Assembly: GCF_030811455.1 (NCBI RefSeq)
Contig: NZ_JAUSQU010000001.1
Coordinates: forward strand, 5,270,001 to 5,334,000
DNA: 64,000 nucleotides
From: Streptosporangium lutulentum
GTDB lineage: Bacteria > Actinomycetota > Actinomycetes > Streptosporangiales > Streptosporangiaceae
Direction: 5' to 3'
Part shown: positions 1 to 64,000 of the stretch, in pieces
Layout: every line of letters starts with the position of its first letter
How positions within the stretch are numbered: the first letter of the stretch is position 1
The notes under the pieces: model-generated
What the model was told of the DNA's origin: nothing
The model's input: only the letters and a program-made list of their open reading frames with translations
Databases searched by the model: none
Position numbers and translations under genes: made by a program

Positions 1-58
1 GCGAGGCGCGGAAACGCCGGGAAGGCCCGACGGTGCGAGGCCGCGGAGGCGCCACGAA

Positions 59-95
59 GGCTCGCCGGAGAGATACGCTTCCGAGACGGCGAGCC
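59..95. promoter_or_regulatory. Inverted repeat upstream of CGNR gene
   Basis: GGCTCGCC (59-66) and GGCGAGCC (88-95) form 8-bp inverted arms about 35 bases before the start codon at 131. They could be an operator or the end of an upstream gene's terminator. The rest of 1-130 holds no gene I can support. Confidence 0.25.
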
Positions 96-130
96 GCCGT
101 ACGCTGGAATTACCTCCAACAGGAGTCAAC

Positions 131-679
131 ATGCCATTCGGACATGACATGCTGCACTCACTCGCCGTTGTGGTCGACCTGGTCAACACCTCCCCCGGCA
201 CCGGGGGCGAAGACCGGCTGACCGACCTGCGAGAGCTCGGCGAATTCGTGGAGCGCTGGCAGATCAGCGGCATCGGCGAGCTCGGTGCCGCGGACCTGAG
301 CCAGGTGCGCGCCCTGCGCGACGCCTTCCACAAGGTGTTCACCGCCTCCGGCCACGCCGCCACGGTCGCCTGGCTGAACTCCCTGCTGAGCGAGACCCGC
401 ATCACCCCGCGCCTGGCCGAGCACGACGGTCACCCCTTGCACGTCCACTACTTCGCGCCCGACGCCTCGCTTTACGAGCACCTCTCGGCCGACCTGGGCG
501 TCGCCCTGGCCCACCTGCTCGTCGAGGACGAATGGGAGCGCCTGCGCACCTGCTCGGCTCCAGACTGCGGCAACGTCTTCTTCGACGAGTCCCGCAATCG
601 CTCCCGCGTCTACTGCGACAGCCGCACGTGCGGAAACCGCATGCACGTCGCCGCCTACCGCGCCCGCCGCCGGGTCTGA
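131..679 (+). CDS. CGNR zinc-finger domain protein
   Basis: 182 residues. The C-terminus carries the CGNR-type zinc finger: Cys-x4-CGN, then SRNRSRVYC and CGNR (about residues 139-172). The N-terminus has the VDLVNT motif typical of the stress-response-linked domain preceding CGNR fingers in actinobacteria. In the family this is a predicted DNA-binding transcriptional regulator, but ligand and targets are unknown. The start at 131 follows AGGAG with ideal spacing; an in-frame ATG at 149 is less well placed. It stands alone and converges on uppS across a hairpin at 695-715. The function beyond probable regulation is inference. Confidence 0.85.
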   Translation: MPFGHDMLHSLAVVVDLVNTSPGTGGEDRLTDLRELGEFVERWQISGIGELGAADLSQVRALRDAFHKVFTASGHAATVAWLNSLLSETRITPRLAEHDGHPLHVHYFAPDASLYEHLSADLGVALAHLLVEDEWERLRTCSAPDCGNVFFDESRNRSRVYCDSRTCGNRMHVAAYRARRRV

Positions 680-694
680 GTCACGCTCCGCCGT

Positions 695-715
695 CACCTG
701 CCGACCGGGCAGGTG
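695..715. terminator. Bidirectional hairpin between convergent genes
   Basis: CACCTGCC (695-702) and GGCAGGTG (708-715) form a perfect 8-bp GC-rich stem with a 5-nt loop. It lies 16 bases after the CGNR gene stop and 16 bases after the uppS stop on the other strand. There is no U tract, as is common in actinobacteria. Confidence 0.6.
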
Positions 716-730
716 GGCGCATGAGGAAGG

Positions 731-1525
731 TCAGGGCCTGGCGGACGGGTCCGGCACGGCGTTGGGTACGGCTCCGCCGTACCTCCTGTCACGCTTGGCG
801 TAGGTCTCGCAGGCCTCCCACAGGTCACGACGGTCGAAGTCGGGCCAGAGGCGGTTGAGGAAGACCATCTCGGCGTAGGCCGTCTGCCAGATCAGGAAGT
901 TGGAGGTGCGCTGCTCGCCCGAGGAGCGCACGAACAGGTCCACGTCCGGGATCTGCGGCTCGTCCAGGTAGCGGGCGAAGGTCTCCTCCTTCACCCGGCC
1001 TGGCTTGAGCCGGCCCTCGGCGATGTCCTGGGCCATGCGCACGGCCGCGTCGACGATCTCGGCCCGGCCGCCGTAGTTGACGCAGAACTGCAGGGTCAGC
1101 GTGGAGTTGCCCGTGGTCATCTCCTCGGCGTCCCGCAGCTCCTGGATGACGCTCTTCCACAGCCGTCCCGGGCGGCCGGCCCAGCGGACCCGCACCCCCA
1201 ACGCGTTGAGGCCGTCTCTCCGACGGCGGATGACGTCGCGGTTGAACCCCATCAGGAAGCGCACCTCGTCCGGGGAGCGCTTCCAGTTCTCCGTGGAGAA
1301 GGCGTAGACCGACAGGTAGGGGATGCCGAGCTCGATCGCACCCTCGATCACGTCGAAGAGCGAGGCCTCGCCCGCCTTGTGACCTTCGGTCCGCGGCAGG
1401 CCACGCTGTTTGGCCCATCGGCCGTTGCCGTCCATCACGATCGCCACGTGCCGGGGCACGAGGTCTCGGGGGATGGAGGGCGGGGTGGCGCCGGAGGGGT
1501 GAGGGACGGGTGGGCGGACGTTCAC
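731..1525 (-). CDS. uppS: Isoprenyl transferase (undecaprenyl diphosphate synthase family)
   Basis: 264 residues. cis-prenyltransferase that adds isopentenyl units to an allylic diphosphate; in this family the product feeds cell-wall lipid carriers. The active-site block [13 protein letters not shown] sits near residue 30, followed by GHKAG, and the C-terminal signature [12 protein letters not shown] plus YAEMVF is intact. The start chosen is GTG at 1525: it follows GGAG and overlaps the recO stop as GTGA, so it is translationally coupled. A longer in-frame reading to 1795 runs antisense-like through recO and lacks family homology. The recO-uppS pair is a conserved actinobacterial arrangement. 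Actinobacteria often carry two such enzymes with different chain lengths; which one this is cannot be told here. Confidence 0.95.
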
Positions 1526-2259
1526 GTGGCAGGCTCCCTTTCTACGTGTCGAAGAGAGCGTATGCCGTGTTCGAGGTGCCATTGGAGGTAGGCGGCGACC
1601 AGGCCGCTGCATTCGGCGCGGTGCCGGGGGACGGAGGCGTCGGCGGCGGGCCAGTCGCCCCGCAGGAGCGCGAGCATCAGGGCCAGGGTCGCCCCCTCGG
1701 GCACCGCGGCGCCGGCGGGACGGCAAGCCCCGCACACCACGCCTCCCGACACGATGGCGAACGCCCGCACCGCGGGGGCCTTGCACCGGGCGCACGACTC
1801 CAGGGCGGGGGCGTAACCGGCGACGGCCAGCGAGCGGAGGAAGTAGGCGTCGAGGACGAGCCGGGCCTCGTGCTCCCCCGAGCCGAGCGTGCGCAGACCG
1901 CCGACGAGCAGCAGGAACTGGCGGAGCGCGGGCTCCTTCTCCCCCATGATCAGCCGGTCGGCGGTCTCCAGCATCGCGACGCCCGCCGTGTAGCGCGGAT
2001 AGTCGCTGACGAGCGCCTCGCCGTACGGGCGGATGGTCTCGGCCTGGGTGATCACGTCGAGTGTGCGGCCGGTGTGGAGCTGGAGGTCCACGTGGGTGAA
2101 CGGCTCAAGCCGGCCGCCGAATCGCGAGGTCGTCCGCCTGACGCCCTTGGCGACGCCCCGGACCTTGCCCGTGCGTCTGGTCAGGATGGTGACGATGCGA
2201 TCGGCCTCACCCAGCTTGTGGGTGCGGAGCACGATGCCGTCGTCCCGGTACAGACTCAC
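1522..2259 (-). CDS. recO: DNA repair protein RecO
   Basis: 245 residues, usual length. RecO mediates RecF-pathway recombination by annealing strands and loading RecA with RecR. The N-terminal OB-fold is recognisable ([19 protein letters not shown], residues 4-22), and the C-terminal zinc site is visible as CARC and CGAC about 20 residues apart. It starts with ATG at 2259 and its stop overlaps the uppS start by 4 nt. Confidence 0.96.
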
Positions 2260-2281
2260 CTGTGCAGTCTAGCGTCGTTCT

Positions 2282-2309
2282 TTCATACCGTTTCATGCCG
2301 TGTACACGG
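2282..2309. promoter_or_regulatory. Tandem 10-mer and palindrome upstream of recO
   Basis: TTTCATACCG/TTTCATGCCG occur back to back (about 2281-2300), followed at once by the perfect 12-bp palindrome CCGTGTACACGG (2298-2309). They lie 20-50 bases upstream of recO on the minus strand, where its promoter should be. The binding protein is unknown; this is not the actinobacterial LexA box pattern. Confidence 0.3.
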
Positions 2310-2451
2310 TCGGCGGACAGCCGAAACCCGGCACCCGAATCCAGATCTTCGCACGTCGGCGCGTGAGCGGAGGCCGTCGCCGAGGGCGGCGCGGTGGCTC
2401 CTCCGTCCCCGTTTCAGGGGCTCTCCGCGAACGGACCGGAGGGCGGTACGG

Positions 2452-4281
2452 TCAACGTGCCGGGACCAGGTCCAGGACGAACAGCCGGACCAGGTCGTCG
2501 AGGCGGTAGTGGAACCGCCCGGCCTGCCCCGAGGCGACCACCGAGACGAACCGGGCCTCGACCAGGGCGTCCAGGCAGGCTTCGGCATCCGCGTGGTTCA
2601 GGCCGCAGACGGCGGCGGCGGTACCGACCGCGAACTCGACCGATCCCAGCCTGGCCAGCTGGGCCAGCGCCTTCCGGGCGTCCTCCCTCAGCCGCGAGTG
2701 GCTCTGCCGCAGGCCGTCCCGTATGGCCAGGTCCGCGACGCTCAGCTCGTCCAGACGGCGGTGTTCGTCACGCAACATGACGACCAGGCCGGAGATCGGC
2801 CAGTGAGGACGGGCGGCGAGCCGGGCGCCGCAGATGCGTACCGCCAGGGGCAGCCTGTCGCACAGCTGGACCAGTTCGGCGGCGGCCTCGGGCTCGGCGG
2901 CCAGCCGCTCGTGCCCGACGATGCTCGCCAGCAGGTGGACGGCGTGATCGACCTCGAACCGGTCGAGGTCCACGATTCTCGCGCCGCCGATGCCCACCAG
3001 CCGGGACCGGCTGGTGATGAGGACCGAGCAGGTCGCCGAGCCGGGGAGCAGCGGCCTCACCTGCGCCTCCCCCACGGCGTTGTCGAGCACGACCAGGATG
3101 CGGCGGTTGTCCATGAGGCTGCGGTACAGGGCCGTTCGTTCGGCCAGGTCCTCAGGGACGGCCGCGTGGCCGACGCCGAGCGCCCGCAGGAACCGTCCGA
3201 GCACCCGGGCGGGAGCTTCGGGGACGGCTCCGGCGCCGCCCAGGTCGGCGTAGAGCTGGCCGTCGGTGTAGGTCGGCACCAGCCGGTGGGCGAGGTGCAC
3301 GGCCAGGGCGGACTTGCCCGCTCCGGCGGGACCGGTGACACCCGCGACCGGCGCGGCCGGTCGCATCGGATCGTCCAGCACCCCGCTCAGATGATCGAGG
3401 AGAAAGGCGGTCGCCTTGTCCCGCCCCGTGAAGTCGGCGATGTCGGCGGGAATCTGGTGAGGCACGACCGGACGCCCCCATCCCATGCCGTAGGTCCGCT
3501 CGAACCCTCCGAGTACCGGAGGGTCCTGGTCGAGCACGGCGAGGTGGGCGCGCTGGGCGTCGGCGCTGGGCGCGACGCCCAGCTCGTCGGCGAGCCTGGA
3601 TCTCAGCCGTTCGTACTCCATGAGCGCCTCGGCGGGCCGGCCGCAGGCGGCGTACAGCTCGATCAGGCGTGTGTGCAGGGGCTCGTCGAACGGACGGGCC
3701 TGGGCCAGGGCGCGGGTTCTCGGCAAGAGCAGCTCGGGGGCCTGGACCGAGATGGCGAGCGCGGCCAGCCGCTGCAGGCACGTGGCGTGGTCGTCGTCCA
3801 GAGCCCGCACCACGGGGTCCTCCCGCACACCGTCGGGAGCGCCCTCCAGCACGGGACCACGCCACTGTTCGAGCGCGTTCATCAGGTTGGCCAGTCGCTG
3901 ATGCGGGTCGAGGCCGGAGATGTCGGAGTCGGCGGCCAGGGCGACGCGGAACCGGGTGGCGTCGACGGACCCGTCCGGTAGCCGCAGCCGGTATCCACCG
4001 TCGACGTGCTCGATGGAGGCGACCGCGCCGACCGTGTCGCGCAGCCAGGAGCGCAACCGCGACACGGCGGTGCGCAGGGCGATCACGCTGCCGACGCCGT
4101 GGTCCCACACCTGCTCCAGCAGCTGTCCCTCGGCGACGATTTCTCCGTTGTGCAGCAGCAGAGCGGCCAGGAGCATGCGGGGATGACGTGCCGGCAACGC
4201 CACGGCGACCCCGTCCCGGCACACCTGGAGCGGTCCGAGCATCTGGAAGTCGTACACGGAAGCAATCTGATCGACGGTCAT
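2452..4281 (-). CDS. SARP-type (AfsR-like) pathway regulator with NB-ARC domain
   Basis: 609 residues. Order: OmpR-type winged helix (about 10-105, beginning FQMLGPLQV), bacterial transcriptional activation (BTAD) domain (about 110-255), then an NB-ARC/STAND ATPase with P-loop GPAGAGKS near residue 320 and a short winged-helix end. No TPR or WD tail is present, so it is shorter than AfsR itself. SARPs activate secondary-metabolite operons by binding direct repeats near the -35 region. It is divergent from the 4511 operon, with repeats in the shared intergenic region (4463-4489), so it is the likely cluster activator. The ATG at 4281 was chosen, with AGGAC upstream; a TTG at 4320 would add 13 residues. 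Confidence 0.9.
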   Translation of the reverse strand: MTVDQIASVYDFQMLGPLQVCRDGVAVALPARHPRMLLAALLLHNGEIVAEGQLLEQVWDHGVGSVIALRTAVSRLRSWLRDTVGAVASIEHVDGGYRLRLPDGSVDATRFRVALAADSDISGLDPHQRLANLMNALEQWRGPVLEGAPDGVREDPVVRALDDDHATCLQRLAALAISVQAPELLLPRTRALAQARPFDEPLHTRLIELYAACGRPAEALMEYERLRSRLADELGVAPSADAQRAHLAVLDQDPPVLGGFERTYGMGWGRPVVPHQIPADIADFTGRDKATAFLLDHLSGVLDDPMRPAAPVAGVTGPAGAGKSALAVHLAHRLVPTYTDGQLYADLGGAGAVPEAPARVLGRFLRALGVGHAAVPEDLAERTALYRSLMDNRRILVVLDNAVGEAQVRPLLPGSATCSVLITSRSRLVGIGGARIVDLDRFEVDHAVHLLASIVGHERLAAEPEAAAELVQLCDRLPLAVRICGARLAARPHWPISGLVVMLRDEHRRLDELSVADLAIRDGLRQSHSRLREDARKALAQLARLGSVEFAVGTAAAVCGLNHADAEACLDALVEARFVSVVASGQAGRFHYRLDDLVRLFVLDLVPAR

Positions 4282-4462
4282 GTCTGTCCTACGCCTGAAT
4301 CTCTCGCTGACACTTCGCAAAAGTCATAGTCAAGCCACATATAGCGGTGTTTGCGGAAGTTGCAATCGTATGGCTAATGATCAGAAATGTCCGCCCTTTA
4401 ACGTTCCATATGTCATCAATCCGCACCTTGCGCATGATGACGTAACACGCAGTAACGGCGGA

Positions 4463-4489
4463 TCCGGACATTGATCTCCGGACAGTGAT
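4463..4489. promoter_or_regulatory. Direct repeat, candidate SARP operator of the cluster
   Basis: TCCGGACATTGAT (4463-4475) and TCCGGACAGTGAT (4477-4489) are 13-mers with one mismatch, 14 bp apart, ending 22 bases before the first biosynthetic start. A related inverted half-site (ATCA...TGTCCG, about 4379-4392) lies nearer the divergent regulator. The 229-bp intergenic region is distinctly AT-richer than its surroundings. Known SARP sites are direct heptamers spaced by about 11 bp, so the 14-bp period is only approximately in line. I could not pick a convincing -10 hexamer. Confidence 0.5.
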
Positions 4490-4510
4490 AAACGTGCAGG
4501 AATTCGGATA

Positions 4511-7500
4511 ATGCAACATACGGTAATTGGCCGATTCCTTGATGTCGTGAACGCCGGCCCCGACCGCGTCGCGGTGCGTTCTGCCGATTCCTCGGTCACC
4601 TACGCCGAACTGGCCGCCGCCGCCGGGGGAATCAGGCACCTCGTCGCCGCCGCGGGAGGCCGCCCGGGGGCACGCGTCGGCCTGTTGACCGGCCACGACG
4701 CAAAAACCGTCGCCGCCGTTCTGGGAACCCTGCTCACCGGCTGCGTCTACGTTCCGCTGGACCCGTCGTACCCCGTGCCGCGGCTGGCGTACATGCTCGG
4801 CGACGCCGACGTTTCCGTGCTGGTCACCACGCGGAGACACGAGGCACTCGCCCGGACCCTCCTGGGAGAGCGGTCCTGCGAGGTGGTCTTCGTCGAAGAC
4901 GCGATCCCGACGGCCCCGGCGATCGCCGGATCGATCGATCCCGACGGCCTGGCCTACCTGCGATACACCTCAGGATCCACCGGCGTGCCCAAGGGCGTGG
5001 CCCAGAGCCACCGCAACCTGGCGCACTGCGTCGACAACCAGATCGAAAGCCTGTCGATCACCTCCGAGGACCGGCTCAGCCTGCTCGCCTCGGTCAGCTT
5101 CGACGCCTCCATCCCGGACATCTACCCCGCCCTGCTGGCGGGCGCGACCGTGGTGCCGATCGACGTCCGCGCCCTCGGGCCGGACGAACTGGTGCGGCAC
5201 CTGGCCGAGCTGGGGGTGACCGTCTACCACTCCACCCCGACGCTCTACCGTTACGTGCTCGACGCGCTGGGGTCCCATGGCCGGCTGCCCTCGATACGCA
5301 CCGTTCTGCTGGGCGGCGAGCGGGTGACCCGGTCCGACGTGATCGCGGGCCGGGGGCGTTTCGCCGACGCCTGTGCTTTCGTCAACGGTTACGGTGCCAC
5401 CGAGGCCACCTTCGTGGCCCACTACCGGACCTCTTTCGACTCGCCGGCCGAGCCGGAGACCGGACCCTCGCTGCCGATCGGGCACGCTCTGCCGGGCTAC
5501 GAGGTGGTGCTGCTGGACCCCCGCCCCGGCGAGGGCGAGGCCGAGGGCGTGGGCGAGATCGCCGTCCGCAGCCCGTACCTGGCACTGGGGTACTGGCGGG
5601 ATCCGGAGCGCACCGCCGAACGGTTCACCACCGACGACGACGGCAGGCGGGTCTACCGCACCGGAGACCTCGGGCGTGAGCTCCCCGACGGCACGCTGGT
5701 CTGCCTCGGCAGACGCGATCGGCAGATCAAGGTGCGCGGGTTCCGCGTCGAACCGGCCGAGGTCGAGGCGCACCTGGCGGGGCAGCCGGGGGTGGCCAGA
5801 GCCGTGGTCACGCTCGCCGGCGACAGGCTCGTCGCCCACGTCCAGCCCTCCGCCGCCGCCGTACTGGATCCGGCCGCGATGCGGCGGACCGCGGCCGAGG
5901 TCCTCCCCGACCATCTGGTGCCCGCGGCGATCGTGGTGCTCGACGCGCTGCCGCTCACCCCGACCGGCAAGGTGGACGTCCAGGCCCTGCCCGCGCCGGG
6001 CCCCGCCCGCGACGGCGAACGGCCCGCCACCCCCGCCGAGACCACCGTGCACGACGCCTGGTGCGAGGTGCTCGGCGTGGCCCGGATCGGCGTGACCGAG
6101 CCGTTCTTCGACGCGGGCGGCCACTCCCTGCTCCTGGGACGGCTTCAGCGGCTGCTGGCCGCCGCGTTCGGGACACCGGTATCGATGATGACCCTGTTCG
6201 AGCACACCACGGTGCGCGCCCAGGCCCGTGCCCTGGCCGCTCCGGACGACACGTCGCCCGCTCCGGGTGACGCGCCACCCCTCCGGCCCGCCGTCGCGGA
6301 GCTCCCCGGCCCCGACGACGACACCCTCGACGGGCACATCGCCGTGGTCGGCCTGGCCTGCAGGTTCCCCGGCGCACCCGGCCCCGCCGCCTTCTGGTCC
6401 GTGCTGTCCGACGGGGTGGACGCCATCTGGGACTACTCGGACGCGGAGCTGCGCGAGCTGGGCGTCGGGGAGTCGTTGCTGGCCGACCCCGCGCACGTGA
6501 AAGCCGGCGGGAAGCTGGACGGGGTGGCGGACTTCGACGCGGAGTTCTTCGGATTCGGCGCGGAGGAGGCCGCCCGCACCGATCCGCAGCACCGGCTGTT
6601 CCTGGAGACGGCCTGGGAGGCCCTGGAGGACGCCGGCTACGACCCTGACCGGTTCGACGGCCAGATCGGCGTGTTCGCCTCCGCCGCGGCCAACCGGTAC
6701 TTCCTGTTCCACCTGTTCGGCAACCCCGCCGCCGGAACGCCGGCCGACCCCGACGACTGGGAGGGACGGCTCCTGTCCCACCAGGGCTCCGACCACCTGC
6801 CGGGACAGGTCGCCTACCGGATCGGCCTGACCGGCCCGGCGATCGCGGTGCAGAGCGCCTGCTCCAGCTCCCTGGTCGCGGTCTGCCTGGCCGCCCAGAG
6901 CCTCGCCGACCACCGCTGTGACCTCGCGCTCGCGGGCGGTGTCACCGTCACCTGGCCGAGGCACCGGCACACCCCCGGCGGGATGGTCTCCTCCGACGGC
7001 CGGTGCCGCGCGTTCGACGCCGCGGCCGACGGCTCGGGGTTCTCCAGCGGGAGCGGCGTGGTGGCGCTGAAGCGGCTCGCGGACGCCATGGCCGACGGCG
7101 ACCACGTGTACGCCGTGATCCCCGGCTGGGCGATCGGCAACGACGGCGCCGCGCGGGCCGGCTTCGCCGTACCGGGCCTGGCCGGGCAGGTGGCCGCGGT
7201 GACCGAGGCCCTGGAGGACGCGGAGATCTCCCCCGACGAGGTCGGCATGGTGGAGGCCCACGGCAGCGGCACACCGCTGGGAGACGCCATCGAGGTGGAG
7301 GCGCTGACCCGCGCCTATCTCGCGGCCGGCGCGCGGAGCACCGGAGGATGCGCGCTGGGTGCGGTCAAGACCAACATCGGCCACACGGACGCCGCCTCCG
7401 GAATCGCGGGGTTCATCAAGGCGGTCCTGTCGGTACGGCACCGGCAGATCCCCGGCAACCTGCACCTCACCTCCCCCAACCCCCAGCTCGACCTGGACCG

Positions 7501-7993
7501 TGGACCGTTCTACCTGCCCACCAAGACGACGGACTGGCCCGCCGGCCGCCGGCGCGTCGCGGGGGTCAGCGCGATCGGCATCGGCGGCACCGGCGCGCAC
7601 GTCCTGGTGGCCGAGGCGCCGGAGCCGCCGGCCGCGGCGCCCGCCTCCGGGCGCCGGTACCTGTTCCCCGTCTCCGCCCGCTCCCCCGAGGCCCTGCGCG
7701 CCGCGATCGTACGGCTCCGCGACCACCTCGCCGACAACCCGCACCTGTCACCGGCCGACGTGGCCTACACCCTGACGGCCGGACGCCGTTCCTTCGCCCA
7801 CCGGGTCGTCGTGGAGTGCGGCAGCCTCGCCGAGGCGATCACCGCACTCGACCCCGACCGGCTGTCGTCCCAGGCTCACACGCCGGAGACGCCGCCCTCC
7901 GGCCCCGCCGTCCCAGGCCGGCGGATACCCCTGCCGACCTACCCCTTCCAGCGGCAGCGCCACTGGATCGACCTGCCGGGAGGCACCCGATGA
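4511..7993 (+). CDS. Hybrid NRPS-PKS loading protein, A-PCP-KS, AT missing
   Basis: 1160 residues. Adenylation domain 1-490: A3 core YTSGSTGVPKG near 152, A5 NGYGATE near 292, A8 KVRGFRVEPAE near 407, A10 PTGKVD near 484. PCP with GGHSL near 535. Ketosynthase 609-1037 with the full triad: Cys784 in ACSSS, His917 in EAHGSGT, His958 in NIGH. There is no condensation domain, so it looks like a starter module. After the KS, about 70 residues of KS-AT linker run straight to the post-AT motif YPFQRQRHW (about 1143-1151), so an AT has been removed; there is no ACP. By hand alignment the A pocket reads roughly DAPHLGGFV, which I cannot assign. Asp at position 235 suggests an amino acid. AGGA precedes the ATG at 4511. 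Confidence 0.9.
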   Translation: MQHTVIGRFLDVVNAGPDRVAVRSADSSVTYAELAAAAGGIRHLVAAAGGRPGARVGLLTGHDAKTVAAVLGTLLTGCVYVPLDPSYPVPRLAYMLGDADVSVLVTTRRHEALARTLLGERSCEVVFVEDAIPTAPAIAGSIDPDGLAYLRYTSGSTGVPKGVAQSHRNLAHCVDNQIESLSITSEDRLSLLASVSFDASIPDIYPALLAGATVVPIDVRALGPDELVRHLAELGVTVYHSTPTLYRYVLDALGSHGRLPSIRTVLLGGERVTRSDVIAGRGRFADACAFVNGYGATEATFVAHYRTSFDSPAEPETGPSLPIGHALPGYEVVLLDPRPGEGEAEGVGEIAVRSPYLALGYWRDPERTAERFTTDDDGRRVYRTGDLGRELPDGTLVCLGRRDRQIKVRGFRVEPAEVEAHLAGQPGVARAVVTLAGDRLVAHVQPSAAAVLDPAAMRRTAAEVLPDHLVPAAIVVLDALPLTPTGKVDVQALPAPGPARDGERPATPAETTVHDAWCEVLGVARIGVTEPFFDAGGHSLLLGRLQRLLAAAFGTPVSMMTLFEHTTVRAQARALAAPDDTSPAPGDAPPLRPAVAELPGPDDDTLDGHIAVVGLACRFPGAPGPAAFWSVLSDGVDAIWDYSDAELRELGVGESLLADPAHVKAGGKLDGVADFDAEFFGFGAEEAARTDPQHRLFLETAWEALEDAGYDPDRFDGQIGVFASAAANRYFLFHLFGNPAAGTPADPDDWEGRLLSHQGSDHLPGQVAYRIGLTGPAIAVQSACSSSLVAVCLAAQSLADHRCDLALAGGVTVTWPRHRHTPGGMVSSDGRCRAFDAAADGSGFSSGSGVVALKRLADAMADGDHVYAVIPGWAIGNDGAARAGFAVPGLAGQVAAVTEALEDAEISPDEVGMVEAHGSGTPLGDAIEVEALTRAYLAAGARSTGGCALGAVKTNIGHTDAASGIAGFIKAVLSVRHRQIPGNLHLTSPNPQLDLDRGPFYLPTKTTDWPAGRRRVAGVSAIGIGGTGAHVLVAEAPEPPAAAPASGRRYLFPVSARSPEALRAAIVRLRDHLADNPHLSPADVAYTLTAGRRSFAHRVVVECGSLAEAITALDPDRLSSQAHTPETPPSGPAVPGRRIPLPTYPFQRQRHWIDLPGGTR

Positions 7994-8754
7994 CCACCCT
8001 GACGGCTCGTTGGTTCCGGTGCTCACAGCCGTTGCCGCGCGCGGCGTTCCGGCTGTTCTGCCTGCCGTACGCCGGTGCGGGCGCGGGCGTGTTCCATCCG
8101 TGGCCGTCCGCCCTCGCTCCCGGCGTGGAAGTCGTGGGCATCCAGTTGCCGGGCAGGGAGAACCGGATCGTCGAGCCGGCCGAGATCGACCTGTCCGAGC
8201 TGGCCACCGCGGTCGCCGACGCCGCGGCCGCCGACAACCGTCCCTACGCGCTGTACGGGCACTCGCTGGGCGCGCGGCTCGCGTTCGAGGTGGTACGGCT
8301 GCTGCGCCGTGCCGATGCGCCCCTGCCGGTCCGGATGTACGTGGGCGCCGCCCGCGCGCCGCACCTGAGCGGGTCGGCCATGTTCGACGGGCTCTCCCTC
8401 CTCTCCGACGACGAGCTGGTCGCCCGGGTCGTGGCCGGAGGCGGCGTGCCCGAGGCGGTCGCCGACGAACCGGAACTGCTGGAGCTGCTGCTGCCGGCGC
8501 TGCGGGCGGACTTCACCTGGCTGGACGACTACGTGTACCAGCCAGAACCGCCGCTTCCGGTGGCGATCACGGCCTTCGCCGGCACCCTCGACCGGGCCGT
8601 CTCGGTGGAACAGGTGGCCGCGTGGGAACAGCACACCACCGCCGGGTTCGTCCTGCACCGCATCGACGGCGACCACTTCTTCCTCCAGGACCGGCTGACG
8701 GATCTGACCGCCCTCCTGACGGCGGACCTCATGACCGCGGGCGGTGTGAGGTGA
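7990..8754 (+). CDS. Type II thioesterase
   Basis: 254 residues, alpha/beta hydrolase of the TEII family that clears misprimed or stalled carrier-protein thioesters in NRPS/PKS lines. The N-terminal CLPYAGAGAGVF and QLPGRE motifs fit. The triad is Ser92 in GHSLG, Asp201 and His229 in GDHFF. The start ATG overlaps the preceding stop as ATGA and its own stop overlaps the next start as GTGA. Confidence 0.92.
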   Translation: MTTLTARWFRCSQPLPRAAFRLFCLPYAGAGAGVFHPWPSALAPGVEVVGIQLPGRENRIVEPAEIDLSELATAVADAAAADNRPYALYGHSLGARLAFEVVRLLRRADAPLPVRMYVGAARAPHLSGSAMFDGLSLLSDDELVARVVAGGGVPEAVADEPELLELLLPALRADFTWLDDYVYQPEPPLPVAITAFAGTLDRAVSVEQVAAWEQHTTAGFVLHRIDGDHFFLQDRLTDLTALLTADLMTAGGVR

Positions 8755-11036
8755 CGAAGGTGAACCTGGGCGACACCGGCTGGTCGGTGTGGACCGACGC
8801 GCTGCTGCGCACCACCGGATTCCCCGCCGACGGACTGAACGCCTTCGCCGCACCCTCGGCCGCCGCAGCCGCCGACGACCTCCTGACCGGCCACGGCTCC
8901 ACCGACGCCTTCGACAAGGCCCTGACCGAGGCGATCACCACCGGAGCGCAGAAGATCTGCGACATCGCCGCCGACCCGCTCTTTCGCGAAGCCGTCACCT
9001 GGCAGAACCCCGGCGTCCTCGTCGCCCTGGACGGCCTGCTCACCGGCGGCCCCCACGCCACCCGCAACGTCCGCCGCCGCGACCGCGAACGCGCCGTCCT
9101 GCGCTACTGGCAACGCTACTGCGCCAAAAACGAGACCATCGGCTTCTTCGGACCCGTCTGCTGGATCACCGTCGCCCCGGACACCGATCAGATGGTGGAG
9201 ATCCGTACCGGAGCGGGCCTGCTGCGCGAACGCCGCGTGTTCTTCGAGGGCTGGGCGATGACCGCCTACGCCGACCACCTCGCCACCGACCCGCGCGTCC
9301 GCCGCTGGTGGCCACCCGCCCTCCTGCCGCACCTCACCCTGCACGAACGGCAGATCCTGCGGCCCCTGCAACCGCCCCTGCCGCTGTCCTCACCCGAGGC
9401 CGCCCTGCTGGCCCGCTGTGACGGACGCACCCCCGCCGTGAACGTGGTCGCCGAACTCGCCCGCCCCGAAGACGGCTACCTCCTCCTGGAACGACTGGTC
9501 GAGCGCGAGCTGATCACCTGGGACGCCGCCCTGCCCATCGGCCGCGACGCCGAACACGAACTCCGCACCCGCATCCACGCCATCGGCGACCCCGACCTGC
9601 GCGAACAGTCACTGAACGGCCTGGACCGGCTGTGCGCCGCCCGCGACACCGTCGCCGCCGCCGCCGGAGACCCCGACACCCTCAAAACCGCCCTCGCCAC
9701 CCTCGACACCGAGTTCACCGCCCTGACCGGCGCCCCACCCCGCCGCCGCGACGGCCAGATGTACGCCGGCCGCACCCTCTGCTACGAAGACACCACCCGC
9801 GACCTCGACACCGTCATCGGCACCACCCTCCTGAACGACCTCGCAGCACCCCTCGCCATCACCCTCACCACCGCCCGCTGGCTCACCCATGAGATCGGTT
9901 CGGCCTGCCGGGACGTCCTGCGGGGCCTGTACGACGAGCTGAGGGAGGACACCGAGGGTCCGGTACGGCTGGCCGACCTGTGGTATCTCGCCCAGGGGCT
10001 GCTGTTCGCCGGTGGCGAGAATCCCTTTCGCGCGGTGGCAGATGACTTCGCCCGACGGTGGGCCGAGCTGATCGGCGTGTCGATCGCACCCGAGGGCGAC
10101 GCCCCGGTCCGGTTGTCCTCCGCCGACCTGGCCGAGCCCGTGGCCCGGCTCTTCCCCGCCGAGCGGCCCGGCTGGTCCAGCGCCCGGATCCACAGCCCCG
10201 ACCTGCAGATCTGCGCCACCGACGTCGACGCGATCAACCGCGGCGACTACCAGGCGGTCCTCGGCGAACTGCATCCGGCGTGGGCGCCGTTCGACAGCGC
10301 CCTGTTCAGCCCGTTCCACCCCGACCCCGATCGGCTACGCGCCCACTACGACCTCGATCTGGGGCCGGATCGAATCCGGATCCTGTATCCGGAGGACTAC
10401 CCCCGCAACACCAGCCGCACCGGTTACGGGCTGGTCGGGCCCGGCGACCGGCAGCTGGGCATCGACAAGGCCCGCGGCGCCGACCCCGACCGGCTGTTGC
10501 CGTCCACCTCCGTCACCGTCTCCGACGAGGACGGCGCCCTGATCGCCACGGCGTCCGACGGGCACCGATGGCCGCTGATCGAGATGTTCGCCGGGATGCT
10601 CAGCACGCAGCTGATGGACGCGTTCAAGCTCACCCTGCCCCTCTCGCACGTCCCCCGGATCACCATCGACCGGCTGGTCATCACCCGCGAGACCTGGCGC
10701 ACCACCGTCGCCGACACCGGACTGGCCACCATCACCGACGAACGCGAACGCTACCTCGCCACCCGCACCTGGCGAGGACACCTCAACCTGCCCGACCAGG
10801 TCTTCGTCAAGATCGGCACCGAAGTGAAACCCTGCTACTTCGACCTCACCAGCCCCCACTACACCGGCCTCCTGTGCACCATGCTCCGCACCGCCGGAGA
10901 AGACGCATCCGTAACGGTCAGCGAAGCCCTGCCCACCCCCGACCAGGCCTGGGTCCCCGACCACAACGGCAACCGCTACTTCAGCGAACTCCGCCTGCAG
11001 ATCACCGACCCCGCCACCGCGGACGGTGTGAGGTGA
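8751..11036 (+). CDS. LanB-type dehydratase N-domain (PEARL-like) protein 1
   Basis: 761 residues. Resembles the glutamylation (Lant_dehydr_N) domain of lantibiotic dehydratases: the KNETIGFFGP block near 125-135 matches the family's RxTPFGxF position, and VFVKIGTEVKPCYFDL near 685-700 matches the C-terminal KPxYxD signature. The family uses aminoacyl-tRNA, usually Glu-tRNA, to esterify Ser/Thr or, in PEARLs, to extend a peptide scaffold. The SpaB-type elimination domain of about 300 residues is absent. The GTG at 8751 is coupled to the thioesterase by GTGA; a second in-frame GTG lies at 8760. Its location in an NRPS/PKS operon without a precursor peptide is atypical. It is paralogous to the next gene. 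Substrate and chemistry are unknown. Confidence 0.8.
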   Translation: MTKVNLGDTGWSVWTDALLRTTGFPADGLNAFAAPSAAAAADDLLTGHGSTDAFDKALTEAITTGAQKICDIAADPLFREAVTWQNPGVLVALDGLLTGGPHATRNVRRRDRERAVLRYWQRYCAKNETIGFFGPVCWITVAPDTDQMVEIRTGAGLLRERRVFFEGWAMTAYADHLATDPRVRRWWPPALLPHLTLHERQILRPLQPPLPLSSPEAALLARCDGRTPAVNVVAELARPEDGYLLLERLVERELITWDAALPIGRDAEHELRTRIHAIGDPDLREQSLNGLDRLCAARDTVAAAAGDPDTLKTALATLDTEFTALTGAPPRRRDGQMYAGRTLCYEDTTRDLDTVIGTTLLNDLAAPLAITLTTARWLTHEIGSACRDVLRGLYDELREDTEGPVRLADLWYLAQGLLFAGGENPFRAVADDFARRWAELIGVSIAPEGDAPVRLSSADLAEPVARLFPAERPGWSSARIHSPDLQICATDVDAINRGDYQAVLGELHPAWAPFDSALFSPFHPDPDRLRAHYDLDLGPDRIRILYPEDYPRNTSRTGYGLVGPGDRQLGIDKARGADPDRLLPSTSVTVSDEDGALIATASDGHRWPLIEMFAGMLSTQLMDAFKLTLPLSHVPRITIDRLVITRETWRTTVADTGLATITDERERYLATRTWRGHLNLPDQVFVKIGTEVKPCYFDLTSPHYTGLLCTMLRTAGEDASVTVSEALPTPDQAWVPDHNGNRYFSELRLQITDPATADGVR

Positions 11037-13303
11037 CGAAGGTGAACCTGGGCGACACCGGCTGGTCGGTGTGGACCGACGCGCTGCTGCGCACCACCGG
11101 ATTCCCCGCCGACGGACTGAACGCCTTCGCCGCACCCTCGGCCGCCGCAGCCGCCGACGACCTCCTGACCGGCCACGGCTCCACCGACGCCTTCGACAAA
11201 GCCCTGACCGAAGCGATCACCGCCGGAGCGCAGAAGATCTGCGACATCGCCGCCGACCCGCTCTTTCGCGAAGCCGTCACCTGGCAGAACCCCGGCGTCC
11301 TCGTCGCCCTGGACGGCCTGCTCTCCGGCGGCCCCCACGCCACCCGCAACGTCCGCCGCCGCGACCGCGAACGCGCCGTCATCCGCTACTGGCAACGCTA
11401 CTGCGCCAAAAACGAGACCATCGGCTTCTTCGGACCCGTCTGCTGGATCACCGTCGGCCCCCACGCCCCTCAGGCACTGCAGGTCCACGCAGGAGCGGGC
11501 CTGCTGCGCGAACGCCGGGTGTTCTTCGAAGGCTGGGCCATGACCGCCTACGCCGACCACCTCGCCACCGACCCGCACATCCGCCGATGGTGGCCACCCA
11601 CCCTGCTCCCCCACCTCACCCTGCACCAACGACAGATCCTGCGCCCCATGCAACCGCCGCTGCCGTTGACGGCGCCGGAAGCGGCATTACTGGCCCGCTG
11701 CGACGGACGCACCCCCGCCATCGACGTCGTCACCGAACTCACCCGCCCCGAAGACGGCTACCTCCTCCTGGAACGACTCGTCGAACGCGAACTCATCACC
11801 TGGGACGCCGCCCTGCCCATCAGCCGCGACGCCGAACACGAACTCCACACCCGCATCGAAACCATCGGCGACCCCCTCCTCCGCGAACGATCACTCACCG
11901 GCCTGGACCGGCTGTGCGCCGCCCGCGACACCGTCGCCGCCGCCGCCGGAGACCCCGACACCCTCAAAACCGCCCTCGCCACCCTCGACACCGAGTTCAC
12001 CGCCCTGACCGGCGCCCCACCCCGCCGCCGCGACGGCCAGATGTACGCCGGCCGCACCCTCTGCTACGAAGACACCACCCGCGACCTCGACGCCGTCATC
12101 GGCACCACCCTCCTGAACGACCTCGCAGCACCCCTCGCCATCACTCTCGTCGCCGCCCGCTGGCTGACGGCGACGCTGGCCGACGCATACGGGACGGCGC
12201 TGCGGGAGCTCCACGACGACCTGCGGGAGGGCACCGACGCCCCGGTGCGCCTGGCCGACCTGATGTCTCTGTCCCAGGGACTGTTCTGGGGAACCGGACG
12301 GCGTCCCGCGGACGCCGTCGCCGAGGAGTTCACCCGGCGCTGGGAGAGCCTGTTCGGCCTTGACGGGAGCGACACCCCTGTCCGGCTGTCCGCCGCCGAC
12401 CTGGCCGAGCCCGTGGCCCGGCTCTTCGCCGCCGAGCGCCCCGGCTGGTCCACCGCCCGGATACACAGCCCCGACCTGCAGATCTGCGCCACCGACGTCG
12501 ACGCGATCAACCGCGGCGACTACCAGGTGGTCCTCGGCGAACTGCACGCGGCGTGGCCGACGTTCGACAGCGATCTCTTCACCGTCTGGCACCCCGAGGT
12601 CGAACGGCTCCGGGAGCAGCTGACCGCCGACGTCGGGCGGCACAGGGTCCGGCTGCTCCATCCCGACACCTGGCCCCGGTACACCGGACGGGTCGCGGCG
12701 TCGCTCACCGGCGCCACCGACCGGCTGCTGGGGTTCGCCGCGGCGCGGAGCGCCGACCCCGACCGGCTGTTGCCGTCCACCTCGGTCACCGTCTCCGACG
12801 AGGACGGCGCCCTGATCGCCACGGCGTCCGACGGGCACCGATGGCCGCTGATCGAGATGTTCGCCGGGATGCTCAACGGACTCGCCGTCGACGCGTTCAA
12901 GCTCACCACGCCCACTCCCCACGTCCCCCGGATCACCATCGACCGGCTGGTCATCACCCGCGAGACCTGGCGCACCACCGTCGCCGACACCGGACTGGCC
13001 ACCATCACCGACGAACGCGAACGCTACCTCGCCACCCGCACCTGGCGAGGACACCTCAACCTGCCCGACCAGGTCTTCGTCAAGATCGGCACCGAAGTGA
13101 AACCCTGCTACTTCGACCTCACCAGCCCCCACTACACCGGCCTCCTGTGCACCATGCTCCGCACCGCCGGAGAAGACGCATCCGTAACGGTCAGCGAAGC
13201 CCTGCCCACCCCCGACCAGGCCTGGGTCCCCGACCACAACGGCAACCGCTACTTCAGCGAACTCCGCCTGCAGATCACCGATCCCGCCACCGCGGACGGT
13301 GCG
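8751..13303 (+). repeat. Tandem gene duplication with mosaic identity
   Basis: Two copies: 8751-11036 and 11033-13309. Near-identical blocks pair 8751-9172 with 11033-11454, about 9618-9886 with 11900-12168, about 10136-10262 with 12409-12535, about 10471-10610 with 12744-12883, and about 10650-11030 with 12923-13303. Between them lie clearly diverged blocks (for example 9887-10135). The offset changes from 2282 to 2273 bp, a 9-nt in-frame indel inside a diverged block. Confidence 0.85.
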
Positions 13304-13309
13304 CGATGA
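11033..13309 (+). CDS. LanB-type dehydratase N-domain (PEARL-like) protein 2
   Basis: 758 residues, tandem paralogue of the preceding gene. The first 137 residues differ at about three positions and the last 125 at about one. The middle (about residues 140-160, 378-460 and 505-570) is diverged. It keeps the KNETIGFFGP and KPCYFDL signatures and also lacks an elimination domain. It starts at a GTG overlapping the previous stop (GTGA) and ends overlapping the next ATG (ATGA). The conserved ends and diverged core suggest a shared tRNA or ATP-independent acyl-transfer fold with changed substrate contacts; that reading is inference. Confidence 0.8.
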   Translation: MTKVNLGDTGWSVWTDALLRTTGFPADGLNAFAAPSAAAAADDLLTGHGSTDAFDKALTEAITAGAQKICDIAADPLFREAVTWQNPGVLVALDGLLSGGPHATRNVRRRDRERAVIRYWQRYCAKNETIGFFGPVCWITVGPHAPQALQVHAGAGLLRERRVFFEGWAMTAYADHLATDPHIRRWWPPTLLPHLTLHQRQILRPMQPPLPLTAPEAALLARCDGRTPAIDVVTELTRPEDGYLLLERLVERELITWDAALPISRDAEHELHTRIETIGDPLLRERSLTGLDRLCAARDTVAAAAGDPDTLKTALATLDTEFTALTGAPPRRRDGQMYAGRTLCYEDTTRDLDAVIGTTLLNDLAAPLAITLVAARWLTATLADAYGTALRELHDDLREGTDAPVRLADLMSLSQGLFWGTGRRPADAVAEEFTRRWESLFGLDGSDTPVRLSAADLAEPVARLFAAERPGWSTARIHSPDLQICATDVDAINRGDYQVVLGELHAAWPTFDSDLFTVWHPEVERLREQLTADVGRHRVRLLHPDTWPRYTGRVAASLTGATDRLLGFAAARSADPDRLLPSTSVTVSDEDGALIATASDGHRWPLIEMFAGMLNGLAVDAFKLTTPTPHVPRITIDRLVITRETWRTTVADTGLATITDERERYLATRTWRGHLNLPDQVFVKIGTEVKPCYFDLTSPHYTGLLCTMLRTAGEDASVTVSEALPTPDQAWVPDHNGNRYFSELRLQITDPATADGAR

Positions 13310-16300
13310 ACGACCTGTTGTCCCCCTCCGCGGGGAACCCGCCGTCCCGGCCGGGAACGGACTCCTCGCACCTCGTGGAGACGACCGCCGCCGACCTCAT
13401 CGTGGCGCGGGCTCGCGCCGTACCCGACGCGGTCGCGGTCGCCCAGTGGGACGAGAAGATCACCTATCGCGAGCTGGTCGGCCGCGCCGCGGCGCTCTCC
13501 GCCCGGCTCGGCGCGCTCGGCGTCGGGCCGGAGAGCAGAGTCGGGATCTGCGTGGAACGGCGCCCCGAGATGGTCGTCGCGGTCCTGGGCGTCCTGCTCG
13601 CCGGCGGCTGCTACGTACCGCTGGATCCGGCCGGTCCGCGGCTGCGGCTCCGGGACATGACCGCCGACGCCGGCCTGGACGTCGTGGTGTGCGACCAGGC
13701 GGGAGCGGAGGCGGTCGGCGAGGCGGGTCCGCGGTGCGTCGCCGTACCCGGCCCGGCGGAGGAGCCGGTCGATCTGACCGCCGTGCCCGCCTGCCCCGCC
13801 GCGCCGGACAACCTCGCCTACGTGTTGTACACCTCCGGCTCCAGTGGGCGGCCCAAGGGCGTGCTCGTCACCCACCGCAACCTGGTCTCGTTCGTCGTCG
13901 CATACGTCACGAACGTCGGGGCCGACCACACCACCCGCGCGCTGGGGTTCTCCTCCCTCGGATTCGACGCCTCCTCCATCGACCTGTTCGTGCCGCTGTC
14001 CGTGGGCGGGTCGGTGCAGCTGGCCGACGACACCGACCGCACCGACCCGGCCCGGCTGCGGCGGTTCATCGCCGAGCACCGGGTCACCTGGGGATTCGTC
14101 ACCCCGGCTGTGCTCTCCCTGCTCGACCCGGTCACGCTGCCCGGCTGGCGGGTGGTGATGTGCGGCGGCGCCGCGGTGCCGCCCGAGCTGGTCGATCGGT
14201 GGGCGGCGCCCGGCCGACGGTTCGTCAACATCTACGGGCCCACCGAGACCACGGTGGTGGTCGTCACCGACGAGCTGACCGCGCCGCAGGTCACGCCGGT
14301 GCCGATCGGCTTTCCCACGCCCGGCCACCGCTGCCATGTCGTCGACGACCGGCTCCGCCCGGTCGAGCCCGGCGTCGAGGGCGAACTGCTGGTCGGCGGC
14401 CCCGGCGTCACCCGCGGATACCTGAACAGTCCCGGTCTGACCGCCGGGGTGTTCGTGCCGGACCCGTTCTCCGGCGAGCCGGGCGCGCGGCTCTACCGGA
14501 CCGGGGACATGGTGCGGTACGCCGACGACGGGCGGCTCGTCTACCTGGGCCGCCGCGACGGGCAGATCAAGGTTCGCGGCCAGCGGATCGAGCTCGGCGA
14601 GGTCGCCGCCGTGCTGCAGGAGCACCCGGCGGTGGCGCAGGCGGCCGTGGAGGCGCTGCCCCGGACCGGCGGAGATCTGGAACTGGTCGCGTTCCTCACG
14701 CCGCGGGACGCCCCCGCCGACATCGGCTACGCCGCCTCGCGGCTGACCGCGGCGATGCTGCCGGGGCGCGTGCTGCGCCTGCCCGAGCTGCCGCTCACCT
14801 CCTCCGGCAAGGTGGACCGGGCCAGGCTGCGGGAGCTGGCCGACGAGGAACGCCCGGCCGACGTCTCGCCGGAAGGGGGAACGGCCGCGGAACGGGCGCT
14901 CGCGGCGATATGGCGGCGCTTCGGCGTCGGCGCCGACTTCTTCGCGAGCGGAGGCGACTCGATCACCGCGATGCGGCTGGTCGCCGCCGTCCGGGACGAG
15001 CTGGGCCTGGACGTGACGGTGGACGACGTGTTCGCCGGCCGTACCCTGCCGGAGATCGCCAGGCGGTTCGGCAAGGCCCCCCGGCTGCCCGGCCCGGAGC
15101 TTGTCCTCGGCCACCCGCCGACCCTGGCGCCACCGCAGCGCCGTCTGTGGTTCCTGGACCAGCTGGCGCCCGAGGCCGCTCCGTACAACATCGCTCTCGC
15201 CGAGAGACTGCTCGGCTCCCTGGAGGTGCCCGCGCTGCGGGCCGCGCTGCGGGCGGTCGCCGAACGGCACGCCGTGCTGCGCTGGCGAATCCGGCAGAAC
15301 GCCGGGGTGCCGTACGCCGTCTGCGAGCCGCCGTCCGAGGTGGACCTGACCGTGGTGGACCTGAGCGGGTACGGCCTGGCACAGCGGGACGTGCAGCTGC
15401 GCACCCGGCTGTCGGCCGGCGCGGCAGCGCCGTTCGACCTGGCGGGCGGTCCCCCCTGGCGGGCGTGGCTGTACGTGCTGGGCCCCGACGAGCACGTGCT
15501 GGCGCTGACCCTTCACCACGCGGTGTTCGACGGCTGGTCCCAGGACACGCTCTACACCGACCTGTCCGCCGCCTACGCGGCCGCCGTCACCGGTCCGGCG
15601 GCGGACCTGGCGCCGTTGCGGGCGTCGTACGCCGACTACGCGGTCTGGCGGGCCGAGCGGGACCGCCGCACCGGTGAGGCGGACCTGGCCTGGTGGACCG
15701 AGCACCTGGGCGGGGCGCCCACCGTACTGGAGCTGCCCCGCGACCGGCCCCGCCCGGCCGTGCAGACCTACCGGGGCGCCGAGGCCCGGGTACTCCTGCC
15801 GCCCGGAGTGGACGCCGCGGTCCGCGCGCTCGCCGCCGACCTCGGGGCCACCCCCGCGGGGGTGCTGCTGGCCGGGCTCGGCCGGCTGCTCCACAGACTC
15901 ACCGGCACCGCCGACCACGTGATCGGCGCGGTCATCGCCGACCGGCGGGTGGCCGCCTTCGACGACCTGGTCGGGTTCTTCATCGACATGGTCCCGCTGC
16001 GGCTGCGCTCGGACGACGACGCCGACTTCGCCACCCTCGTACGGCGGTGCGCCCGCGAACTGCTGGACATCGCCGCGCACCCGGCCGCCCCGCTGGAACG
16101 CGTGGTCGAAAGGCTCGGCATCCGCCGGGACCCGTCCCGTGCCCCGCTGGTGCAGGTCATGTTCAACGTGTTGAACCTGAAAGAGCCCCGGCTGGGGTTT
16201 CCCGGCCTGAGCAGCGAGACGATCGAGGTCGACAAACCGGGGTCGCCGTTCGACATGACCGTGTACGTGGCGGAGCGAAACGGCGGATTCTCCGTCGAGG

Positions 16301-16857
16301 TCGTCTACAACCCCGACCTGTTCGACGCCGTCAGGATCGAGGCGATGCTCGCCGACTATGTGAACGTGCTCGGCGCGCTGGCCGCCGACCCGGCCACCCC
16401 GGTGGGCGCGGTCGCCCTGCCCGGACGGGTCACCCCCGATTCCGCGCCCGGCGCCATGCGGGTCGCCGAGCCGCACACGCCGCCCCCGAACCCGGGGAAC
16501 GGGTCGAGCGCCACCGAACAACTGATCGCCGCGATCTGGCGTGAGGTCCTGGAACGGGACACCGTCGGCCCCGACGACAACTTCTTCGACATCGGCGGTC
16601 ACTCACTGGCGCTCGCCGCCGTGCACGCCCGCCTGTGCGTCCGGCTCGACCGTGAGCTGCGGATGGTGGACCTGTTCCGCTACCCGAGCATCCGTGCCCT
16701 CGCCGTCCACCTCGACACCCAGGCCGACGGCCCCGTCGAGGACGGCAGTTCCGAAATCGCCCGTGCGACCTCCCGTGCCGAGGCGCGGCGCAACCGTATC
16801 CGACGCCCGCGACGCGTCAACAGCACCACCGGACAGGAGAACGACCATGACCAGTGA
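13306..16857 (+). CDS. NRPS, A-PCP-C-PCP
   Basis: 1183 residues. A domain about 25-510: A3 YTSGSSGRPKG near 176, A5 NIYGPTE near 308, A10 SSGKVD near 499. PCP1 with GGDS, phosphopantetheine Ser552. Condensation domain about 600-1035 with intact HHAVFDG (His737, His738, Asp742). PCP2 with GGHS, Ser1100. The second PCP has no adenylation domain in cis. The A pocket reads roughly DAIFMGIVV by hand, hydrophobic and not assignable. The tail after PCP2 is a basic segment of about 35 residues. Starting with A instead of C is unusual for an internal protein; it may be a second starter line or accept material in trans. The start overlaps the previous stop by 4 nt. Confidence 0.9.
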   Translation: MNDLLSPSAGNPPSRPGTDSSHLVETTAADLIVARARAVPDAVAVAQWDEKITYRELVGRAAALSARLGALGVGPESRVGICVERRPEMVVAVLGVLLAGGCYVPLDPAGPRLRLRDMTADAGLDVVVCDQAGAEAVGEAGPRCVAVPGPAEEPVDLTAVPACPAAPDNLAYVLYTSGSSGRPKGVLVTHRNLVSFVVAYVTNVGADHTTRALGFSSLGFDASSIDLFVPLSVGGSVQLADDTDRTDPARLRRFIAEHRVTWGFVTPAVLSLLDPVTLPGWRVVMCGGAAVPPELVDRWAAPGRRFVNIYGPTETTVVVVTDELTAPQVTPVPIGFPTPGHRCHVVDDRLRPVEPGVEGELLVGGPGVTRGYLNSPGLTAGVFVPDPFSGEPGARLYRTGDMVRYADDGRLVYLGRRDGQIKVRGQRIELGEVAAVLQEHPAVAQAAVEALPRTGGDLELVAFLTPRDAPADIGYAASRLTAAMLPGRVLRLPELPLTSSGKVDRARLRELADEERPADVSPEGGTAAERALAAIWRRFGVGADFFASGGDSITAMRLVAAVRDELGLDVTVDDVFAGRTLPEIARRFGKAPRLPGPELVLGHPPTLAPPQRRLWFLDQLAPEAAPYNIALAERLLGSLEVPALRAALRAVAERHAVLRWRIRQNAGVPYAVCEPPSEVDLTVVDLSGYGLAQRDVQLRTRLSAGAAAPFDLAGGPPWRAWLYVLGPDEHVLALTLHHAVFDGWSQDTLYTDLSAAYAAAVTGPAADLAPLRASYADYAVWRAERDRRTGEADLAWWTEHLGGAPTVLELPRDRPRPAVQTYRGAEARVLLPPGVDAAVRALAADLGATPAGVLLAGLGRLLHRLTGTADHVIGAVIADRRVAAFDDLVGFFIDMVPLRLRSDDDADFATLVRRCARELLDIAAHPAAPLERVVERLGIRRDPSRAPLVQVMFNVLNLKEPRLGFPGLSSETIEVDKPGSPFDMTVYVAERNGGFSVEVVYNPDLFDAVRIEAMLADYVNVLGALAADPATPVGAVALPGRVTPDSAPGAMRVAEPHTPPPNPGNGSSATEQLIAAIWREVLERDTVGPDDNFFDIGGHSLALAAVHARLCVRLDRELRMVDLFRYPSIRALAVHLDTQADGPVEDGSSEIARATSRAEARRNRIRRPRRVNSTTGQENDHDQ

Positions 16858-19800
16858 CGTCACCGACGAGGGCGTCGAGCCGATCGCCATCGTGGGGATG
16901 GCCGCCCGGGTACCGGGCGCGGCAGACATCGGCGAGTTCTGGCGCAACCTGGTCGACGGCGTGGAATCGATCACCACCTTCACCCGCGAGGAGCAGGTGG
17001 CCAGGGGCGTGCCCGAGGAGGACGTCGACGATCCCAGCTGGGTGTCGAAGGCCCCGTACGTGGAGGGGTACGACCAGTTCGACGCCGAGCTGTTCGGCCT
17101 GACCGCGCGAGAGGCGGAGATCCTCAACCCGCATCATCGGCTGTTCCTGGAGTCGTGCTACTCCGCGCTGAACGACGCCGGAACCGACCCGGCGCGCTAC
17201 GACGGCGCCATCGGCGTCTACGCGGGCACCGGGGGCAACCAGTACCTGTGGGAGAACCTGGCCCGCAACAAGCGCGTGTGGGACACCCGTCACGGCATCG
17301 GGCTCGCCACCGCCAACTCGCCGAACTACGTGGCCACCACCGTGTCGTACCGGCTGAACCTGCGCGGGCCCAGCCTGACCGTCCACACCGCCTGCTCCAC
17401 GTCGCTGGTCGCGCTCCACCTGGCCTGCGAGGCGCTGCGTGGCGGCGAGTGCGACATGGCCCTGGCGGGCGGGGTGAACGTGGAGCACCCACCGGCGAGC
17501 GGATACATCGGGGTGGAGGGCTTCACCTCTCCCGACGGTCACTGCCGGCCGTTCGACGCCGACGCGAACGGCACCGTCTGGGGCAGCGGCGTCGGCGTCG
17601 CCGTCCTCAAGCGGCTTGAGGACGCCATCGCCGACGGCGACCACATCCGCGCGGTGGTGCGGGGCAACGCGATCAACAACGACGGCGCCGGCAAGGTCGG
17701 TTTCTCCGCGCCCAGCGTCGACGGGCAGGCCGCCGCGGTCGCGCAGGCGGTCGGGCTGGCCGCGATCGACCCACGCACGATCGGCTACGTCGAGGCGCAC
17801 GGCACCGGCACCGCGATGGGCGACCCGATCGAGGTCGCAGCGCTGTCCGCGGTGTACACGCGGGGCACGCGGGACCGCGGCTGGTGCGGCATCGGCTCGG
17901 TGAAGTCCAACATCGGCCACCTCAGCCAGGCCGCGGGCATCATCAGTGTGATCAAGGCGGTGCTGGCCCTGGAGCACGGGCTGATCCCGCCGACGATCAA
18001 CTACGAGCGTCCCAACCCGGCGATCGACTTCGACGACACCCCGTTCTACGTGGCGTCCACGCTGAGCAAGTGGGAGACCGACGGCGGCCCCCGGCGCGCC
18101 GGGGTGAGCTCCTTCGGCATCGGAGGCACCAACGCGCACGTGGTCCTTGAGGAGGCCCCGCGCGTCGCGGCCGACCCCCTGCCCGCGCGGCCCGCGCACC
18201 TGCTGCAGGTGTCCGCCAGAACCGCCACCGCGCTGGACGCGGCGGTGGAGCGGCTCGCCGGGCATCTGACCGCCGACGAGGGCCTCGACCTCGCCGACGT
18301 CGCCCACACGCTGCGGGTGGGCCGGCCCGCGTACCCGCACCGGGCCGCGGTGGTGGCCGCCGACCGCGCCGACGCGGTCGCCGCGCTGCGGGACCGCAAG
18401 CGCCGCCGCAGGGGGGAGTCCGGCGTCACGCCGCCGGTGGCCTTCCTGTTCTCCGGGCAGGGCGCGCAGTACGCCGGCATGGGCGCGCAGCTGTACCGGA
18501 CCGAACCGGTGTTCGCCGCCGCCGTCGACGAGTGCGCGGGCCTGCTCACCGAGCACCTCGGTCTCGACCTGCGCGACCTGATGTTCGGTTCCGCGCCCGA
18601 CGCCGACGAGACGCTCCGGCAGACGCGCCTCACCCAGCCGGCGCTGTTCACCGTGGAGTACGCCCTGGCCCGGCTCTGGCAGAGCTGGGGAGTACGGCCC
18701 GCCATGATGATCGGCCACTCCATCGGCGAGTACGTCGCCGCGACCGTCGCCGGGGTCTTCACCCTGGCCGACGCGGTGCGCCTGGTCGCCGCCCGCGGCT
18801 CGCTGATGCAGTCGATGCCGCCGGGCGCGATGCTCGCCGTCCAGCAGGACGAGTCGGTGCTGGCGGGCCGGCTGCCGGACGGGGTGTCGGTGGCGACCGT
18901 CAACGGTCCGGGCACCTGCGTGGTGGCGGGCTCCCCGGACGCGATCGAGGCGTTCGCCGAGACCCTGAAGTCGGAGGAGGTGGGCTGCAAGGCCCTGCGC
19001 ACGTCCCACGCGTTCCACTCGCCGATGATGGAGCCGATCCTCGCGGAGTTCACCGCACTGGTCGCCTCGGTGCCGCGGCGGGCTCCGAGCCTGCCGTTCT
19101 GGTCCAACGTCACCGGTGAGCTCATCACCGCCGAGCAGGCGACGGACCCGGGATACTGGGCCGACCACCTGCGGCGGCCGGTGAGGTTCGGCGCCTGCGT
19201 CGCCGGGCTGTTCGCCGCATACGGCGACACGCCGCCGCTGCTCGTGGAGTGCGGCCCCGGACGACAGCTGGCCGGGCTGGCCAGGATGCAGCTGCCCAAG
19301 GGGGCGCCCGCACCGCTGCCCAGCCTGCCTGCGCCCGGGGAGCGGAGCGGGGACGCCGCCACCGTCTACGACGCCGCGGGCACGCTGTGGGCCGCCGGAG
19401 TGCCGCTGAGCGCGGGCTTCGGCGTGGCGAGCCGGCGGGTGCCGCTCCCGGCGTACCCGTTCGAGCGCCGGCGCTACTGGATCGACGCCGACCCGGTCGA
19501 TCAGGCCGCCACCGTCCCGGTCCGGCGCCGTGGCCCGCTGCCGCTGGCCGACTGGTTCGCGGTGCCCACCTGGAGGCAGGCTCCCCCGGACCTCCGCGAG
19601 ACCGAGCTGGGCGACTGCCTGGTGCTCGCCGACGGGCCCCGCGGTGAGGAGCTCGTCGCCGGGCTCCGTGCCCGGGGCGCCACCGTGCGGGTGGCCGGCG
19701 CCGGTGAGCGCGAGGCGCTGCTCGCCGACGGGACCCCCACCAGGATCGTGCACGCCCTGGCGCTGGACGGCCCGCCCGCGGACGGTGGGATCACCGCCAC

Positions 19801-22249
19801 CTGGGACGCGCAGGAGCGCGGCTTCCTCGACCTGCTGGACCTCGTCCAGGTCCTGGCCGCCGCAGGAGTGGCCGACGGGATCCACCTCGACGTGGTGTCG
19901 TCGGGCGCCTCGGACGCCCAGGGCGCCCTGCTCCGCCCCGAGCACGCCACCCTCGCCGGCATCGCCAGGGTGGTCCCGCTGGAACTGCCCGGCCTGACCG
20001 TCCGCCACATCGACGCCGACCCCGAGGCGGGCGCCGCGCAGACGGCCGACCTCGTCGCGGAGCTGCTGCGGCCCGCGGACGAGGCGGAGGTGGCGCTGCG
20101 CGCCGGCCGCCGCTGGGTCACCGACTACGCCCAGGTGCCCTTGACCAAGGAGTCCTCCGAGCCGGGAGCGGTTCGCCGGGAGGGCCGGTACTTGATCACC
20201 GGCGGGATCGGCGGGATCGGCATCACCCTCGCCGAGGACTTCGCCCGGCGGTCCCGCGCCCGGCTGGCGCTGCTCAGCCGGAGCGGTCTGCCGCCGCGGG
20301 AGGAGTGGGACACCCACCTGGCCGTGCACGGCGGCGCGGACCGGACGGGCCGTGCCATCCTCGCGATCCGGCGGATGGAGCAGGCCGGCGCCCAGGTGCT
20401 GGTCCTGGCCGCGGACGTCACCGACCCGGTCGAGCTGGGCGCGGCCCGGGAGCGGATCGAGGCCGAGTTCGGCGGCCTGGACGGCATCGTGCACGCCGCC
20501 GGCCTGCCCGGCGGCGGCATGGCCGAGGTGAAGGACCGTGCGGCGGCGACCGCCGTACTGGCTCCCAAGGTCGCGGGAACCCTCGCCCTGGCGCAGGTCT
20601 TCGGCGACCTCCCGCTCGACTGGGTGGCGCTCTGCTCCTCGGTGACCTCGGTGGTCGGCGGCTTCGGGCAGGTCGACTACTGCGCGGCCAACGCCTTCCT
20701 CGACGCCTACGCCCGCAGCGCCCACGGCTGGCGCGCCCCGGTCGTCTCACAGAACTGGGGCGGCTGGACCGAGGTCGGCATGGCCGTCGAGGTGTCCGCG
20801 CCCGACGGGTTCCGCGCCGCCCGGGGCGGGATGGCCCAGGCGATGGACCACCCCGTTCTCTCCACCCGGGTGAACGGTCAGGACGGAGGAGCCGAATGCC
20901 ACGGGCTGGTGTCGGCCTCCACGCACTGGCTGCTCGACGAGCACCGCATCGGCCAGGTCGCCGTGGTGCCCGGCACCGGTCACCTGGAGTCGGTCCGGGC
21001 CGCCGTGGCCGCGTCCCTGCCCGCCCCGGACGCCGGCCACGTCGTGGAACTGCGGGACGTGGCGTTCCTGGAACCGTTCTCCGTCCCCGACGGGGGCACC
21101 GCGCAGTACCGGGTGGAGATGACCCCTTCGGCGGACGGCGCCGAGTTCCGGGTGGTGAGCCGTACGGCGGGCCGCTCCGCCACTCACGTGCGCGGATCGG
21201 CCGCGTGGGTCCGCCCGGAGCCGGCCGCGACGGTGGACGCCCCGTCGATCGTGGCCCGCTGCCGGCCGAGCTCCGCGAGTTCCGCGAGCTCCGCCGGACA
21301 CGAGACGGGTCGCACCAGCATGCTCGTCTTCGGCCCCCGCTGGGACGCGCTGGGCGAGCACCACGTGGGCCCGGACGAGGAACTCGCCAGGATCGTCGCG
21401 CCTGAGGCCGCCCTGGCCGACCTGGGGCACTGGGTGCTGCATCCGGCGCTGCTCGATGTGGCCACCGCGTTCGGCGAAGGCCGCGGAGAGGGCAGCTACC
21501 TGCCGCTCTCCTACGGCCGGGTGCTCGTGCGCGGGCCGCTGCCCGCGCGGTTCTGGAGCCACCTGCGGTACGCCGACGGCGGCGACGACGTGGTCTCGGC
21601 GGATCTGACGCTGTTCGACGAGGACGGCCGGACGCTGGTGGAGATCGGCGACTTCGTGTTACGCCGGGTGAACCGCGACGCCGTCACCGGTGATCTGGCC
21701 TCCGTCACCGGCGACCCGGCCGAAGGGACCGCCGCGACGGCCGCGCCGGCCACGGACGGGATCACCCCCGTGGACGGCGCCGAGGCGTTCCTCCGGGTGA
21801 TGGCCGCGCGCCTCGGCGCCCAGGTCGTGATCAACCCGCTGCCGGTGGCCGAACTCGCCGAACGGGCCAGAGCGCGGACCACCGACACCCTCGCCGGAGA
21901 CCCCGGCGCCGGCGAGCTCCTTGAGACCGCGGCGTCAGGAGACGACGGCGCCGTGCCCCGCACCGAACTGGAGGCGACCATCGCGAGGGTGTGGAGCGAC
22001 GGTCTCGGCGTGCCGCGGGTCGGCATCGACGACGACTTCTTCGAGCTCGGAGGCAACTCCCTGATCGCGGTGCAGCTCATCGCCTCCCTGCGCAAGGCCG
22101 TCAGAGTGAAGCTGCCGATGCGCAGTCTGTTCGAGTCCCCGACCGTGGCGGAGCTCGCGGTCGTCGTCGAACGGCTCCGTGCCGCCGACGGCGACGCCGA
22201 GCAGTCCCGCCCGGCCACCACCACCATCCCCAAGCTGGACCGCCGATGA
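16847..22249 (+). CDS. Type I PKS, KS-AT-KR-DH-ACP
   Basis: 1800 residues. KS 10-435 with Cys183 (ACSTS), His318 (EAHGTGT) and His358 (NIGH). AT about 525-830 with Ser625 in GHSIG and the HAFH motif (His724), the pattern for malonyl-CoA. KR with the nucleotide loop GGIGGIG near 1119-1125, Ser pair near 1265 and Tyr1278 in YCAAN. DH with His1366 in HxxxGxxxxP and Asp1537 in HPALLD. ACP with GGNS, Ser1738. The expected reaction is one malonate extension, ketoreduction and dehydration to an enoyl. The DH follows the KR, the reverse of the usual DH-KR order. The start overlaps the preceding gene by 11 nt, with AGGAG upstream. Confidence 0.92.
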   Translation: MTSDVTDEGVEPIAIVGMAARVPGAADIGEFWRNLVDGVESITTFTREEQVARGVPEEDVDDPSWVSKAPYVEGYDQFDAELFGLTAREAEILNPHHRLFLESCYSALNDAGTDPARYDGAIGVYAGTGGNQYLWENLARNKRVWDTRHGIGLATANSPNYVATTVSYRLNLRGPSLTVHTACSTSLVALHLACEALRGGECDMALAGGVNVEHPPASGYIGVEGFTSPDGHCRPFDADANGTVWGSGVGVAVLKRLEDAIADGDHIRAVVRGNAINNDGAGKVGFSAPSVDGQAAAVAQAVGLAAIDPRTIGYVEAHGTGTAMGDPIEVAALSAVYTRGTRDRGWCGIGSVKSNIGHLSQAAGIISVIKAVLALEHGLIPPTINYERPNPAIDFDDTPFYVASTLSKWETDGGPRRAGVSSFGIGGTNAHVVLEEAPRVAADPLPARPAHLLQVSARTATALDAAVERLAGHLTADEGLDLADVAHTLRVGRPAYPHRAAVVAADRADAVAALRDRKRRRRGESGVTPPVAFLFSGQGAQYAGMGAQLYRTEPVFAAAVDECAGLLTEHLGLDLRDLMFGSAPDADETLRQTRLTQPALFTVEYALARLWQSWGVRPAMMIGHSIGEYVAATVAGVFTLADAVRLVAARGSLMQSMPPGAMLAVQQDESVLAGRLPDGVSVATVNGPGTCVVAGSPDAIEAFAETLKSEEVGCKALRTSHAFHSPMMEPILAEFTALVASVPRRAPSLPFWSNVTGELITAEQATDPGYWADHLRRPVRFGACVAGLFAAYGDTPPLLVECGPGRQLAGLARMQLPKGAPAPLPSLPAPGERSGDAATVYDAAGTLWAAGVPLSAGFGVASRRVPLPAYPFERRRYWIDADPVDQAATVPVRRRGPLPLADWFAVPTWRQAPPDLRETELGDCLVLADGPRGEELVAGLRARGATVRVAGAGEREALLADGTPTRIVHALALDGPPADGGITATWDAQERGFLDLLDLVQVLAAAGVADGIHLDVVSSGASDAQGALLRPEHATLAGIARVVPLELPGLTVRHIDADPEAGAAQTADLVAELLRPADEAEVALRAGRRWVTDYAQVPLTKESSEPGAVRREGRYLITGGIGGIGITLAEDFARRSRARLALLSRSGLPPREEWDTHLAVHGGADRTGRAILAIRRMEQAGAQVLVLAADVTDPVELGAARERIEAEFGGLDGIVHAAGLPGGGMAEVKDRAAATAVLAPKVAGTLALAQVFGDLPLDWVALCSSVTSVVGGFGQVDYCAANAFLDAYARSAHGWRAPVVSQNWGGWTEVGMAVEVSAPDGFRAARGGMAQAMDHPVLSTRVNGQDGGAECHGLVSASTHWLLDEHRIGQVAVVPGTGHLESVRAAVAASLPAPDAGHVVELRDVAFLEPFSVPDGGTAQYRVEMTPSADGAEFRVVSRTAGRSATHVRGSAAWVRPEPAATVDAPSIVARCRPSSASSASSAGHETGRTSMLVFGPRWDALGEHHVGPDEELARIVAPEAALADLGHWVLHPALLDVATAFGEGRGEGSYLPLSYGRVLVRGPLPARFWSHLRYADGGDDVVSADLTLFDEDGRTLVEIGDFVLRRVNRDAVTGDLASVTGDPAEGTAATAAPATDGITPVDGAEAFLRVMAARLGAQVVINPLPVAELAERARARTTDTLAGDPGAGELLETAASGDDGAVPRTELEATIARVWSDGLGVPRVGIDDDFFELGGNSLIAVQLIASLRKAVRVKLPMRSLFESPTVAELAVVVERLRAADGDAEQSRPATTTIPKLDRR

Positions 22250-22263
22250 ACGAGGCAGGAAAC

Positions 22264-22445
22264 ATGACCGACGACCACTACCTGGTCGTGCGTAACGACG
22301 AGGAGCAGTACTCGATCTGGCCCGTGGGGCGTACCCTCCCCGCCGGATGGCACGACATCGGCTTCAGCGGAGCCCGGCAGGAGTGCCTGGACCACATCGA
22401 GACGGTATGGACCGACATGCGTCCGCTCAGCCTCCGCCAGGGCCG

Positions 22446-22449
<4 letters not shown>
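22264..22449 (+). CDS. MbtH-family NRPS accessory protein
   Basis: 61 residues. Shows the family signature: NDEEQYSIWP, then PAGW, then CLDHIETVWTDMRPLSL. MbtH proteins bind adenylation domains and are often needed for their folding and activity. GAGG sits 8 nt before the ATG at 22264. An upstream in-frame ATG at 22246 overlaps the PKS stop (ATGA) and would add six residues; both starts are plausible. The stop overlaps the next GTG. Confidence 0.93.
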
Positions 22450-31104
<8,655 letters not shown>

Positions 31105-31108
<4 letters not shown>

Positions 31109-32079
31109 CGGGTGTCATTCCCACGGACCTGGCCCAGCTCGGGCCGGTGACCGGGCATCTGTCCGGAAACGACCACACCACCGTCGTGGTGTACGGTCTC
31201 GGGCCGGACATGACCGACCATCTCGGCTGGGTGACGGCCCATCGCGAGGGACTGCGGGCCGGTCTGGCCGGGCACGGTGCGGTACTGCTCCGCGACCTGC
31301 CAGCAGACCTCGACCTGTTCGACCGGATCGTCCGGGTCATCGGCGGCGACCCGCTGCGCTACACCGAACGCTCCACCCCGCGCACGTCCGTCACCGAGTC
31401 CATCTACACCTCCACCGAGTACCCGGCCGACCAGCCGCTCCCGATGCACAACGAGAACTCCTACTCCGACACCTGGCCGGGTCACCTGTTCTTCTACTGC
31501 GACATCGCCGCGGCCACGGGCGGGGCCACCCCGATCGCCGACAGCCGGGCGGTGTTCCGCCTGATCCCCGACGAGGTGCGGGACAGGTTCGCGGACGGCG
31601 TCGTGTACTCCAGGGCCTTCCGGGAGGGACTCGGCCTGTCCTGGCAGGAGTCGTTCCAGACCGACGACCCGGCGGCGGTGGAGGAGTACTGCGCGCGGCA
31701 CGGGCAGACGTTCGAGTGGACCGAGGACGGCCTGCGCACCAGACACCACCGGCCCTCTCACCAGACCGAGCCGCTCACCGGGGAGCGGGTCTGGTTCAAC
31801 CAGGCGAACCTGTTCCACGTCACCAGCCTGGACGAGGAGGTCCGCGAGGCCCTGCTGTCGCTGTACGACGAGGCCGACCTGCCCCGGAACGCGTATCTGG
31901 CCGACGGCTCCCCGATCGACCCCGCCGACCTGGCCGCGATCAAGGATGCCTACGACGAGGTCTCCTACGGGTTCCCCTGGCGCCAGGGCGACCTGCTGAT
32001 CATCAACAACATGCTGTGCGCGCACGGCCGGGACCCGTTCACCGGCGCCCGCCGGATCCTGGTCGCCATGACGGCCTGA
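31105..32079 (+). CDS. TauD/SyrP-family Fe(II)/2-oxoglutarate dioxygenase
   Basis: 324 residues. Non-heme iron site: His115 and Glu117 in HNEN, distal His307 in CAHGRDP, and the 2-oxoglutarate-binding Arg in GARRI near 317. The HxE facial triad and overall sequence resemble SyrP/AsnO-type enzymes that beta-hydroxylate Asp or Asn, free or bound to a carrier protein. With an Asn-specific module in the same operon, beta-hydroxyasparagine formation is the best guess. The start overlaps the NRPS stop (ATGA). It is the last gene before the 32098-32147 hairpin. Confidence 0.87.
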
Positions 32080-32097
32080 CCGCCGGCCCCCGTGATC

Positions 32098-32147
32098 GAC
32101 GGCTGAGGACCTGACCACCGGCGACGGCGGCCAGGTCCTCAGCCGTC
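32098..32147. terminator. Operon terminator hairpin
   Basis: GACGGCTGAGGACCTG (32098-32113) pairs perfectly with CAGGTCCTCAGCCGTC (32132-32147): a 16-bp stem with an 18-nt GC-rich loop. It sits 18 bases after the hydroxylase stop and between convergent genes, so it can serve both strands. The rest of 32080-32235 shows nothing else. Confidence 0.75.
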
Positions 32148-32235
32148 TCCCGGACGTCGCGGGCGAGACTCCGTCACCGCGACGGACGGTCCGGAAACGG
32201 CGGACTCGGCGTGCAGACGGAGGAGGCGGCCGGGG

Positions 32236-32760
32236 TCAGGCGTGCTGGGCCGCCAGGTCGCGGTAGGTGCTCCGGACGACCAGCAGCCGGTCCAGCCGGA
32301 AGCGCCCCGGCTCCGCCGCACGCACCCGCTGCCCGCGCTCCGACCAGAACCCGCCGTCCGACACCTCCTCCTGCCCCGGCGAGACGAACTTCATGACCTC
32401 CTCGATCGCCGCCATCGCGATCGTCAGCGCCTGCAGCGCCTCACGGGGTTCACCGACCGGCACGTTCCCGGCGGTCAGGTCGGCCACCCACAGCCATTCC
32501 CCGGCGTCGAGCAGCCGCGACGGCTCCGGGCCGCCGAACGCCGGGAATCGCGCGGACGTCACCTCGCGTTCCGGCAGGCCGAACAGGAACTCACGCTCGG
32601 TGCCGCATCCCTGGCACACGCCGGTGTACCAGGAGACCGGCTCACCTCCGGCGTTCGCCAGAGCGCTCTCCCAGGTCGTGTCGGCCGAACCGCACTCGCA
32701 CGGGTGCAGGTCGAGGTACAGATGCGCCTCGTCCCTGCTCCGCGCCACCGGAAACGGCAT
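32236..32760 (-). CDS. Small Cys-rich protein, possible immunity or accessory protein
   Basis: 174 residues, not recognised. The N-terminal half has a four-Cys pattern, CECG (about residue 21) and CQGCG (about 49), suggesting a bound zinc. The C-terminal half is helical, with no signal peptide or membrane segment. The ATG at 32760 has GAGGGG upstream. It lies directly after the giant gene on the same strand, and in the same reading frame, separated by a TAG and 29 sense codons. Its position matches that of immunity genes behind polymorphic secreted proteins; that is positional inference only. Confidence 0.65.
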   Translation of the reverse strand: MPFPVARSRDEAHLYLDLHPCECGSADTTWESALANAGGEPVSWYTGVCQGCGTEREFLFGLPEREVTSARFPAFGGPEPSRLLDAGEWLWVADLTAGNVPVGEPREALQALTIAMAAIEEVMKFVSPGQEEVSDGGFWSERGQRVRAAEPGRFRLDRLLVVRSTYRDLAAQHA

Positions 32761-32847
32761 CGCAGTCCCCTCTTCCGTTCTTCCAGTCTTCCAGGCCGAC
32801 GACGGGCTGACGGGCTCCCGGATGTCCTTCCGGCGACGGCCGTCGCC

Positions 32848-35800
32848 CTAGTGGTTCCCGGCGATCTGCCACAGCGTCTCACTCGAGGCGACGGTACGGC
32901 TCTGCCCCGTGAGCTGTGCCGGAGCCGGGACGGGGTCCGCGGTTGCGTGAGCCGGCGGCGAGGCGCCGTTCTCCGGGCCGGAATCCACCGGCCGTCGACC
33001 GCAGACACAGGGCTCGCCGGGCGGGCATTCGCACGCCTCCTCTTCCGGCGGGATCCAGCCGGTGGTGTTGCCGATCCGGGCCATCCGGTCCCAGTACTCG
33101 TCCCTCAGCGCGTTCCGCGGGGCCGGTCGGTCCGGCATCGGAGCGGTGCCACCGTCGGGGCGGTTGAGGAGGGCGGCGAGACCGCCCCTCTGGGCCGGCA
33201 CCGCCGGCTGCCCGTCGTTCCGGGGCGGCACCGGCGGAACCTGGCCGCGGTCCCGGATGGCCCACGCCACCCCGCTCATCTCACGCTCGTAGTAGTCCCG
33301 TTCGCCGTTCGTGCGGGCCGACCGCCACTGAGCGACCAGCTCCTGATACTCGCGGTACCGTGACGTCGCGCACTCGTCCCGGCTGTCCGTCCGGGTCACC
33401 CACGACAGGGCACGGCGGATCACACCCTGCTCCGGCCGCTGCGCGGCCGCCGCCGGCCGCTGGAGCACGTCACTGATCTCGCGGAGCACCATCCGCTTCA
33501 CAACGTCCGGGTGGGGCCGTTCGGTGAGCACCATGTCGTGCAGGTACGGGAAGTCGCCCGACGGGGTCGTCGTCTTCGCCATCAGCTCCTCCACCCGGCC
33601 ACTCAACACCATCCGCTTCACCGGCCGGCCGATCGTGACCCGGAAGTAGTGCGTGGCGTGGCCCTTGGTCTCCACCACCAGCGTCGAACCGTCCGCGGAC
33701 CAGCTCAGGCTCTTGACGTCCCGGCCCAGCTGCGAGGGCAGGAGGTGCTCCACCGCCGTCTTGATCTCCTTCACGGTCAGGTTGGGCAGATGCGGCGCCC
33801 GATTGTCCACGACGAACGCCGTCCCCGGGCTCTGTCGCAACGCCGCCCCCGGGCGCTGTCGCTCCGACACCGAGCCCGCGCCACCAGCCGGCGCCGCGGC
33901 AGTGGGCGACACCGCACCCGGGCCGGCGGCTCCCTGGTAGGAGCTGCTCAGCCCTGCCGAGCCCGCCTGCGTTCCGGGGGCGGCGGAGGCGCGTGGGACG
34001 GACGTCACCGGGGGGACGACCTTCACGCCACGCCGGTCCAGCTCTTCGCGGACCCGGTGGTCGAAATCGCCCTCCTCCGGCGAGCGGTTGTGCAGTGCGC
34101 GCAGGTCGGCCCCGGCCTCGTCCGCGAGGGCCACCAGCCCGGGGGGGAGCGTGCCGAACGCCGAGGTGAATCCGCCGTCGGGCAGCTCGCTGCGCAGCGT
34201 GCCGTCCCGAGTGGCCCGGTAGTGGCGTGCGGTGCCGTCGGGCTCACGTAGCTCAAGGCTGACGTCGGTGTGCAACGCGCGGGCCAGCAGCCGGGCATGG
34301 GTCACCAGGCTCATCTGTCCGGGGGCGCTCGCCTTGGCGGTGAGCAGGATCGGGGTGCCGGGCGGCCGGCGGCCGAACAGGTTCCACTGCGCCGTTTTGA
34401 CGATCGCCTTGTGCAGGACGTCGGGAGGGATGTCGGGGCCGGCCCTCCCCTCAACCTTCGCCAGGGTCTTCGCCAGGGCCTTCGCCTCGGTGATCAGTGC
34501 GTTCAGATCGAGCGGATGCGCGGCCCCGGCCGCCGGTCTGCTCCGCCACAGCGCCCGCCAGCCGGGCCGCTCGGTGGTGCGGGTGACCTCCGGCTCGCCG
34601 AGGCTCCAGCCCCACCGGCGCCGGTCTTCGGCGCCACGCGAAAGCTCGACCTTCCTCAGGTCACGCTCGAACATGGTCACCTCGGCCAGGCCCGTCGCGA
34701 CGTCCTGCGCCTCGACCCGTAGGCCGGCCTTCTCGGCCTTACCGGGCTTCACGGTCTTCACCTCGGCCGTGATGTCGAATGACACCGGCACCTCGACGCT
34801 GGCGGCGGTGCCCTTCGCGAAGCGGCTCAGCTCGGTGCGATTCCCGTTGCTGACCGTGGTCTGCACGGAGACCTGCCAGCCTGTGGATTTCGACCTGCTC
34901 AATCCGAAGAGCTGTGAGGCCCGGCCGATGGAGAACTTCCGGCTCCAGCTGACGGTCCGCTCGGTGATGTGCATGATCCGGCGCACCAGGCCGATCTCGG
35001 TGTCCTTCCGGCCGGGGACGGTGACGTGGAGGTCCTGCGGCCGGGCCTTGAGGGTCACCTCCACCACCTTGCCCGGCTTGCTCGGGTGGGTGAAGCGGAT
35101 CGTCGTGGACCCCTCCTCCTCGAGCATCTGGCGGAAGTTGACACCTTGCCGCATCTCCGACAGGTCGCGTTCCAGCGTGGCCAGCGCCTCTGCGGCACCC
35201 TTCTCGCCGAGAAGCCTCTTGTCCGCGAGCAGTTCCCGTACGGCCTTCTCCAGCCCGTCGGTCCGCAGGTTGTCCACCATGAAGGTCTCCGGCAGCTTCA
35301 CCACCGGCCGGGGGTCGGGGGCCCGTTGCCGCTTCTCCGCCATCACCAGCTCCGACGGCACCAGCCGGGTCATCTCACCTGCCAGCTCGACCACGACAGG
35401 CTTGCGGGCGCCGTTCTGCTCCGCCTCCCCCTCGGTGACCTGACTCCCGCCGACCGTGATCGTGACCCTGACCGCATGGCGGACCTCGTCCAGGCCGAAG
35501 GTGGCGATGCGCTGCAGCTCGGTCCACTGCCGTGTTCTGGAGGCCGAACCGGAATGGCTGTAGCTGACCCCTCCCGAACCTGACATGCCGAAACCGACGT
35601 CGGCGTTCCCCACCGAACCTCTGGCGCCGACGTTGCCCCCGTACGACGTGCCGGACGACTCGGACGCGGTGAGCTGGTCGTAGACGTAGCGCTGCACGAT
35701 CAGGCCACGGTCGCTGTAATGGGCGAGCAGCTCGACCGGTCCGTCGCCGAAATCCATCTGCAGCCGGATGGCGGGGATCGTGCCGGTCCCCGCATCGGCA

Positions 35801-38800
35801 CGCACCGTCGGGGAGTAGACGTATCCGTTCCCACCGAGCATGTTGGCCAGCTTCGCTCCCAGCCAGCGCCGACCGGCGAAGCTGCTGAACAGGCTGCGCC
35901 GCGGCACCGGCCTCGCGTCCGGATTGGCCCGCTCGTAGGCTTCGACGGCGTCGAGTATCGCGTGGTGCAGGTCGGTCTCCGGGCCGCCCTTCCCGTAACG
36001 CAGGACGATCTCCTCGGGCCAGGACTGGCCCAGCTTGCCCCGGACGGAGTCCGCAAGCTCCACCATGTCCGGTCTCGGGTGCGCAACCCGATTGGCTTCC
36101 TTGGCCAGCAGGCGTGCCAAGCGCCGGCTGGGGTTGGTCTCCGCCCGGAGGGCGGCGTCGTGGTTGCCGAACAGCTGCATGAGCCGGTCGAGCAACACCT
36201 GCGGCGTGTGCCCGGCGGCCAGCCCGAGTGCGGCACCGGAGGCACGGGCGGCCCTGATGTCCTGGAGGTAGCGCTTGACCAGCAGGGCCTGCGTGTCACG
36301 CCTGAGGGTCAGGTGGCCGTACAGGAACCGTTCCACCGCGTCGGAAACCTCGTCCAGCGACAGCAGCACCTCTCCCCGCGCGTACATGTCCAGCACGTCC
36401 CGTTCGGGCTTCAGGAACATGTACGTACCGTCATCCGTCGTGACCCTCTCGGTCTTGTCCGTGCCCACCTCGCTGACGGTGACGGTGGTGGTCAGCTGCG
36501 CGGCGAACAGCGACTGGTCGCCGGTGTCGATGCCCAGATACTCCTCTCCCGAGATCGGCAGTTTCGTGCGCGAGGTGGAACCGTTCTTCGACCTGGACCC
36601 TCCGGCGTCCGCACCGCCCATGGGCTGCGCGGCCTGGCTGGCGCCTCCCGAGACGGAGCCGTTCACCGTCCCGCCGTGCTGCTTGCCGGAGGACGTGCCG
36701 TGGCTGCCCAGGGTGAGGTTGATGTCGCCGTCCACCATCTCGCCGGTGGTGACGTGCCGCGATTCGCCCACCTGGCCGGAGATCGACACCGACCAACGAC
36801 GTGGCCGGACCCCCTGCGACGTTATGACGAACTCGATCTCGTACGGGGTCTGCATGAACTCGGTGTGGGACAGGAGGCTGGAGTCGCTCAGGATCTGGGC
36901 GATGGCGTGGTAGGCCTCACTGCCCTGCGGGATGCCCATCTTCTTGGTGATCTCGCCCAAGAGATCGGTGTTCGCACCTGTGTCGATGGCCCACGGCCTG
37001 GCCCTGTCCAGCAGCCTCCCGGGCGTCTGGAACGTGGCCGAGGGGCCGGTGGAACCGGTCGCGGGCAGCATGCCGGCGGGCAGCGGATGCCCCACCCGCA
37101 CATAGGCGGAGGCGACCTCTTTCACCTTCCCGTCGCTCATCAGATGCTCGATCGTCAGCTTGTCCACCTCCTCGGTCACCGCCGTGGTGGAGCGGCCTTC
37201 CGCCAGGAGCACCCCGTTGGTGGTGAGACCCTCGCTCTCACCGGAGCTCGGGCCCCAGTTCTTCCCGTAGCCCACACCACCGCCGACCACGCTTTCCTCG
37301 GCGCCGAACTTATATTCGGCGCCGACCGCGGCACCGACCGACGTGGAGACCGACAGGCCGCTCGAGCTTCCCTCGGTGTCGGACCCGATATACAACGTGA
37401 CCACCGTCTTGGCGGTCCCGTGCCCGATGTATTGCCTGCTGCTCCAGTCTCGGTTGCCCCGGACGCGCAGGGTGGTCTCCTTCGGCCGGTGACCGCTCCG
37501 CCCGTCCACGACGCGAATGAGGATCCCGTCCTTGACGAGTTGGTTGTAGTCGGTCTCCAGCCGCAACTTGGACAGTTGCCTGCCCAGTTCCGTACCGGGA
37601 TCCACACCTATCCCGCGCAGATACTCCTCCGTCACGCGCTGGATCCTGGCGAGCTCGGCGAGGTTGGCGGGGTCGTCCGGCAGCAGCGTGTGCCCCATCC
37701 CGACCGTGCGCACCTGGCCCGGACCGTCTCCCTGCCAGGTCGCCGGCTCTCCCTTCCGGCCGGGCGGCGGTTCAGGTGAGATGTCGTCCCGCAGCTTCAG
37801 CGAGCCGTCGGCATGCCGCAGCTCCGCACCGGATTCGTCCCGTTGGATGATGTCCGCGTCAACCGGGAACCCCGCGTGGTATGCGGCGCTCTCCGGCATC
37901 TGCATCGTCACCCCGAGCGTGCTCGCGATCGGAGCGCGCGGCTTGCTCTCACCACGGACACGCACGGTGAACGTGATCACCATTTCGGCCGTGTAGGCCT
38001 GGTTGTGCCCGGAGTCACGCCCCACGATCGGCACGATCGACGTGCCGCCCACGTTCACCCCGCCGGAATGCGACACCCCGTGGGAAGCGTTGGCGACGGC
38101 CTTCGCCGACAGACCCTTGACGTCCGCCAGGTCGGTGATGACGATGTCCGGCAGGGGAAGCGCGTCCTTGCCGAACTTGACGCCCGCCGTGGCGTTCACA
38201 CCCGACGACTGGTTGGTCCCCTGTCCTCCCGACACCTCGGAGAACGAGACGCCCAGTTTCTCGCCGAGCTGCTTGGTGCTGGCCCACCCGAGCGCCTCGG
38301 TCTCCAGCTCCACCTTCCCGTTCCCCACGGGCCGCCACTTGAGCTCGCCCTGGGCCTGGATGTCCACCTGCGGCATTCCCTCGGCGGTGGTGGTCCAGGT
38401 CTTTCCGTCCGGGTTGTTCACCACCTCCAGCAGGCTGTTCGGCAGTTCCTCGACGATCATCGTACGGATCTCGTGGTGGGCCATGCTGCCCACCTTGGCG
38501 AACTTGGGACCCAGCTCCGCCCTGAGCTTGCCCATGGCCTCTTCCGCACCGGCCACATTGATGACCGAGTGGTCCGGGAGCGCCGGCGTCTGCCCCCGGT
38601 CGAACTTGAGCTGGATGGTCTTCTCGGGGCCGCGCTCGGCGTGAGCGTGCGAGATGTACACCACGGTGTGCGTCGCGTCGCCGGGCAAACCCTCGGTGAC
38701 TCGCCCGCCTGACTGCCACCTGGCCTTCCCCGGGGCGAGAACCTCGACCTCGTACTCGGACACCGCGCTGTACTCATCCGAATCACCGCGGTTGTCCGTG

Positions 38801-41800
38801 ACCCCGCCGCCCGTGACGCGGGAGCTGGATTTCTCGTTGATCGACTTTCCGGAGCCGCTGCTGCGGCCGCCCTCAAGCACGATGTGCGGCAACACGTTCT
38901 CGGCCCACAGCCGCACGCTGTGCTGGGCCGGCAGCATCTTGATCAGGTTTCCGATCAGTCCCGGCACATCGACCCCCGTCGCCGTGCCGGTGTTACGGCT
39001 GGTGGTGACCGATACCGCCTCGTGCCCCTGCTTCATGCGGCCGAGCATCAGTTCGGAGGCCACCACCTCCCGGTCGAGGACCTCCACGAGATCACTCATC
39101 TGCAGCTTGATCCGGACCTCGGCGGTCTCGCCGACCCCCACCCTCAGCACCGCCCCGTCGCCGGATACCAGTTGGGGGAACTCCGGCCACAGCATCTTCT
39201 CCAGTTCGGCGGGGGTGAACAGGTGATCGACCTTGTTGTCGGCCAGCGCCTCGTTGACCTTCTTCGTCAAAGCTTTCATGAACGGCAGCCGGTTGGCCGG
39301 CACACCGGCGGCCTGCCCGGCCGCCGGCGGCAGCGCCGCCTTCAGCGCCTCCTGGTACTCGGCGAGCCGGGAGTCCGCCTCATGCACAAGCCGGGCGGCC
39401 TCAGCGGCCAGCGTGGCCGCCGGACCCGGCTTCCGCTCCGCCTTCAGCCGCTGCAGCGCGTCGGACGCCTTTTCGAACGCCTCGCGCACGGCCTTGGCTC
39501 GGTCGACTGCCGTTTCGTACCTGAGGGCGGCCCTCATCTCACGTGCCGCGGTTTCCTTGTCGAGCGTGGCCTCCGCCCGTGCCTGGCGGCGCCGCTCCGA
39601 TGCCTTGCGGTCGCGCTCTCCCGGTAGTTTCTCGCCCTTCTTCTCCGCCTCCTCGGCGGCATCCGCCTTCCTGATCGCCTCGTCGGCCCGTTCCTCGGCC
39701 GTCTCCGCGCTCTTCGACTTGACCTTCTCCCGCTCCTTCAGGCCGGTCTCGGCGGCTGCCAAGGACTCGGCCAGTTCCTTCACCTGCGCGGACAGCTCGG
39801 AGAGCGCGGGAGGCACCGACGATGTGCCCGATCCACCCGGTTTCGCTGCCGCGCCGGCCAGTTGGACGGCGAGCTCATCGGTCTGCCGGACGATCTCCTT
39901 GGCCGCACTGACCTGCCGCCCCGAACGGAGCGCCTCGTGCTCGTCCACCGGTGCACTCGCCGACTCGTTCGCGGCGCGGGCCAGGTCGTTCTCCACCTGC
40001 TTGCGCGCACTCTCGTCCAGTTGGGAGTGGTCAATGCCGGTCGGATTGTCCTGGACGATTTCCATGGCCACCCGCATGGCCGCGTCCATGGTCTCGGGCG
40101 ACCCTTCCGCCAACCAGTGGAGCGCCTGGATCGCGCTTGCCAACGGTGGTTCGCCGTCGGCCCGGGCGATCTCGATGCCCAGCCAGGCGGCCGCCTCCGC
40201 ACGGAGCCGGTGCGGGCCGACGCCGTCGCCCGCCCGGACCGCCAGCCGTTCCCGCATGGCACGCAGAAGGTCGGCAGTCAGGTAAACGGGGCTGCCGTCC
40301 GCCCTGGTCAGCCGCATCTGACCGCCCTGTACCAGCGACGCGTCCGGCACCACGATCCCCATGGTCTCGGCCATCACCGACTCGGCGAGCAGCGTCGTGC
40401 CGGTGGGGACCGTCGCGGCCTGCCCACTCGGCGTGCCCGCCGCGACCTGCGTGGGCGCGTTCGCCCCGTTGGACGCGGCGGCACTGGCGGGATTCGCCGC
40501 AACCGGGCCGGCGGCCGGACCGCCCTGCCCGCTCACATTCGACGCACCCGGTGCCGCCTGACCACCCGCGCTCGGCGCACTCGCACTCGACGGGCTCGGA
40601 GACGCCGACGTGCTCGCGCTTGACGCACTCGCATTCGAAGGATGCGGCGCCGCCTGCCCGCTTGTACCGCTCTGCCCGCTCACATTCGCCGCACTCGCCG
40701 CACTCGGTGCACTCGGTGCACTCGGTGCCGCCTGACCGCCCGCACTCGGCCCAGCCACGTTCGAAGAATGCGGCGCCGCCTGCCCGCTTGGGCCGCCCTG
40801 CCCACTCGGCGTGCCCGCCGCGACCTGCGTGGGCGCGTTCGCCCCGTTGGACGCGGCGGCACTGGCGGGATTCGCCGCAACCGGGCCGGCGGCCGGACCG
40901 CCCTGCCCGCTCACATTCGACGCACCCGGTGCCGCCTGACCACCCGCGCTCGGCGCACTCGCACTCGACGGGCTCGGAGAGGCCGACGTGCTCGCGCTTG
41001 ACGCACTCGCATTCGAAGGATGCGGCGCCGCCTGCCCGCTTGTGGCGGTCGGACCCGAGGCGGTGCCCTGAGTGGTGCCGGCCTGAGTAGTGCCGGCCTG
41101 GGGGCTCGGAGAGGCCGACGTGCTCGCGCTTGACGCAGCCGCGTTCGAAGGATGCGGCGCCGCCTGCCCGCTTGGGCCGCTCTGCCCACTTGTGCCTGAC
41201 ATATGTGAGGCCCTGGCACCGGCCGTGGCACCGGCCGTGGCGGAAGCACCGGCCCGGTTGCCACCTCCCTGGCCTCCGGCTCCGCCACCGGGGACGCCCA
41301 CGCCCGCCATACCCGGGGCGCCGGTAACGGGACCACCTGGACCACCGGTGGTGGGATTGGGGGCGCCGCCCGCCATACCGCCCGGCGGGCCGCCGGGACC
41401 GGCGCCCGCGCGTATCGCGTCGGCGAGAGCGGCGGCGTCGTAGGCGGAGGCGAGGGTCGTGTTCGGGCTGGCGAGCGCGGTGTAGACGTCCGCGCTGAAC
41501 GGGCTGACCGACCCGGTGCGTCCGACGCCGCCGAAGAACGCGCCGGTCATCGAGTCCATCGTGAACGGGTTGCTCCACTGGTCGTAGACCAGGCCGTTGG
41601 CGACGAAGCTGCCCACCGGCGAGGCCACAACGTTGCTGAGACCGGTGTTCAGCGCCCGCCCCGCGAAACCGGGCACGTTGCGGGTGACCCGGGAGATCGG
41701 ACCGGCCGTTCCCATGCCGACCACCGCGCCGGTGCCCGCGCCGATGACGGCGGCCTGGGACTTCTTCCAGTCCCATTTCTCACGGGTGCCCATCTTGATC

Positions 41801-42567
41801 TGCTGGTACTGGGCCATGCCGTCGATGAAGAACTCCTCGCCCATCTCCTCGATGAGTTCCTTGCCGAGCGGCGAGAGGAGGATGCGGGTGAGCAGGCCGC
41901 GGCCGGTCGCGCCGCTCAGCGCGGTGATCCGGGCCATGCCGGCGGGACCGATCACCCGGCCCGCGACGGCGGCCAGCCGGGCGAGGATGCGGCTGATGGC
42001 CGCGCGGGCCGCCGCCGCGTACGGGCCGATCAGCGGGGCGGTCGAGCCCGCGGTGAAGAAGGCGACGAGGAGCGCGATGGAGATGGCGACGACCGTGACC
42101 CAGAACGCCACGTTGATGGAGAGCTTGGAGTACTGCGTCTCGACGGCGAAGTCGCTGACCTGCACGGCGTAGGCGTCCGCGCCCCGGGAGACGCCGGCCA
42201 GGCCGGCCTGCTCGCCGTACATCGTCTGGGCACGGGTGACGAAGTCGGCTGTGGCCGGGGCCTGCCAGCCGGCGACGACGGTGCGGACCGCCTTGCCCGC
42301 GGGCTCGGCGTAAGGCCTGAGCCCGGCGGCCAGCTCCTCCCATGCCTGGGCCAGCTCCGACAGCTTGCTCTCACTGAGACCCCCGCCGTCGCCCTTGCCG
42401 GGCCACATCTGCCCGCCCGCCAGCAGTGGAATCAGTACGTAGTCCACAAAGTCGGGCATGACGTCGGTCTCCCAGACGGGCATGACGTCGCTCGTGATGC
42501 GAACCACGCGCTGCTGGGTCGGCTGCCCACTCTGATTGACCGTATCCGTACCAGTGTTCGTGGCCAT
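32848..42567 (-). CDS. Giant repetitive protein, putative type VII secretion substrate
   Basis: 3239 residues. N-terminus (about 60-145): helical WXG100-like region with GWQAPATADF; hydrophobic segment about 153-176 plus further Gly/Ala-rich hydrophobic stretches to 330. About 385-725 is Gly/Ser/Ala/Pro low complexity with a long internal duplication. About 930-1090 is a charged coiled coil. From about 1200 to 2500 several Ser/Gly-rich beta-strand modules recur (for example GVSHSGGVNVGG, SVGAAVGAEYKFG, SGTSYGGNVGARG). A Cys cluster C-x-C-x5-C-x-C lies near 3178-3188. The last 16 residues (TVASSETLWQIAGNH) look like the start of a LysM domain. No known toxin domain is seen. WXG100-like and YbaB-like genes lie just upstream. 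The role is unknown. Confidence 0.8.
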   Translation of the reverse strand: MATNTGTDTVNQSGQPTQQRVVRITSDVMPVWETDVMPDFVDYVLIPLLAGGQMWPGKGDGGGLSESKLSELAQAWEELAAGLRPYAEPAGKAVRTVVAGWQAPATADFVTRAQTMYGEQAGLAGVSRGADAYAVQVSDFAVETQYSKLSINVAFWVTVVAISIALLVAFFTAGSTAPLIGPYAAAARAAISRILARLAAVAGRVIGPAGMARITALSGATGRGLLTRILLSPLGKELIEEMGEEFFIDGMAQYQQIKMGTREKWDWKKSQAAVIGAGTGAVVGMGTAGPISRVTRNVPGFAGRALNTGLSNVVASPVGSFVANGLVYDQWSNPFTMDSMTGAFFGGVGRTGSVSPFSADVYTALASPNTTLASAYDAAALADAIRAGAGPGGPPGGMAGGAPNPTTGGPGGPVTGAPGMAGVGVPGGGAGGQGGGNRAGASATAGATAGARASHMSGTSGQSGPSGQAAPHPSNAAASSASTSASPSPQAGTTQAGTTQGTASGPTATSGQAAPHPSNASASSASTSASPSPSSASAPSAGGQAAPGASNVSGQGGPAAGPVAANPASAAASNGANAPTQVAAGTPSGQGGPSGQAAPHSSNVAGPSAGGQAAPSAPSAPSAASAANVSGQSGTSGQAAPHPSNASASSASTSASPSPSSASAPSAGGQAAPGASNVSGQGGPAAGPVAANPASAAASNGANAPTQVAAGTPSGQAATVPTGTTLLAESVMAETMGIVVPDASLVQGGQMRLTRADGSPVYLTADLLRAMRERLAVRAGDGVGPHRLRAEAAAWLGIEIARADGEPPLASAIQALHWLAEGSPETMDAAMRVAMEIVQDNPTGIDHSQLDESARKQVENDLARAANESASAPVDEHEALRSGRQVSAAKEIVRQTDELAVQLAGAAAKPGGSGTSSVPPALSELSAQVKELAESLAAAETGLKEREKVKSKSAETAEERADEAIRKADAAEEAEKKGEKLPGERDRKASERRRQARAEATLDKETAAREMRAALRYETAVDRAKAVREAFEKASDALQRLKAERKPGPAATLAAEAARLVHEADSRLAEYQEALKAALPPAAGQAAGVPANRLPFMKALTKKVNEALADNKVDHLFTPAELEKMLWPEFPQLVSGDGAVLRVGVGETAEVRIKLQMSDLVEVLDREVVASELMLGRMKQGHEAVSVTTSRNTGTATGVDVPGLIGNLIKMLPAQHSVRLWAENVLPHIVLEGGRSSGSGKSINEKSSSRVTGGGVTDNRGDSDEYSAVSEYEVEVLAPGKARWQSGGRVTEGLPGDATHTVVYISHAHAERGPEKTIQLKFDRGQTPALPDHSVINVAGAEEAMGKLRAELGPKFAKVGSMAHHEIRTMIVEELPNSLLEVVNNPDGKTWTTTAEGMPQVDIQAQGELKWRPVGNGKVELETEALGWASTKQLGEKLGVSFSEVSGGQGTNQSSGVNATAGVKFGKDALPLPDIVITDLADVKGLSAKAVANASHGVSHSGGVNVGGTSIVPIVGRDSGHNQAYTAEMVITFTVRVRGESKPRAPIASTLGVTMQMPESAAYHAGFPVDADIIQRDESGAELRHADGSLKLRDDISPEPPPGRKGEPATWQGDGPGQVRTVGMGHTLLPDDPANLAELARIQRVTEEYLRGIGVDPGTELGRQLSKLRLETDYNQLVKDGILIRVVDGRSGHRPKETTLRVRGNRDWSSRQYIGHGTAKTVVTLYIGSDTEGSSSGLSVSTSVGAAVGAEYKFGAEESVVGGGVGYGKNWGPSSGESEGLTTNGVLLAEGRSTTAVTEEVDKLTIEHLMSDGKVKEVASAYVRVGHPLPAGMLPATGSTGPSATFQTPGRLLDRARPWAIDTGANTDLLGEITKKMGIPQGSEAYHAIAQILSDSSLLSHTEFMQTPYEIEFVITSQGVRPRRWSVSISGQVGESRHVTTGEMVDGDINLTLGSHGTSSGKQHGGTVNGSVSGGASQAAQPMGGADAGGSRSKNGSTSRTKLPISGEEYLGIDTGDQSLFAAQLTTTVTVSEVGTDKTERVTTDDGTYMFLKPERDVLDMYARGEVLLSLDEVSDAVERFLYGHLTLRRDTQALLVKRYLQDIRAARASGAALGLAAGHTPQVLLDRLMQLFGNHDAALRAETNPSRRLARLLAKEANRVAHPRPDMVELADSVRGKLGQSWPEEIVLRYGKGGPETDLHHAILDAVEAYERANPDARPVPRRSLFSSFAGRRWLGAKLANMLGGNGYVYSPTVRADAGTGTIPAIRLQMDFGDGPVELLAHYSDRGLIVQRYVYDQLTASESSGTSYGGNVGARGSVGNADVGFGMSGSGGVSYSHSGSASRTRQWTELQRIATFGLDEVRHAVRVTITVGGSQVTEGEAEQNGARKPVVVELAGEMTRLVPSELVMAEKRQRAPDPRPVVKLPETFMVDNLRTDGLEKAVRELLADKRLLGEKGAAEALATLERDLSEMRQGVNFRQMLEEEGSTTIRFTHPSKPGKVVEVTLKARPQDLHVTVPGRKDTEIGLVRRIMHITERTVSWSRKFSIGRASQLFGLSRSKSTGWQVSVQTTVSNGNRTELSRFAKGTAASVEVPVSFDITAEVKTVKPGKAEKAGLRVEAQDVATGLAEVTMFERDLRKVELSRGAEDRRRWGWSLGEPEVTRTTERPGWRALWRSRPAAGAAHPLDLNALITEAKALAKTLAKVEGRAGPDIPPDVLHKAIVKTAQWNLFGRRPPGTPILLTAKASAPGQMSLVTHARLLARALHTDVSLELREPDGTARHYRATRDGTLRSELPDGGFTSAFGTLPPGLVALADEAGADLRALHNRSPEEGDFDHRVREELDRRGVKVVPPVTSVPRASAAPGTQAGSAGLSSSYQGAAGPGAVSPTAAAPAGGAGSVSERQRPGAALRQSPGTAFVVDNRAPHLPNLTVKEIKTAVEHLLPSQLGRDVKSLSWSADGSTLVVETKGHATHYFRVTIGRPVKRMVLSGRVEELMAKTTTPSGDFPYLHDMVLTERPHPDVVKRMVLREISDVLQRPAAAAQRPEQGVIRRALSWVTRTDSRDECATSRYREYQELVAQWRSARTNGERDYYEREMSGVAWAIRDRGQVPPVPPRNDGQPAVPAQRGGLAALLNRPDGGTAPMPDRPAPRNALRDEYWDRMARIGNTTGWIPPEEEACECPPGEPCVCGRRPVDSGPENGASPPAHATADPVPAPAQLTGQSRTVASSETLWQIAGNH
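40421..40665. repeat. 245-bp direct repeat, copy 1
   Basis: Near-identical to 40799-41043, offset 378 bp (126 codons, in frame); the only difference I saw is gagacgcc versus gagaggcc. It encodes about residues 634-715 of the giant protein, Ala/Ser/Pro-rich. Confidence 0.85.
40799..41043. repeat. 245-bp direct repeat, copy 2
   Basis: Second copy, encoding about residues 508-589 of the giant protein. Shorter fragments of the same unit recur at about 40630-40800 and 41100-41210, so the whole 40400-41250 stretch is a repeat array. Confidence 0.85.
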
Positions 42568-42626
42568 GCCGCCCTCACTCCGTCACCTGACCCTGATCTG
42601 CCCCCTGCGCGCCTCGGACCCGCGCG

Positions 42627-42974
42627 TCAGATCTGGCGCACCGCGCCCCGGCCGAGGTCCTGGGCGATCGCGGCGTCGGTGCCCAGCGAGTTCTCGAAGG
42701 TCCGGCGCAGCCCCGGGCCCGCGTCGGCGATCTGCCGGACGAGATGGGCACCGTTGGAGAGCATGACGTCGGGTCCGTCCCCCTGCATGTAGGACTGCTG
42801 GAAGGCGCGCCCTGAGGCGTCTCCACCCCAGGGCGCGGCGGCGTTGAGTTCGGTGATCCTGGCCGCGCGCTCCGTGAAGAACCGCTCCAGGTCGCCGGAC
42901 ATGACGTTCCACTGCGCCACTCCCGCGTCCACCGCGGGCTTGGAGATCGCCAGGCCGTCGTAGGGGTTGTTCAT
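42627..42974 (-). CDS. WXG100-like small secretion-associated protein
   Basis: 115 residues, mostly helical, with a central WGGDASGRAF turn (W-x-G type) as in ESX/WXG100 proteins that form helical hairpins for type VII secretion. Its start overlaps the upstream gene stop (ATGA), and it lies 59 bases before the giant gene, so the two are probably co-expressed and co-secreted. No ESX machinery gene (EccC and others) is in the window. Confidence 0.75.
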   Translation of the reverse strand: MNNPYDGLAISKPAVDAGVAQWNVMSGDLERFFTERAARITELNAAAPWGGDASGRAFQQSYMQGDGPDVMLSNGAHLVRQIADAGPGLRRTFENSLGTDAAIAQDLGRGAVRQI

Positions 42975-43375
42975 CGCTTCCCACCCATCTGGTCGGCGAG
43001 CTGGGTCATCAGGGATCCGAGGTCGCCGTCGAGATGGACCTTCATCTGGTCGGCCGGGATCAGCGGCTCGAAGACCTCGATGATCCGCTCCCGGGCCCCG
43101 TCCGCCGCCCGCCGGACGGTCTCGGTGATCGAGTCGGCCAGGGCGCGGGCGTCGGGGCGCCGGTAGATGCGGGGGTCGATGTCGAGCCGGATCAGTTCGC
43201 CGCGCGAGCCGACGGTGACCGACACCAGGCCGTCGCGCGATTTCTCGGTCACCTGGACCGCTCTGGCCACGGCGTGCAGTTCGGCGCCCTCGTCCTGAAG
43301 CCGCATGAAGGTCGCGCGCAGTTCCTCCGTATAAGCCTGCAGACCGGTGGCGTCCCTTTCGCCGAAAGGCTCCAT
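42971..43375 (-). CDS. YbaB/EbfC-family-like protein
   Basis: 134 residues. Pattern of an N-terminal helix, a central beta segment (VSVTVGSRGELIRLDIDP) and C-terminal helices, as in YbaB/EbfC nucleoid-associated proteins. Divergent members commonly sit next to WXG100 genes in actinobacteria, where they may chaperone substrates. GGGAG precedes the ATG at 43375. It appears to be the first gene of the three-gene secretion unit. Confidence 0.75.
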   Translation of the reverse strand: MEPFGERDATGLQAYTEELRATFMRLQDEGAELHAVARAVQVTEKSRDGLVSVTVGSRGELIRLDIDPRIYRRPDARALADSITETVRRAADGARERIIEVFEPLIPADQMKVHLDGDLGSLMTQLADQMGGKR

Positions 43376-43495
43376 GTCACTCCCCTCACCATGCGCACCT
43401 GCCCCTCAGATGTCGCAGATGTTACTGAGTAGTTTCTGCCACATGAACACCATTCGACAAGCATGTGGAGGGAAATGCCTATACCTAGTCAAACC

Positions 43496-43885
43496 TCACA
43501 AGTTCAGCGCAATCGCGCGTTCCTGAAACTCGCCGACCTCGGCACGCGGGATCCAGCGGCGGTAGACGCCGCGTTCGATCCGCTCCAGGCCGAGTGCCAC
43601 GGCCTCGGGCGCGGAGCCGCCCAGATACTCCAGCAACACCTCGCCCTCACGCTCGTCGTGCACGTGGAACTCGGCGTCACGCCACCGGCAGACCGTGGTC
43701 ACGAAGTGCACGGACTCGCACTCGGCGGCCGGGACGGCCCGGACGTGGCACCCGGGCTCGACCTCCTCGAAGCCCTCGGCCGGCTCGTCGCGGCGCAGCC
43801 GTACCCACGTCTCCAGCGCGGACGGCTCGGGGCTGGCGGGGTAGTCGGCGCCCCGCCAGCGGGCGCGGTAGGAGTGCCAGGTCAC
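43496..43885 (-). CDS. Uncharacterised protein paired with SseB-like gene
   Basis: 129 residues, not recognised. Mixed alpha/beta and acidic, no signal peptide or membrane segment. It contains FHVHDEREGEVLLEYLGG, and RGVYRRWIPRAEV near the end, which resembles small actinobacterial proteins of unknown role. The GTG start overlaps the preceding SseB-like stop (GTGA), so the two are coupled. The 120 bases after it (43376-43495) probably hold the promoter of the YbaB-like gene. Confidence 0.7.
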   Translation of the reverse strand: MTWHSYRARWRGADYPASPEPSALETWVRLRRDEPAEGFEEVEPGCHVRAVPAAECESVHFVTTVCRWRDAEFHVHDEREGEVLLEYLGGSAPEAVALGLERIERGVYRRWIPRAEVGEFQERAIALNL

Positions 43886-44772
43886 GGCGCGCTCGCCCGG
43901 ACCCCGACCAGCAGCCAGCGCCGCAGGTCACCGTGGTAAAACGCGCGCCGGTGCTCGGTCCCCTCCGCGGTCAGCTCCCAGATCTCGGCGCCGTGGGTGA
44001 GCCCGACGCCGTACACCTTGTACTCGCGGATGACCTGGTCGACGTTGGGCACCAGGCCCAGCCCCACGAACGGCGGCTCCTCCACCACCCATCCGGCCAC
44101 CGCGTCGCGGCCCGCCTCGTCCACCCCGCCGTACGGCGTGCGGTACAGGTCGAGCCCGGCCGGACGCCAGCGCAGCAGGTTGAGCCCGCCGTCGTCGGTG
44201 AGCAGATCGGATCGGCCGAGCGCGTCGGCGAGCACGGCCGGCGTGGCGATGTGCGAGACGTCCAGGGCGTGGTGGCAGTAGCCGGAGACCCGGGGCTCCC
44301 CGCCGGACAGCAGGTCGTGGATGTCGGCCGGGCGCAGCGGCTTCTGCAGCACGGGGACACCGGCTTCGGGGGCGAGCGCGAGGTCCTGGGCCAGCGTGGG
44401 GACGGCGAGCCTGGCCACCGTGCCCGACTCCAGGAGGAAGCAGACGGGCAGACCGGGATTGATCGCCAGGCCCCAGTGGGGATCGGGCCAGCCCGCGGCC
44501 AGCTCCGTCATCGAGACGATCCGGTAATGCTCGGTGACGCCGCCGCCTGCCAGCGTCATCGCCTCGGCCGAGGTGTAGGCCAGCAGCCAGGTCCGCTCGG
44601 CGTCGGCGGCCGTCGGCCAGGCGACCGGCTCGGCGCCCTCGGCCGCGGCCCGGGTGATCGGCAGCACGAAGTCGGCGTCCTTGAGCAGGCTCAGGCACCG
44701 GGCCGTCCGGCCGGCCTCGAACTCCGCCCAGAGGTGTTCCTCGAAGGGGCCGGAGGGGGGCACGGTCAGCAT
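43882..44772 (-). CDS. SseB-domain protein
   Basis: 296 residues. The N-terminal half fits the SseB N-terminal fold: LWAEFEAGRTARCLSLLKDADFVLP, and later WPTAADAERTWLLAYTS and the LAINPGLPVCFLL strand. The C-terminal half is less recognisable. SseB-like proteins are found beside type VII secretion loci in actinobacteria; a chaperone-like role is assumed, not shown. Start ATG at 44772; GTG at 44763 is possible because no clear ribosome site is seen. Confidence 0.7.
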   Translation of the reverse strand: MLTVPPSGPFEEHLWAEFEAGRTARCLSLLKDADFVLPITRAAAEGAEPVAWPTAADAERTWLLAYTSAEAMTLAGGGVTEHYRIVSMTELAAGWPDPHWGLAINPGLPVCFLLESGTVARLAVPTLAQDLALAPEAGVPVLQKPLRPADIHDLLSGGEPRVSGYCHHALDVSHIATPAVLADALGRSDLLTDDGGLNLLRWRPAGLDLYRTPYGGVDEAGRDAVAGWVVEEPPFVGLGLVPNVDQVIREYKVYGVGLTHGAEIWELTAEGTEHRRAFYHGDLRRWLLVGVRASAP

Positions 44773-45024
44773 GCCGGGGCGGGGTTCGACGGCTGCATGT
44801 CGATCACACTAAATGATGGGTTCCGTCCGGAGGACATCCCATGGCTGACCATACGAAATCACGGGTCCCCGGTCGGCGGAACGCCCGATTGGCGAGGCTT
44901 CAAGCATGATCAAGTGGCTTGCGTAGATCACGGATGCATGTTGTTAACCTAAAACTCACTAAACTTTGGCTTCTGGCGAACTCCCCCGCCCGCGTTTTAC
45001 CCCGCCCCCGCACGAAAGGGTGCC
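44773..45024. promoter_or_regulatory. Divergent intergenic region
   Basis: 252 bp between the SseB-like gene and the phosphatidyltransferase gene, AT-rich at about 44930-44980. It must hold promoters in both directions. I could not pick hexamers with confidence. Confidence 0.4.
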
Positions 45025-46602
45025 ATGCCCCGCGTGGTCCTGCTGGGCTCATCGCCCAGCCCCGATGCCGCTACCGGCCAGTCGACGCCGCCCGCCGCGC
45101 TGACTCTGCCCGCGCTTCCCGGCTGCCCCACGGTGATCGGCAAGCTGCACGGCCAGCTCGCCTCTCTTGATCCCGCACCGGTGACGATCGCCCGCTCGGG
45201 CGACGCGGCGGTCTATCGGGGCCTCCCCGGCCGGCTCGTCGAGACCTCCGATCTGGCCGGCGACCTACGCGCCGTGGCCGACGCGGTCGAGAACGCCACC
45301 GAGAACCTGCTCATCCTCCCGGCCAACTCGCTGATCCACGACGAGCTGATCTACCAGATCACCAAGTCCAAGCGTGGAGCGCTGGCTCTGATCACCAAGG
45401 AGCCCCGCGAGGAGGACGAGAACGGCGACGCCATCGTCCCCAACGTCCCGATCGACGAGGCGCAGCCGGAGATCGGCGACCGGATGCTGGAGGGCCTCCC
45501 CGTCCGGGTGCGCGTCCGCCGGTCCCGGGTGATCTCGGTGGGCTCGGCCTACCACGGGGTGACCAGGCCCAACTCGGTCCTGCTCGGCCCGCTGCACCTG
45601 CATCACAAGCACGCGGCCACGCTGGCCGAGGCGGCCCGCGAGCTCGCCGACATGGCCCATCTCCTCGGGCCCGAGGACGACCTGCTCCAGCTCCTGGTCC
45701 TGGGCCTGGTACGGCGGGGCGTCTCGGTCGGCATCCGAGGCCGCCGCGACCTGTTCTTCCGCCGGGTGACCACCCCGGAGCAGGCCGCCGAGGCGGTGGC
45801 CGAGATGGCCACCTTCAACGAGGACAAGGCGCGGCTGAGCAACGCGGTGAAGGGGGCCGACGGCTTCTTCACCACGTACTTCGTCAGCACCTACTCGCGC
45901 TACATCGCCCGCTGGGCGGCCCGGCGCGGGCTCACGCCCAACCAGGTCACGCTGATCTCGATCGCCCTGGGCGTGGCGTCCGCGCTGTGCTTCGCCACCG
46001 GAGAGCGGGCCGGGATGGTCGCCGGCGGCATCCTGATCTACTTCGCGTTCGTGTTCGACTGCGTGGACGGCCAGGTCGCACGATACGCCCGTAAGTTCGG
46101 CGTGCTCGGGGCATGGCTGGACGCCACCTTCGACCGGTTCAAGGAGTACGTGGTCTTCGCCGGTCTGGCGGTCGGCGCGGCCGTCTCCGGCGTGGGCGAC
46201 GTCTGGACCCTGGCCCTGATCGCGCTCGGGCTGCAGTCCGTCAAACACCTGCTGGACTTCTCCTTCGGTGCCGCCAACCGGCGCAAGCCCCCGTCGCCGC
46301 TGCCCTCGCTGGCGCTGTCGATCAGCCCCGACACCGGTCTGCGCACGGCGCTGGAGCAGCGCAAGCTGGCGCGGAGCGGGGGCATCCGCAGCCTGCTGAG
46401 GATGTGGGGCAAGGCGGGCAAGTACCGGGCGGTGCACTGGGCCCGGAAGATGATCGTGTTCCCGATCGGTGAGCGCTTCGCCGCCATCGCGATCGTCGGC
46501 GCCCTGTTCGACGCAAGGATCACCTTCATCACCTTGATCATCTGGGGCGGCATCGGTTCCGCCTACTCGCTCACCGGACGCCTGATGAGGTCGCTCGCAT
46601 GA
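45025..46602 (+). CDS. CDP-alcohol phosphatidyltransferase family protein
   Basis: 525 residues. The C-terminal half is a membrane enzyme with the diagnostic motif D-x2-DG-x2-AR-x8-G-x3-D-x3-D, seen as DCVDGQVAR near 345 and GAWLDATFD. It transfers a phosphoalcohol from a CDP-activated donor in phospholipid or inositol-phosphate lipid synthesis. The soluble N-terminal half (about 1-270) is unassigned; a nucleotidyltransferase-like role cannot be excluded. AAGGG precedes the ATG. The stop overlaps the next gene start (ATGA), so the two are coupled. Confidence 0.87.
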   Translation: MPRVVLLGSSPSPDAATGQSTPPAALTLPALPGCPTVIGKLHGQLASLDPAPVTIARSGDAAVYRGLPGRLVETSDLAGDLRAVADAVENATENLLILPANSLIHDELIYQITKSKRGALALITKEPREEDENGDAIVPNVPIDEAQPEIGDRMLEGLPVRVRVRRSRVISVGSAYHGVTRPNSVLLGPLHLHHKHAATLAEAARELADMAHLLGPEDDLLQLLVLGLVRRGVSVGIRGRRDLFFRRVTTPEQAAEAVAEMATFNEDKARLSNAVKGADGFFTTYFVSTYSRYIARWAARRGLTPNQVTLISIALGVASALCFATGERAGMVAGGILIYFAFVFDCVDGQVARYARKFGVLGAWLDATFDRFKEYVVFAGLAVGAAVSGVGDVWTLALIALGLQSVKHLLDFSFGAANRRKPPSPLPSLALSISPDTGLRTALEQRKLARSGGIRSLLRMWGKAGKYRAVHWARKMIVFPIGERFAAIAIVGALFDARITFITLIIWGGIGSAYSLTGRLMRSLA

Positions 46603-47309
46603 TCACCCAACCGCAGACCAGCCCCGCCGTTCCAGACCCCTACGAGGAGCGGCTGCGCATCCAGACCGCGCGGCTGCTCGCCTACCGCGACGACGGCCCG
46701 CTGGTGACGCTGCTCCGCGGCAAGATGGGACCCGGGCTGCCCACCGTGCCCTCCGCGCTCGTCGCGCTGCTCGCGATCGTCGCGATGTCGATGACCGGGA
46801 TGCTCACGGACGGCCCGATCCTGCTCGTCCCGGTGCTGATCATGATCGTCCTGGTGCTGCCCACCGCGGCCCGCGACCACCTGGGCAAGTTCGACTGGCT
46901 GATGCCCCCGCTGATCCGGGCGACCGAGTTCCTCACCATCGTTCTGATCGGCCTGGCCGCCGACGCGCCCAAGTGGCTGCTGTTCGTGCTGCTCTACGTG
47001 ATCGGCTACCACACCTACGACACGGTGTACCGGACGCGGCAGAGCATCTGGCCGCCCGACTGGGTGTTCCGGGCGGGGCTGGGCTGGGAGCTGCGGCTGC
47101 TGCTGATCGGCGCCGGCGCCGCGCTGGGCGTGCTGACCTGGGTGCTGGCCGCGCTCACGCTCTACCTCGGCGTGCTGTTCGCCATCGAGAGCGTGACGAG
47201 CTGGGTCCGCCTGGACAAGGGCGCGGCGCTCGCCCAGGCGGGTGACGACCTGGAGGCCTCCCCCGAGGAGGTCCTGGAGCAGACCACCGGCGACGCGGAT
47301 CCCGCCTGA
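46599..47309 (+). CDS. Membrane protein coupled to the phosphatidyltransferase
   Basis: 236 residues, about five to six hydrophobic segments between 45 and 205, with soluble ends. I recognise the gene pairing from actinobacteria (possibly the DUF5941 family) but no function. The 4-nt overlap with the enzyme gene suggests a partner or a second subunit in lipid metabolism. Confidence 0.7.
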   Translation: MITQPQTSPAVPDPYEERLRIQTARLLAYRDDGPLVTLLRGKMGPGLPTVPSALVALLAIVAMSMTGMLTDGPILLVPVLIMIVLVLPTAARDHLGKFDWLMPPLIRATEFLTIVLIGLAADAPKWLLFVLLYVIGYHTYDTVYRTRQSIWPPDWVFRAGLGWELRLLLIGAGAALGVLTWVLAALTLYLGVLFAIESVTSWVRLDKGAALAQAGDDLEASPEEVLEQTTGDADPA

Positions 47310-47368
47310 CCCCTACCGGGGTCACCGCCACGTCGCGACACGCGGCACGGAGCGGCCCGGAGCTTCAC

Positions 47369-47420
47369 GGCACGCCGTGAACGCCGTGCCATCCACGGCA
47401 CCCCGCGCCACCACGGCACG
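47369..47420. repeat. CACGGCAC direct repeats
   Basis: CACGGCAC recurs near 47367, 47395 and 47413, and GGCACG/CGTGCC (47369-47374/47385-47390) can pair. It lies between the membrane protein and the long hairpin at 47430; possibly part of the terminator region. Confidence 0.3.
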
Positions 47421-47429
47421 TCATAACGC

Positions 47430-47470
47430 ACAGGAGAGGACCGCGACGCACTGTCGCGGTCCTCTCCTGT
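47430..47470. terminator. Perfect 18-bp inverted repeat before the Lrp gene
   Basis: ACAGGAGAGGACCGCGAC (47430-47447) and GTCGCGGTCCTCTCCTGT (47453-47470) pair without a mismatch around a 5-nt loop. It can terminate the phosphatidyltransferase operon. It ends only 13 bases before the preferred Lrp start, so it would overlap the -35 region and may double as an operator. Confidence 0.7.
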
Positions 47471-47472
47471 GT

Positions 47473-47478
47473 TACAAA
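47473..47478 (+). promoter_or_regulatory. Candidate -10 of a leaderless Lrp transcript
   Basis: TACAAA ends 5 bases before GTG 47484 and no ribosome-binding site is present, the pattern of leaderless actinobacterial mRNAs. Confidence 0.35.
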
Positions 47479-47483
47479 ACAAC

Positions 47484-47957
47484 GTGGAACTGGACCGGCT
47501 GGATCGTGACATCATCGGGGCGCTCGTCGAGGACGCCCGCACCACCTACGCGGAGATCGGGCAGAGGGTGGGCCTGTCGGCGTCGGCGGTGAAACGGCGG
47601 GTGGACCGGCTCCGGGAGACCGGGGCCGTCACCGGGTTCACCGCGCGGGTGAACCCCGCGGCACTCGGCTGGACCACCGAGGCCTACGTGGAGCTGTTCT
47701 GCGCGGGCAAGACCTCGCCGTCGGAGATCGGAGTGGCCGTCGCCCGGCATCCCGAGGTGGTCTCCGCCTGCACCATCACCGGCGAGGCGGACGCTCTGCT
47801 GCACATCAGGGCCACCGATGTGAGACACGTGGAGCAGGTGATCGAGCGCATATCCTCGGAGCCGTTCGTGGTGCGGACCAAGAGCTCCATCGTGCTTTCC
47901 AGGCTGATCGACGCCCCGCTCATCACCTCACGCAACGAATCGCCGTTCATCGCCTGA
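47484..47957 (+). CDS. Lrp/AsnC-family transcriptional regulator
   Basis: 157 residues. N-terminal helix-turn-helix (ELDRLDRDIIGAL, then YAEIGQRVGLSASAVKRRV) and C-terminal RAM ligand-binding domain ending near the VVRTKSSIVLS strand. Lrp/AsnC proteins respond to amino acids. It precedes ddaH and rocD on the same strand, so arginine or ornithine is the likely effector (inference). GTG 47484 was chosen; a GTG at 47469 would lie inside the hairpin arm. Confidence 0.9.
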   Translation: MELDRLDRDIIGALVEDARTTYAEIGQRVGLSASAVKRRVDRLRETGAVTGFTARVNPAALGWTTEAYVELFCAGKTSPSEIGVAVARHPEVVSACTITGEADALLHIRATDVRHVEQVIERISSEPFVVRTKSSIVLSRLIDAPLITSRNESPFIA

Positions 47958-48089
47958 ACAACGCGCGAAACCCGCGCTCATACGCAAAAACATGCTCTTG
48001 GCCTGCGCGAACACCGTTCGTAAGCTGTTGACGTCGTCGGTGCGTCTGTCACTGCGACCATCACTACGACGTCTTCTGCGGAGTTATCT

Positions 48090-48884
48090 ATGACGAGGCA
48101 CTACCTCATGTGTCGGCCCGACTACTTCGCGGTTGAGTACGCGATCAACCCGTGGATGCATCCCGAGGCCGGTGCCGACCGCGAGGTGGCGATCCGGCAG
48201 TGGGAGACGCTCAAGAGCGCCTACGAGGAGCTCGGCCACCGCGTGAGCCTCATCGACCCGATCGAGGGCCTGCCGGACATGGTCTTCGCCGCCAACGGCG
48301 CGCTGGTCGTCGGCGGACGCGTGTACGGCGCGCGGTTCACCCACAAGGAGCGCGCGGCCGAGGGGCCCGCGTACCTGAAGTGGTTCACCGACCACGGCTA
48401 CGACCGGGCGCGCGAGGCGTCCTTCACCAACGAGGGCGAGGGCGACTTCCTCACCCTCGACCAGGTGGTGCTGGCCGGCACGGGATTCCGCACCGACATC
48501 ACCGCGCACAAGGAGGCTCAGGAGTTCCTCGGCCGCCCGGTGGTGACGCTGCAACTGGTGGACCCGCGTTTCTACCACCTGGACACGGCGCTCTTCCCGC
48601 TGAACGGACGACGGGTGGCGTATTTCCCCGGGGCCTTCTCCCCGGGCAGCCAGGAAGTCCTGCGGAGCCTCTTCCCCGACGCCGTCATCGCCGACGAGGA
48701 CGACGCGTCCGTGCTGGGCCTCAACGCGGTCAGCGACGGCACGCACGTGGTCATCAACGCCGAGGCGGGCAACCTCCAGCTCGAACTCAAGCGCCAGGGC
48801 TTCGAGGTCATCCCGGTCGACCTCTCTGAGCTGCGCAAAGCGGGAGGCGGCCCGAAGTGCTGCACGCTTGAGATCCGGGAATGA
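48090..48884 (+). CDS. ddaH: Dimethylarginine dimethylaminohydrolase (DDAH)
   Basis: 264 residues of the amidinotransferase/DDAH fold. It hydrolyses methylated arginines, or related guanidino compounds, to citrulline and an amine. Catalytic His163 in FYHLDT and Cys257/258 in the GPKCC segment near the end are present, with the NEGEGDF acidic substrate site. GGAG lies 6 bases before the ATG. It sits between an Lrp regulator and ornithine aminotransferase, which supports a role in arginine/ornithine catabolism. An arginine deiminase-like activity is less likely given the short length. Confidence 0.87.
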   Translation: MTRHYLMCRPDYFAVEYAINPWMHPEAGADREVAIRQWETLKSAYEELGHRVSLIDPIEGLPDMVFAANGALVVGGRVYGARFTHKERAAEGPAYLKWFTDHGYDRAREASFTNEGEGDFLTLDQVVLAGTGFRTDITAHKEAQEFLGRPVVTLQLVDPRFYHLDTALFPLNGRRVAYFPGAFSPGSQEVLRSLFPDAVIADEDDASVLGLNAVSDGTHVVINAEAGNLQLELKRQGFEVIPVDLSELRKAGGGPKCCTLEIRE

Positions 48885-48938
48885 CCCGGAAATAGGGCCA
48901 GGCAGGACGGTTACGAAACAAGAAACGGCAAATATCGG

Positions 48939-50150
48939 ATGACCAGCACAAACGAGTTCATCGAGCTCAGCGAGCGACGCAGCGCGCACAACTACCACCC
49001 GCTTCCCGTCGTGATCCATGAAGCTCAGGGCGCCTGGGTCACCGACGTCGAGGGCAAGCGGTTCCTGGACTGCCTGTCCGGCTACTCCTCACTGAACTTC
49101 GGCCACGGCAACCCGAAGATCATCGAGGCGGCGCAGGAGCAGCTCTCCAAGCTCACCCTGACCAGCCGTGCCTTCTTCCACGACCAGTTCGCCGCCTTCG
49201 CCGCCGGACTCGGCGACCTCACCGGCAAGGACATGGTCCTGCCGATGAACACCGGCGCGGAGGCCGTGGAGACCGCCATCAAGGTGGCCCGCAAGTGGGG
49301 TTACGACGTCAAGGGCGTGACCGCGGAGCAGGCCAATATCATCGTGATGGAGGAGAACTTCCACGGCCGCACCACCACGATCGTCAGCTTCTCCACCGAT
49401 CCCGACGCCCACGACGGCTTCGGCCCCTACACCCCGGGCTTCAGGATCGTGAAGTACGGCTCGGTCGAGGCGATTCGCGAGGCGATCGACGCCAACACGG
49501 TCGCGGTGCTGATCGAGCCCATCCAGGGTGAGGCGGGCGTGCTGGTTCCGCCGGACGGCTACCTCACCCAGGTCCGCGCGCTCTGCACCGCCGAGAACGT
49601 CCTGATGATCGCTGACGAGATCCAGTCCGGCCTCGGCCGTACCGGCGACACCTTCGCCTGCGATCACGAGGGGGTCGTTCCCGACATCTACGTGCTGGGC
49701 AAGGCCCTGGGCGGCGGTGTCGTCCCGGTCTCGGCCATCACCGCCAACGAGGACGTCCTCGGTGTGATCAAGCCCGGCCAGCACGGTTCCACCTTCGGCG
49801 GCAACCCTCTCGCCTGCGCGGTCGCCAATGCGGTCATCGAGCTTCTCAACACCGGCGAGTACCAGGCGCGGGCCAAGCGGCTCGGCGTGGTGCTGCACGA
49901 GAGGCTGCGCGGCCTGATCGGCCACGGCGTGATCGCCGTACGCGGGCGGGGGCTGTGGGCGGGCGTGGACATCGACCCGTCCCTGGCGACGGGCCGGGAG
50001 GTCTCCAAGGCTCTGATGCGCCGTGGCGTCCTGGCCAAGGACACCCACGGCTCCACCATCCGCCTCGCCCCGCCGATCGTCGTCTCCGAGGAGGACCTCC
50101 TCTGGGCCGTCGACCAGCTCGCCGACGCCATCGCGGAGTTCTCGAACTGA
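48939..50150 (+). CDS. rocD: Ornithine aminotransferase
   Basis: 403 residues, class III PLP aminotransferase. It converts ornithine and 2-oxoglutarate to glutamate semialdehyde and glutamate. The N-terminal ERRSAHNYHPLPVV block, NTGAEAVE, IADEIQSGLGRTG and the PLP lysine Lys255 in LGKALGGG are all intact. It starts 54 bases after ddaH, probably in the same operon. No strong ribosome site is visible before the ATG. A hairpin follows. Confidence 0.94.
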   Translation: MTSTNEFIELSERRSAHNYHPLPVVIHEAQGAWVTDVEGKRFLDCLSGYSSLNFGHGNPKIIEAAQEQLSKLTLTSRAFFHDQFAAFAAGLGDLTGKDMVLPMNTGAEAVETAIKVARKWGYDVKGVTAEQANIIVMEENFHGRTTTIVSFSTDPDAHDGFGPYTPGFRIVKYGSVEAIREAIDANTVAVLIEPIQGEAGVLVPPDGYLTQVRALCTAENVLMIADEIQSGLGRTGDTFACDHEGVVPDIYVLGKALGGGVVPVSAITANEDVLGVIKPGQHGSTFGGNPLACAVANAVIELLNTGEYQARAKRLGVVLHERLRGLIGHGVIAVRGRGLWAGVDIDPSLATGREVSKALMRRGVLAKDTHGSTIRLAPPIVVSEEDLLWAVDQLADAIAEFSN

Positions 50151-50155
50151 CCCGT

Positions 50156-50197
50156 CCGGTGTGGCCGGCGCACCCGTGAGCGCGCCGGCCGCACCGG
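50156..50197. terminator. Hairpin after rocD
   Basis: CCGGTGTGGCCGGCGC (50156-50171) pairs with GCGCCGGCCGCACCGG (50182-50197): 16-bp stem with one G-U type wobble, 10-nt loop. It lies between convergent rocD and the PhoD-like gene. Confidence 0.75.
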
Positions 50198-50249
50198 AAT
50201 CGCCCTGCCCTCCCGAAGCCGGATCGGCCGGCCTCGGGGGCCGGGGCGG

Positions 50250-51863
50250 TCAGGAGCCGGCCACCCCACCGGGCTGGAGCGTCCCGGTGTCCTGTCTCCT
50301 GCCGGGGACCTCCTGGAGTTCCACCGTGGTGATCTCCGAGATGTTCGTGGCGGCCGCGGTGTCCCAGCGGACGGACACGGGGCTGTTGTCCAGGCACAGG
50401 GTGGCCACCGCGTTGGAGAACCACGGGCCGTTGGTGATCCGCCACCTGAACGGCGGCTTGGGGATCTTGGCCATCCGGGAGAGCGAGCGCCCGATCAGGG
50501 TCGCGACGCCGAACTGGGCGACGATGTTGGCCAGGCGGAGCGTACGGCTCAGCGGGTTGCGGATCGGGGAGCAGACGAGCTGATAGATGGGTAGCTTGTC
50601 CGCCTTCGCCACGTAGGAGTAATGCACGTCGCCGGAGAGCAGCATCACGGGCTTGCCGACCCCCGCCAGCAGCCTGGACAGGTCTTCGAAGGAACGGCGG
50701 AAGGCCGCCCAGTGCTCCAGGTCGACGGCCTGGCGGATCGCCTCCGACCAGCGGGCCGTCCGCTTTCCCCAGGCCCCCTGGGCCAGTGCCTCGTTCCAGC
50801 TCTCGATGTGGTGAATGCCGGAGGGGAGCAGGAACGGCACCGACGTGCCGATCACAAAACGCTCCGCGCCCTCCTTCTTGAGCTCCCCGGTGAGCCACTC
50901 CCACTCCACCGGGTCGAGCATCCGCCGGTCTCCGGGGGTGAGCTGCCGCGCGGACCGGGAGTCGAGCATGAGCAGGCGGGTGCCGCCGAGGTCGCGGGAG
51001 TAGCTCCACCGGTTGTCCGCGGGGGCGTCGTAGGCGTGCTTGGCGAACGTGTCGAGGGCTGCGGCCCCGTCGCCCTCCATCGCGCACAGCTTGCCGAGCA
51101 GCTCGTCCGACGAGCGCTCCTGCGGTGACATGTTGCCCAGGTGCTGGTAGATCCAGTAGGCCCCGAGGCCGGAGGTCACCCTGCGCGGCCACCACTCGAC
51201 CTTCTCCATCTGCTCGCGCCAGGAGGAGGAGGTGTTGAAGTCGTCGCGCAGGTCGTGGTCGTCGAAGATCATCGCACTGGGCACGGTCGAGAGGAACCAG
51301 CGGATCTCCGGGTCGGTCCACGCCAGGCGGTACAGCTCGGCGTACTCCTCGAAGTCGGCGATCTCGGTCTTCGGCTCGTCGTCCCTGCGGTTCTTGATGA
51401 ACTCCAGCATCTCGGCGGACGGCTCGTCGGCGTAGACCTGGTCCCCGAGCAGGAGCACCATGTCGGGCCACTCCTCCTCGGGCGTGCCCGTCAGGCTGTC
51501 GCCGTACGCCCGCAGCACGTCCACTCCGTGCGAGATCGTATGCATCGTGTCGTGCGGAACGCTGGTCCGGCAGGAGCCGAACATCACCCGCCTGGGTCCT
51601 TCGGGGCCCAGCAACCGGATACGGCTGGGCGGCTGGTCCGGAAGCGGCCAGACGGTCTTCCCCTCAAGGCGGACCTCGTAGGTCCCGCCGCCCTCGACGT
51701 CCACGATCGCGTAGTGGTGGCCGTGCACGGTGAACGTGCGTGCCCGCGAACGCGTCCCGCCGACCTCGATCGTCACCTCGCACGGCTCGCTGGTCTCGAC
51801 CCACACCGACGCACTCGTCTCATCCACATAACGCAGCATCGGTCCGACCACAAGCTCTGGCAC
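50250..51863 (-). CDS. PhoD-type alkaline phosphatase/phosphodiesterase
   Basis: 537 residues. Metallophosphoesterase of the PhoD family: MFGSCRTS near 95, LLLGDQVYADE near 145, MIFDDHDLRDDF near 205 and SGDVHYSY near 390 are the metal-ligand blocks. The N-terminus has a fibronectin-like strand region (ASVWVETSEPCEV). No signal peptide or Tat motif is seen, so it looks cytoplasmic, unlike secreted PhoD; the substrate is unknown. GTG 51863 was chosen because AGGAG lies 7 bases upstream; upstream starts at 51881/51884 precede that ribosome site. Confidence 0.88.
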   Translation of the reverse strand: MPELVVGPMLRYVDETSASVWVETSEPCEVTIEVGGTRSRARTFTVHGHHYAIVDVEGGGTYEVRLEGKTVWPLPDQPPSRIRLLGPEGPRRVMFGSCRTSVPHDTMHTISHGVDVLRAYGDSLTGTPEEEWPDMVLLLGDQVYADEPSAEMLEFIKNRRDDEPKTEIADFEEYAELYRLAWTDPEIRWFLSTVPSAMIFDDHDLRDDFNTSSSWREQMEKVEWWPRRVTSGLGAYWIYQHLGNMSPQERSSDELLGKLCAMEGDGAAALDTFAKHAYDAPADNRWSYSRDLGGTRLLMLDSRSARQLTPGDRRMLDPVEWEWLTGELKKEGAERFVIGTSVPFLLPSGIHHIESWNEALAQGAWGKRTARWSEAIRQAVDLEHWAAFRRSFEDLSRLLAGVGKPVMLLSGDVHYSYVAKADKLPIYQLVCSPIRNPLSRTLRLANIVAQFGVATLIGRSLSRMAKIPKPPFRWRITNGPWFSNAVATLCLDNSPVSVRWDTAAATNISEITTVELQEVPGRRQDTGTLQPGGVAGS

Positions 51864-52247
51864 GTTCGTCTCCTCAAACATCACACAACGTCAAGCATCC
51901 CGATCCGATCCCGCCAAACCGGTGTGTTCATCCCACAATGCCCAGACGCTCCGGCGGATAACAACGGATCATCCCGCAGGTGGGGAAACACTCAAGGGCC
52001 GGTCATGAGAACGCGATGTTTCCGGCGTTCTCCGGCAAAAAATCGCGGCCGTCCCGACCGCGAAAAACCACCCGGGCAGAGCGGGGAGGCTCCGCTCGCC
52101 GTCCCGGTGCCGGGCGCGGCGCGAGGCCGGAACGAACGCCGCGTGAGGCCTCCGGGTCCGGCACGACACCGCTCGCGGCCTGCCAGGACCCGCCGCCCGT
52201 GCGGGGCTCCGCGTATGAGGCACGCCCCCGGTGCGGCGTCCCGGCGC
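51864..52247. other. Non-coding interval between phoD-like and marR-like genes
   Basis: 384 bp with no gene I can support; open frames here are GC-driven. It holds the hairpin at 52037-52063, and the PhoD-like promoter must lie at 51864-52036. Nothing else was recognised. Confidence 0.5.
52037..52063 (-). terminator. Intrinsic terminator, minus strand
   Basis: Read on the minus strand, TCGCGG (52063-52058) and CCGCGA (52048-52043) form a 6-bp stem with a 9-nt loop, followed by six T (52042-52037). It should stop transcripts from the marR-like gene before the PhoD-like gene. Confidence 0.65.
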
Positions 52248-52724
52248 TCAGCGGGCGATACCGCCCAGATTCTGTTCGGAGAGCACCGCGGACGGCTCCT
52301 CCAGGGCCCTGACCAGGCCCTCCAGGTCGCGCATGAGCCGTTCGGTACGCTCGGTGCCATAGGCCGCCTCGATCAGCCGATGGTGCTCGGCCACTCCGCC
52401 CTCGACCCGGGCGAGCAGGTCGCCTCCTCTGTCGGCGAGGAAGACGGCGACCTTGCGGCGGTCTGCCGGGTCGTGCCCCCGGTAGACGAGGGAACGGTCG
52501 ATGAGCCGGTCGATGGCCTTGGTCAGCGTAGGGTGAGGCATCAGCACCGCCTCGGCGAGATCGCCCATCGAGTGCCCCCGGCCGTCGGCGAGGGCGCGCA
52601 GGATGCGCCACTGCTCGACGGTGATCTCCTCGGCGGTCACCGCGACGGCGAGACCTCGATTGACACTGCGCTCGGCCCGGCTGAGCAGGTAGGCGAGCGA
52701 GGATCCCAGCCCGGTCGTCACCAT
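52248..52724 (-). CDS. MarR-family transcriptional regulator
   Basis: 158 residues. Winged helix-turn-helix: EEITVEQWRILRAL, MGDLAEAVLMPHPTLTKAIDRL and the wing DPADRRKVAVFL (D-x-R-D/R-x-R type). GGGAG lies 7 bases before the ATG at 52724; longer in-frame starts lack a ribosome site. It is divergent from the AmiC-like gene across 74 bp that contain the small palindrome CTGTGTAACAG (52749-52759), a possible operator. It may control the amide-utilisation genes, by position. Confidence 0.88.
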   Translation of the reverse strand: MVTTGLGSSLAYLLSRAERSVNRGLAVAVTAEEITVEQWRILRALADGRGHSMGDLAEAVLMPHPTLTKAIDRLIDRSLVYRGHDPADRRKVAVFLADRGGDLLARVEGGVAEHHRLIEAAYGTERTERLMRDLEGLVRALEEPSAVLSEQNLGGIAR

Positions 52725-52798
52725 GTGGAGCTCCCGTCTGTATCCCGGCTGTGTAACAGGTCTGCCGTACCCGTCCATTGGGGAGGATACTCGTCTTC

Positions 52799-53887
52799 GT
52801 GGCAGAAGCCATCGCACCCGTTATAGAACCCCTGGAAGCAGAGCTGATCCGGGGCGGTGCACTACGCGTCGGACTGGTCGTGCCGATCTCAGGGGTCCTC
52901 GGCCTGGTGGGACCGTGCGCGATCAACTGCGCGATCCTCGCCGCCGACGAGGTGAACCTCGCGGGCGGGATACTCGGCAGGCAGGTCGAGCTGGTCCTGA
53001 TCGACGGCGGCGGCCCGGCGAGGCAGGTGGCCGCCCAGGTCTCGGGGCTCGCGCACAGCGGTGTGATCGACGCGGTGGTCGGCACCCACGGCAGCGACGT
53101 GCGGATCGAGGTGGTACGGGCGCTGGCCGGAAAGGTGCCGTTCGTCTACGCCCCGCCGTACGAGGGGGGCGGCCACGCGCCCGGCGTCTACTTCCTGGGC
53201 GAGACCCCCGGCCGCCAGCTCAGACCCGGCCTCGACTGGCTGATCGACCGGCGCCGCGCCCGCAGGTGGTTCCTGCTCGGCAACGACTACGTCTGGCCGC
53301 GCCTCGTCCACGGGGCCGCCCGCCGCCACCTCGCCGCCCGCAACGTCACGGTGGTGGGCGAGCGGTTCGTACCGCACGGCATGCGGGATCTCGCCTCGAT
53401 CCTGGAGAGACTCGTCGCCAGCCGGCCCGACGCCGTGCTGCTCAGCCTGATCGGCAGCGACCTCGTCACCTTCAACCGGGCCTTCGTCGCGGCCGGACTG
53501 TCGTACCCGCGCCTCTGCGGGGCGCTGGAGGAGCACGGCCTGCTCGGCATCGGCGGCGACGCCACCGGCGAGCTCTACGGGGCGATGGGCTACTTCGCGA
53601 GCCTGGTCACCGACGACAGCCTGAGCCTCGGTGAGCGCTACATCCGCCGGTTCGGCTCCAGTGCGCCGCTGCTGAACGGGCACGGTCAGGGGTGCTATGA
53701 GGCGGTGCTGATGCTCGCCGCCCTCGGCGCGCGCGCGGGCACGCTCGCCGTACCCCAGGTGGACGCGATCGCCGACGGCACCTCCATCGTCACCGCGCGG
53801 GGACGGCTGACGCTCCAGGGCCGGGGAGTACGGCGGAGCGCGCACATCGGACGGGCCGAAGGTCTCGACTTCGACATCGTGCGGTAA
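52799..53887 (+). CDS. AmiC-like periplasmic-binding-fold protein, probably a cytoplasmic amide sensor
   Basis: 362 residues, type I periplasmic-binding fold as in branched-chain amino acid/amide receptors: LRVGLVVPISGVLGLVGP near 24-41, AADEVNLAGGILGRQVEL, and later GYFASLVTDDS. No signal peptide or lipobox is seen, so it is likely cytoplasmic like AmiC, which senses amides instead of feeding an ABC transporter. No ABC permease genes are near; an APC permease and an acetamidase follow. GTG 52799 has GGGAGG 12 bases upstream, a little far; TTG 52778 is the alternative. Confidence 0.75.
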   Translation: MAEAIAPVIEPLEAELIRGGALRVGLVVPISGVLGLVGPCAINCAILAADEVNLAGGILGRQVELVLIDGGGPARQVAAQVSGLAHSGVIDAVVGTHGSDVRIEVVRALAGKVPFVYAPPYEGGGHAPGVYFLGETPGRQLRPGLDWLIDRRRARRWFLLGNDYVWPRLVHGAARRHLAARNVTVVGERFVPHGMRDLASILERLVASRPDAVLLSLIGSDLVTFNRAFVAAGLSYPRLCGALEEHGLLGIGGDATGELYGAMGYFASLVTDDSLSLGERYIRRFGSSAPLLNGHGQGCYEAVLMLAALGARAGTLAVPQVDAIADGTSIVTARGRLTLQGRGVRRSAHIGRAEGLDFDIVR

Positions 53888-53891
53888 AAAC

Positions 53892-53934
53892 TTCCACCTG
53901 GAAACTTTTCCTTTTCAAGTTTTGGTTCTATGGT
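53892..53934 (+). promoter_or_regulatory. Promoter/operator region before the permease
   Basis: An AT-rich island with TTCCACCTGGAA (53892-53903, 5-bp arms) and overlapping AAACTT/AAGTTT arms (53902-53907, 53917-53922), followed by the -10-like TATGGT (53929-53934). It suggests a regulated internal promoter between the sensor and permease genes. Confidence 0.4.
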
Positions 53935-53964
53935 CAGGCCTGCAGCCATATAAGGAGCCATTTC

Positions 53965-55380
53965 ATGACCACCGAACCCTCACTGGAGCAATTCGGCTAC
54001 CAGCAGGAACTCCGCCGATCCCTCAGCTTCACGGACCTGCTCGTCTACGGCCTGATCTTCATGGTCCCGATCGCGCCGTTCGGCATCTTCGGGGGCGTCT
54101 TCCAGGTCTCCGGTGGCATGGTCGCCCTCGCGTACGCCGTCGGCATGATCGCCATGGCCTTCACGGCGATGTCCTACGCGCAGATGGCCCGCGCCTTCCC
54201 GATGGCCGGATCGGTCTACACCTACGCGGGCCGCGGCATCGCGGCACCGGTCGGTTTCCTCGCCGGATGGGTGATCCTGCTCGACTACGTGCTGGTGCCC
54301 GCTCTGCTCTACCTCATCGCGAGCGCGGCGATGGCGTCGTTCGTCCCGGCCATCCCGATCTGGGGCTGGCTGATCGTGTTCGTACTGCTCAACACGGTCG
54401 TGAACTACACCGGCATCCAGATGACCGCGCGCATCACGAAGCTCATGCTGATCGGCGAGGTCATCGTACTGGCGATCTTCATGGTCGTCGGCGTGATCGC
54501 CCTCGCCCAGGGCAAGGCCCAGACCGGCGCGCTCACCCCGCTGTTCGACTCCTCGACCTTCTCCTGGTCCCTCATCTTCGCCGCGGTCTCGGTCGCGGTC
54601 CTGTCCTTCCTCGGCTTCGACGGCATCTCGATGATGGCCGAGGAGAGCCAGGTGGACTCGCGGAAGCTCGGCAAGTCGATGGTCGCCGCGCTGGCCCTGG
54701 CCGGCCTGCTGTTCATCGCGCAGACCTGGGTGGCCGCGCTGCTCACGCCCAACCGGGCCGATCTGCTGGCCAACGGCGACCCCGCGGGCAGTGCCTTCTA
54801 CGACATGGCCGAGTTCGCCGGAGGCCACTGGCTCAGCGTGCTGACCGCCGTCGCCACCGCCATCGCCTGGGGCTTCGCCAACTCGCTGGTCGCCCAGGCC
54901 GCCACCTCGCGCCTGCTGTTCGCGATGGCTCGCGACCGCCAGCTCCCCGCCTTCCTGGCCAAGATCAGCCCCAAGCACAAGGTGCCCGTCAACGCCACCC
55001 TCCTGGTGGCCGCGATCTCCCTGGGCCTCGGGCTCTACCTGGACACCCGCGACGACGGCATCGCGCTGATCAGCGGGCTGGTCAACTTCGGCGCGATGAC
55101 CGCCTTCCTCGCGCTGCACGTGTCGGTGGTCGTGCACTACGTCCTGCGGAAGGGCAGCCGCGACTGGTGGAGGCACCTGATCGCCCCGGTGATCGGCTTC
55201 GGGATCCTGCTCGCCGTCGTGATCAACGCCAACATCGCGGCCCAGGTCCTCGGCGCCATCTGGTTCGGCATCGGCGTGGTGGTGCTCATCGTCTTCTACG
55301 CCCTCAAGCGCCGCCCCACCCTGGCCGGGATCACCGAGACGCCGGACGCCCCGGAACCGTCCGCGAAGTACGTGCGGTAG
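53965..55380 (+). CDS. APC-superfamily amino acid/amine permease
   Basis: 471 residues, about 12 membrane segments. The first has the APC signature (YGLIFMVPIAPFGIFG), and FPMAGSVYTYAGRGI in the second loop is typical. Uptake of an amino acid, amine or amide by proton symport is expected. AAGGAG precedes the ATG. Between the sensor and the acetamidase it probably supplies the amide substrate. Confidence 0.88.
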   Translation: MTTEPSLEQFGYQQELRRSLSFTDLLVYGLIFMVPIAPFGIFGGVFQVSGGMVALAYAVGMIAMAFTAMSYAQMARAFPMAGSVYTYAGRGIAAPVGFLAGWVILLDYVLVPALLYLIASAAMASFVPAIPIWGWLIVFVLLNTVVNYTGIQMTARITKLMLIGEVIVLAIFMVVGVIALAQGKAQTGALTPLFDSSTFSWSLIFAAVSVAVLSFLGFDGISMMAEESQVDSRKLGKSMVAALALAGLLFIAQTWVAALLTPNRADLLANGDPAGSAFYDMAEFAGGHWLSVLTAVATAIAWGFANSLVAQAATSRLLFAMARDRQLPAFLAKISPKHKVPVNATLLVAAISLGLGLYLDTRDDGIALISGLVNFGAMTAFLALHVSVVVHYVLRKGSRDWWRHLIAPVIGFGILLAVVINANIAAQVLGAIWFGIGVVVLIVFYALKRRPTLAGITETPDAPEPSAKYVR

Positions 55381-55509
55381 CCGTCTCCCCTCCCCACAGT
55401 TCCGATCATGCGAGGTCAGATCAATGTTTGAGCTTTTTCTCGAGGTGGAGGAAGGTTTCACGTCCTCTCCCCTCACCACGGCGCGGACCCTCGACGGGGC
55501 GGGCGCCCG

Positions 55510-56520
55510 GTGAACGTCGTCTCCTACCGTCCCGCGCTCGAAGACCTCAGCTACACCTTCGGCGGGCGGCCCGCCGTCGGCACGATCCAGCCCGGCACGA
55601 TCCTTGAGATGTACACCGAGGACTGCTTCGGCGGCCGGGTGCGCTCGGTCGACGACCTGCCCTCGCGCGTCTGCGAGTTCCCCTACCTGAACCCGGTCAC
55701 CGGCCCCTTCCACGTCGAGGGGGCCCAGCCGGGCGACACGCTCGCCCTGCACTTCGTCTCCATCGAGCCCGCCAGGGACTGGGCGGTGTCCGCCACGTTC
55801 CCGCACTTCGGCGCATTGACCGGAACGCACACCACCGCCATGCTCAGCCCGCCGCTGGACGAGGTCGTGTGGCGCTACGACATCGACGTGGAGAAGGGCG
55901 TGGTCCGCTATCACGCCCGCAACAGTGACTTCACGATGGAGCTCCCGCTCGACCCGATGCACGGCACGGTCGGCGTCGCGCCCGGCGCGTCCGAGGCCCG
56001 CATGACGATCACCCCGGACGCCCACGGCGGCAACATGGACACCCCCGAGCTGCGCGCCGGGGTGACCGTGTACCTCGGGGTCAACGTCGAGGGCGGGCTG
56101 TTCGCGGTGGGGGACGGACACGCCCGCCAGGGACACGGCGAGGTGTGCGGCACTGCCGTCGAGGCCGCGATGAACACCGTGGTGGCGGTGGAGCTGATCA
56201 AGGGGGTCGGCACCCCCTGGCCCCGCCTGGAGGACGACGACCACCTGATGTCGACCGGCTCGGCCCGCCCGCTGGAGGACGCCTACCGGATCAGCCAGCA
56301 CGACCTGGTCACCTGGTCGGCGGAGCTCACGGGGCTGGAGACGCTGGACGCCTACCAGCTGATCAGCCAGATCGGTGAGGCGCCGGTCGGCAACGTCTGC
56401 GACAGCAACTACACGATGGTCGCCAAGGTCCCCAAGACCTACCTGGGCCGGCCCGACGTCTACGAGTCGGCCCACGAGCGGCTGCGCGCCCTCGGCCGGC
56501 GGTATCTGGCCGAACGCTGA
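55510..56520 (+). CDS. Acetamidase/formamidase family protein
   Basis: 336 residues. FmdA/AmdA family, which hydrolyses short amides to ammonia and acid. Recognisable blocks: TEDCFGGRV, NPVTGPFHVEGAQPGDTL, PHFGALTGT, DAHGGNMDTPELRAG, and GDGHARQGHGEVCGTAVE, which carries the metal/active-site residues. GTG start at 55510. The 129 bases before it contain an AT-rich patch. It probably works with the upstream sensor and permease. Confidence 0.9.
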   Translation: MNVVSYRPALEDLSYTFGGRPAVGTIQPGTILEMYTEDCFGGRVRSVDDLPSRVCEFPYLNPVTGPFHVEGAQPGDTLALHFVSIEPARDWAVSATFPHFGALTGTHTTAMLSPPLDEVVWRYDIDVEKGVVRYHARNSDFTMELPLDPMHGTVGVAPGASEARMTITPDAHGGNMDTPELRAGVTVYLGVNVEGGLFAVGDGHARQGHGEVCGTAVEAAMNTVVAVELIKGVGTPWPRLEDDDHLMSTGSARPLEDAYRISQHDLVTWSAELTGLETLDAYQLISQIGEAPVGNVCDSNYTMVAKVPKTYLGRPDVYESAHERLRALGRRYLAER

Positions 56521-56711
56521 CGGAAGGCGTTCACCTCGCGGTGAACCGTCCCACTCCACGCCTCACCGGGGGCGCGTGGCGCGGGACGGTTCACCGCGTG
56601 ATCGCCGCTCTCAGTCCCCGTAAAGCGGAGCAATCGCCGGCGATCGAGTCTCTCTGGGCGGATACCCAGCTAACTCCATCCGAACGAATACCCGTGGGAT
56701 ATCCTGCGGAC

Positions 56712-56984
56712 ATGGCTGAGCCTGCCTTCGAGTTACCGCTCGACGAAGCACCGGAGCACCTTGACCAGCTGACCCGCGCGGCCAGCGAGCAGGGAATCGC
56801 CTACCTCACCGAGCATGGGCGACGGCGATTCGTCCTACTGCCGACGGAGAACTTCCCGAATATCTGGCATGTCGCCGCCAGAACAGATGACGAAGAGGAC
56901 TCCCTTGAGGCCCTGATCGGGTCCGCTCCAGGGCTGTCCGCCGCGACTGATCTTCAAGCATTGCGGGACGAATGGGAACGGTAG
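56712..56984 (+). CDS. Antitoxin of a VapBC-like pair (Phd/YefM-like)
   Basis: 90 residues, acidic. Begins with a short helix-strand pattern ending in GRRRFVLLPTE, like Phd/YefM-type antitoxins, and has a charged C-terminal tail (LQALRDEWER) likely to wrap the toxin. The ATG at 56712 gives the best family length. Its stop overlaps the toxin start by 13 nt. Confidence 0.7.
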   Translation: MAEPAFELPLDEAPEHLDQLTRAASEQGIAYLTEHGRRRFVLLPTENFPNIWHVAARTDDEEDSLEALIGSAPGLSAATDLQALRDEWER

Positions 56985-57382
56985 TCCTCGACAGTTGCAT
57001 TCTGCTCGGGCTTTTTGACCCCAAGGACGCACTTCATCTGGCCGCGGCCGGCACAGTTCGAGAGCGCCGCCTCCGCAGTGATCGACTTGCCGTTCCGATC
57101 ATCGTGTCCTCGGAGATTCTGATAGGTGCCGCACGGCAGGGCGAACCCGCTCTACAAGACCGACTAAGACGTCTTATCCGCGCGTTCGGTACCCCGGTTC
57201 CCATAGACCTCGATATCGCTGTCACAGCGGCTAGACTCCGTGCCGCCCACTCCGCGCTACGGTTACCCGACGCCCTTGTGCTGGCCACCGGCATCGTTCT
57301 CGATGCCGAGATACTTTCCGCCGACAAGAAGTGGCCCAAAATCGATCCACGCGTCACCCTCGTCGAGCCCCAGGTCAACTGA
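56972..57382 (+). CDS. PIN-domain toxin (VapC-like ribonuclease)
   Basis: 136 residues. PIN fold with the acidic set: Asp7 in VLDSCILLGLFD, Glu near 49 in SSEILIG, Asp near 92 in RLPDALVLATG and Asp in LSADKKW. VapC toxins cut RNA and are neutralised by the upstream antitoxin. The base composition of both genes is lower in GC than their neighbours, hinting at transfer. It converges on the Gfo/Idh gene with a 21-base gap. Confidence 0.85.
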   Translation: MGTVVLDSCILLGLFDPKDALHLAAAGTVRERRLRSDRLAVPIIVSSEILIGAARQGEPALQDRLRRLIRAFGTPVPIDLDIAVTAARLRAAHSALRLPDALVLATGIVLDAEILSADKKWPKIDPRVTLVEPQVN

Positions 57383-57403
57383 CGGATCTGTAGTGGCCGG
57401 AAT

Positions 57404-58294
57404 CTAGCCTGCGCAGGCGCGGACGATGTCCTCGCAGATCGCGTGGGTGGCCAGGGCGTCGCCGGCGTCGATCACGACGCCGGAGCGGACCGCGTCCAGG
57501 AACTCCAGGCAGACCTGTTCGATGCCCCGCTGGCGGGAGACCGGGGTCCAGTCGCCGCGGCGGGTCAGCGTCTCTCCCCCGGCGTGGTCGATCACGTCGG
57601 CGAGGTTGACCACTCGCCGCTTGACTCCCCCGCCCATGACCTCCACGGTCTCCTCGGCCGCACCGCTCACCCTGTTCATGATCCCGAACGCGGTGAAGCC
57701 GTCTCCGGAGAGCTCCAGCGTCACGTGCTCCAGCAGCCCGTCCCTGACGCGGCTCCGGATCCCGGCGTGCTCGATCTTCCCGGGCACCAGGAACCTGAGC
57801 GTGTCCACGACGTGGACGAAGTCATCGAAGATCGCGGTGCGCGGGTCCTCCGGGAGGTCCCTGCGGTTCTTCTCCATCACCACCAGGTGACGGGGCAGGT
57901 CGAGCAGGGCCGCGTAGGACGGCGCCCTGCGGCGGTTGAACCCGACGAGCAGCGACCGTCCCCTCTCCCGTGCCAGCCGTACCAGGCGCTCGGACTCGGC
58001 GAGGGTGTAGGCGATCGGCTTGTCCAGGTAGACGTGGACGCCCGCCTGGAGCAGCGGCTCGACGATCTTCACGTGGGCGCCGGTGGCCGCGTGCACGAAG
58101 GCCGCCTCGACGCCCGCGCCGAGCAGCTCCTCCACCGAGGTGAAGCGGTGCTCGATCCGGTGCGCGTCGCCGAGACGGTCGAGCGTGACCTGGTTGCGGG
58201 TGCACAGGTGGAGGTCGAGGCCGGGCAGCGCGGAGAGGACGGGCAGGTAGGCCTTCTCCGCGATATCGCCGAGGCCGATCATGGCGAGCTTCAT
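57404..58294 (-). CDS. Gfo/Idh/MocA-family oxidoreductase
   Basis: 296 residues. N-terminal NAD(P)-binding fold (MIGLGDIAEKAYLP, residues 5-18), family motif DKPIAYT near 93 (EKP type) and a C-terminal substrate domain. It is shorter than sugar-dehydrogenase members (usually 330-390). The substrate is unknown. It lies in the same direction as the following epimerase-like gene, 16 bases away, so may be co-transcribed with it. Confidence 0.87.
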   Translation of the reverse strand: MKLAMIGLGDIAEKAYLPVLSALPGLDLHLCTRNQVTLDRLGDAHRIEHRFTSVEELLGAGVEAAFVHAATGAHVKIVEPLLQAGVHVYLDKPIAYTLAESERLVRLARERGRSLLVGFNRRRAPSYAALLDLPRHLVVMEKNRRDLPEDPRTAIFDDFVHVVDTLRFLVPGKIEHAGIRSRVRDGLLEHVTLELSGDGFTAFGIMNRVSGAAEETVEVMGGGVKRRVVNLADVIDHAGGETLTRRGDWTPVSRQRGIEQVCLEFLDAVRSGVVIDAGDALATHAICEDIVRACAG

Positions 58295-58310
58295 GAACCG
58301 AGCGTACGGC

Positions 58311-59255
58311 CTACGCCGCCGTCGCCGACCGGTTTCGCCACCACGCGAGAGTCCCCGTCAGCGCCTCGTCCATCGAGGTCGGCTCCATGCCGAAGGTGGT
58401 CCGGAAGTCGGTGGAGTCCATGACGAAGGGCCGGACGAACTGGTAGCGCAGCTCCTCCAGCTCGCCGAGCATCGGCGAGAAGGTCCCTGCGGTGCGGACG
58501 AGCCAGTGGGGCATGGTCTTGACTCCCGGGTTCCGGACGCCCGCGAGCGCGCACAGGCGCTCCGCGACCTCCTGAGCCGTCATCGGGTCGTTCGTGGGAA
58601 CGTGCCACGCCCGGCCCCAGGCCCGGTCGCCGGCCCCCGCCGCCACCAGGGCCCGCGCCACGTCCGGCACGTAGGTCCAGCTGTGCGGCTGCGTGGGATC
58701 GCCGACGTAGCGGACGGGCTTTCCCCCGAGCAGCCGGGGAACGAACCTGTCCCCCAGGTGCGACTGGTCGAGGCAGCCGGGACCGAAGTAGTCCGAACCG
58801 CGCACCTCGGTCACCCGGACCCGCCCCGCCTCGTGCGCGGCCAGGGCCTCCCGCCACATACCGGCCCGGATCGCGCCCTTGGCGCTGGGCGGCGTGAGCG
58901 GGTCGCTCTCCCTCATCGGCCGCTCGGGGGCGCCGTAGCCGTAGAGGCAGCCGAGGATGACGTAGCCCGCGCCGGTGGCCTCTGCGGTCGCCAGCATCGA
59001 TCCGGCCATCGCCGGCCAGTCCTGCGCCCAGCGGTGGTAGGGCGGGTTGACGCAGTTGTAGAAGGTGTCGGCCCCCTCGGCCAGCGTGGTCAGCCGCTCC
59101 CGGTCGGCCACGTCGGCCACCGCCTTGCGGACCCCCTGAAGATCGGGGCCGGATCCGGAACGGCTGACGAGGACGACCTCGTGCCCCTGCCCCGCCAGGA
59201 GGCGGGCGACCTCGGAGCCGACCTGTCCGGCTCCGGCGATGACGTGCTTACCCAT
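58311..59255 (-). CDS. NAD-dependent epimerase/dehydratase-type SDR protein
   Basis: 314 residues. Extended or atypical SDR with nucleotide loop GAGQVGSEVA (residues 8-17). The usual YxxxK is not clear; LYGYG and PMRESDPLTPPSAKG appear in its place, and WTYVPDVARAL is the typical late motif. Probably an oxidoreductase of small molecules. It sits downstream of the YrdB-like gene, possibly in one minus-strand unit controlled by the TetR repressor. Confidence 0.85.
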   Translation of the reverse strand: MGKHVIAGAGQVGSEVARLLAGQGHEVVLVSRSGSGPDLQGVRKAVADVADRERLTTLAEGADTFYNCVNPPYHRWAQDWPAMAGSMLATAEATGAGYVILGCLYGYGAPERPMRESDPLTPPSAKGAIRAGMWREALAAHEAGRVRVTEVRGSDYFGPGCLDQSHLGDRFVPRLLGGKPVRYVGDPTQPHSWTYVPDVARALVAAGAGDRAWGRAWHVPTNDPMTAQEVAERLCALAGVRNPGVKTMPHWLVRTAGTFSPMLGELEELRYQFVRPFVMDSTDFRTTFGMEPTSMDEALTGTLAWWRNRSATAA

Positions 59256-59303
59256 GTCGATCTTCCTTTCGCTGATGTTCGAGGATGCTTCAACGGGTTC
59301 GCG

Positions 59304-59648
59304 TCACTGAGCCCACAGCAGCCGCAGCGCGGCGTTGACGACGTAGACGGCGGCGAAGACGATCCCCGGGGTCAGGCGTCCGGCCATGACCAGCGCCGCG
59401 GCGCCGCCGCCGAACCAGAGGACCTCCAGAACGACCCTGGCGAATCCGGTGAGCGGGATCACGGCGCCGTTGGCCGCGCCGAAGAGGGCCCAGAGCGCGA
59501 TGAAGAGCGCGGGTGCGCCAAGCCCGAGGAGCAGTTTCACCGGCCAGTTCTGCCCCACGACGAACCCCCAGTAGCCGACCGAGACGAGAACGCCCAGTTC
59601 CAGCAGGAACATGACCAGAAGGTTGGTGTTCTTGGCCAGGGACAGCAT
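59304..59648 (-). CDS. YrdB-like (DUF2568) membrane protein
   Basis: 114 residues, four membrane segments filling nearly the whole protein. Resembles the small YrdB family of unknown function. AGGAG lies just before the ATG at 59648; longer in-frame starts run over the operators and the TetR gene. It is divergent from tetR with an operator (59681-59695) in its promoter, so it is the probable target of that repressor. Confidence 0.85.
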   Translation of the reverse strand: MLSLAKNTNLLVMFLLELGVLVSVGYWGFVVGQNWPVKLLLGLGAPALFIALWALFGAANGAVIPLTGFARVVLEVLWFGGGAAALVMAGRLTPGIVFAAVYVVNAALRLLWAQ

Positions 59649-59680
59649 CGAGGGCTCCTTGGAGATTGTCGTTCCGTTTC

Positions 59681-59695
59681 GAGAGCAATGCTCTC
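59681..59695. promoter_or_regulatory. TetR operator 1
   Basis: GAGAGCAATGCTCTC: 7-bp inverted arms around one base. It shares the core AGAGCA-n-TGCTCT with 59716-59730 and lies in the YrdB-like promoter. Confidence 0.7.
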
Positions 59696-59715
59696 CCAAA
59701 AGAACGACGCTCGTC

Positions 59716-59730
59716 AAGAGCACTGCTCTT
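59716..59730. promoter_or_regulatory. TetR operator 2
   Basis: AAGAGCACTGCTCTT: perfect 7-bp arms around one base, centre 35 bp from operator 1. It abuts the tetR -35 region, consistent with autorepression. A -10-like TATGGT (59751-59756) lies 7 bases before the tetR ATG, so that mRNA may be leaderless. Confidence 0.7.
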
Positions 59731-59763
59731 TTTTTCTTTCGGTGCTCTGGTATGGTCCTGGGC

Positions 59764-60462
59764 ATGAGCTCAAGCCGTACAGCGAGAGAACGGGTCCGGG
59801 CCGAGCTGACCCGCGAGATCACCGACATCGCCCGCAGCCAACTCGCCACCGAGGGGGCCGGCGGCCTCTCCCTGCGCGCGGTCGCCCGCGAGATGGGCAT
59901 GGTCTCCTCGGCGATCTACCGTTACTTCCCGTCGCGGGACGACCTGCTCACCGCCCTGATCATCGACGGCTACAACGCCGTCGGCGAGGCCGTGGAGAAC
60001 GCCGAGGCGGCCTGCCCACGCGAGGACCACTCCGGCCGGTTCACGGCCGTGTGCCATGCCGTACGCGACTGGGCGCTGGCCCATCCGCACGAGTACGCCC
60101 TGCTGTACGGCTCACCCGTGCCCGGCTACCAGGCTCCCGTGGACACCGTCTCCGCGGCGCTTCGCGGCACCCACGTCTACGGCCGGATCATCTCCGACGC
60201 CCACCGCGCCGGAGCCCTCGACCCGCCCGGCCTCTGCCCGCCCCCGCCCCCCTCCTTCGCCGAGGACGCGGCGCGCGTGCGCGAGATCATGCCCGAGGCC
60301 CCCGACGACCTCGTCATCCGCGCCCTGATCACCTGGACCGGCCTGTTCGGCTGGATCGGCTTCGAGCTGTTCGGTCAGTTCACGAACGCGATCCTCGACC
60401 CGACCCCCGCCTTCGATCACTCCATACGCTGCCAGGCCCGTTTCCTCGGCCTCCCAGCCTGA
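59764..60462 (+). CDS. TetR-family transcriptional regulator
   Basis: 232 residues. N-terminal helix-turn-helix: ITDIARSQLATEGAGGLSLRAVAREMGMVSSAIYRYFPSRDD in two blocks (about 18-62). The C-terminal domain has WALAHPHEYALLYGSPVPGY, the WHG-type/TetR_C pattern. It is divergent from the YrdB-like gene with two matching operators between them. No ribosome site is visible before the ATG at 59764. Confidence 0.92.
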   Translation: MSSSRTARERVRAELTREITDIARSQLATEGAGGLSLRAVAREMGMVSSAIYRYFPSRDDLLTALIIDGYNAVGEAVENAEAACPREDHSGRFTAVCHAVRDWALAHPHEYALLYGSPVPGYQAPVDTVSAALRGTHVYGRIISDAHRAGALDPPGLCPPPPPSFAEDAARVREIMPEAPDDLVIRALITWTGLFGWIGFELFGQFTNAILDPTPAFDHSIRCQARFLGLPA

Positions 60463-60502
60463 CAAAGTATGACTTCGCCGAGATTAGTAACGCTTTTATG
60501 CC

Positions 60503-60508
60503 TAACGT
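60503..60508 (+). promoter_or_regulatory. Candidate -10 for the DUF262 gene
   Basis: TAACGT ends 5 bases before the ATG at 60514 in an AT-rich stretch (60470-60515), compatible with a leaderless transcript. Confidence 0.3.
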
Positions 60509-60513
60509 GATAG

Positions 60514-62772
60514 ATGAGAGAGACTCAGCTCTCAAGCGAGCCATCCACCACAGGCGAGAGGCGTTCCCGATCCATGGCGGAAAGTCCTATTCACGGTGAA
60601 GGTGTAACGGTCCGCACGCTCTTCGAGCGCAATTCCTTCGCCCTGGACTACTACCAGCGGGAGTACACCTGGACCCGTCACGAGGTCGGCACCCTGATCG
60701 ACGACCTCAGCCAGCGTTTCCTCAGCCAGTGGAACCCCCTGCACGAGCGCGACGAGGTCAGCCGCTACGCCCCCTACTTCCTCGGCCCCTACGTCTACCA
60801 CGAAGGCGAGGGCCGTACCTTCCTCGTCGACGGCCAGCAGCGCGTCACCACGCTCCACCTCGTGCTCATCTACCTCCGGCAACTGCTGCTCGACCAGGAG
60901 AAGTGGATCTACGCCGACGAGCTGGAGGGGCTCACCTACACGGCGCGGCACGGCAGGCGGAGCTTCAAGGTCGGCAGCACCGAGGAGCTGGCCCGCGCGC
61001 AACTGCTCAACTCCCTGGTCACGGATTGGAACGGTCTCAAGGGGTTCACCCTGTCCGACGACGCCCACATCTCGGTGAGAAACCTTCACGACCGGAGCAG
61101 GGAGATCGACGGGGAGTTCCCCGAGGTGCTGCGCGGCGAGGCCCTGGTGCCCTTCGTCCGGTGGCTGCTCGACCGCGTGTGCCTGGTCGGCATCCGTGCC
61201 CTCGACCAGGAGAACGGACGCGAGATCTTCGTGTCCATGAACGACCGGGGGCTCCGGCTGAGTCACGTGGACCTGCTGAAGGGACACCTCTTCCGGCGGG
61301 TCGACCCGCGGACGCGCGAGGAGCTGAGCAAGGCGTGGGCCGACATGCTGGCCCGCCTCACCACCGCGGAGACCGACTCCCCCGAGGCCAACACGCCCAG
61401 CGCGTACGTCCGCTCGTTCCTCCTGGCGCAGTACGCGCACCTCGACGCGGCGTCCGCGGACGCCGCCGACATCGGGAGAGCCGTCCACGAGTGGATCCTG
61501 CGCAACGAGGTCCACCTGGGCCTCGACCGCCCGGCCGGAGCGCGGGAGTTCGTCCAGAGGCTCACGAACGTGTCCGAGCGCTACTGCGTGCTGCTCCGCG
61601 CCTGCCGGGAGTTCAGGCCCGATCTGGCCGCCGTCTACTTCAACGGCTACCACGGCATCGACAGCCAGTTCACCCTCCTGCTCTCCGTCGCCTCTCCGGA
61701 GGACTCCGAACAGGTGTTCGTTCAGAAGTGCTCGATGGTCTCGATGTTCCTCGACCTCGTCTACGTACGGCGGTGCGTCAACAACCTGCCGGTGCAGCGC
61801 CGCGACCTCGACGAGATCGTCCACCGGCTGATCCCCGTCCTGCGGATCTGCCGGACGACCGACGACGTCGCCACGGTCCTCGGCAGGGAGACCTCCCTGC
61901 TTGATCACGACTTCCGCGAGCTCACCTCCTTCGGGCTCCGGGCGAACAACCGCCGCCTGGTCCGCTACCTGCTCTCACGGATGACCGCCCACGTCCAGCG
62001 GGCGTGCGAGGGGGGAGAGCACGAGTACGACTTCCTCCGGGGAGCCCGCGACTACGAGATCGAGCACATCTGGGCCAACCGCTTCGAGCGGCACCGGGGC
62101 TCCGTCAAGAACATCGAGGAGTTCTACCTCCGGCGCAACCGCCTCGGCGCCCTGTTGCTCCTGCCCAAGTCCGTCAACGCGAGCTTCCGGGACGACCCCT
62201 ACGAGCGGAAGATCGAGCACTACTACGCCGAGAACCGGCTCGCAGCCTCGCTGCATCCCAAGAGCCGCCTGCGGAACACCCCCTTCACCCACTACCTCAG
62301 GGACTCCGGACTCGACAAGGCGTTCCAGCCCTGCCCGGAGTTCGGCGTCAAGGAGATCGAGCGGCGTCAGCAGCTCTACCGGCTCCTCTGCGAGGAGATC
62401 TGGAACCCGTCCAGGCTCGGCTTCCGCCTGCCGGTGATCGAACTTCCTCCCGAGCCGCCTCCGGCCCGCCGCCACTACGGCGTCGAACTCCTCGATCTGA
62501 TCAAGGGGGGTCTGATCCCCCCGAACGCCAAGATCTTCCGGACGGTCAGGGGTGAGATCCACTTCGCCACCGTCGAGGAAGGGGGGACGATCAGGGTGGA
62601 GGCGACGAGCGAGGTCTTCCACTCCCTGTCCGCCGCCGGGGCCGCGGTCGCCGGGACCAAGGCATGCGCGGGCTGGGACGTCTGGCGGATCGAACACGGC
62701 GGTGCCGCGGTGCCGCTGAAACGCCTCCGCGAGGAGGCCATCAACCGCGGCCTGGCCGGCACCGGCTCATGA
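60514..62772 (+). CDS. DUF262/DUF1524 (GmrSD-like) putative defence protein
   Basis: 752 residues. N-terminal DUF262 with YQREYTW near 48 and the DGQQR nucleotide motif at Asp106; C-terminal DUF1524 HNH-type nuclease with EHIWAN (His518) and NRLGALLLLP. GmrSD fuses the same pair and restricts phage DNA with modified cytosine, using NTP hydrolysis. A helical middle region (about 270-470) and a C-terminal extension of about 150 residues (RAMA-like, KIFRTVRGEIHFATVEEGG) follow. It stands alone, with no methylase or other defence gene nearby. Start 60514 is supported only by a possible leaderless promoter; ATG 60574 is an alternative. Confidence 0.85.
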   Translation: MRETQLSSEPSTTGERRSRSMAESPIHGEGVTVRTLFERNSFALDYYQREYTWTRHEVGTLIDDLSQRFLSQWNPLHERDEVSRYAPYFLGPYVYHEGEGRTFLVDGQQRVTTLHLVLIYLRQLLLDQEKWIYADELEGLTYTARHGRRSFKVGSTEELARAQLLNSLVTDWNGLKGFTLSDDAHISVRNLHDRSREIDGEFPEVLRGEALVPFVRWLLDRVCLVGIRALDQENGREIFVSMNDRGLRLSHVDLLKGHLFRRVDPRTREELSKAWADMLARLTTAETDSPEANTPSAYVRSFLLAQYAHLDAASADAADIGRAVHEWILRNEVHLGLDRPAGAREFVQRLTNVSERYCVLLRACREFRPDLAAVYFNGYHGIDSQFTLLLSVASPEDSEQVFVQKCSMVSMFLDLVYVRRCVNNLPVQRRDLDEIVHRLIPVLRICRTTDDVATVLGRETSLLDHDFRELTSFGLRANNRRLVRYLLSRMTAHVQRACEGGEHEYDFLRGARDYEIEHIWANRFERHRGSVKNIEEFYLRRNRLGALLLLPKSVNASFRDDPYERKIEHYYAENRLAASLHPKSRLRNTPFTHYLRDSGLDKAFQPCPEFGVKEIERRQQLYRLLCEEIWNPSRLGFRLPVIELPPEPPPARRHYGVELLDLIKGGLIPPNAKIFRTVRGEIHFATVEEGGTIRVEATSEVFHSLSAAGAAVAGTKACAGWDVWRIEHGGAAVPLKRLREEAINRGLAGTGS

Positions 62773-62827
62773 CGCTCCACGGACCCGTAGGTGCCGGGAG
62801 CCTCCGGGTCACCTGATCGACCGATGC

Positions 62828-64000
<1,173 letters not shown>

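What the first reader, a model, noticed from the sequence alone, without database searches (positions are those of the whole stretch)
8751..13309. Two stand-alone LanB glutamylation-domain enzymes built into an NRPS/PKS operon
Seen: two proteins of about 760 residues with LanB N-domain signatures (KNETIGFFGP; KPCYFDL), no elimination domain, and 4-nt coupling on both sides to thioesterase and NRPS genes. The operon is almost gap-free from 4511 to 32079, so no ribosomal precursor peptide fits inside it. Known: this domain moves amino acids from aminoacyl-tRNA to Ser/Thr side chains or, in PEARLs, to peptide C-termini. Inference: here aminoacyl-tRNA is used on an assembly-line intermediate, for example to load the A-less PCP2, to glutamylate the C-terminal Ser, or to add a residue. 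That would be an NRPS-tRNA hybrid logic I do not recognise from described pathways.
Basis: partly seen in the sequence, partly recalled or inferred. Interest (0 to 1): 0.88.

Follow-up and report, generated by a model that had tools for sequence, protein, structure and literature searches.

The report
Paired tRNA-using ligases in NRPS operon
Two neighbouring enzymes in an antibiotic-type assembly-line operon of a soil bacterium look like ligases that borrow amino acids from transfer RNA to lengthen the product; the basic idea is already published, but this paired version and how it is built in look new.

Summary
In detail: two adjacent 761- and 758-aa Lant_dehydr_N proteins sit with 4-nt overlaps inside a ten-gene NRPS/PKS operon, with no elimination domain and no room for a precursor gene. 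The claim that nothing like it is described is wrong: Yu & van der Donk 2024 (SnaE, threopeptin) showed such a protein adding Thr to an NRPS/PKS product. Both enzymes carry the Asp and Arg reported only for PEARLs (ATP- and aminoacyl-tRNA-dependent amide ligases): 139 and 138 of 139 relatives, 0 of 17 true LanBs. So each probably adds one residue to a free carboxylate.

New here: (1) the ureido-forming C domain that frees the carboxylate in sna is missing (0 of 93 related C domains); (2) the pair is a gene-conversion mosaic in which three blocks stay distinct across genera; (3) LanB1's kind always comes with LanB2's kind (39 of 39 clusters); (4) in related NRPSs, LanB accompanies an A-less second carrier in 22 of 22 loci, and was found near 0 of 26 with their own A domain. 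I propose that a detached A-T-KS station loads an acidic residue whose spare carboxylate the ligases extend. Acceptor and amino acids are inferred, not shown.

The parts
4511..7993 (+). A-T-KS protein (1160 aa): adenylation domain, carrier domain and AT-less ketosynthase with Cys and His motifs; proposed off-line loading station
   Evidence: Pfam; motifs; A code D[AML][PT]H[LVI]GGF[AVI] in 78 of 78 rows aligned, window and duplicates included
7990..8754 (+). type II thioesterase
   Evidence: Pfam PF00975; directly before LanB in 56 of 76 named loci
8751..11036 (+). LanB1, PEARL-type ligase of type II (the specialised copy; 761 aa)
   Evidence: PF04738; PEARL-type residues; groups with Micromonospora copy 2 in the block-only tree
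11033..13309 (+). LanB2, PEARL-type ligase of type I (the general copy; 758 aa); D481, E503, R643, F682, E743, R745
   Evidence: PF04738; residues; trees
12149..12406 (+). LanB2 codons 373-458: first block kept distinct from LanB1 (matching part of LanB1 likewise)
   Evidence: 46 paralogue-grouping sites against 4 species-grouping sites, WIN v G301
12533..12757 (+). LanB2 codons 501-575: second block kept distinct
   Evidence: 44 against 2
12863..12928 (+). LanB2 codons 611-632: third block kept distinct
   Evidence: 9 against 1
13306..16857 (+). NRPS A-T-C-T; second carrier domain has no A domain; C motif LHHAVFDG (not the ureido signature)
   Evidence: Pfam; motif
16847..22249 (+). PKS module KS-AT-KR-DH-ACP (KR before DH); AT with GHSIGEY and HAFH, read as malonyl type
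   Evidence: Pfam; motifs; malonyl reading recalled
22264..22449 (+). MbtH-like protein
   Evidence: translation; reading recalled; syntenic in relatives
22446..25580 (+). NRPS C-A-T, A code DLTKVGEVG (Asn/Asp-like, recalled); start codon chosen by me
   Evidence: Pfam; code
25577..31108 (+). NRPS C-A-T-TE fused to an MFS transporter, A code DVWHISLID (Ser, recalled)
   Evidence: Pfam; code
31105..32079 (+). TauD-family dioxygenase
   Evidence: Pfam PF02668
2452..4320 (-). divergent SARP-like regulator (Trans_reg_C, BTAD, NB-ARC), probable cluster regulator
   Evidence: Pfam; SARP name recalled, role inferred

Best explanation
LanB1 and LanB2 are not dehydratases but SnaE-like PEARL-type ligases. 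Each is expected to phosphorylate a free carboxylate of an assembly-line intermediate with ATP, let the amine of an aminoacyl-tRNA attack it, and release the tRNA by hydrolysis, so that the product grows by one residue per enzyme (chemistry taken from PEARLs and, by its authors' homology argument, SnaE; not shown here). LanB2 (type I) acts on the common acceptor and LanB1 (type II) on another acceptor, most simply the product of LanB2. The acceptor is most likely the spare carboxylate of an acidic residue loaded by the invariant A domain of the A-T-KS protein; the ligases extend it there and the AT-less KS passes it to the A-less second carrier of A-T-C-T (inference, about 0.35 on its own). 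Shown: gene order, PEARL-type residues, mosaic evolution, co-occurrence. Inferred: ATP and aa-tRNA use, acceptor, order of action. Unknown: the amino acids added.
For: PEARL-only residues: TglB Asp542 and Arg803 are conserved only in PEARLs and are Tyr and Leu in split LanBs (PMC11117183, passages). In 139 relatives (the window's two included) the matching D481 is present in 139 and R745 in 138 (the other row is cut at an assembly gap), E503 (TglB Glu564) in 139, E743 (Glu801) in 138; the genome's own LanB has H, A, T, V. In 17 further true LanBs the columns of D481, E503 and R745 are never D, E or R. D481-E503 spacing is 22, as 542-564 in TglB. TbtB Arg743 and Phe783 align with R643 and F682 (3-residue numbering offset mine). 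SnaE precedent: PMC11212132. Mosaic: WIN v G301, 182 sites group by genome and 100 by kind, 99 of these in three blocks. Type II always with type I: 39 of 39. LanB beside the A-less carrier: 22 of 22, against 0 of 26. Other LanB loci have a DPR-coded A domain (8 of 25), a code I recall from side-chain-carboxylate activators.
Against: No activity, structure or product is available; AlphaFold could not be run. The CCA-binding Arg of PEARLs (BhaBCTrp Arg208) is Lys in 134 of 139 relatives, while the LanB controls have Arg (17 of 17). The controls also lack R643 (0 of 17), a residue said to be shared with TbtB, and their H-E motif falls two columns from E743, so the end of that alignment is uncertain; no PEARL sequence was at hand. 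The A-T-KS code has no Arg at position 239, unlike the DPR codes, so its acidic reading is weak and rests on recalled codes. Of 25 more distant LanB loci, 14 show neither a DPR A domain nor the ureido C domain in the 20 kb or less fetched. DPR A domains also occur without LanB: 8 of 8 loci fetched for this.
Confidence: 0.72

Rival explanations
1. The type I enzyme replaces the missing A domain: it supplies the A-less second carrier with an amino acid taken from aminoacyl-tRNA, and type II adds another residue.
For: LanB lies next to the A-less carrier in 22 of 22 loci and was found near none of 26 loci of the version with its own A domain.
Against: L159 and L160 have LanB and an A domain for that carrier, as do G002, G141, G216, G253, G058, G293 and G292 (cut at the contig end) with more distant LanBs. 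Carboxylate-activating residues of the PEARL type would be pointless for a thiol acceptor. The A-T-KS protein offers an A domain in trans.
Confidence: 0.12
2. [quoted passage not shown]
For: Classical PEARLs work on C-termini; the SnaE authors leave on-line or off-line action open.
Against: LanB travels with the first part of the assembly line (TEII, AT-less KS, A-T-C-T), while the last modules differ between clusters.
Confidence: 0.15
3. They glutamylate the Ser hydroxyl of the product, as LanB glutamylation domains do.
For: PF04738 membership; last A domain has the Ser code (code recalled).
Against: PEARL-only Asp and Arg in 139 and 138 of 139 relatives and in 0 of 17 true LanBs; no PF14028 in the cluster; LanB present where the last A domain is not Ser-coded.
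Confidence: 0.03
4. One copy is a redundant recent duplicate without a function of its own.
For: 84% identity and exact DNA runs of up to 362 nt.
Against: Three blocks stay distinct and are shared with other species and, in the block-only tree, with Micromonospora copy 2; catalytic residues are kept in both.
Confidence: 0.05

Closest known systems
SnaE of the threopeptin (sna) cluster, Stackebrandtia nassauensis (PMC11212132)
   Same: stand-alone LanB-like protein in an NRPS/PKS cluster with MbtH and stand-alone TE, no precursor peptide
   Different: sna has one such enzyme and a ureido-forming C domain (EHHXXHDG) in A-T-C-A-T; here two (1-3 in relatives), C motif LHHAVFDG, A-T-C-T plus an A-T-KS protein, PKS with KR and DH. 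SnaE sequence not compared.
RiPP PEARLs (TglB, BhaB, AmmB; PMC11962472, PMC11117183, passages)
   Same: ATP-site residues Asp, Glu, Glu-x-Arg; several PEARLs in one cluster
   Different: those extend a ribosomal carrier peptide; none fits in this operon; Lys instead of the CCA-binding Arg
Split LanB glutamylation enzymes (TbtB)
   Same: same PF04738 fold family; adenine-binding Arg and Phe align
   Different: PEARL-only Asp and Arg present; no elimination partner; no precursor
LanB-less sibling assembly lines (L237-L244)
   Same: A-T-C-..-T, KS-AT-KR-DH-ACP order with related domains
   Different: own DPR-coded A domain for the second carrier; no A-T-KS and no LanB seen in 20 kb

Membership tests
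SnaE-type PEARL-like ligases of NRPS/PKS clusters | stand-alone PF04738 protein inside an NRPS/PKS operon, no PF14028, no precursor | tested here: met
SnaE-type PEARL-like ligases of NRPS/PKS clusters | ureido-forming C domain EHHXXHDG in the cluster (threopeptin logic) | tested here: not met
   not in the window's C domains and in 0 of 93 C.n1-class rows. Not filed as threopeptin-type logic.
SnaE-type PEARL-like ligases of NRPS/PKS clusters | sequence relationship to SnaE itself | not tested
   SnaE sequence was not fetched
PEARL | PEARL-only Asp (TglB 542) and Arg (TglB 803) | tested here: met
   D481 139 of 139, R745 138 of 139; 0 of 17 LanB controls; TglB reference from PMC11117183 passages. 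D481 assigned by order, invariance and spacing.
PEARL | Glu564 and Glu801 of TglB | tested here: met
   E503 139 of 139, E743 138 of 139
PEARL | CCA-binding Arg208 and Tyr205 of BhaBCTrp | tested here: inconclusive
   Tyr in 138 of 139; Lys in 134, Arg in 4, Val in 1 of 139
PEARL (RiPP type) | ribosomal carrier peptide encoded with it | tested here: not met
   no gap over 14 nt in the operon; not filed as a RiPP PEARL
PEARL | ATP- and aa-tRNA-dependent amide formation | not testable with these tools
   needs an in vitro assay
LanB / split LanB dehydratase | elimination domain PF14028 in the cluster | tested here: not met
LanB / split LanB dehydratase | Tyr and Leu in place of the PEARL Asp and Arg | tested here: not met
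   Asp and Arg found

The most novel reading that the evidence does not exclude
A two-way assembly line without ureido chain reversal: an acidic amino acid is loaded through one carboxylate on a detached A-T-KS station, its other carboxylate is lengthened there by one to three tRNA-dependent ligases, and the decorated residue is then handed by an AT-less KS to an A-less carrier, where the NRPS/PKS extends the other end. The two ligases share, and keep homogenising, one ATP- and tRNA-binding machine, and differ only in three acceptor-side blocks.
Probability: 0.25. Interest if true: 0.78.

Novelty: new variant of a known kind. Interest (0 to 1): 0.56.

Why it matters
A PEARL-like ligase in an NRPS/PKS cluster was shown once in the papers I could find (SnaE; searches in an open-licence library) and explained by a ureido-forming C domain. 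This family (its C domain class lies beside LanB in 69 of the 76 named loci kept, from several actinomycete families) has the ligases without that signature, so another source of free carboxylate should exist. It gives testable rules for predicting products, and natural experiments (1, 2 or 3 ligases; homogenised and distinct blocks) that point to the segments that set acceptor or amino-acid specificity.

Tried and rejected
Rejected: ureido chain reversal as in sna (signature absent; C.n1 forms its own clade); glutamylation of Ser; two independent duplications (suggested by the whole-protein tree, but the block-only tree joins LanB1 with Micromonospora copy 2, so the first tree reflects gene conversion). 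My first A-code script failed for many rows and was replaced by alignment.

Led nowhere: NCBIfam gave no family for either LanB; phmmer of LanB2 against the PDB gave one insignificant hit; paper searches for this cluster, for an amino-group-carrier link and for microcystin A-domain codes gave nothing usable, so all A-domain code readings are recalled; ARAGORN found no tRNA gene in the window and one, tRNA-Arg near the end of L175, in 15 related loci.

Counts and their limits: one search scored three candidates per genome, four, so their counts are lower bounds. The 76 loci are the best of 474 by a LanB2-led search, which favours type I. For one search identical sequences were merged and hits under 600 residues dropped (116 rows, 75 clusters); at least seven 'type I only' clusters (G081, G082, L139, L141, L145, L153, L169) carry a further partial, opposite-strand or chimeric copy that I did not class. 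The 93 rows and 78 include the same genome from two collections, and four rows of the 93 are remote (28-30% identity). For one search, of the more distant LanB places I fetched a part; L236 (3475 bases) was dropped, G035 was not fetched, and G012:C37 was chosen because one search had placed a DPR domain there. For the LanB control 30 loci were fetched; others (7 controls; 23, aligned into the elimination domain at the C-terminal end) were superseded, which used 17 of 30, the rest failing my frame or trimming rule; in 2 of the 17 an E-x-R occurs within the last 45 residues, not at the H-E motif. In one search I used LanB places typed.
Full report
WHAT IS THERE. The window lies at G000:C1:5,270,001-5,334,000 of a 10.6-Mb genome. 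Same-genus genomes G307 and G305 have the contig lengths of Streptosporangium minutum and S. canum records, so it is a Streptosporangium. The operon runs from 4511 to 32079: A-T-KS; type II TE; LanB1; LanB2; A-T-C-T; KS-AT-KR-DH-ACP; MbtH; C-A-T; C-A-T-TE-MFS; TauD. A SARP-like regulator lies divergently upstream.

WHAT THE LITERATURE SAYS. Yu and van der Donk (PMC11212132; parts 1-3 of 6 read) showed that SnaE, annotated as a lantibiotic dehydratase in an NRPS/PKS cluster, is needed to add Thr to the free carboxylate left by a ureido-forming C domain, and they count around two thousand NRPS/PKS clusters with such proteins. So the general idea is known. The use of ATP and Thr-tRNA by SnaE is itself argued there from homology.

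LANB OR PEARL. PMC11117183 (passages) gives the test: TglB Asp542 and Arg803 occur only in PEARLs; Arg743, Phe783 and Glu851 of TbtB are shared by both. In an alignment of 139 relatives, the window's two included, the matching columns are D481 (139), E503 (139), R643 (139), F682 (F 100, Y 39), E743 and R745 (138 each; one row is cut off by an assembly gap). The LanB of the same genome has H, T, A, L, V, A there. In 17 other full-length LanBs D481, E503 and R745 are matched 0 of 17 times each. Two cautions: these LanBs also lack R643 (0 of 17; TbtB has it), and their H-E motif aligns two columns away from E743, so the last part of that alignment is unsure. The assignment of D481 rests on order, invariance and spacing (D481-E503 is 22 residues, TglB 542-564 is 22; E503-E743 is 240, TglB 564-801 is 237), since no PEARL sequence was at hand. 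R643 and F682 align with TbtB Arg743 and Phe783 after a 3-residue numbering offset. Against: the CCA-binding Arg is mostly Lys.

RELATIVES. 72 of 345 genomes of the order have a match to LanB2 at E 1e-10 or better. A scan of one genome per species for 84,980 species gave 474 relatives, of which 76 loci were kept. Of these 76, the A-T-C-T class of C domain is present in 69, the PKS KS in 69, the AT-less KS in 64, the type II TE in 57; one AT was found in 67 and none in 9 (several loci are cut by contig ends or by the 10-kb flanks). Clusters fetched whole from Micromonospora okii, M. matsumotoense, M. antibiotica and Actinokineospora fastidiosa have the same order through C-A-T-TE-MFS, with TauD after the PKS (M. 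antibiotica has one LanB, the others two).

TWO KINDS OF LANB, KEPT APART IN THREE BLOCKS. LanB1 and LanB2 share exact DNA runs of up to 362 nt. In the quartet WIN_1, WIN_2, G301_1, G301_2, 182 sites group the copies by genome, 100 by kind and 3 cross; 99 of the 100 lie in codons 373-458, 501-575 and 611-632. By kind and inside the blocks: WIN v G311 92 of 99, WIN v G080 86 of 89, G301 v G311 123 of 124, WIN v G307 copies 2,3 88 of 95 and copies 2,1 86 of 92; G307 copies 3,1 give 16 by kind and 148 by genome, so they are of one kind. Outside the blocks the two G301 copies are 99-100% identical DNA in the 30-codon windows that do not touch a block. This is concerted evolution by gene conversion with three protected blocks. 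A tree of the blocks alone puts LanB1 with copy 2 of Micromonospora and Actinokineospora (SH-aLRT 98), whereas the whole-protein tree hides this. Classing core clusters by blocks: II+I 4, I+II 34, I+II+I 1, I only 35, I+I 1, II only 0 (75 clusters). By distance from the shared residues, BhaBCTrp residues modelled to touch the peptide (Ser503, Ser619, Lys620, Thr681; passages) fall at about 426, 547, 548 and 609: three inside blocks and one two residues outside. So the blocks probably form the acceptor side, while ATP and CCA sites are shared. That paper reports those contacts as not critical.

WHERE DOES THE CARBOXYLATE COME FROM. None of the 93 C.n1-class domains carries the ureido signature; in the regions scanned six-frame G199 and G183 have it, and also G142. 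In L159 and L160 the second carrier has its own A domain, coded DPRH. Among 25 more distant LanB loci, 8 have a DPR-coded A domain, 3 the ureido signature and 14 neither (the choice of loci was not blind, see Tried and rejected). I recall, from no call, DPR codes for the iso-Glu domain of microcystin synthetase and for aminoadipate, which are activated at the side chain and keep the alpha carboxylate free; two paper searches for these codes found nothing. Controls: in the order, 59 of 345 genomes hold an A domain like these at E 1e-95; 30 of the 30 best are DPR-coded; 8 of 8 loci fetched around such domains have no LanB in 20 kb. So a spare carboxylate is an opportunity and LanB an add-on.

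A LINK FOUND WITHOUT USING LANB. Searching 342 genomes with the C-T2 stretch gave 48 hits: 22 run through to T2 without an A domain, and in all 22 a LanB lies within 3 kb; 26 stop after C, and none has a LanB within 20 kb (Fisher p about 4e-14, not corrected for relatedness). All 26 have an A domain of the DPR class right after C in the listing. Six of the 26 (G155, G148, G209, G313, G189, G200) were fetched and searched with five LanB queries, with no hit and no A-T-KS in 20 kb; for the other 20 the absence rests, which scored three candidates per genome. The package A-T-KS + LanB + A-less carrier thus stands for the in-line A domain of its siblings.

VERDICT. Real, conserved and most likely a pair of PEARL-type ligases: a new variant of a published kind, not a new logic as such. 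The acceptor model is my inference.

Noticed in passing
L163:9914-12256 and flanks (Actinomadura sp. DC4): A 53%-identical LanB sits without the NRPS core beside a stand-alone A enzyme, KAS III, SDR, sulfotransferase, split transketolase and a LysX/RimK ATP-grasp ligase, which recalls amino-group-carrier-protein pathways.
   Followed up: partly
window 25577-31108: NRPS module C-A-T-TE fused to an MFS transporter in one 1843-aa frame; TE and MFS follow each other in the four clusters fetched whole.
   Followed up: partly
window 16847-22249: PKS module has KR before DH, an order I recall as unusual, kept in relatives.
   Followed up: no
L098 / G305:C58:21235-23552 (S. canum): A gap of 2318 N, the size of one LanB copy, right after copy 2; perhaps a collapsed third copy as in S. 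minutum, which has three.
   Followed up: partly
L237:5040-6332, L238:14194-15570, L239:13728-14918: In LanB-less sibling clusters the thioesterase carries an extra C-terminal tail (about 180-225 aa) with no Pfam match.
   Followed up: no
G000:C1:7967408-7971078: A true LanB beside a PF14028 protein, probably a lanthipeptide or thiopeptide locus of this genome.
   Followed up: no
G000:C3:108811-109121: Short PF04738 fragments on the 224-kb contig C3, possibly a LanB remnant.
   Followed up: no
window 32848-42567: A 3239-aa protein with an N-terminal WXG100-like domain, convergent with the operon.
   Followed up: no
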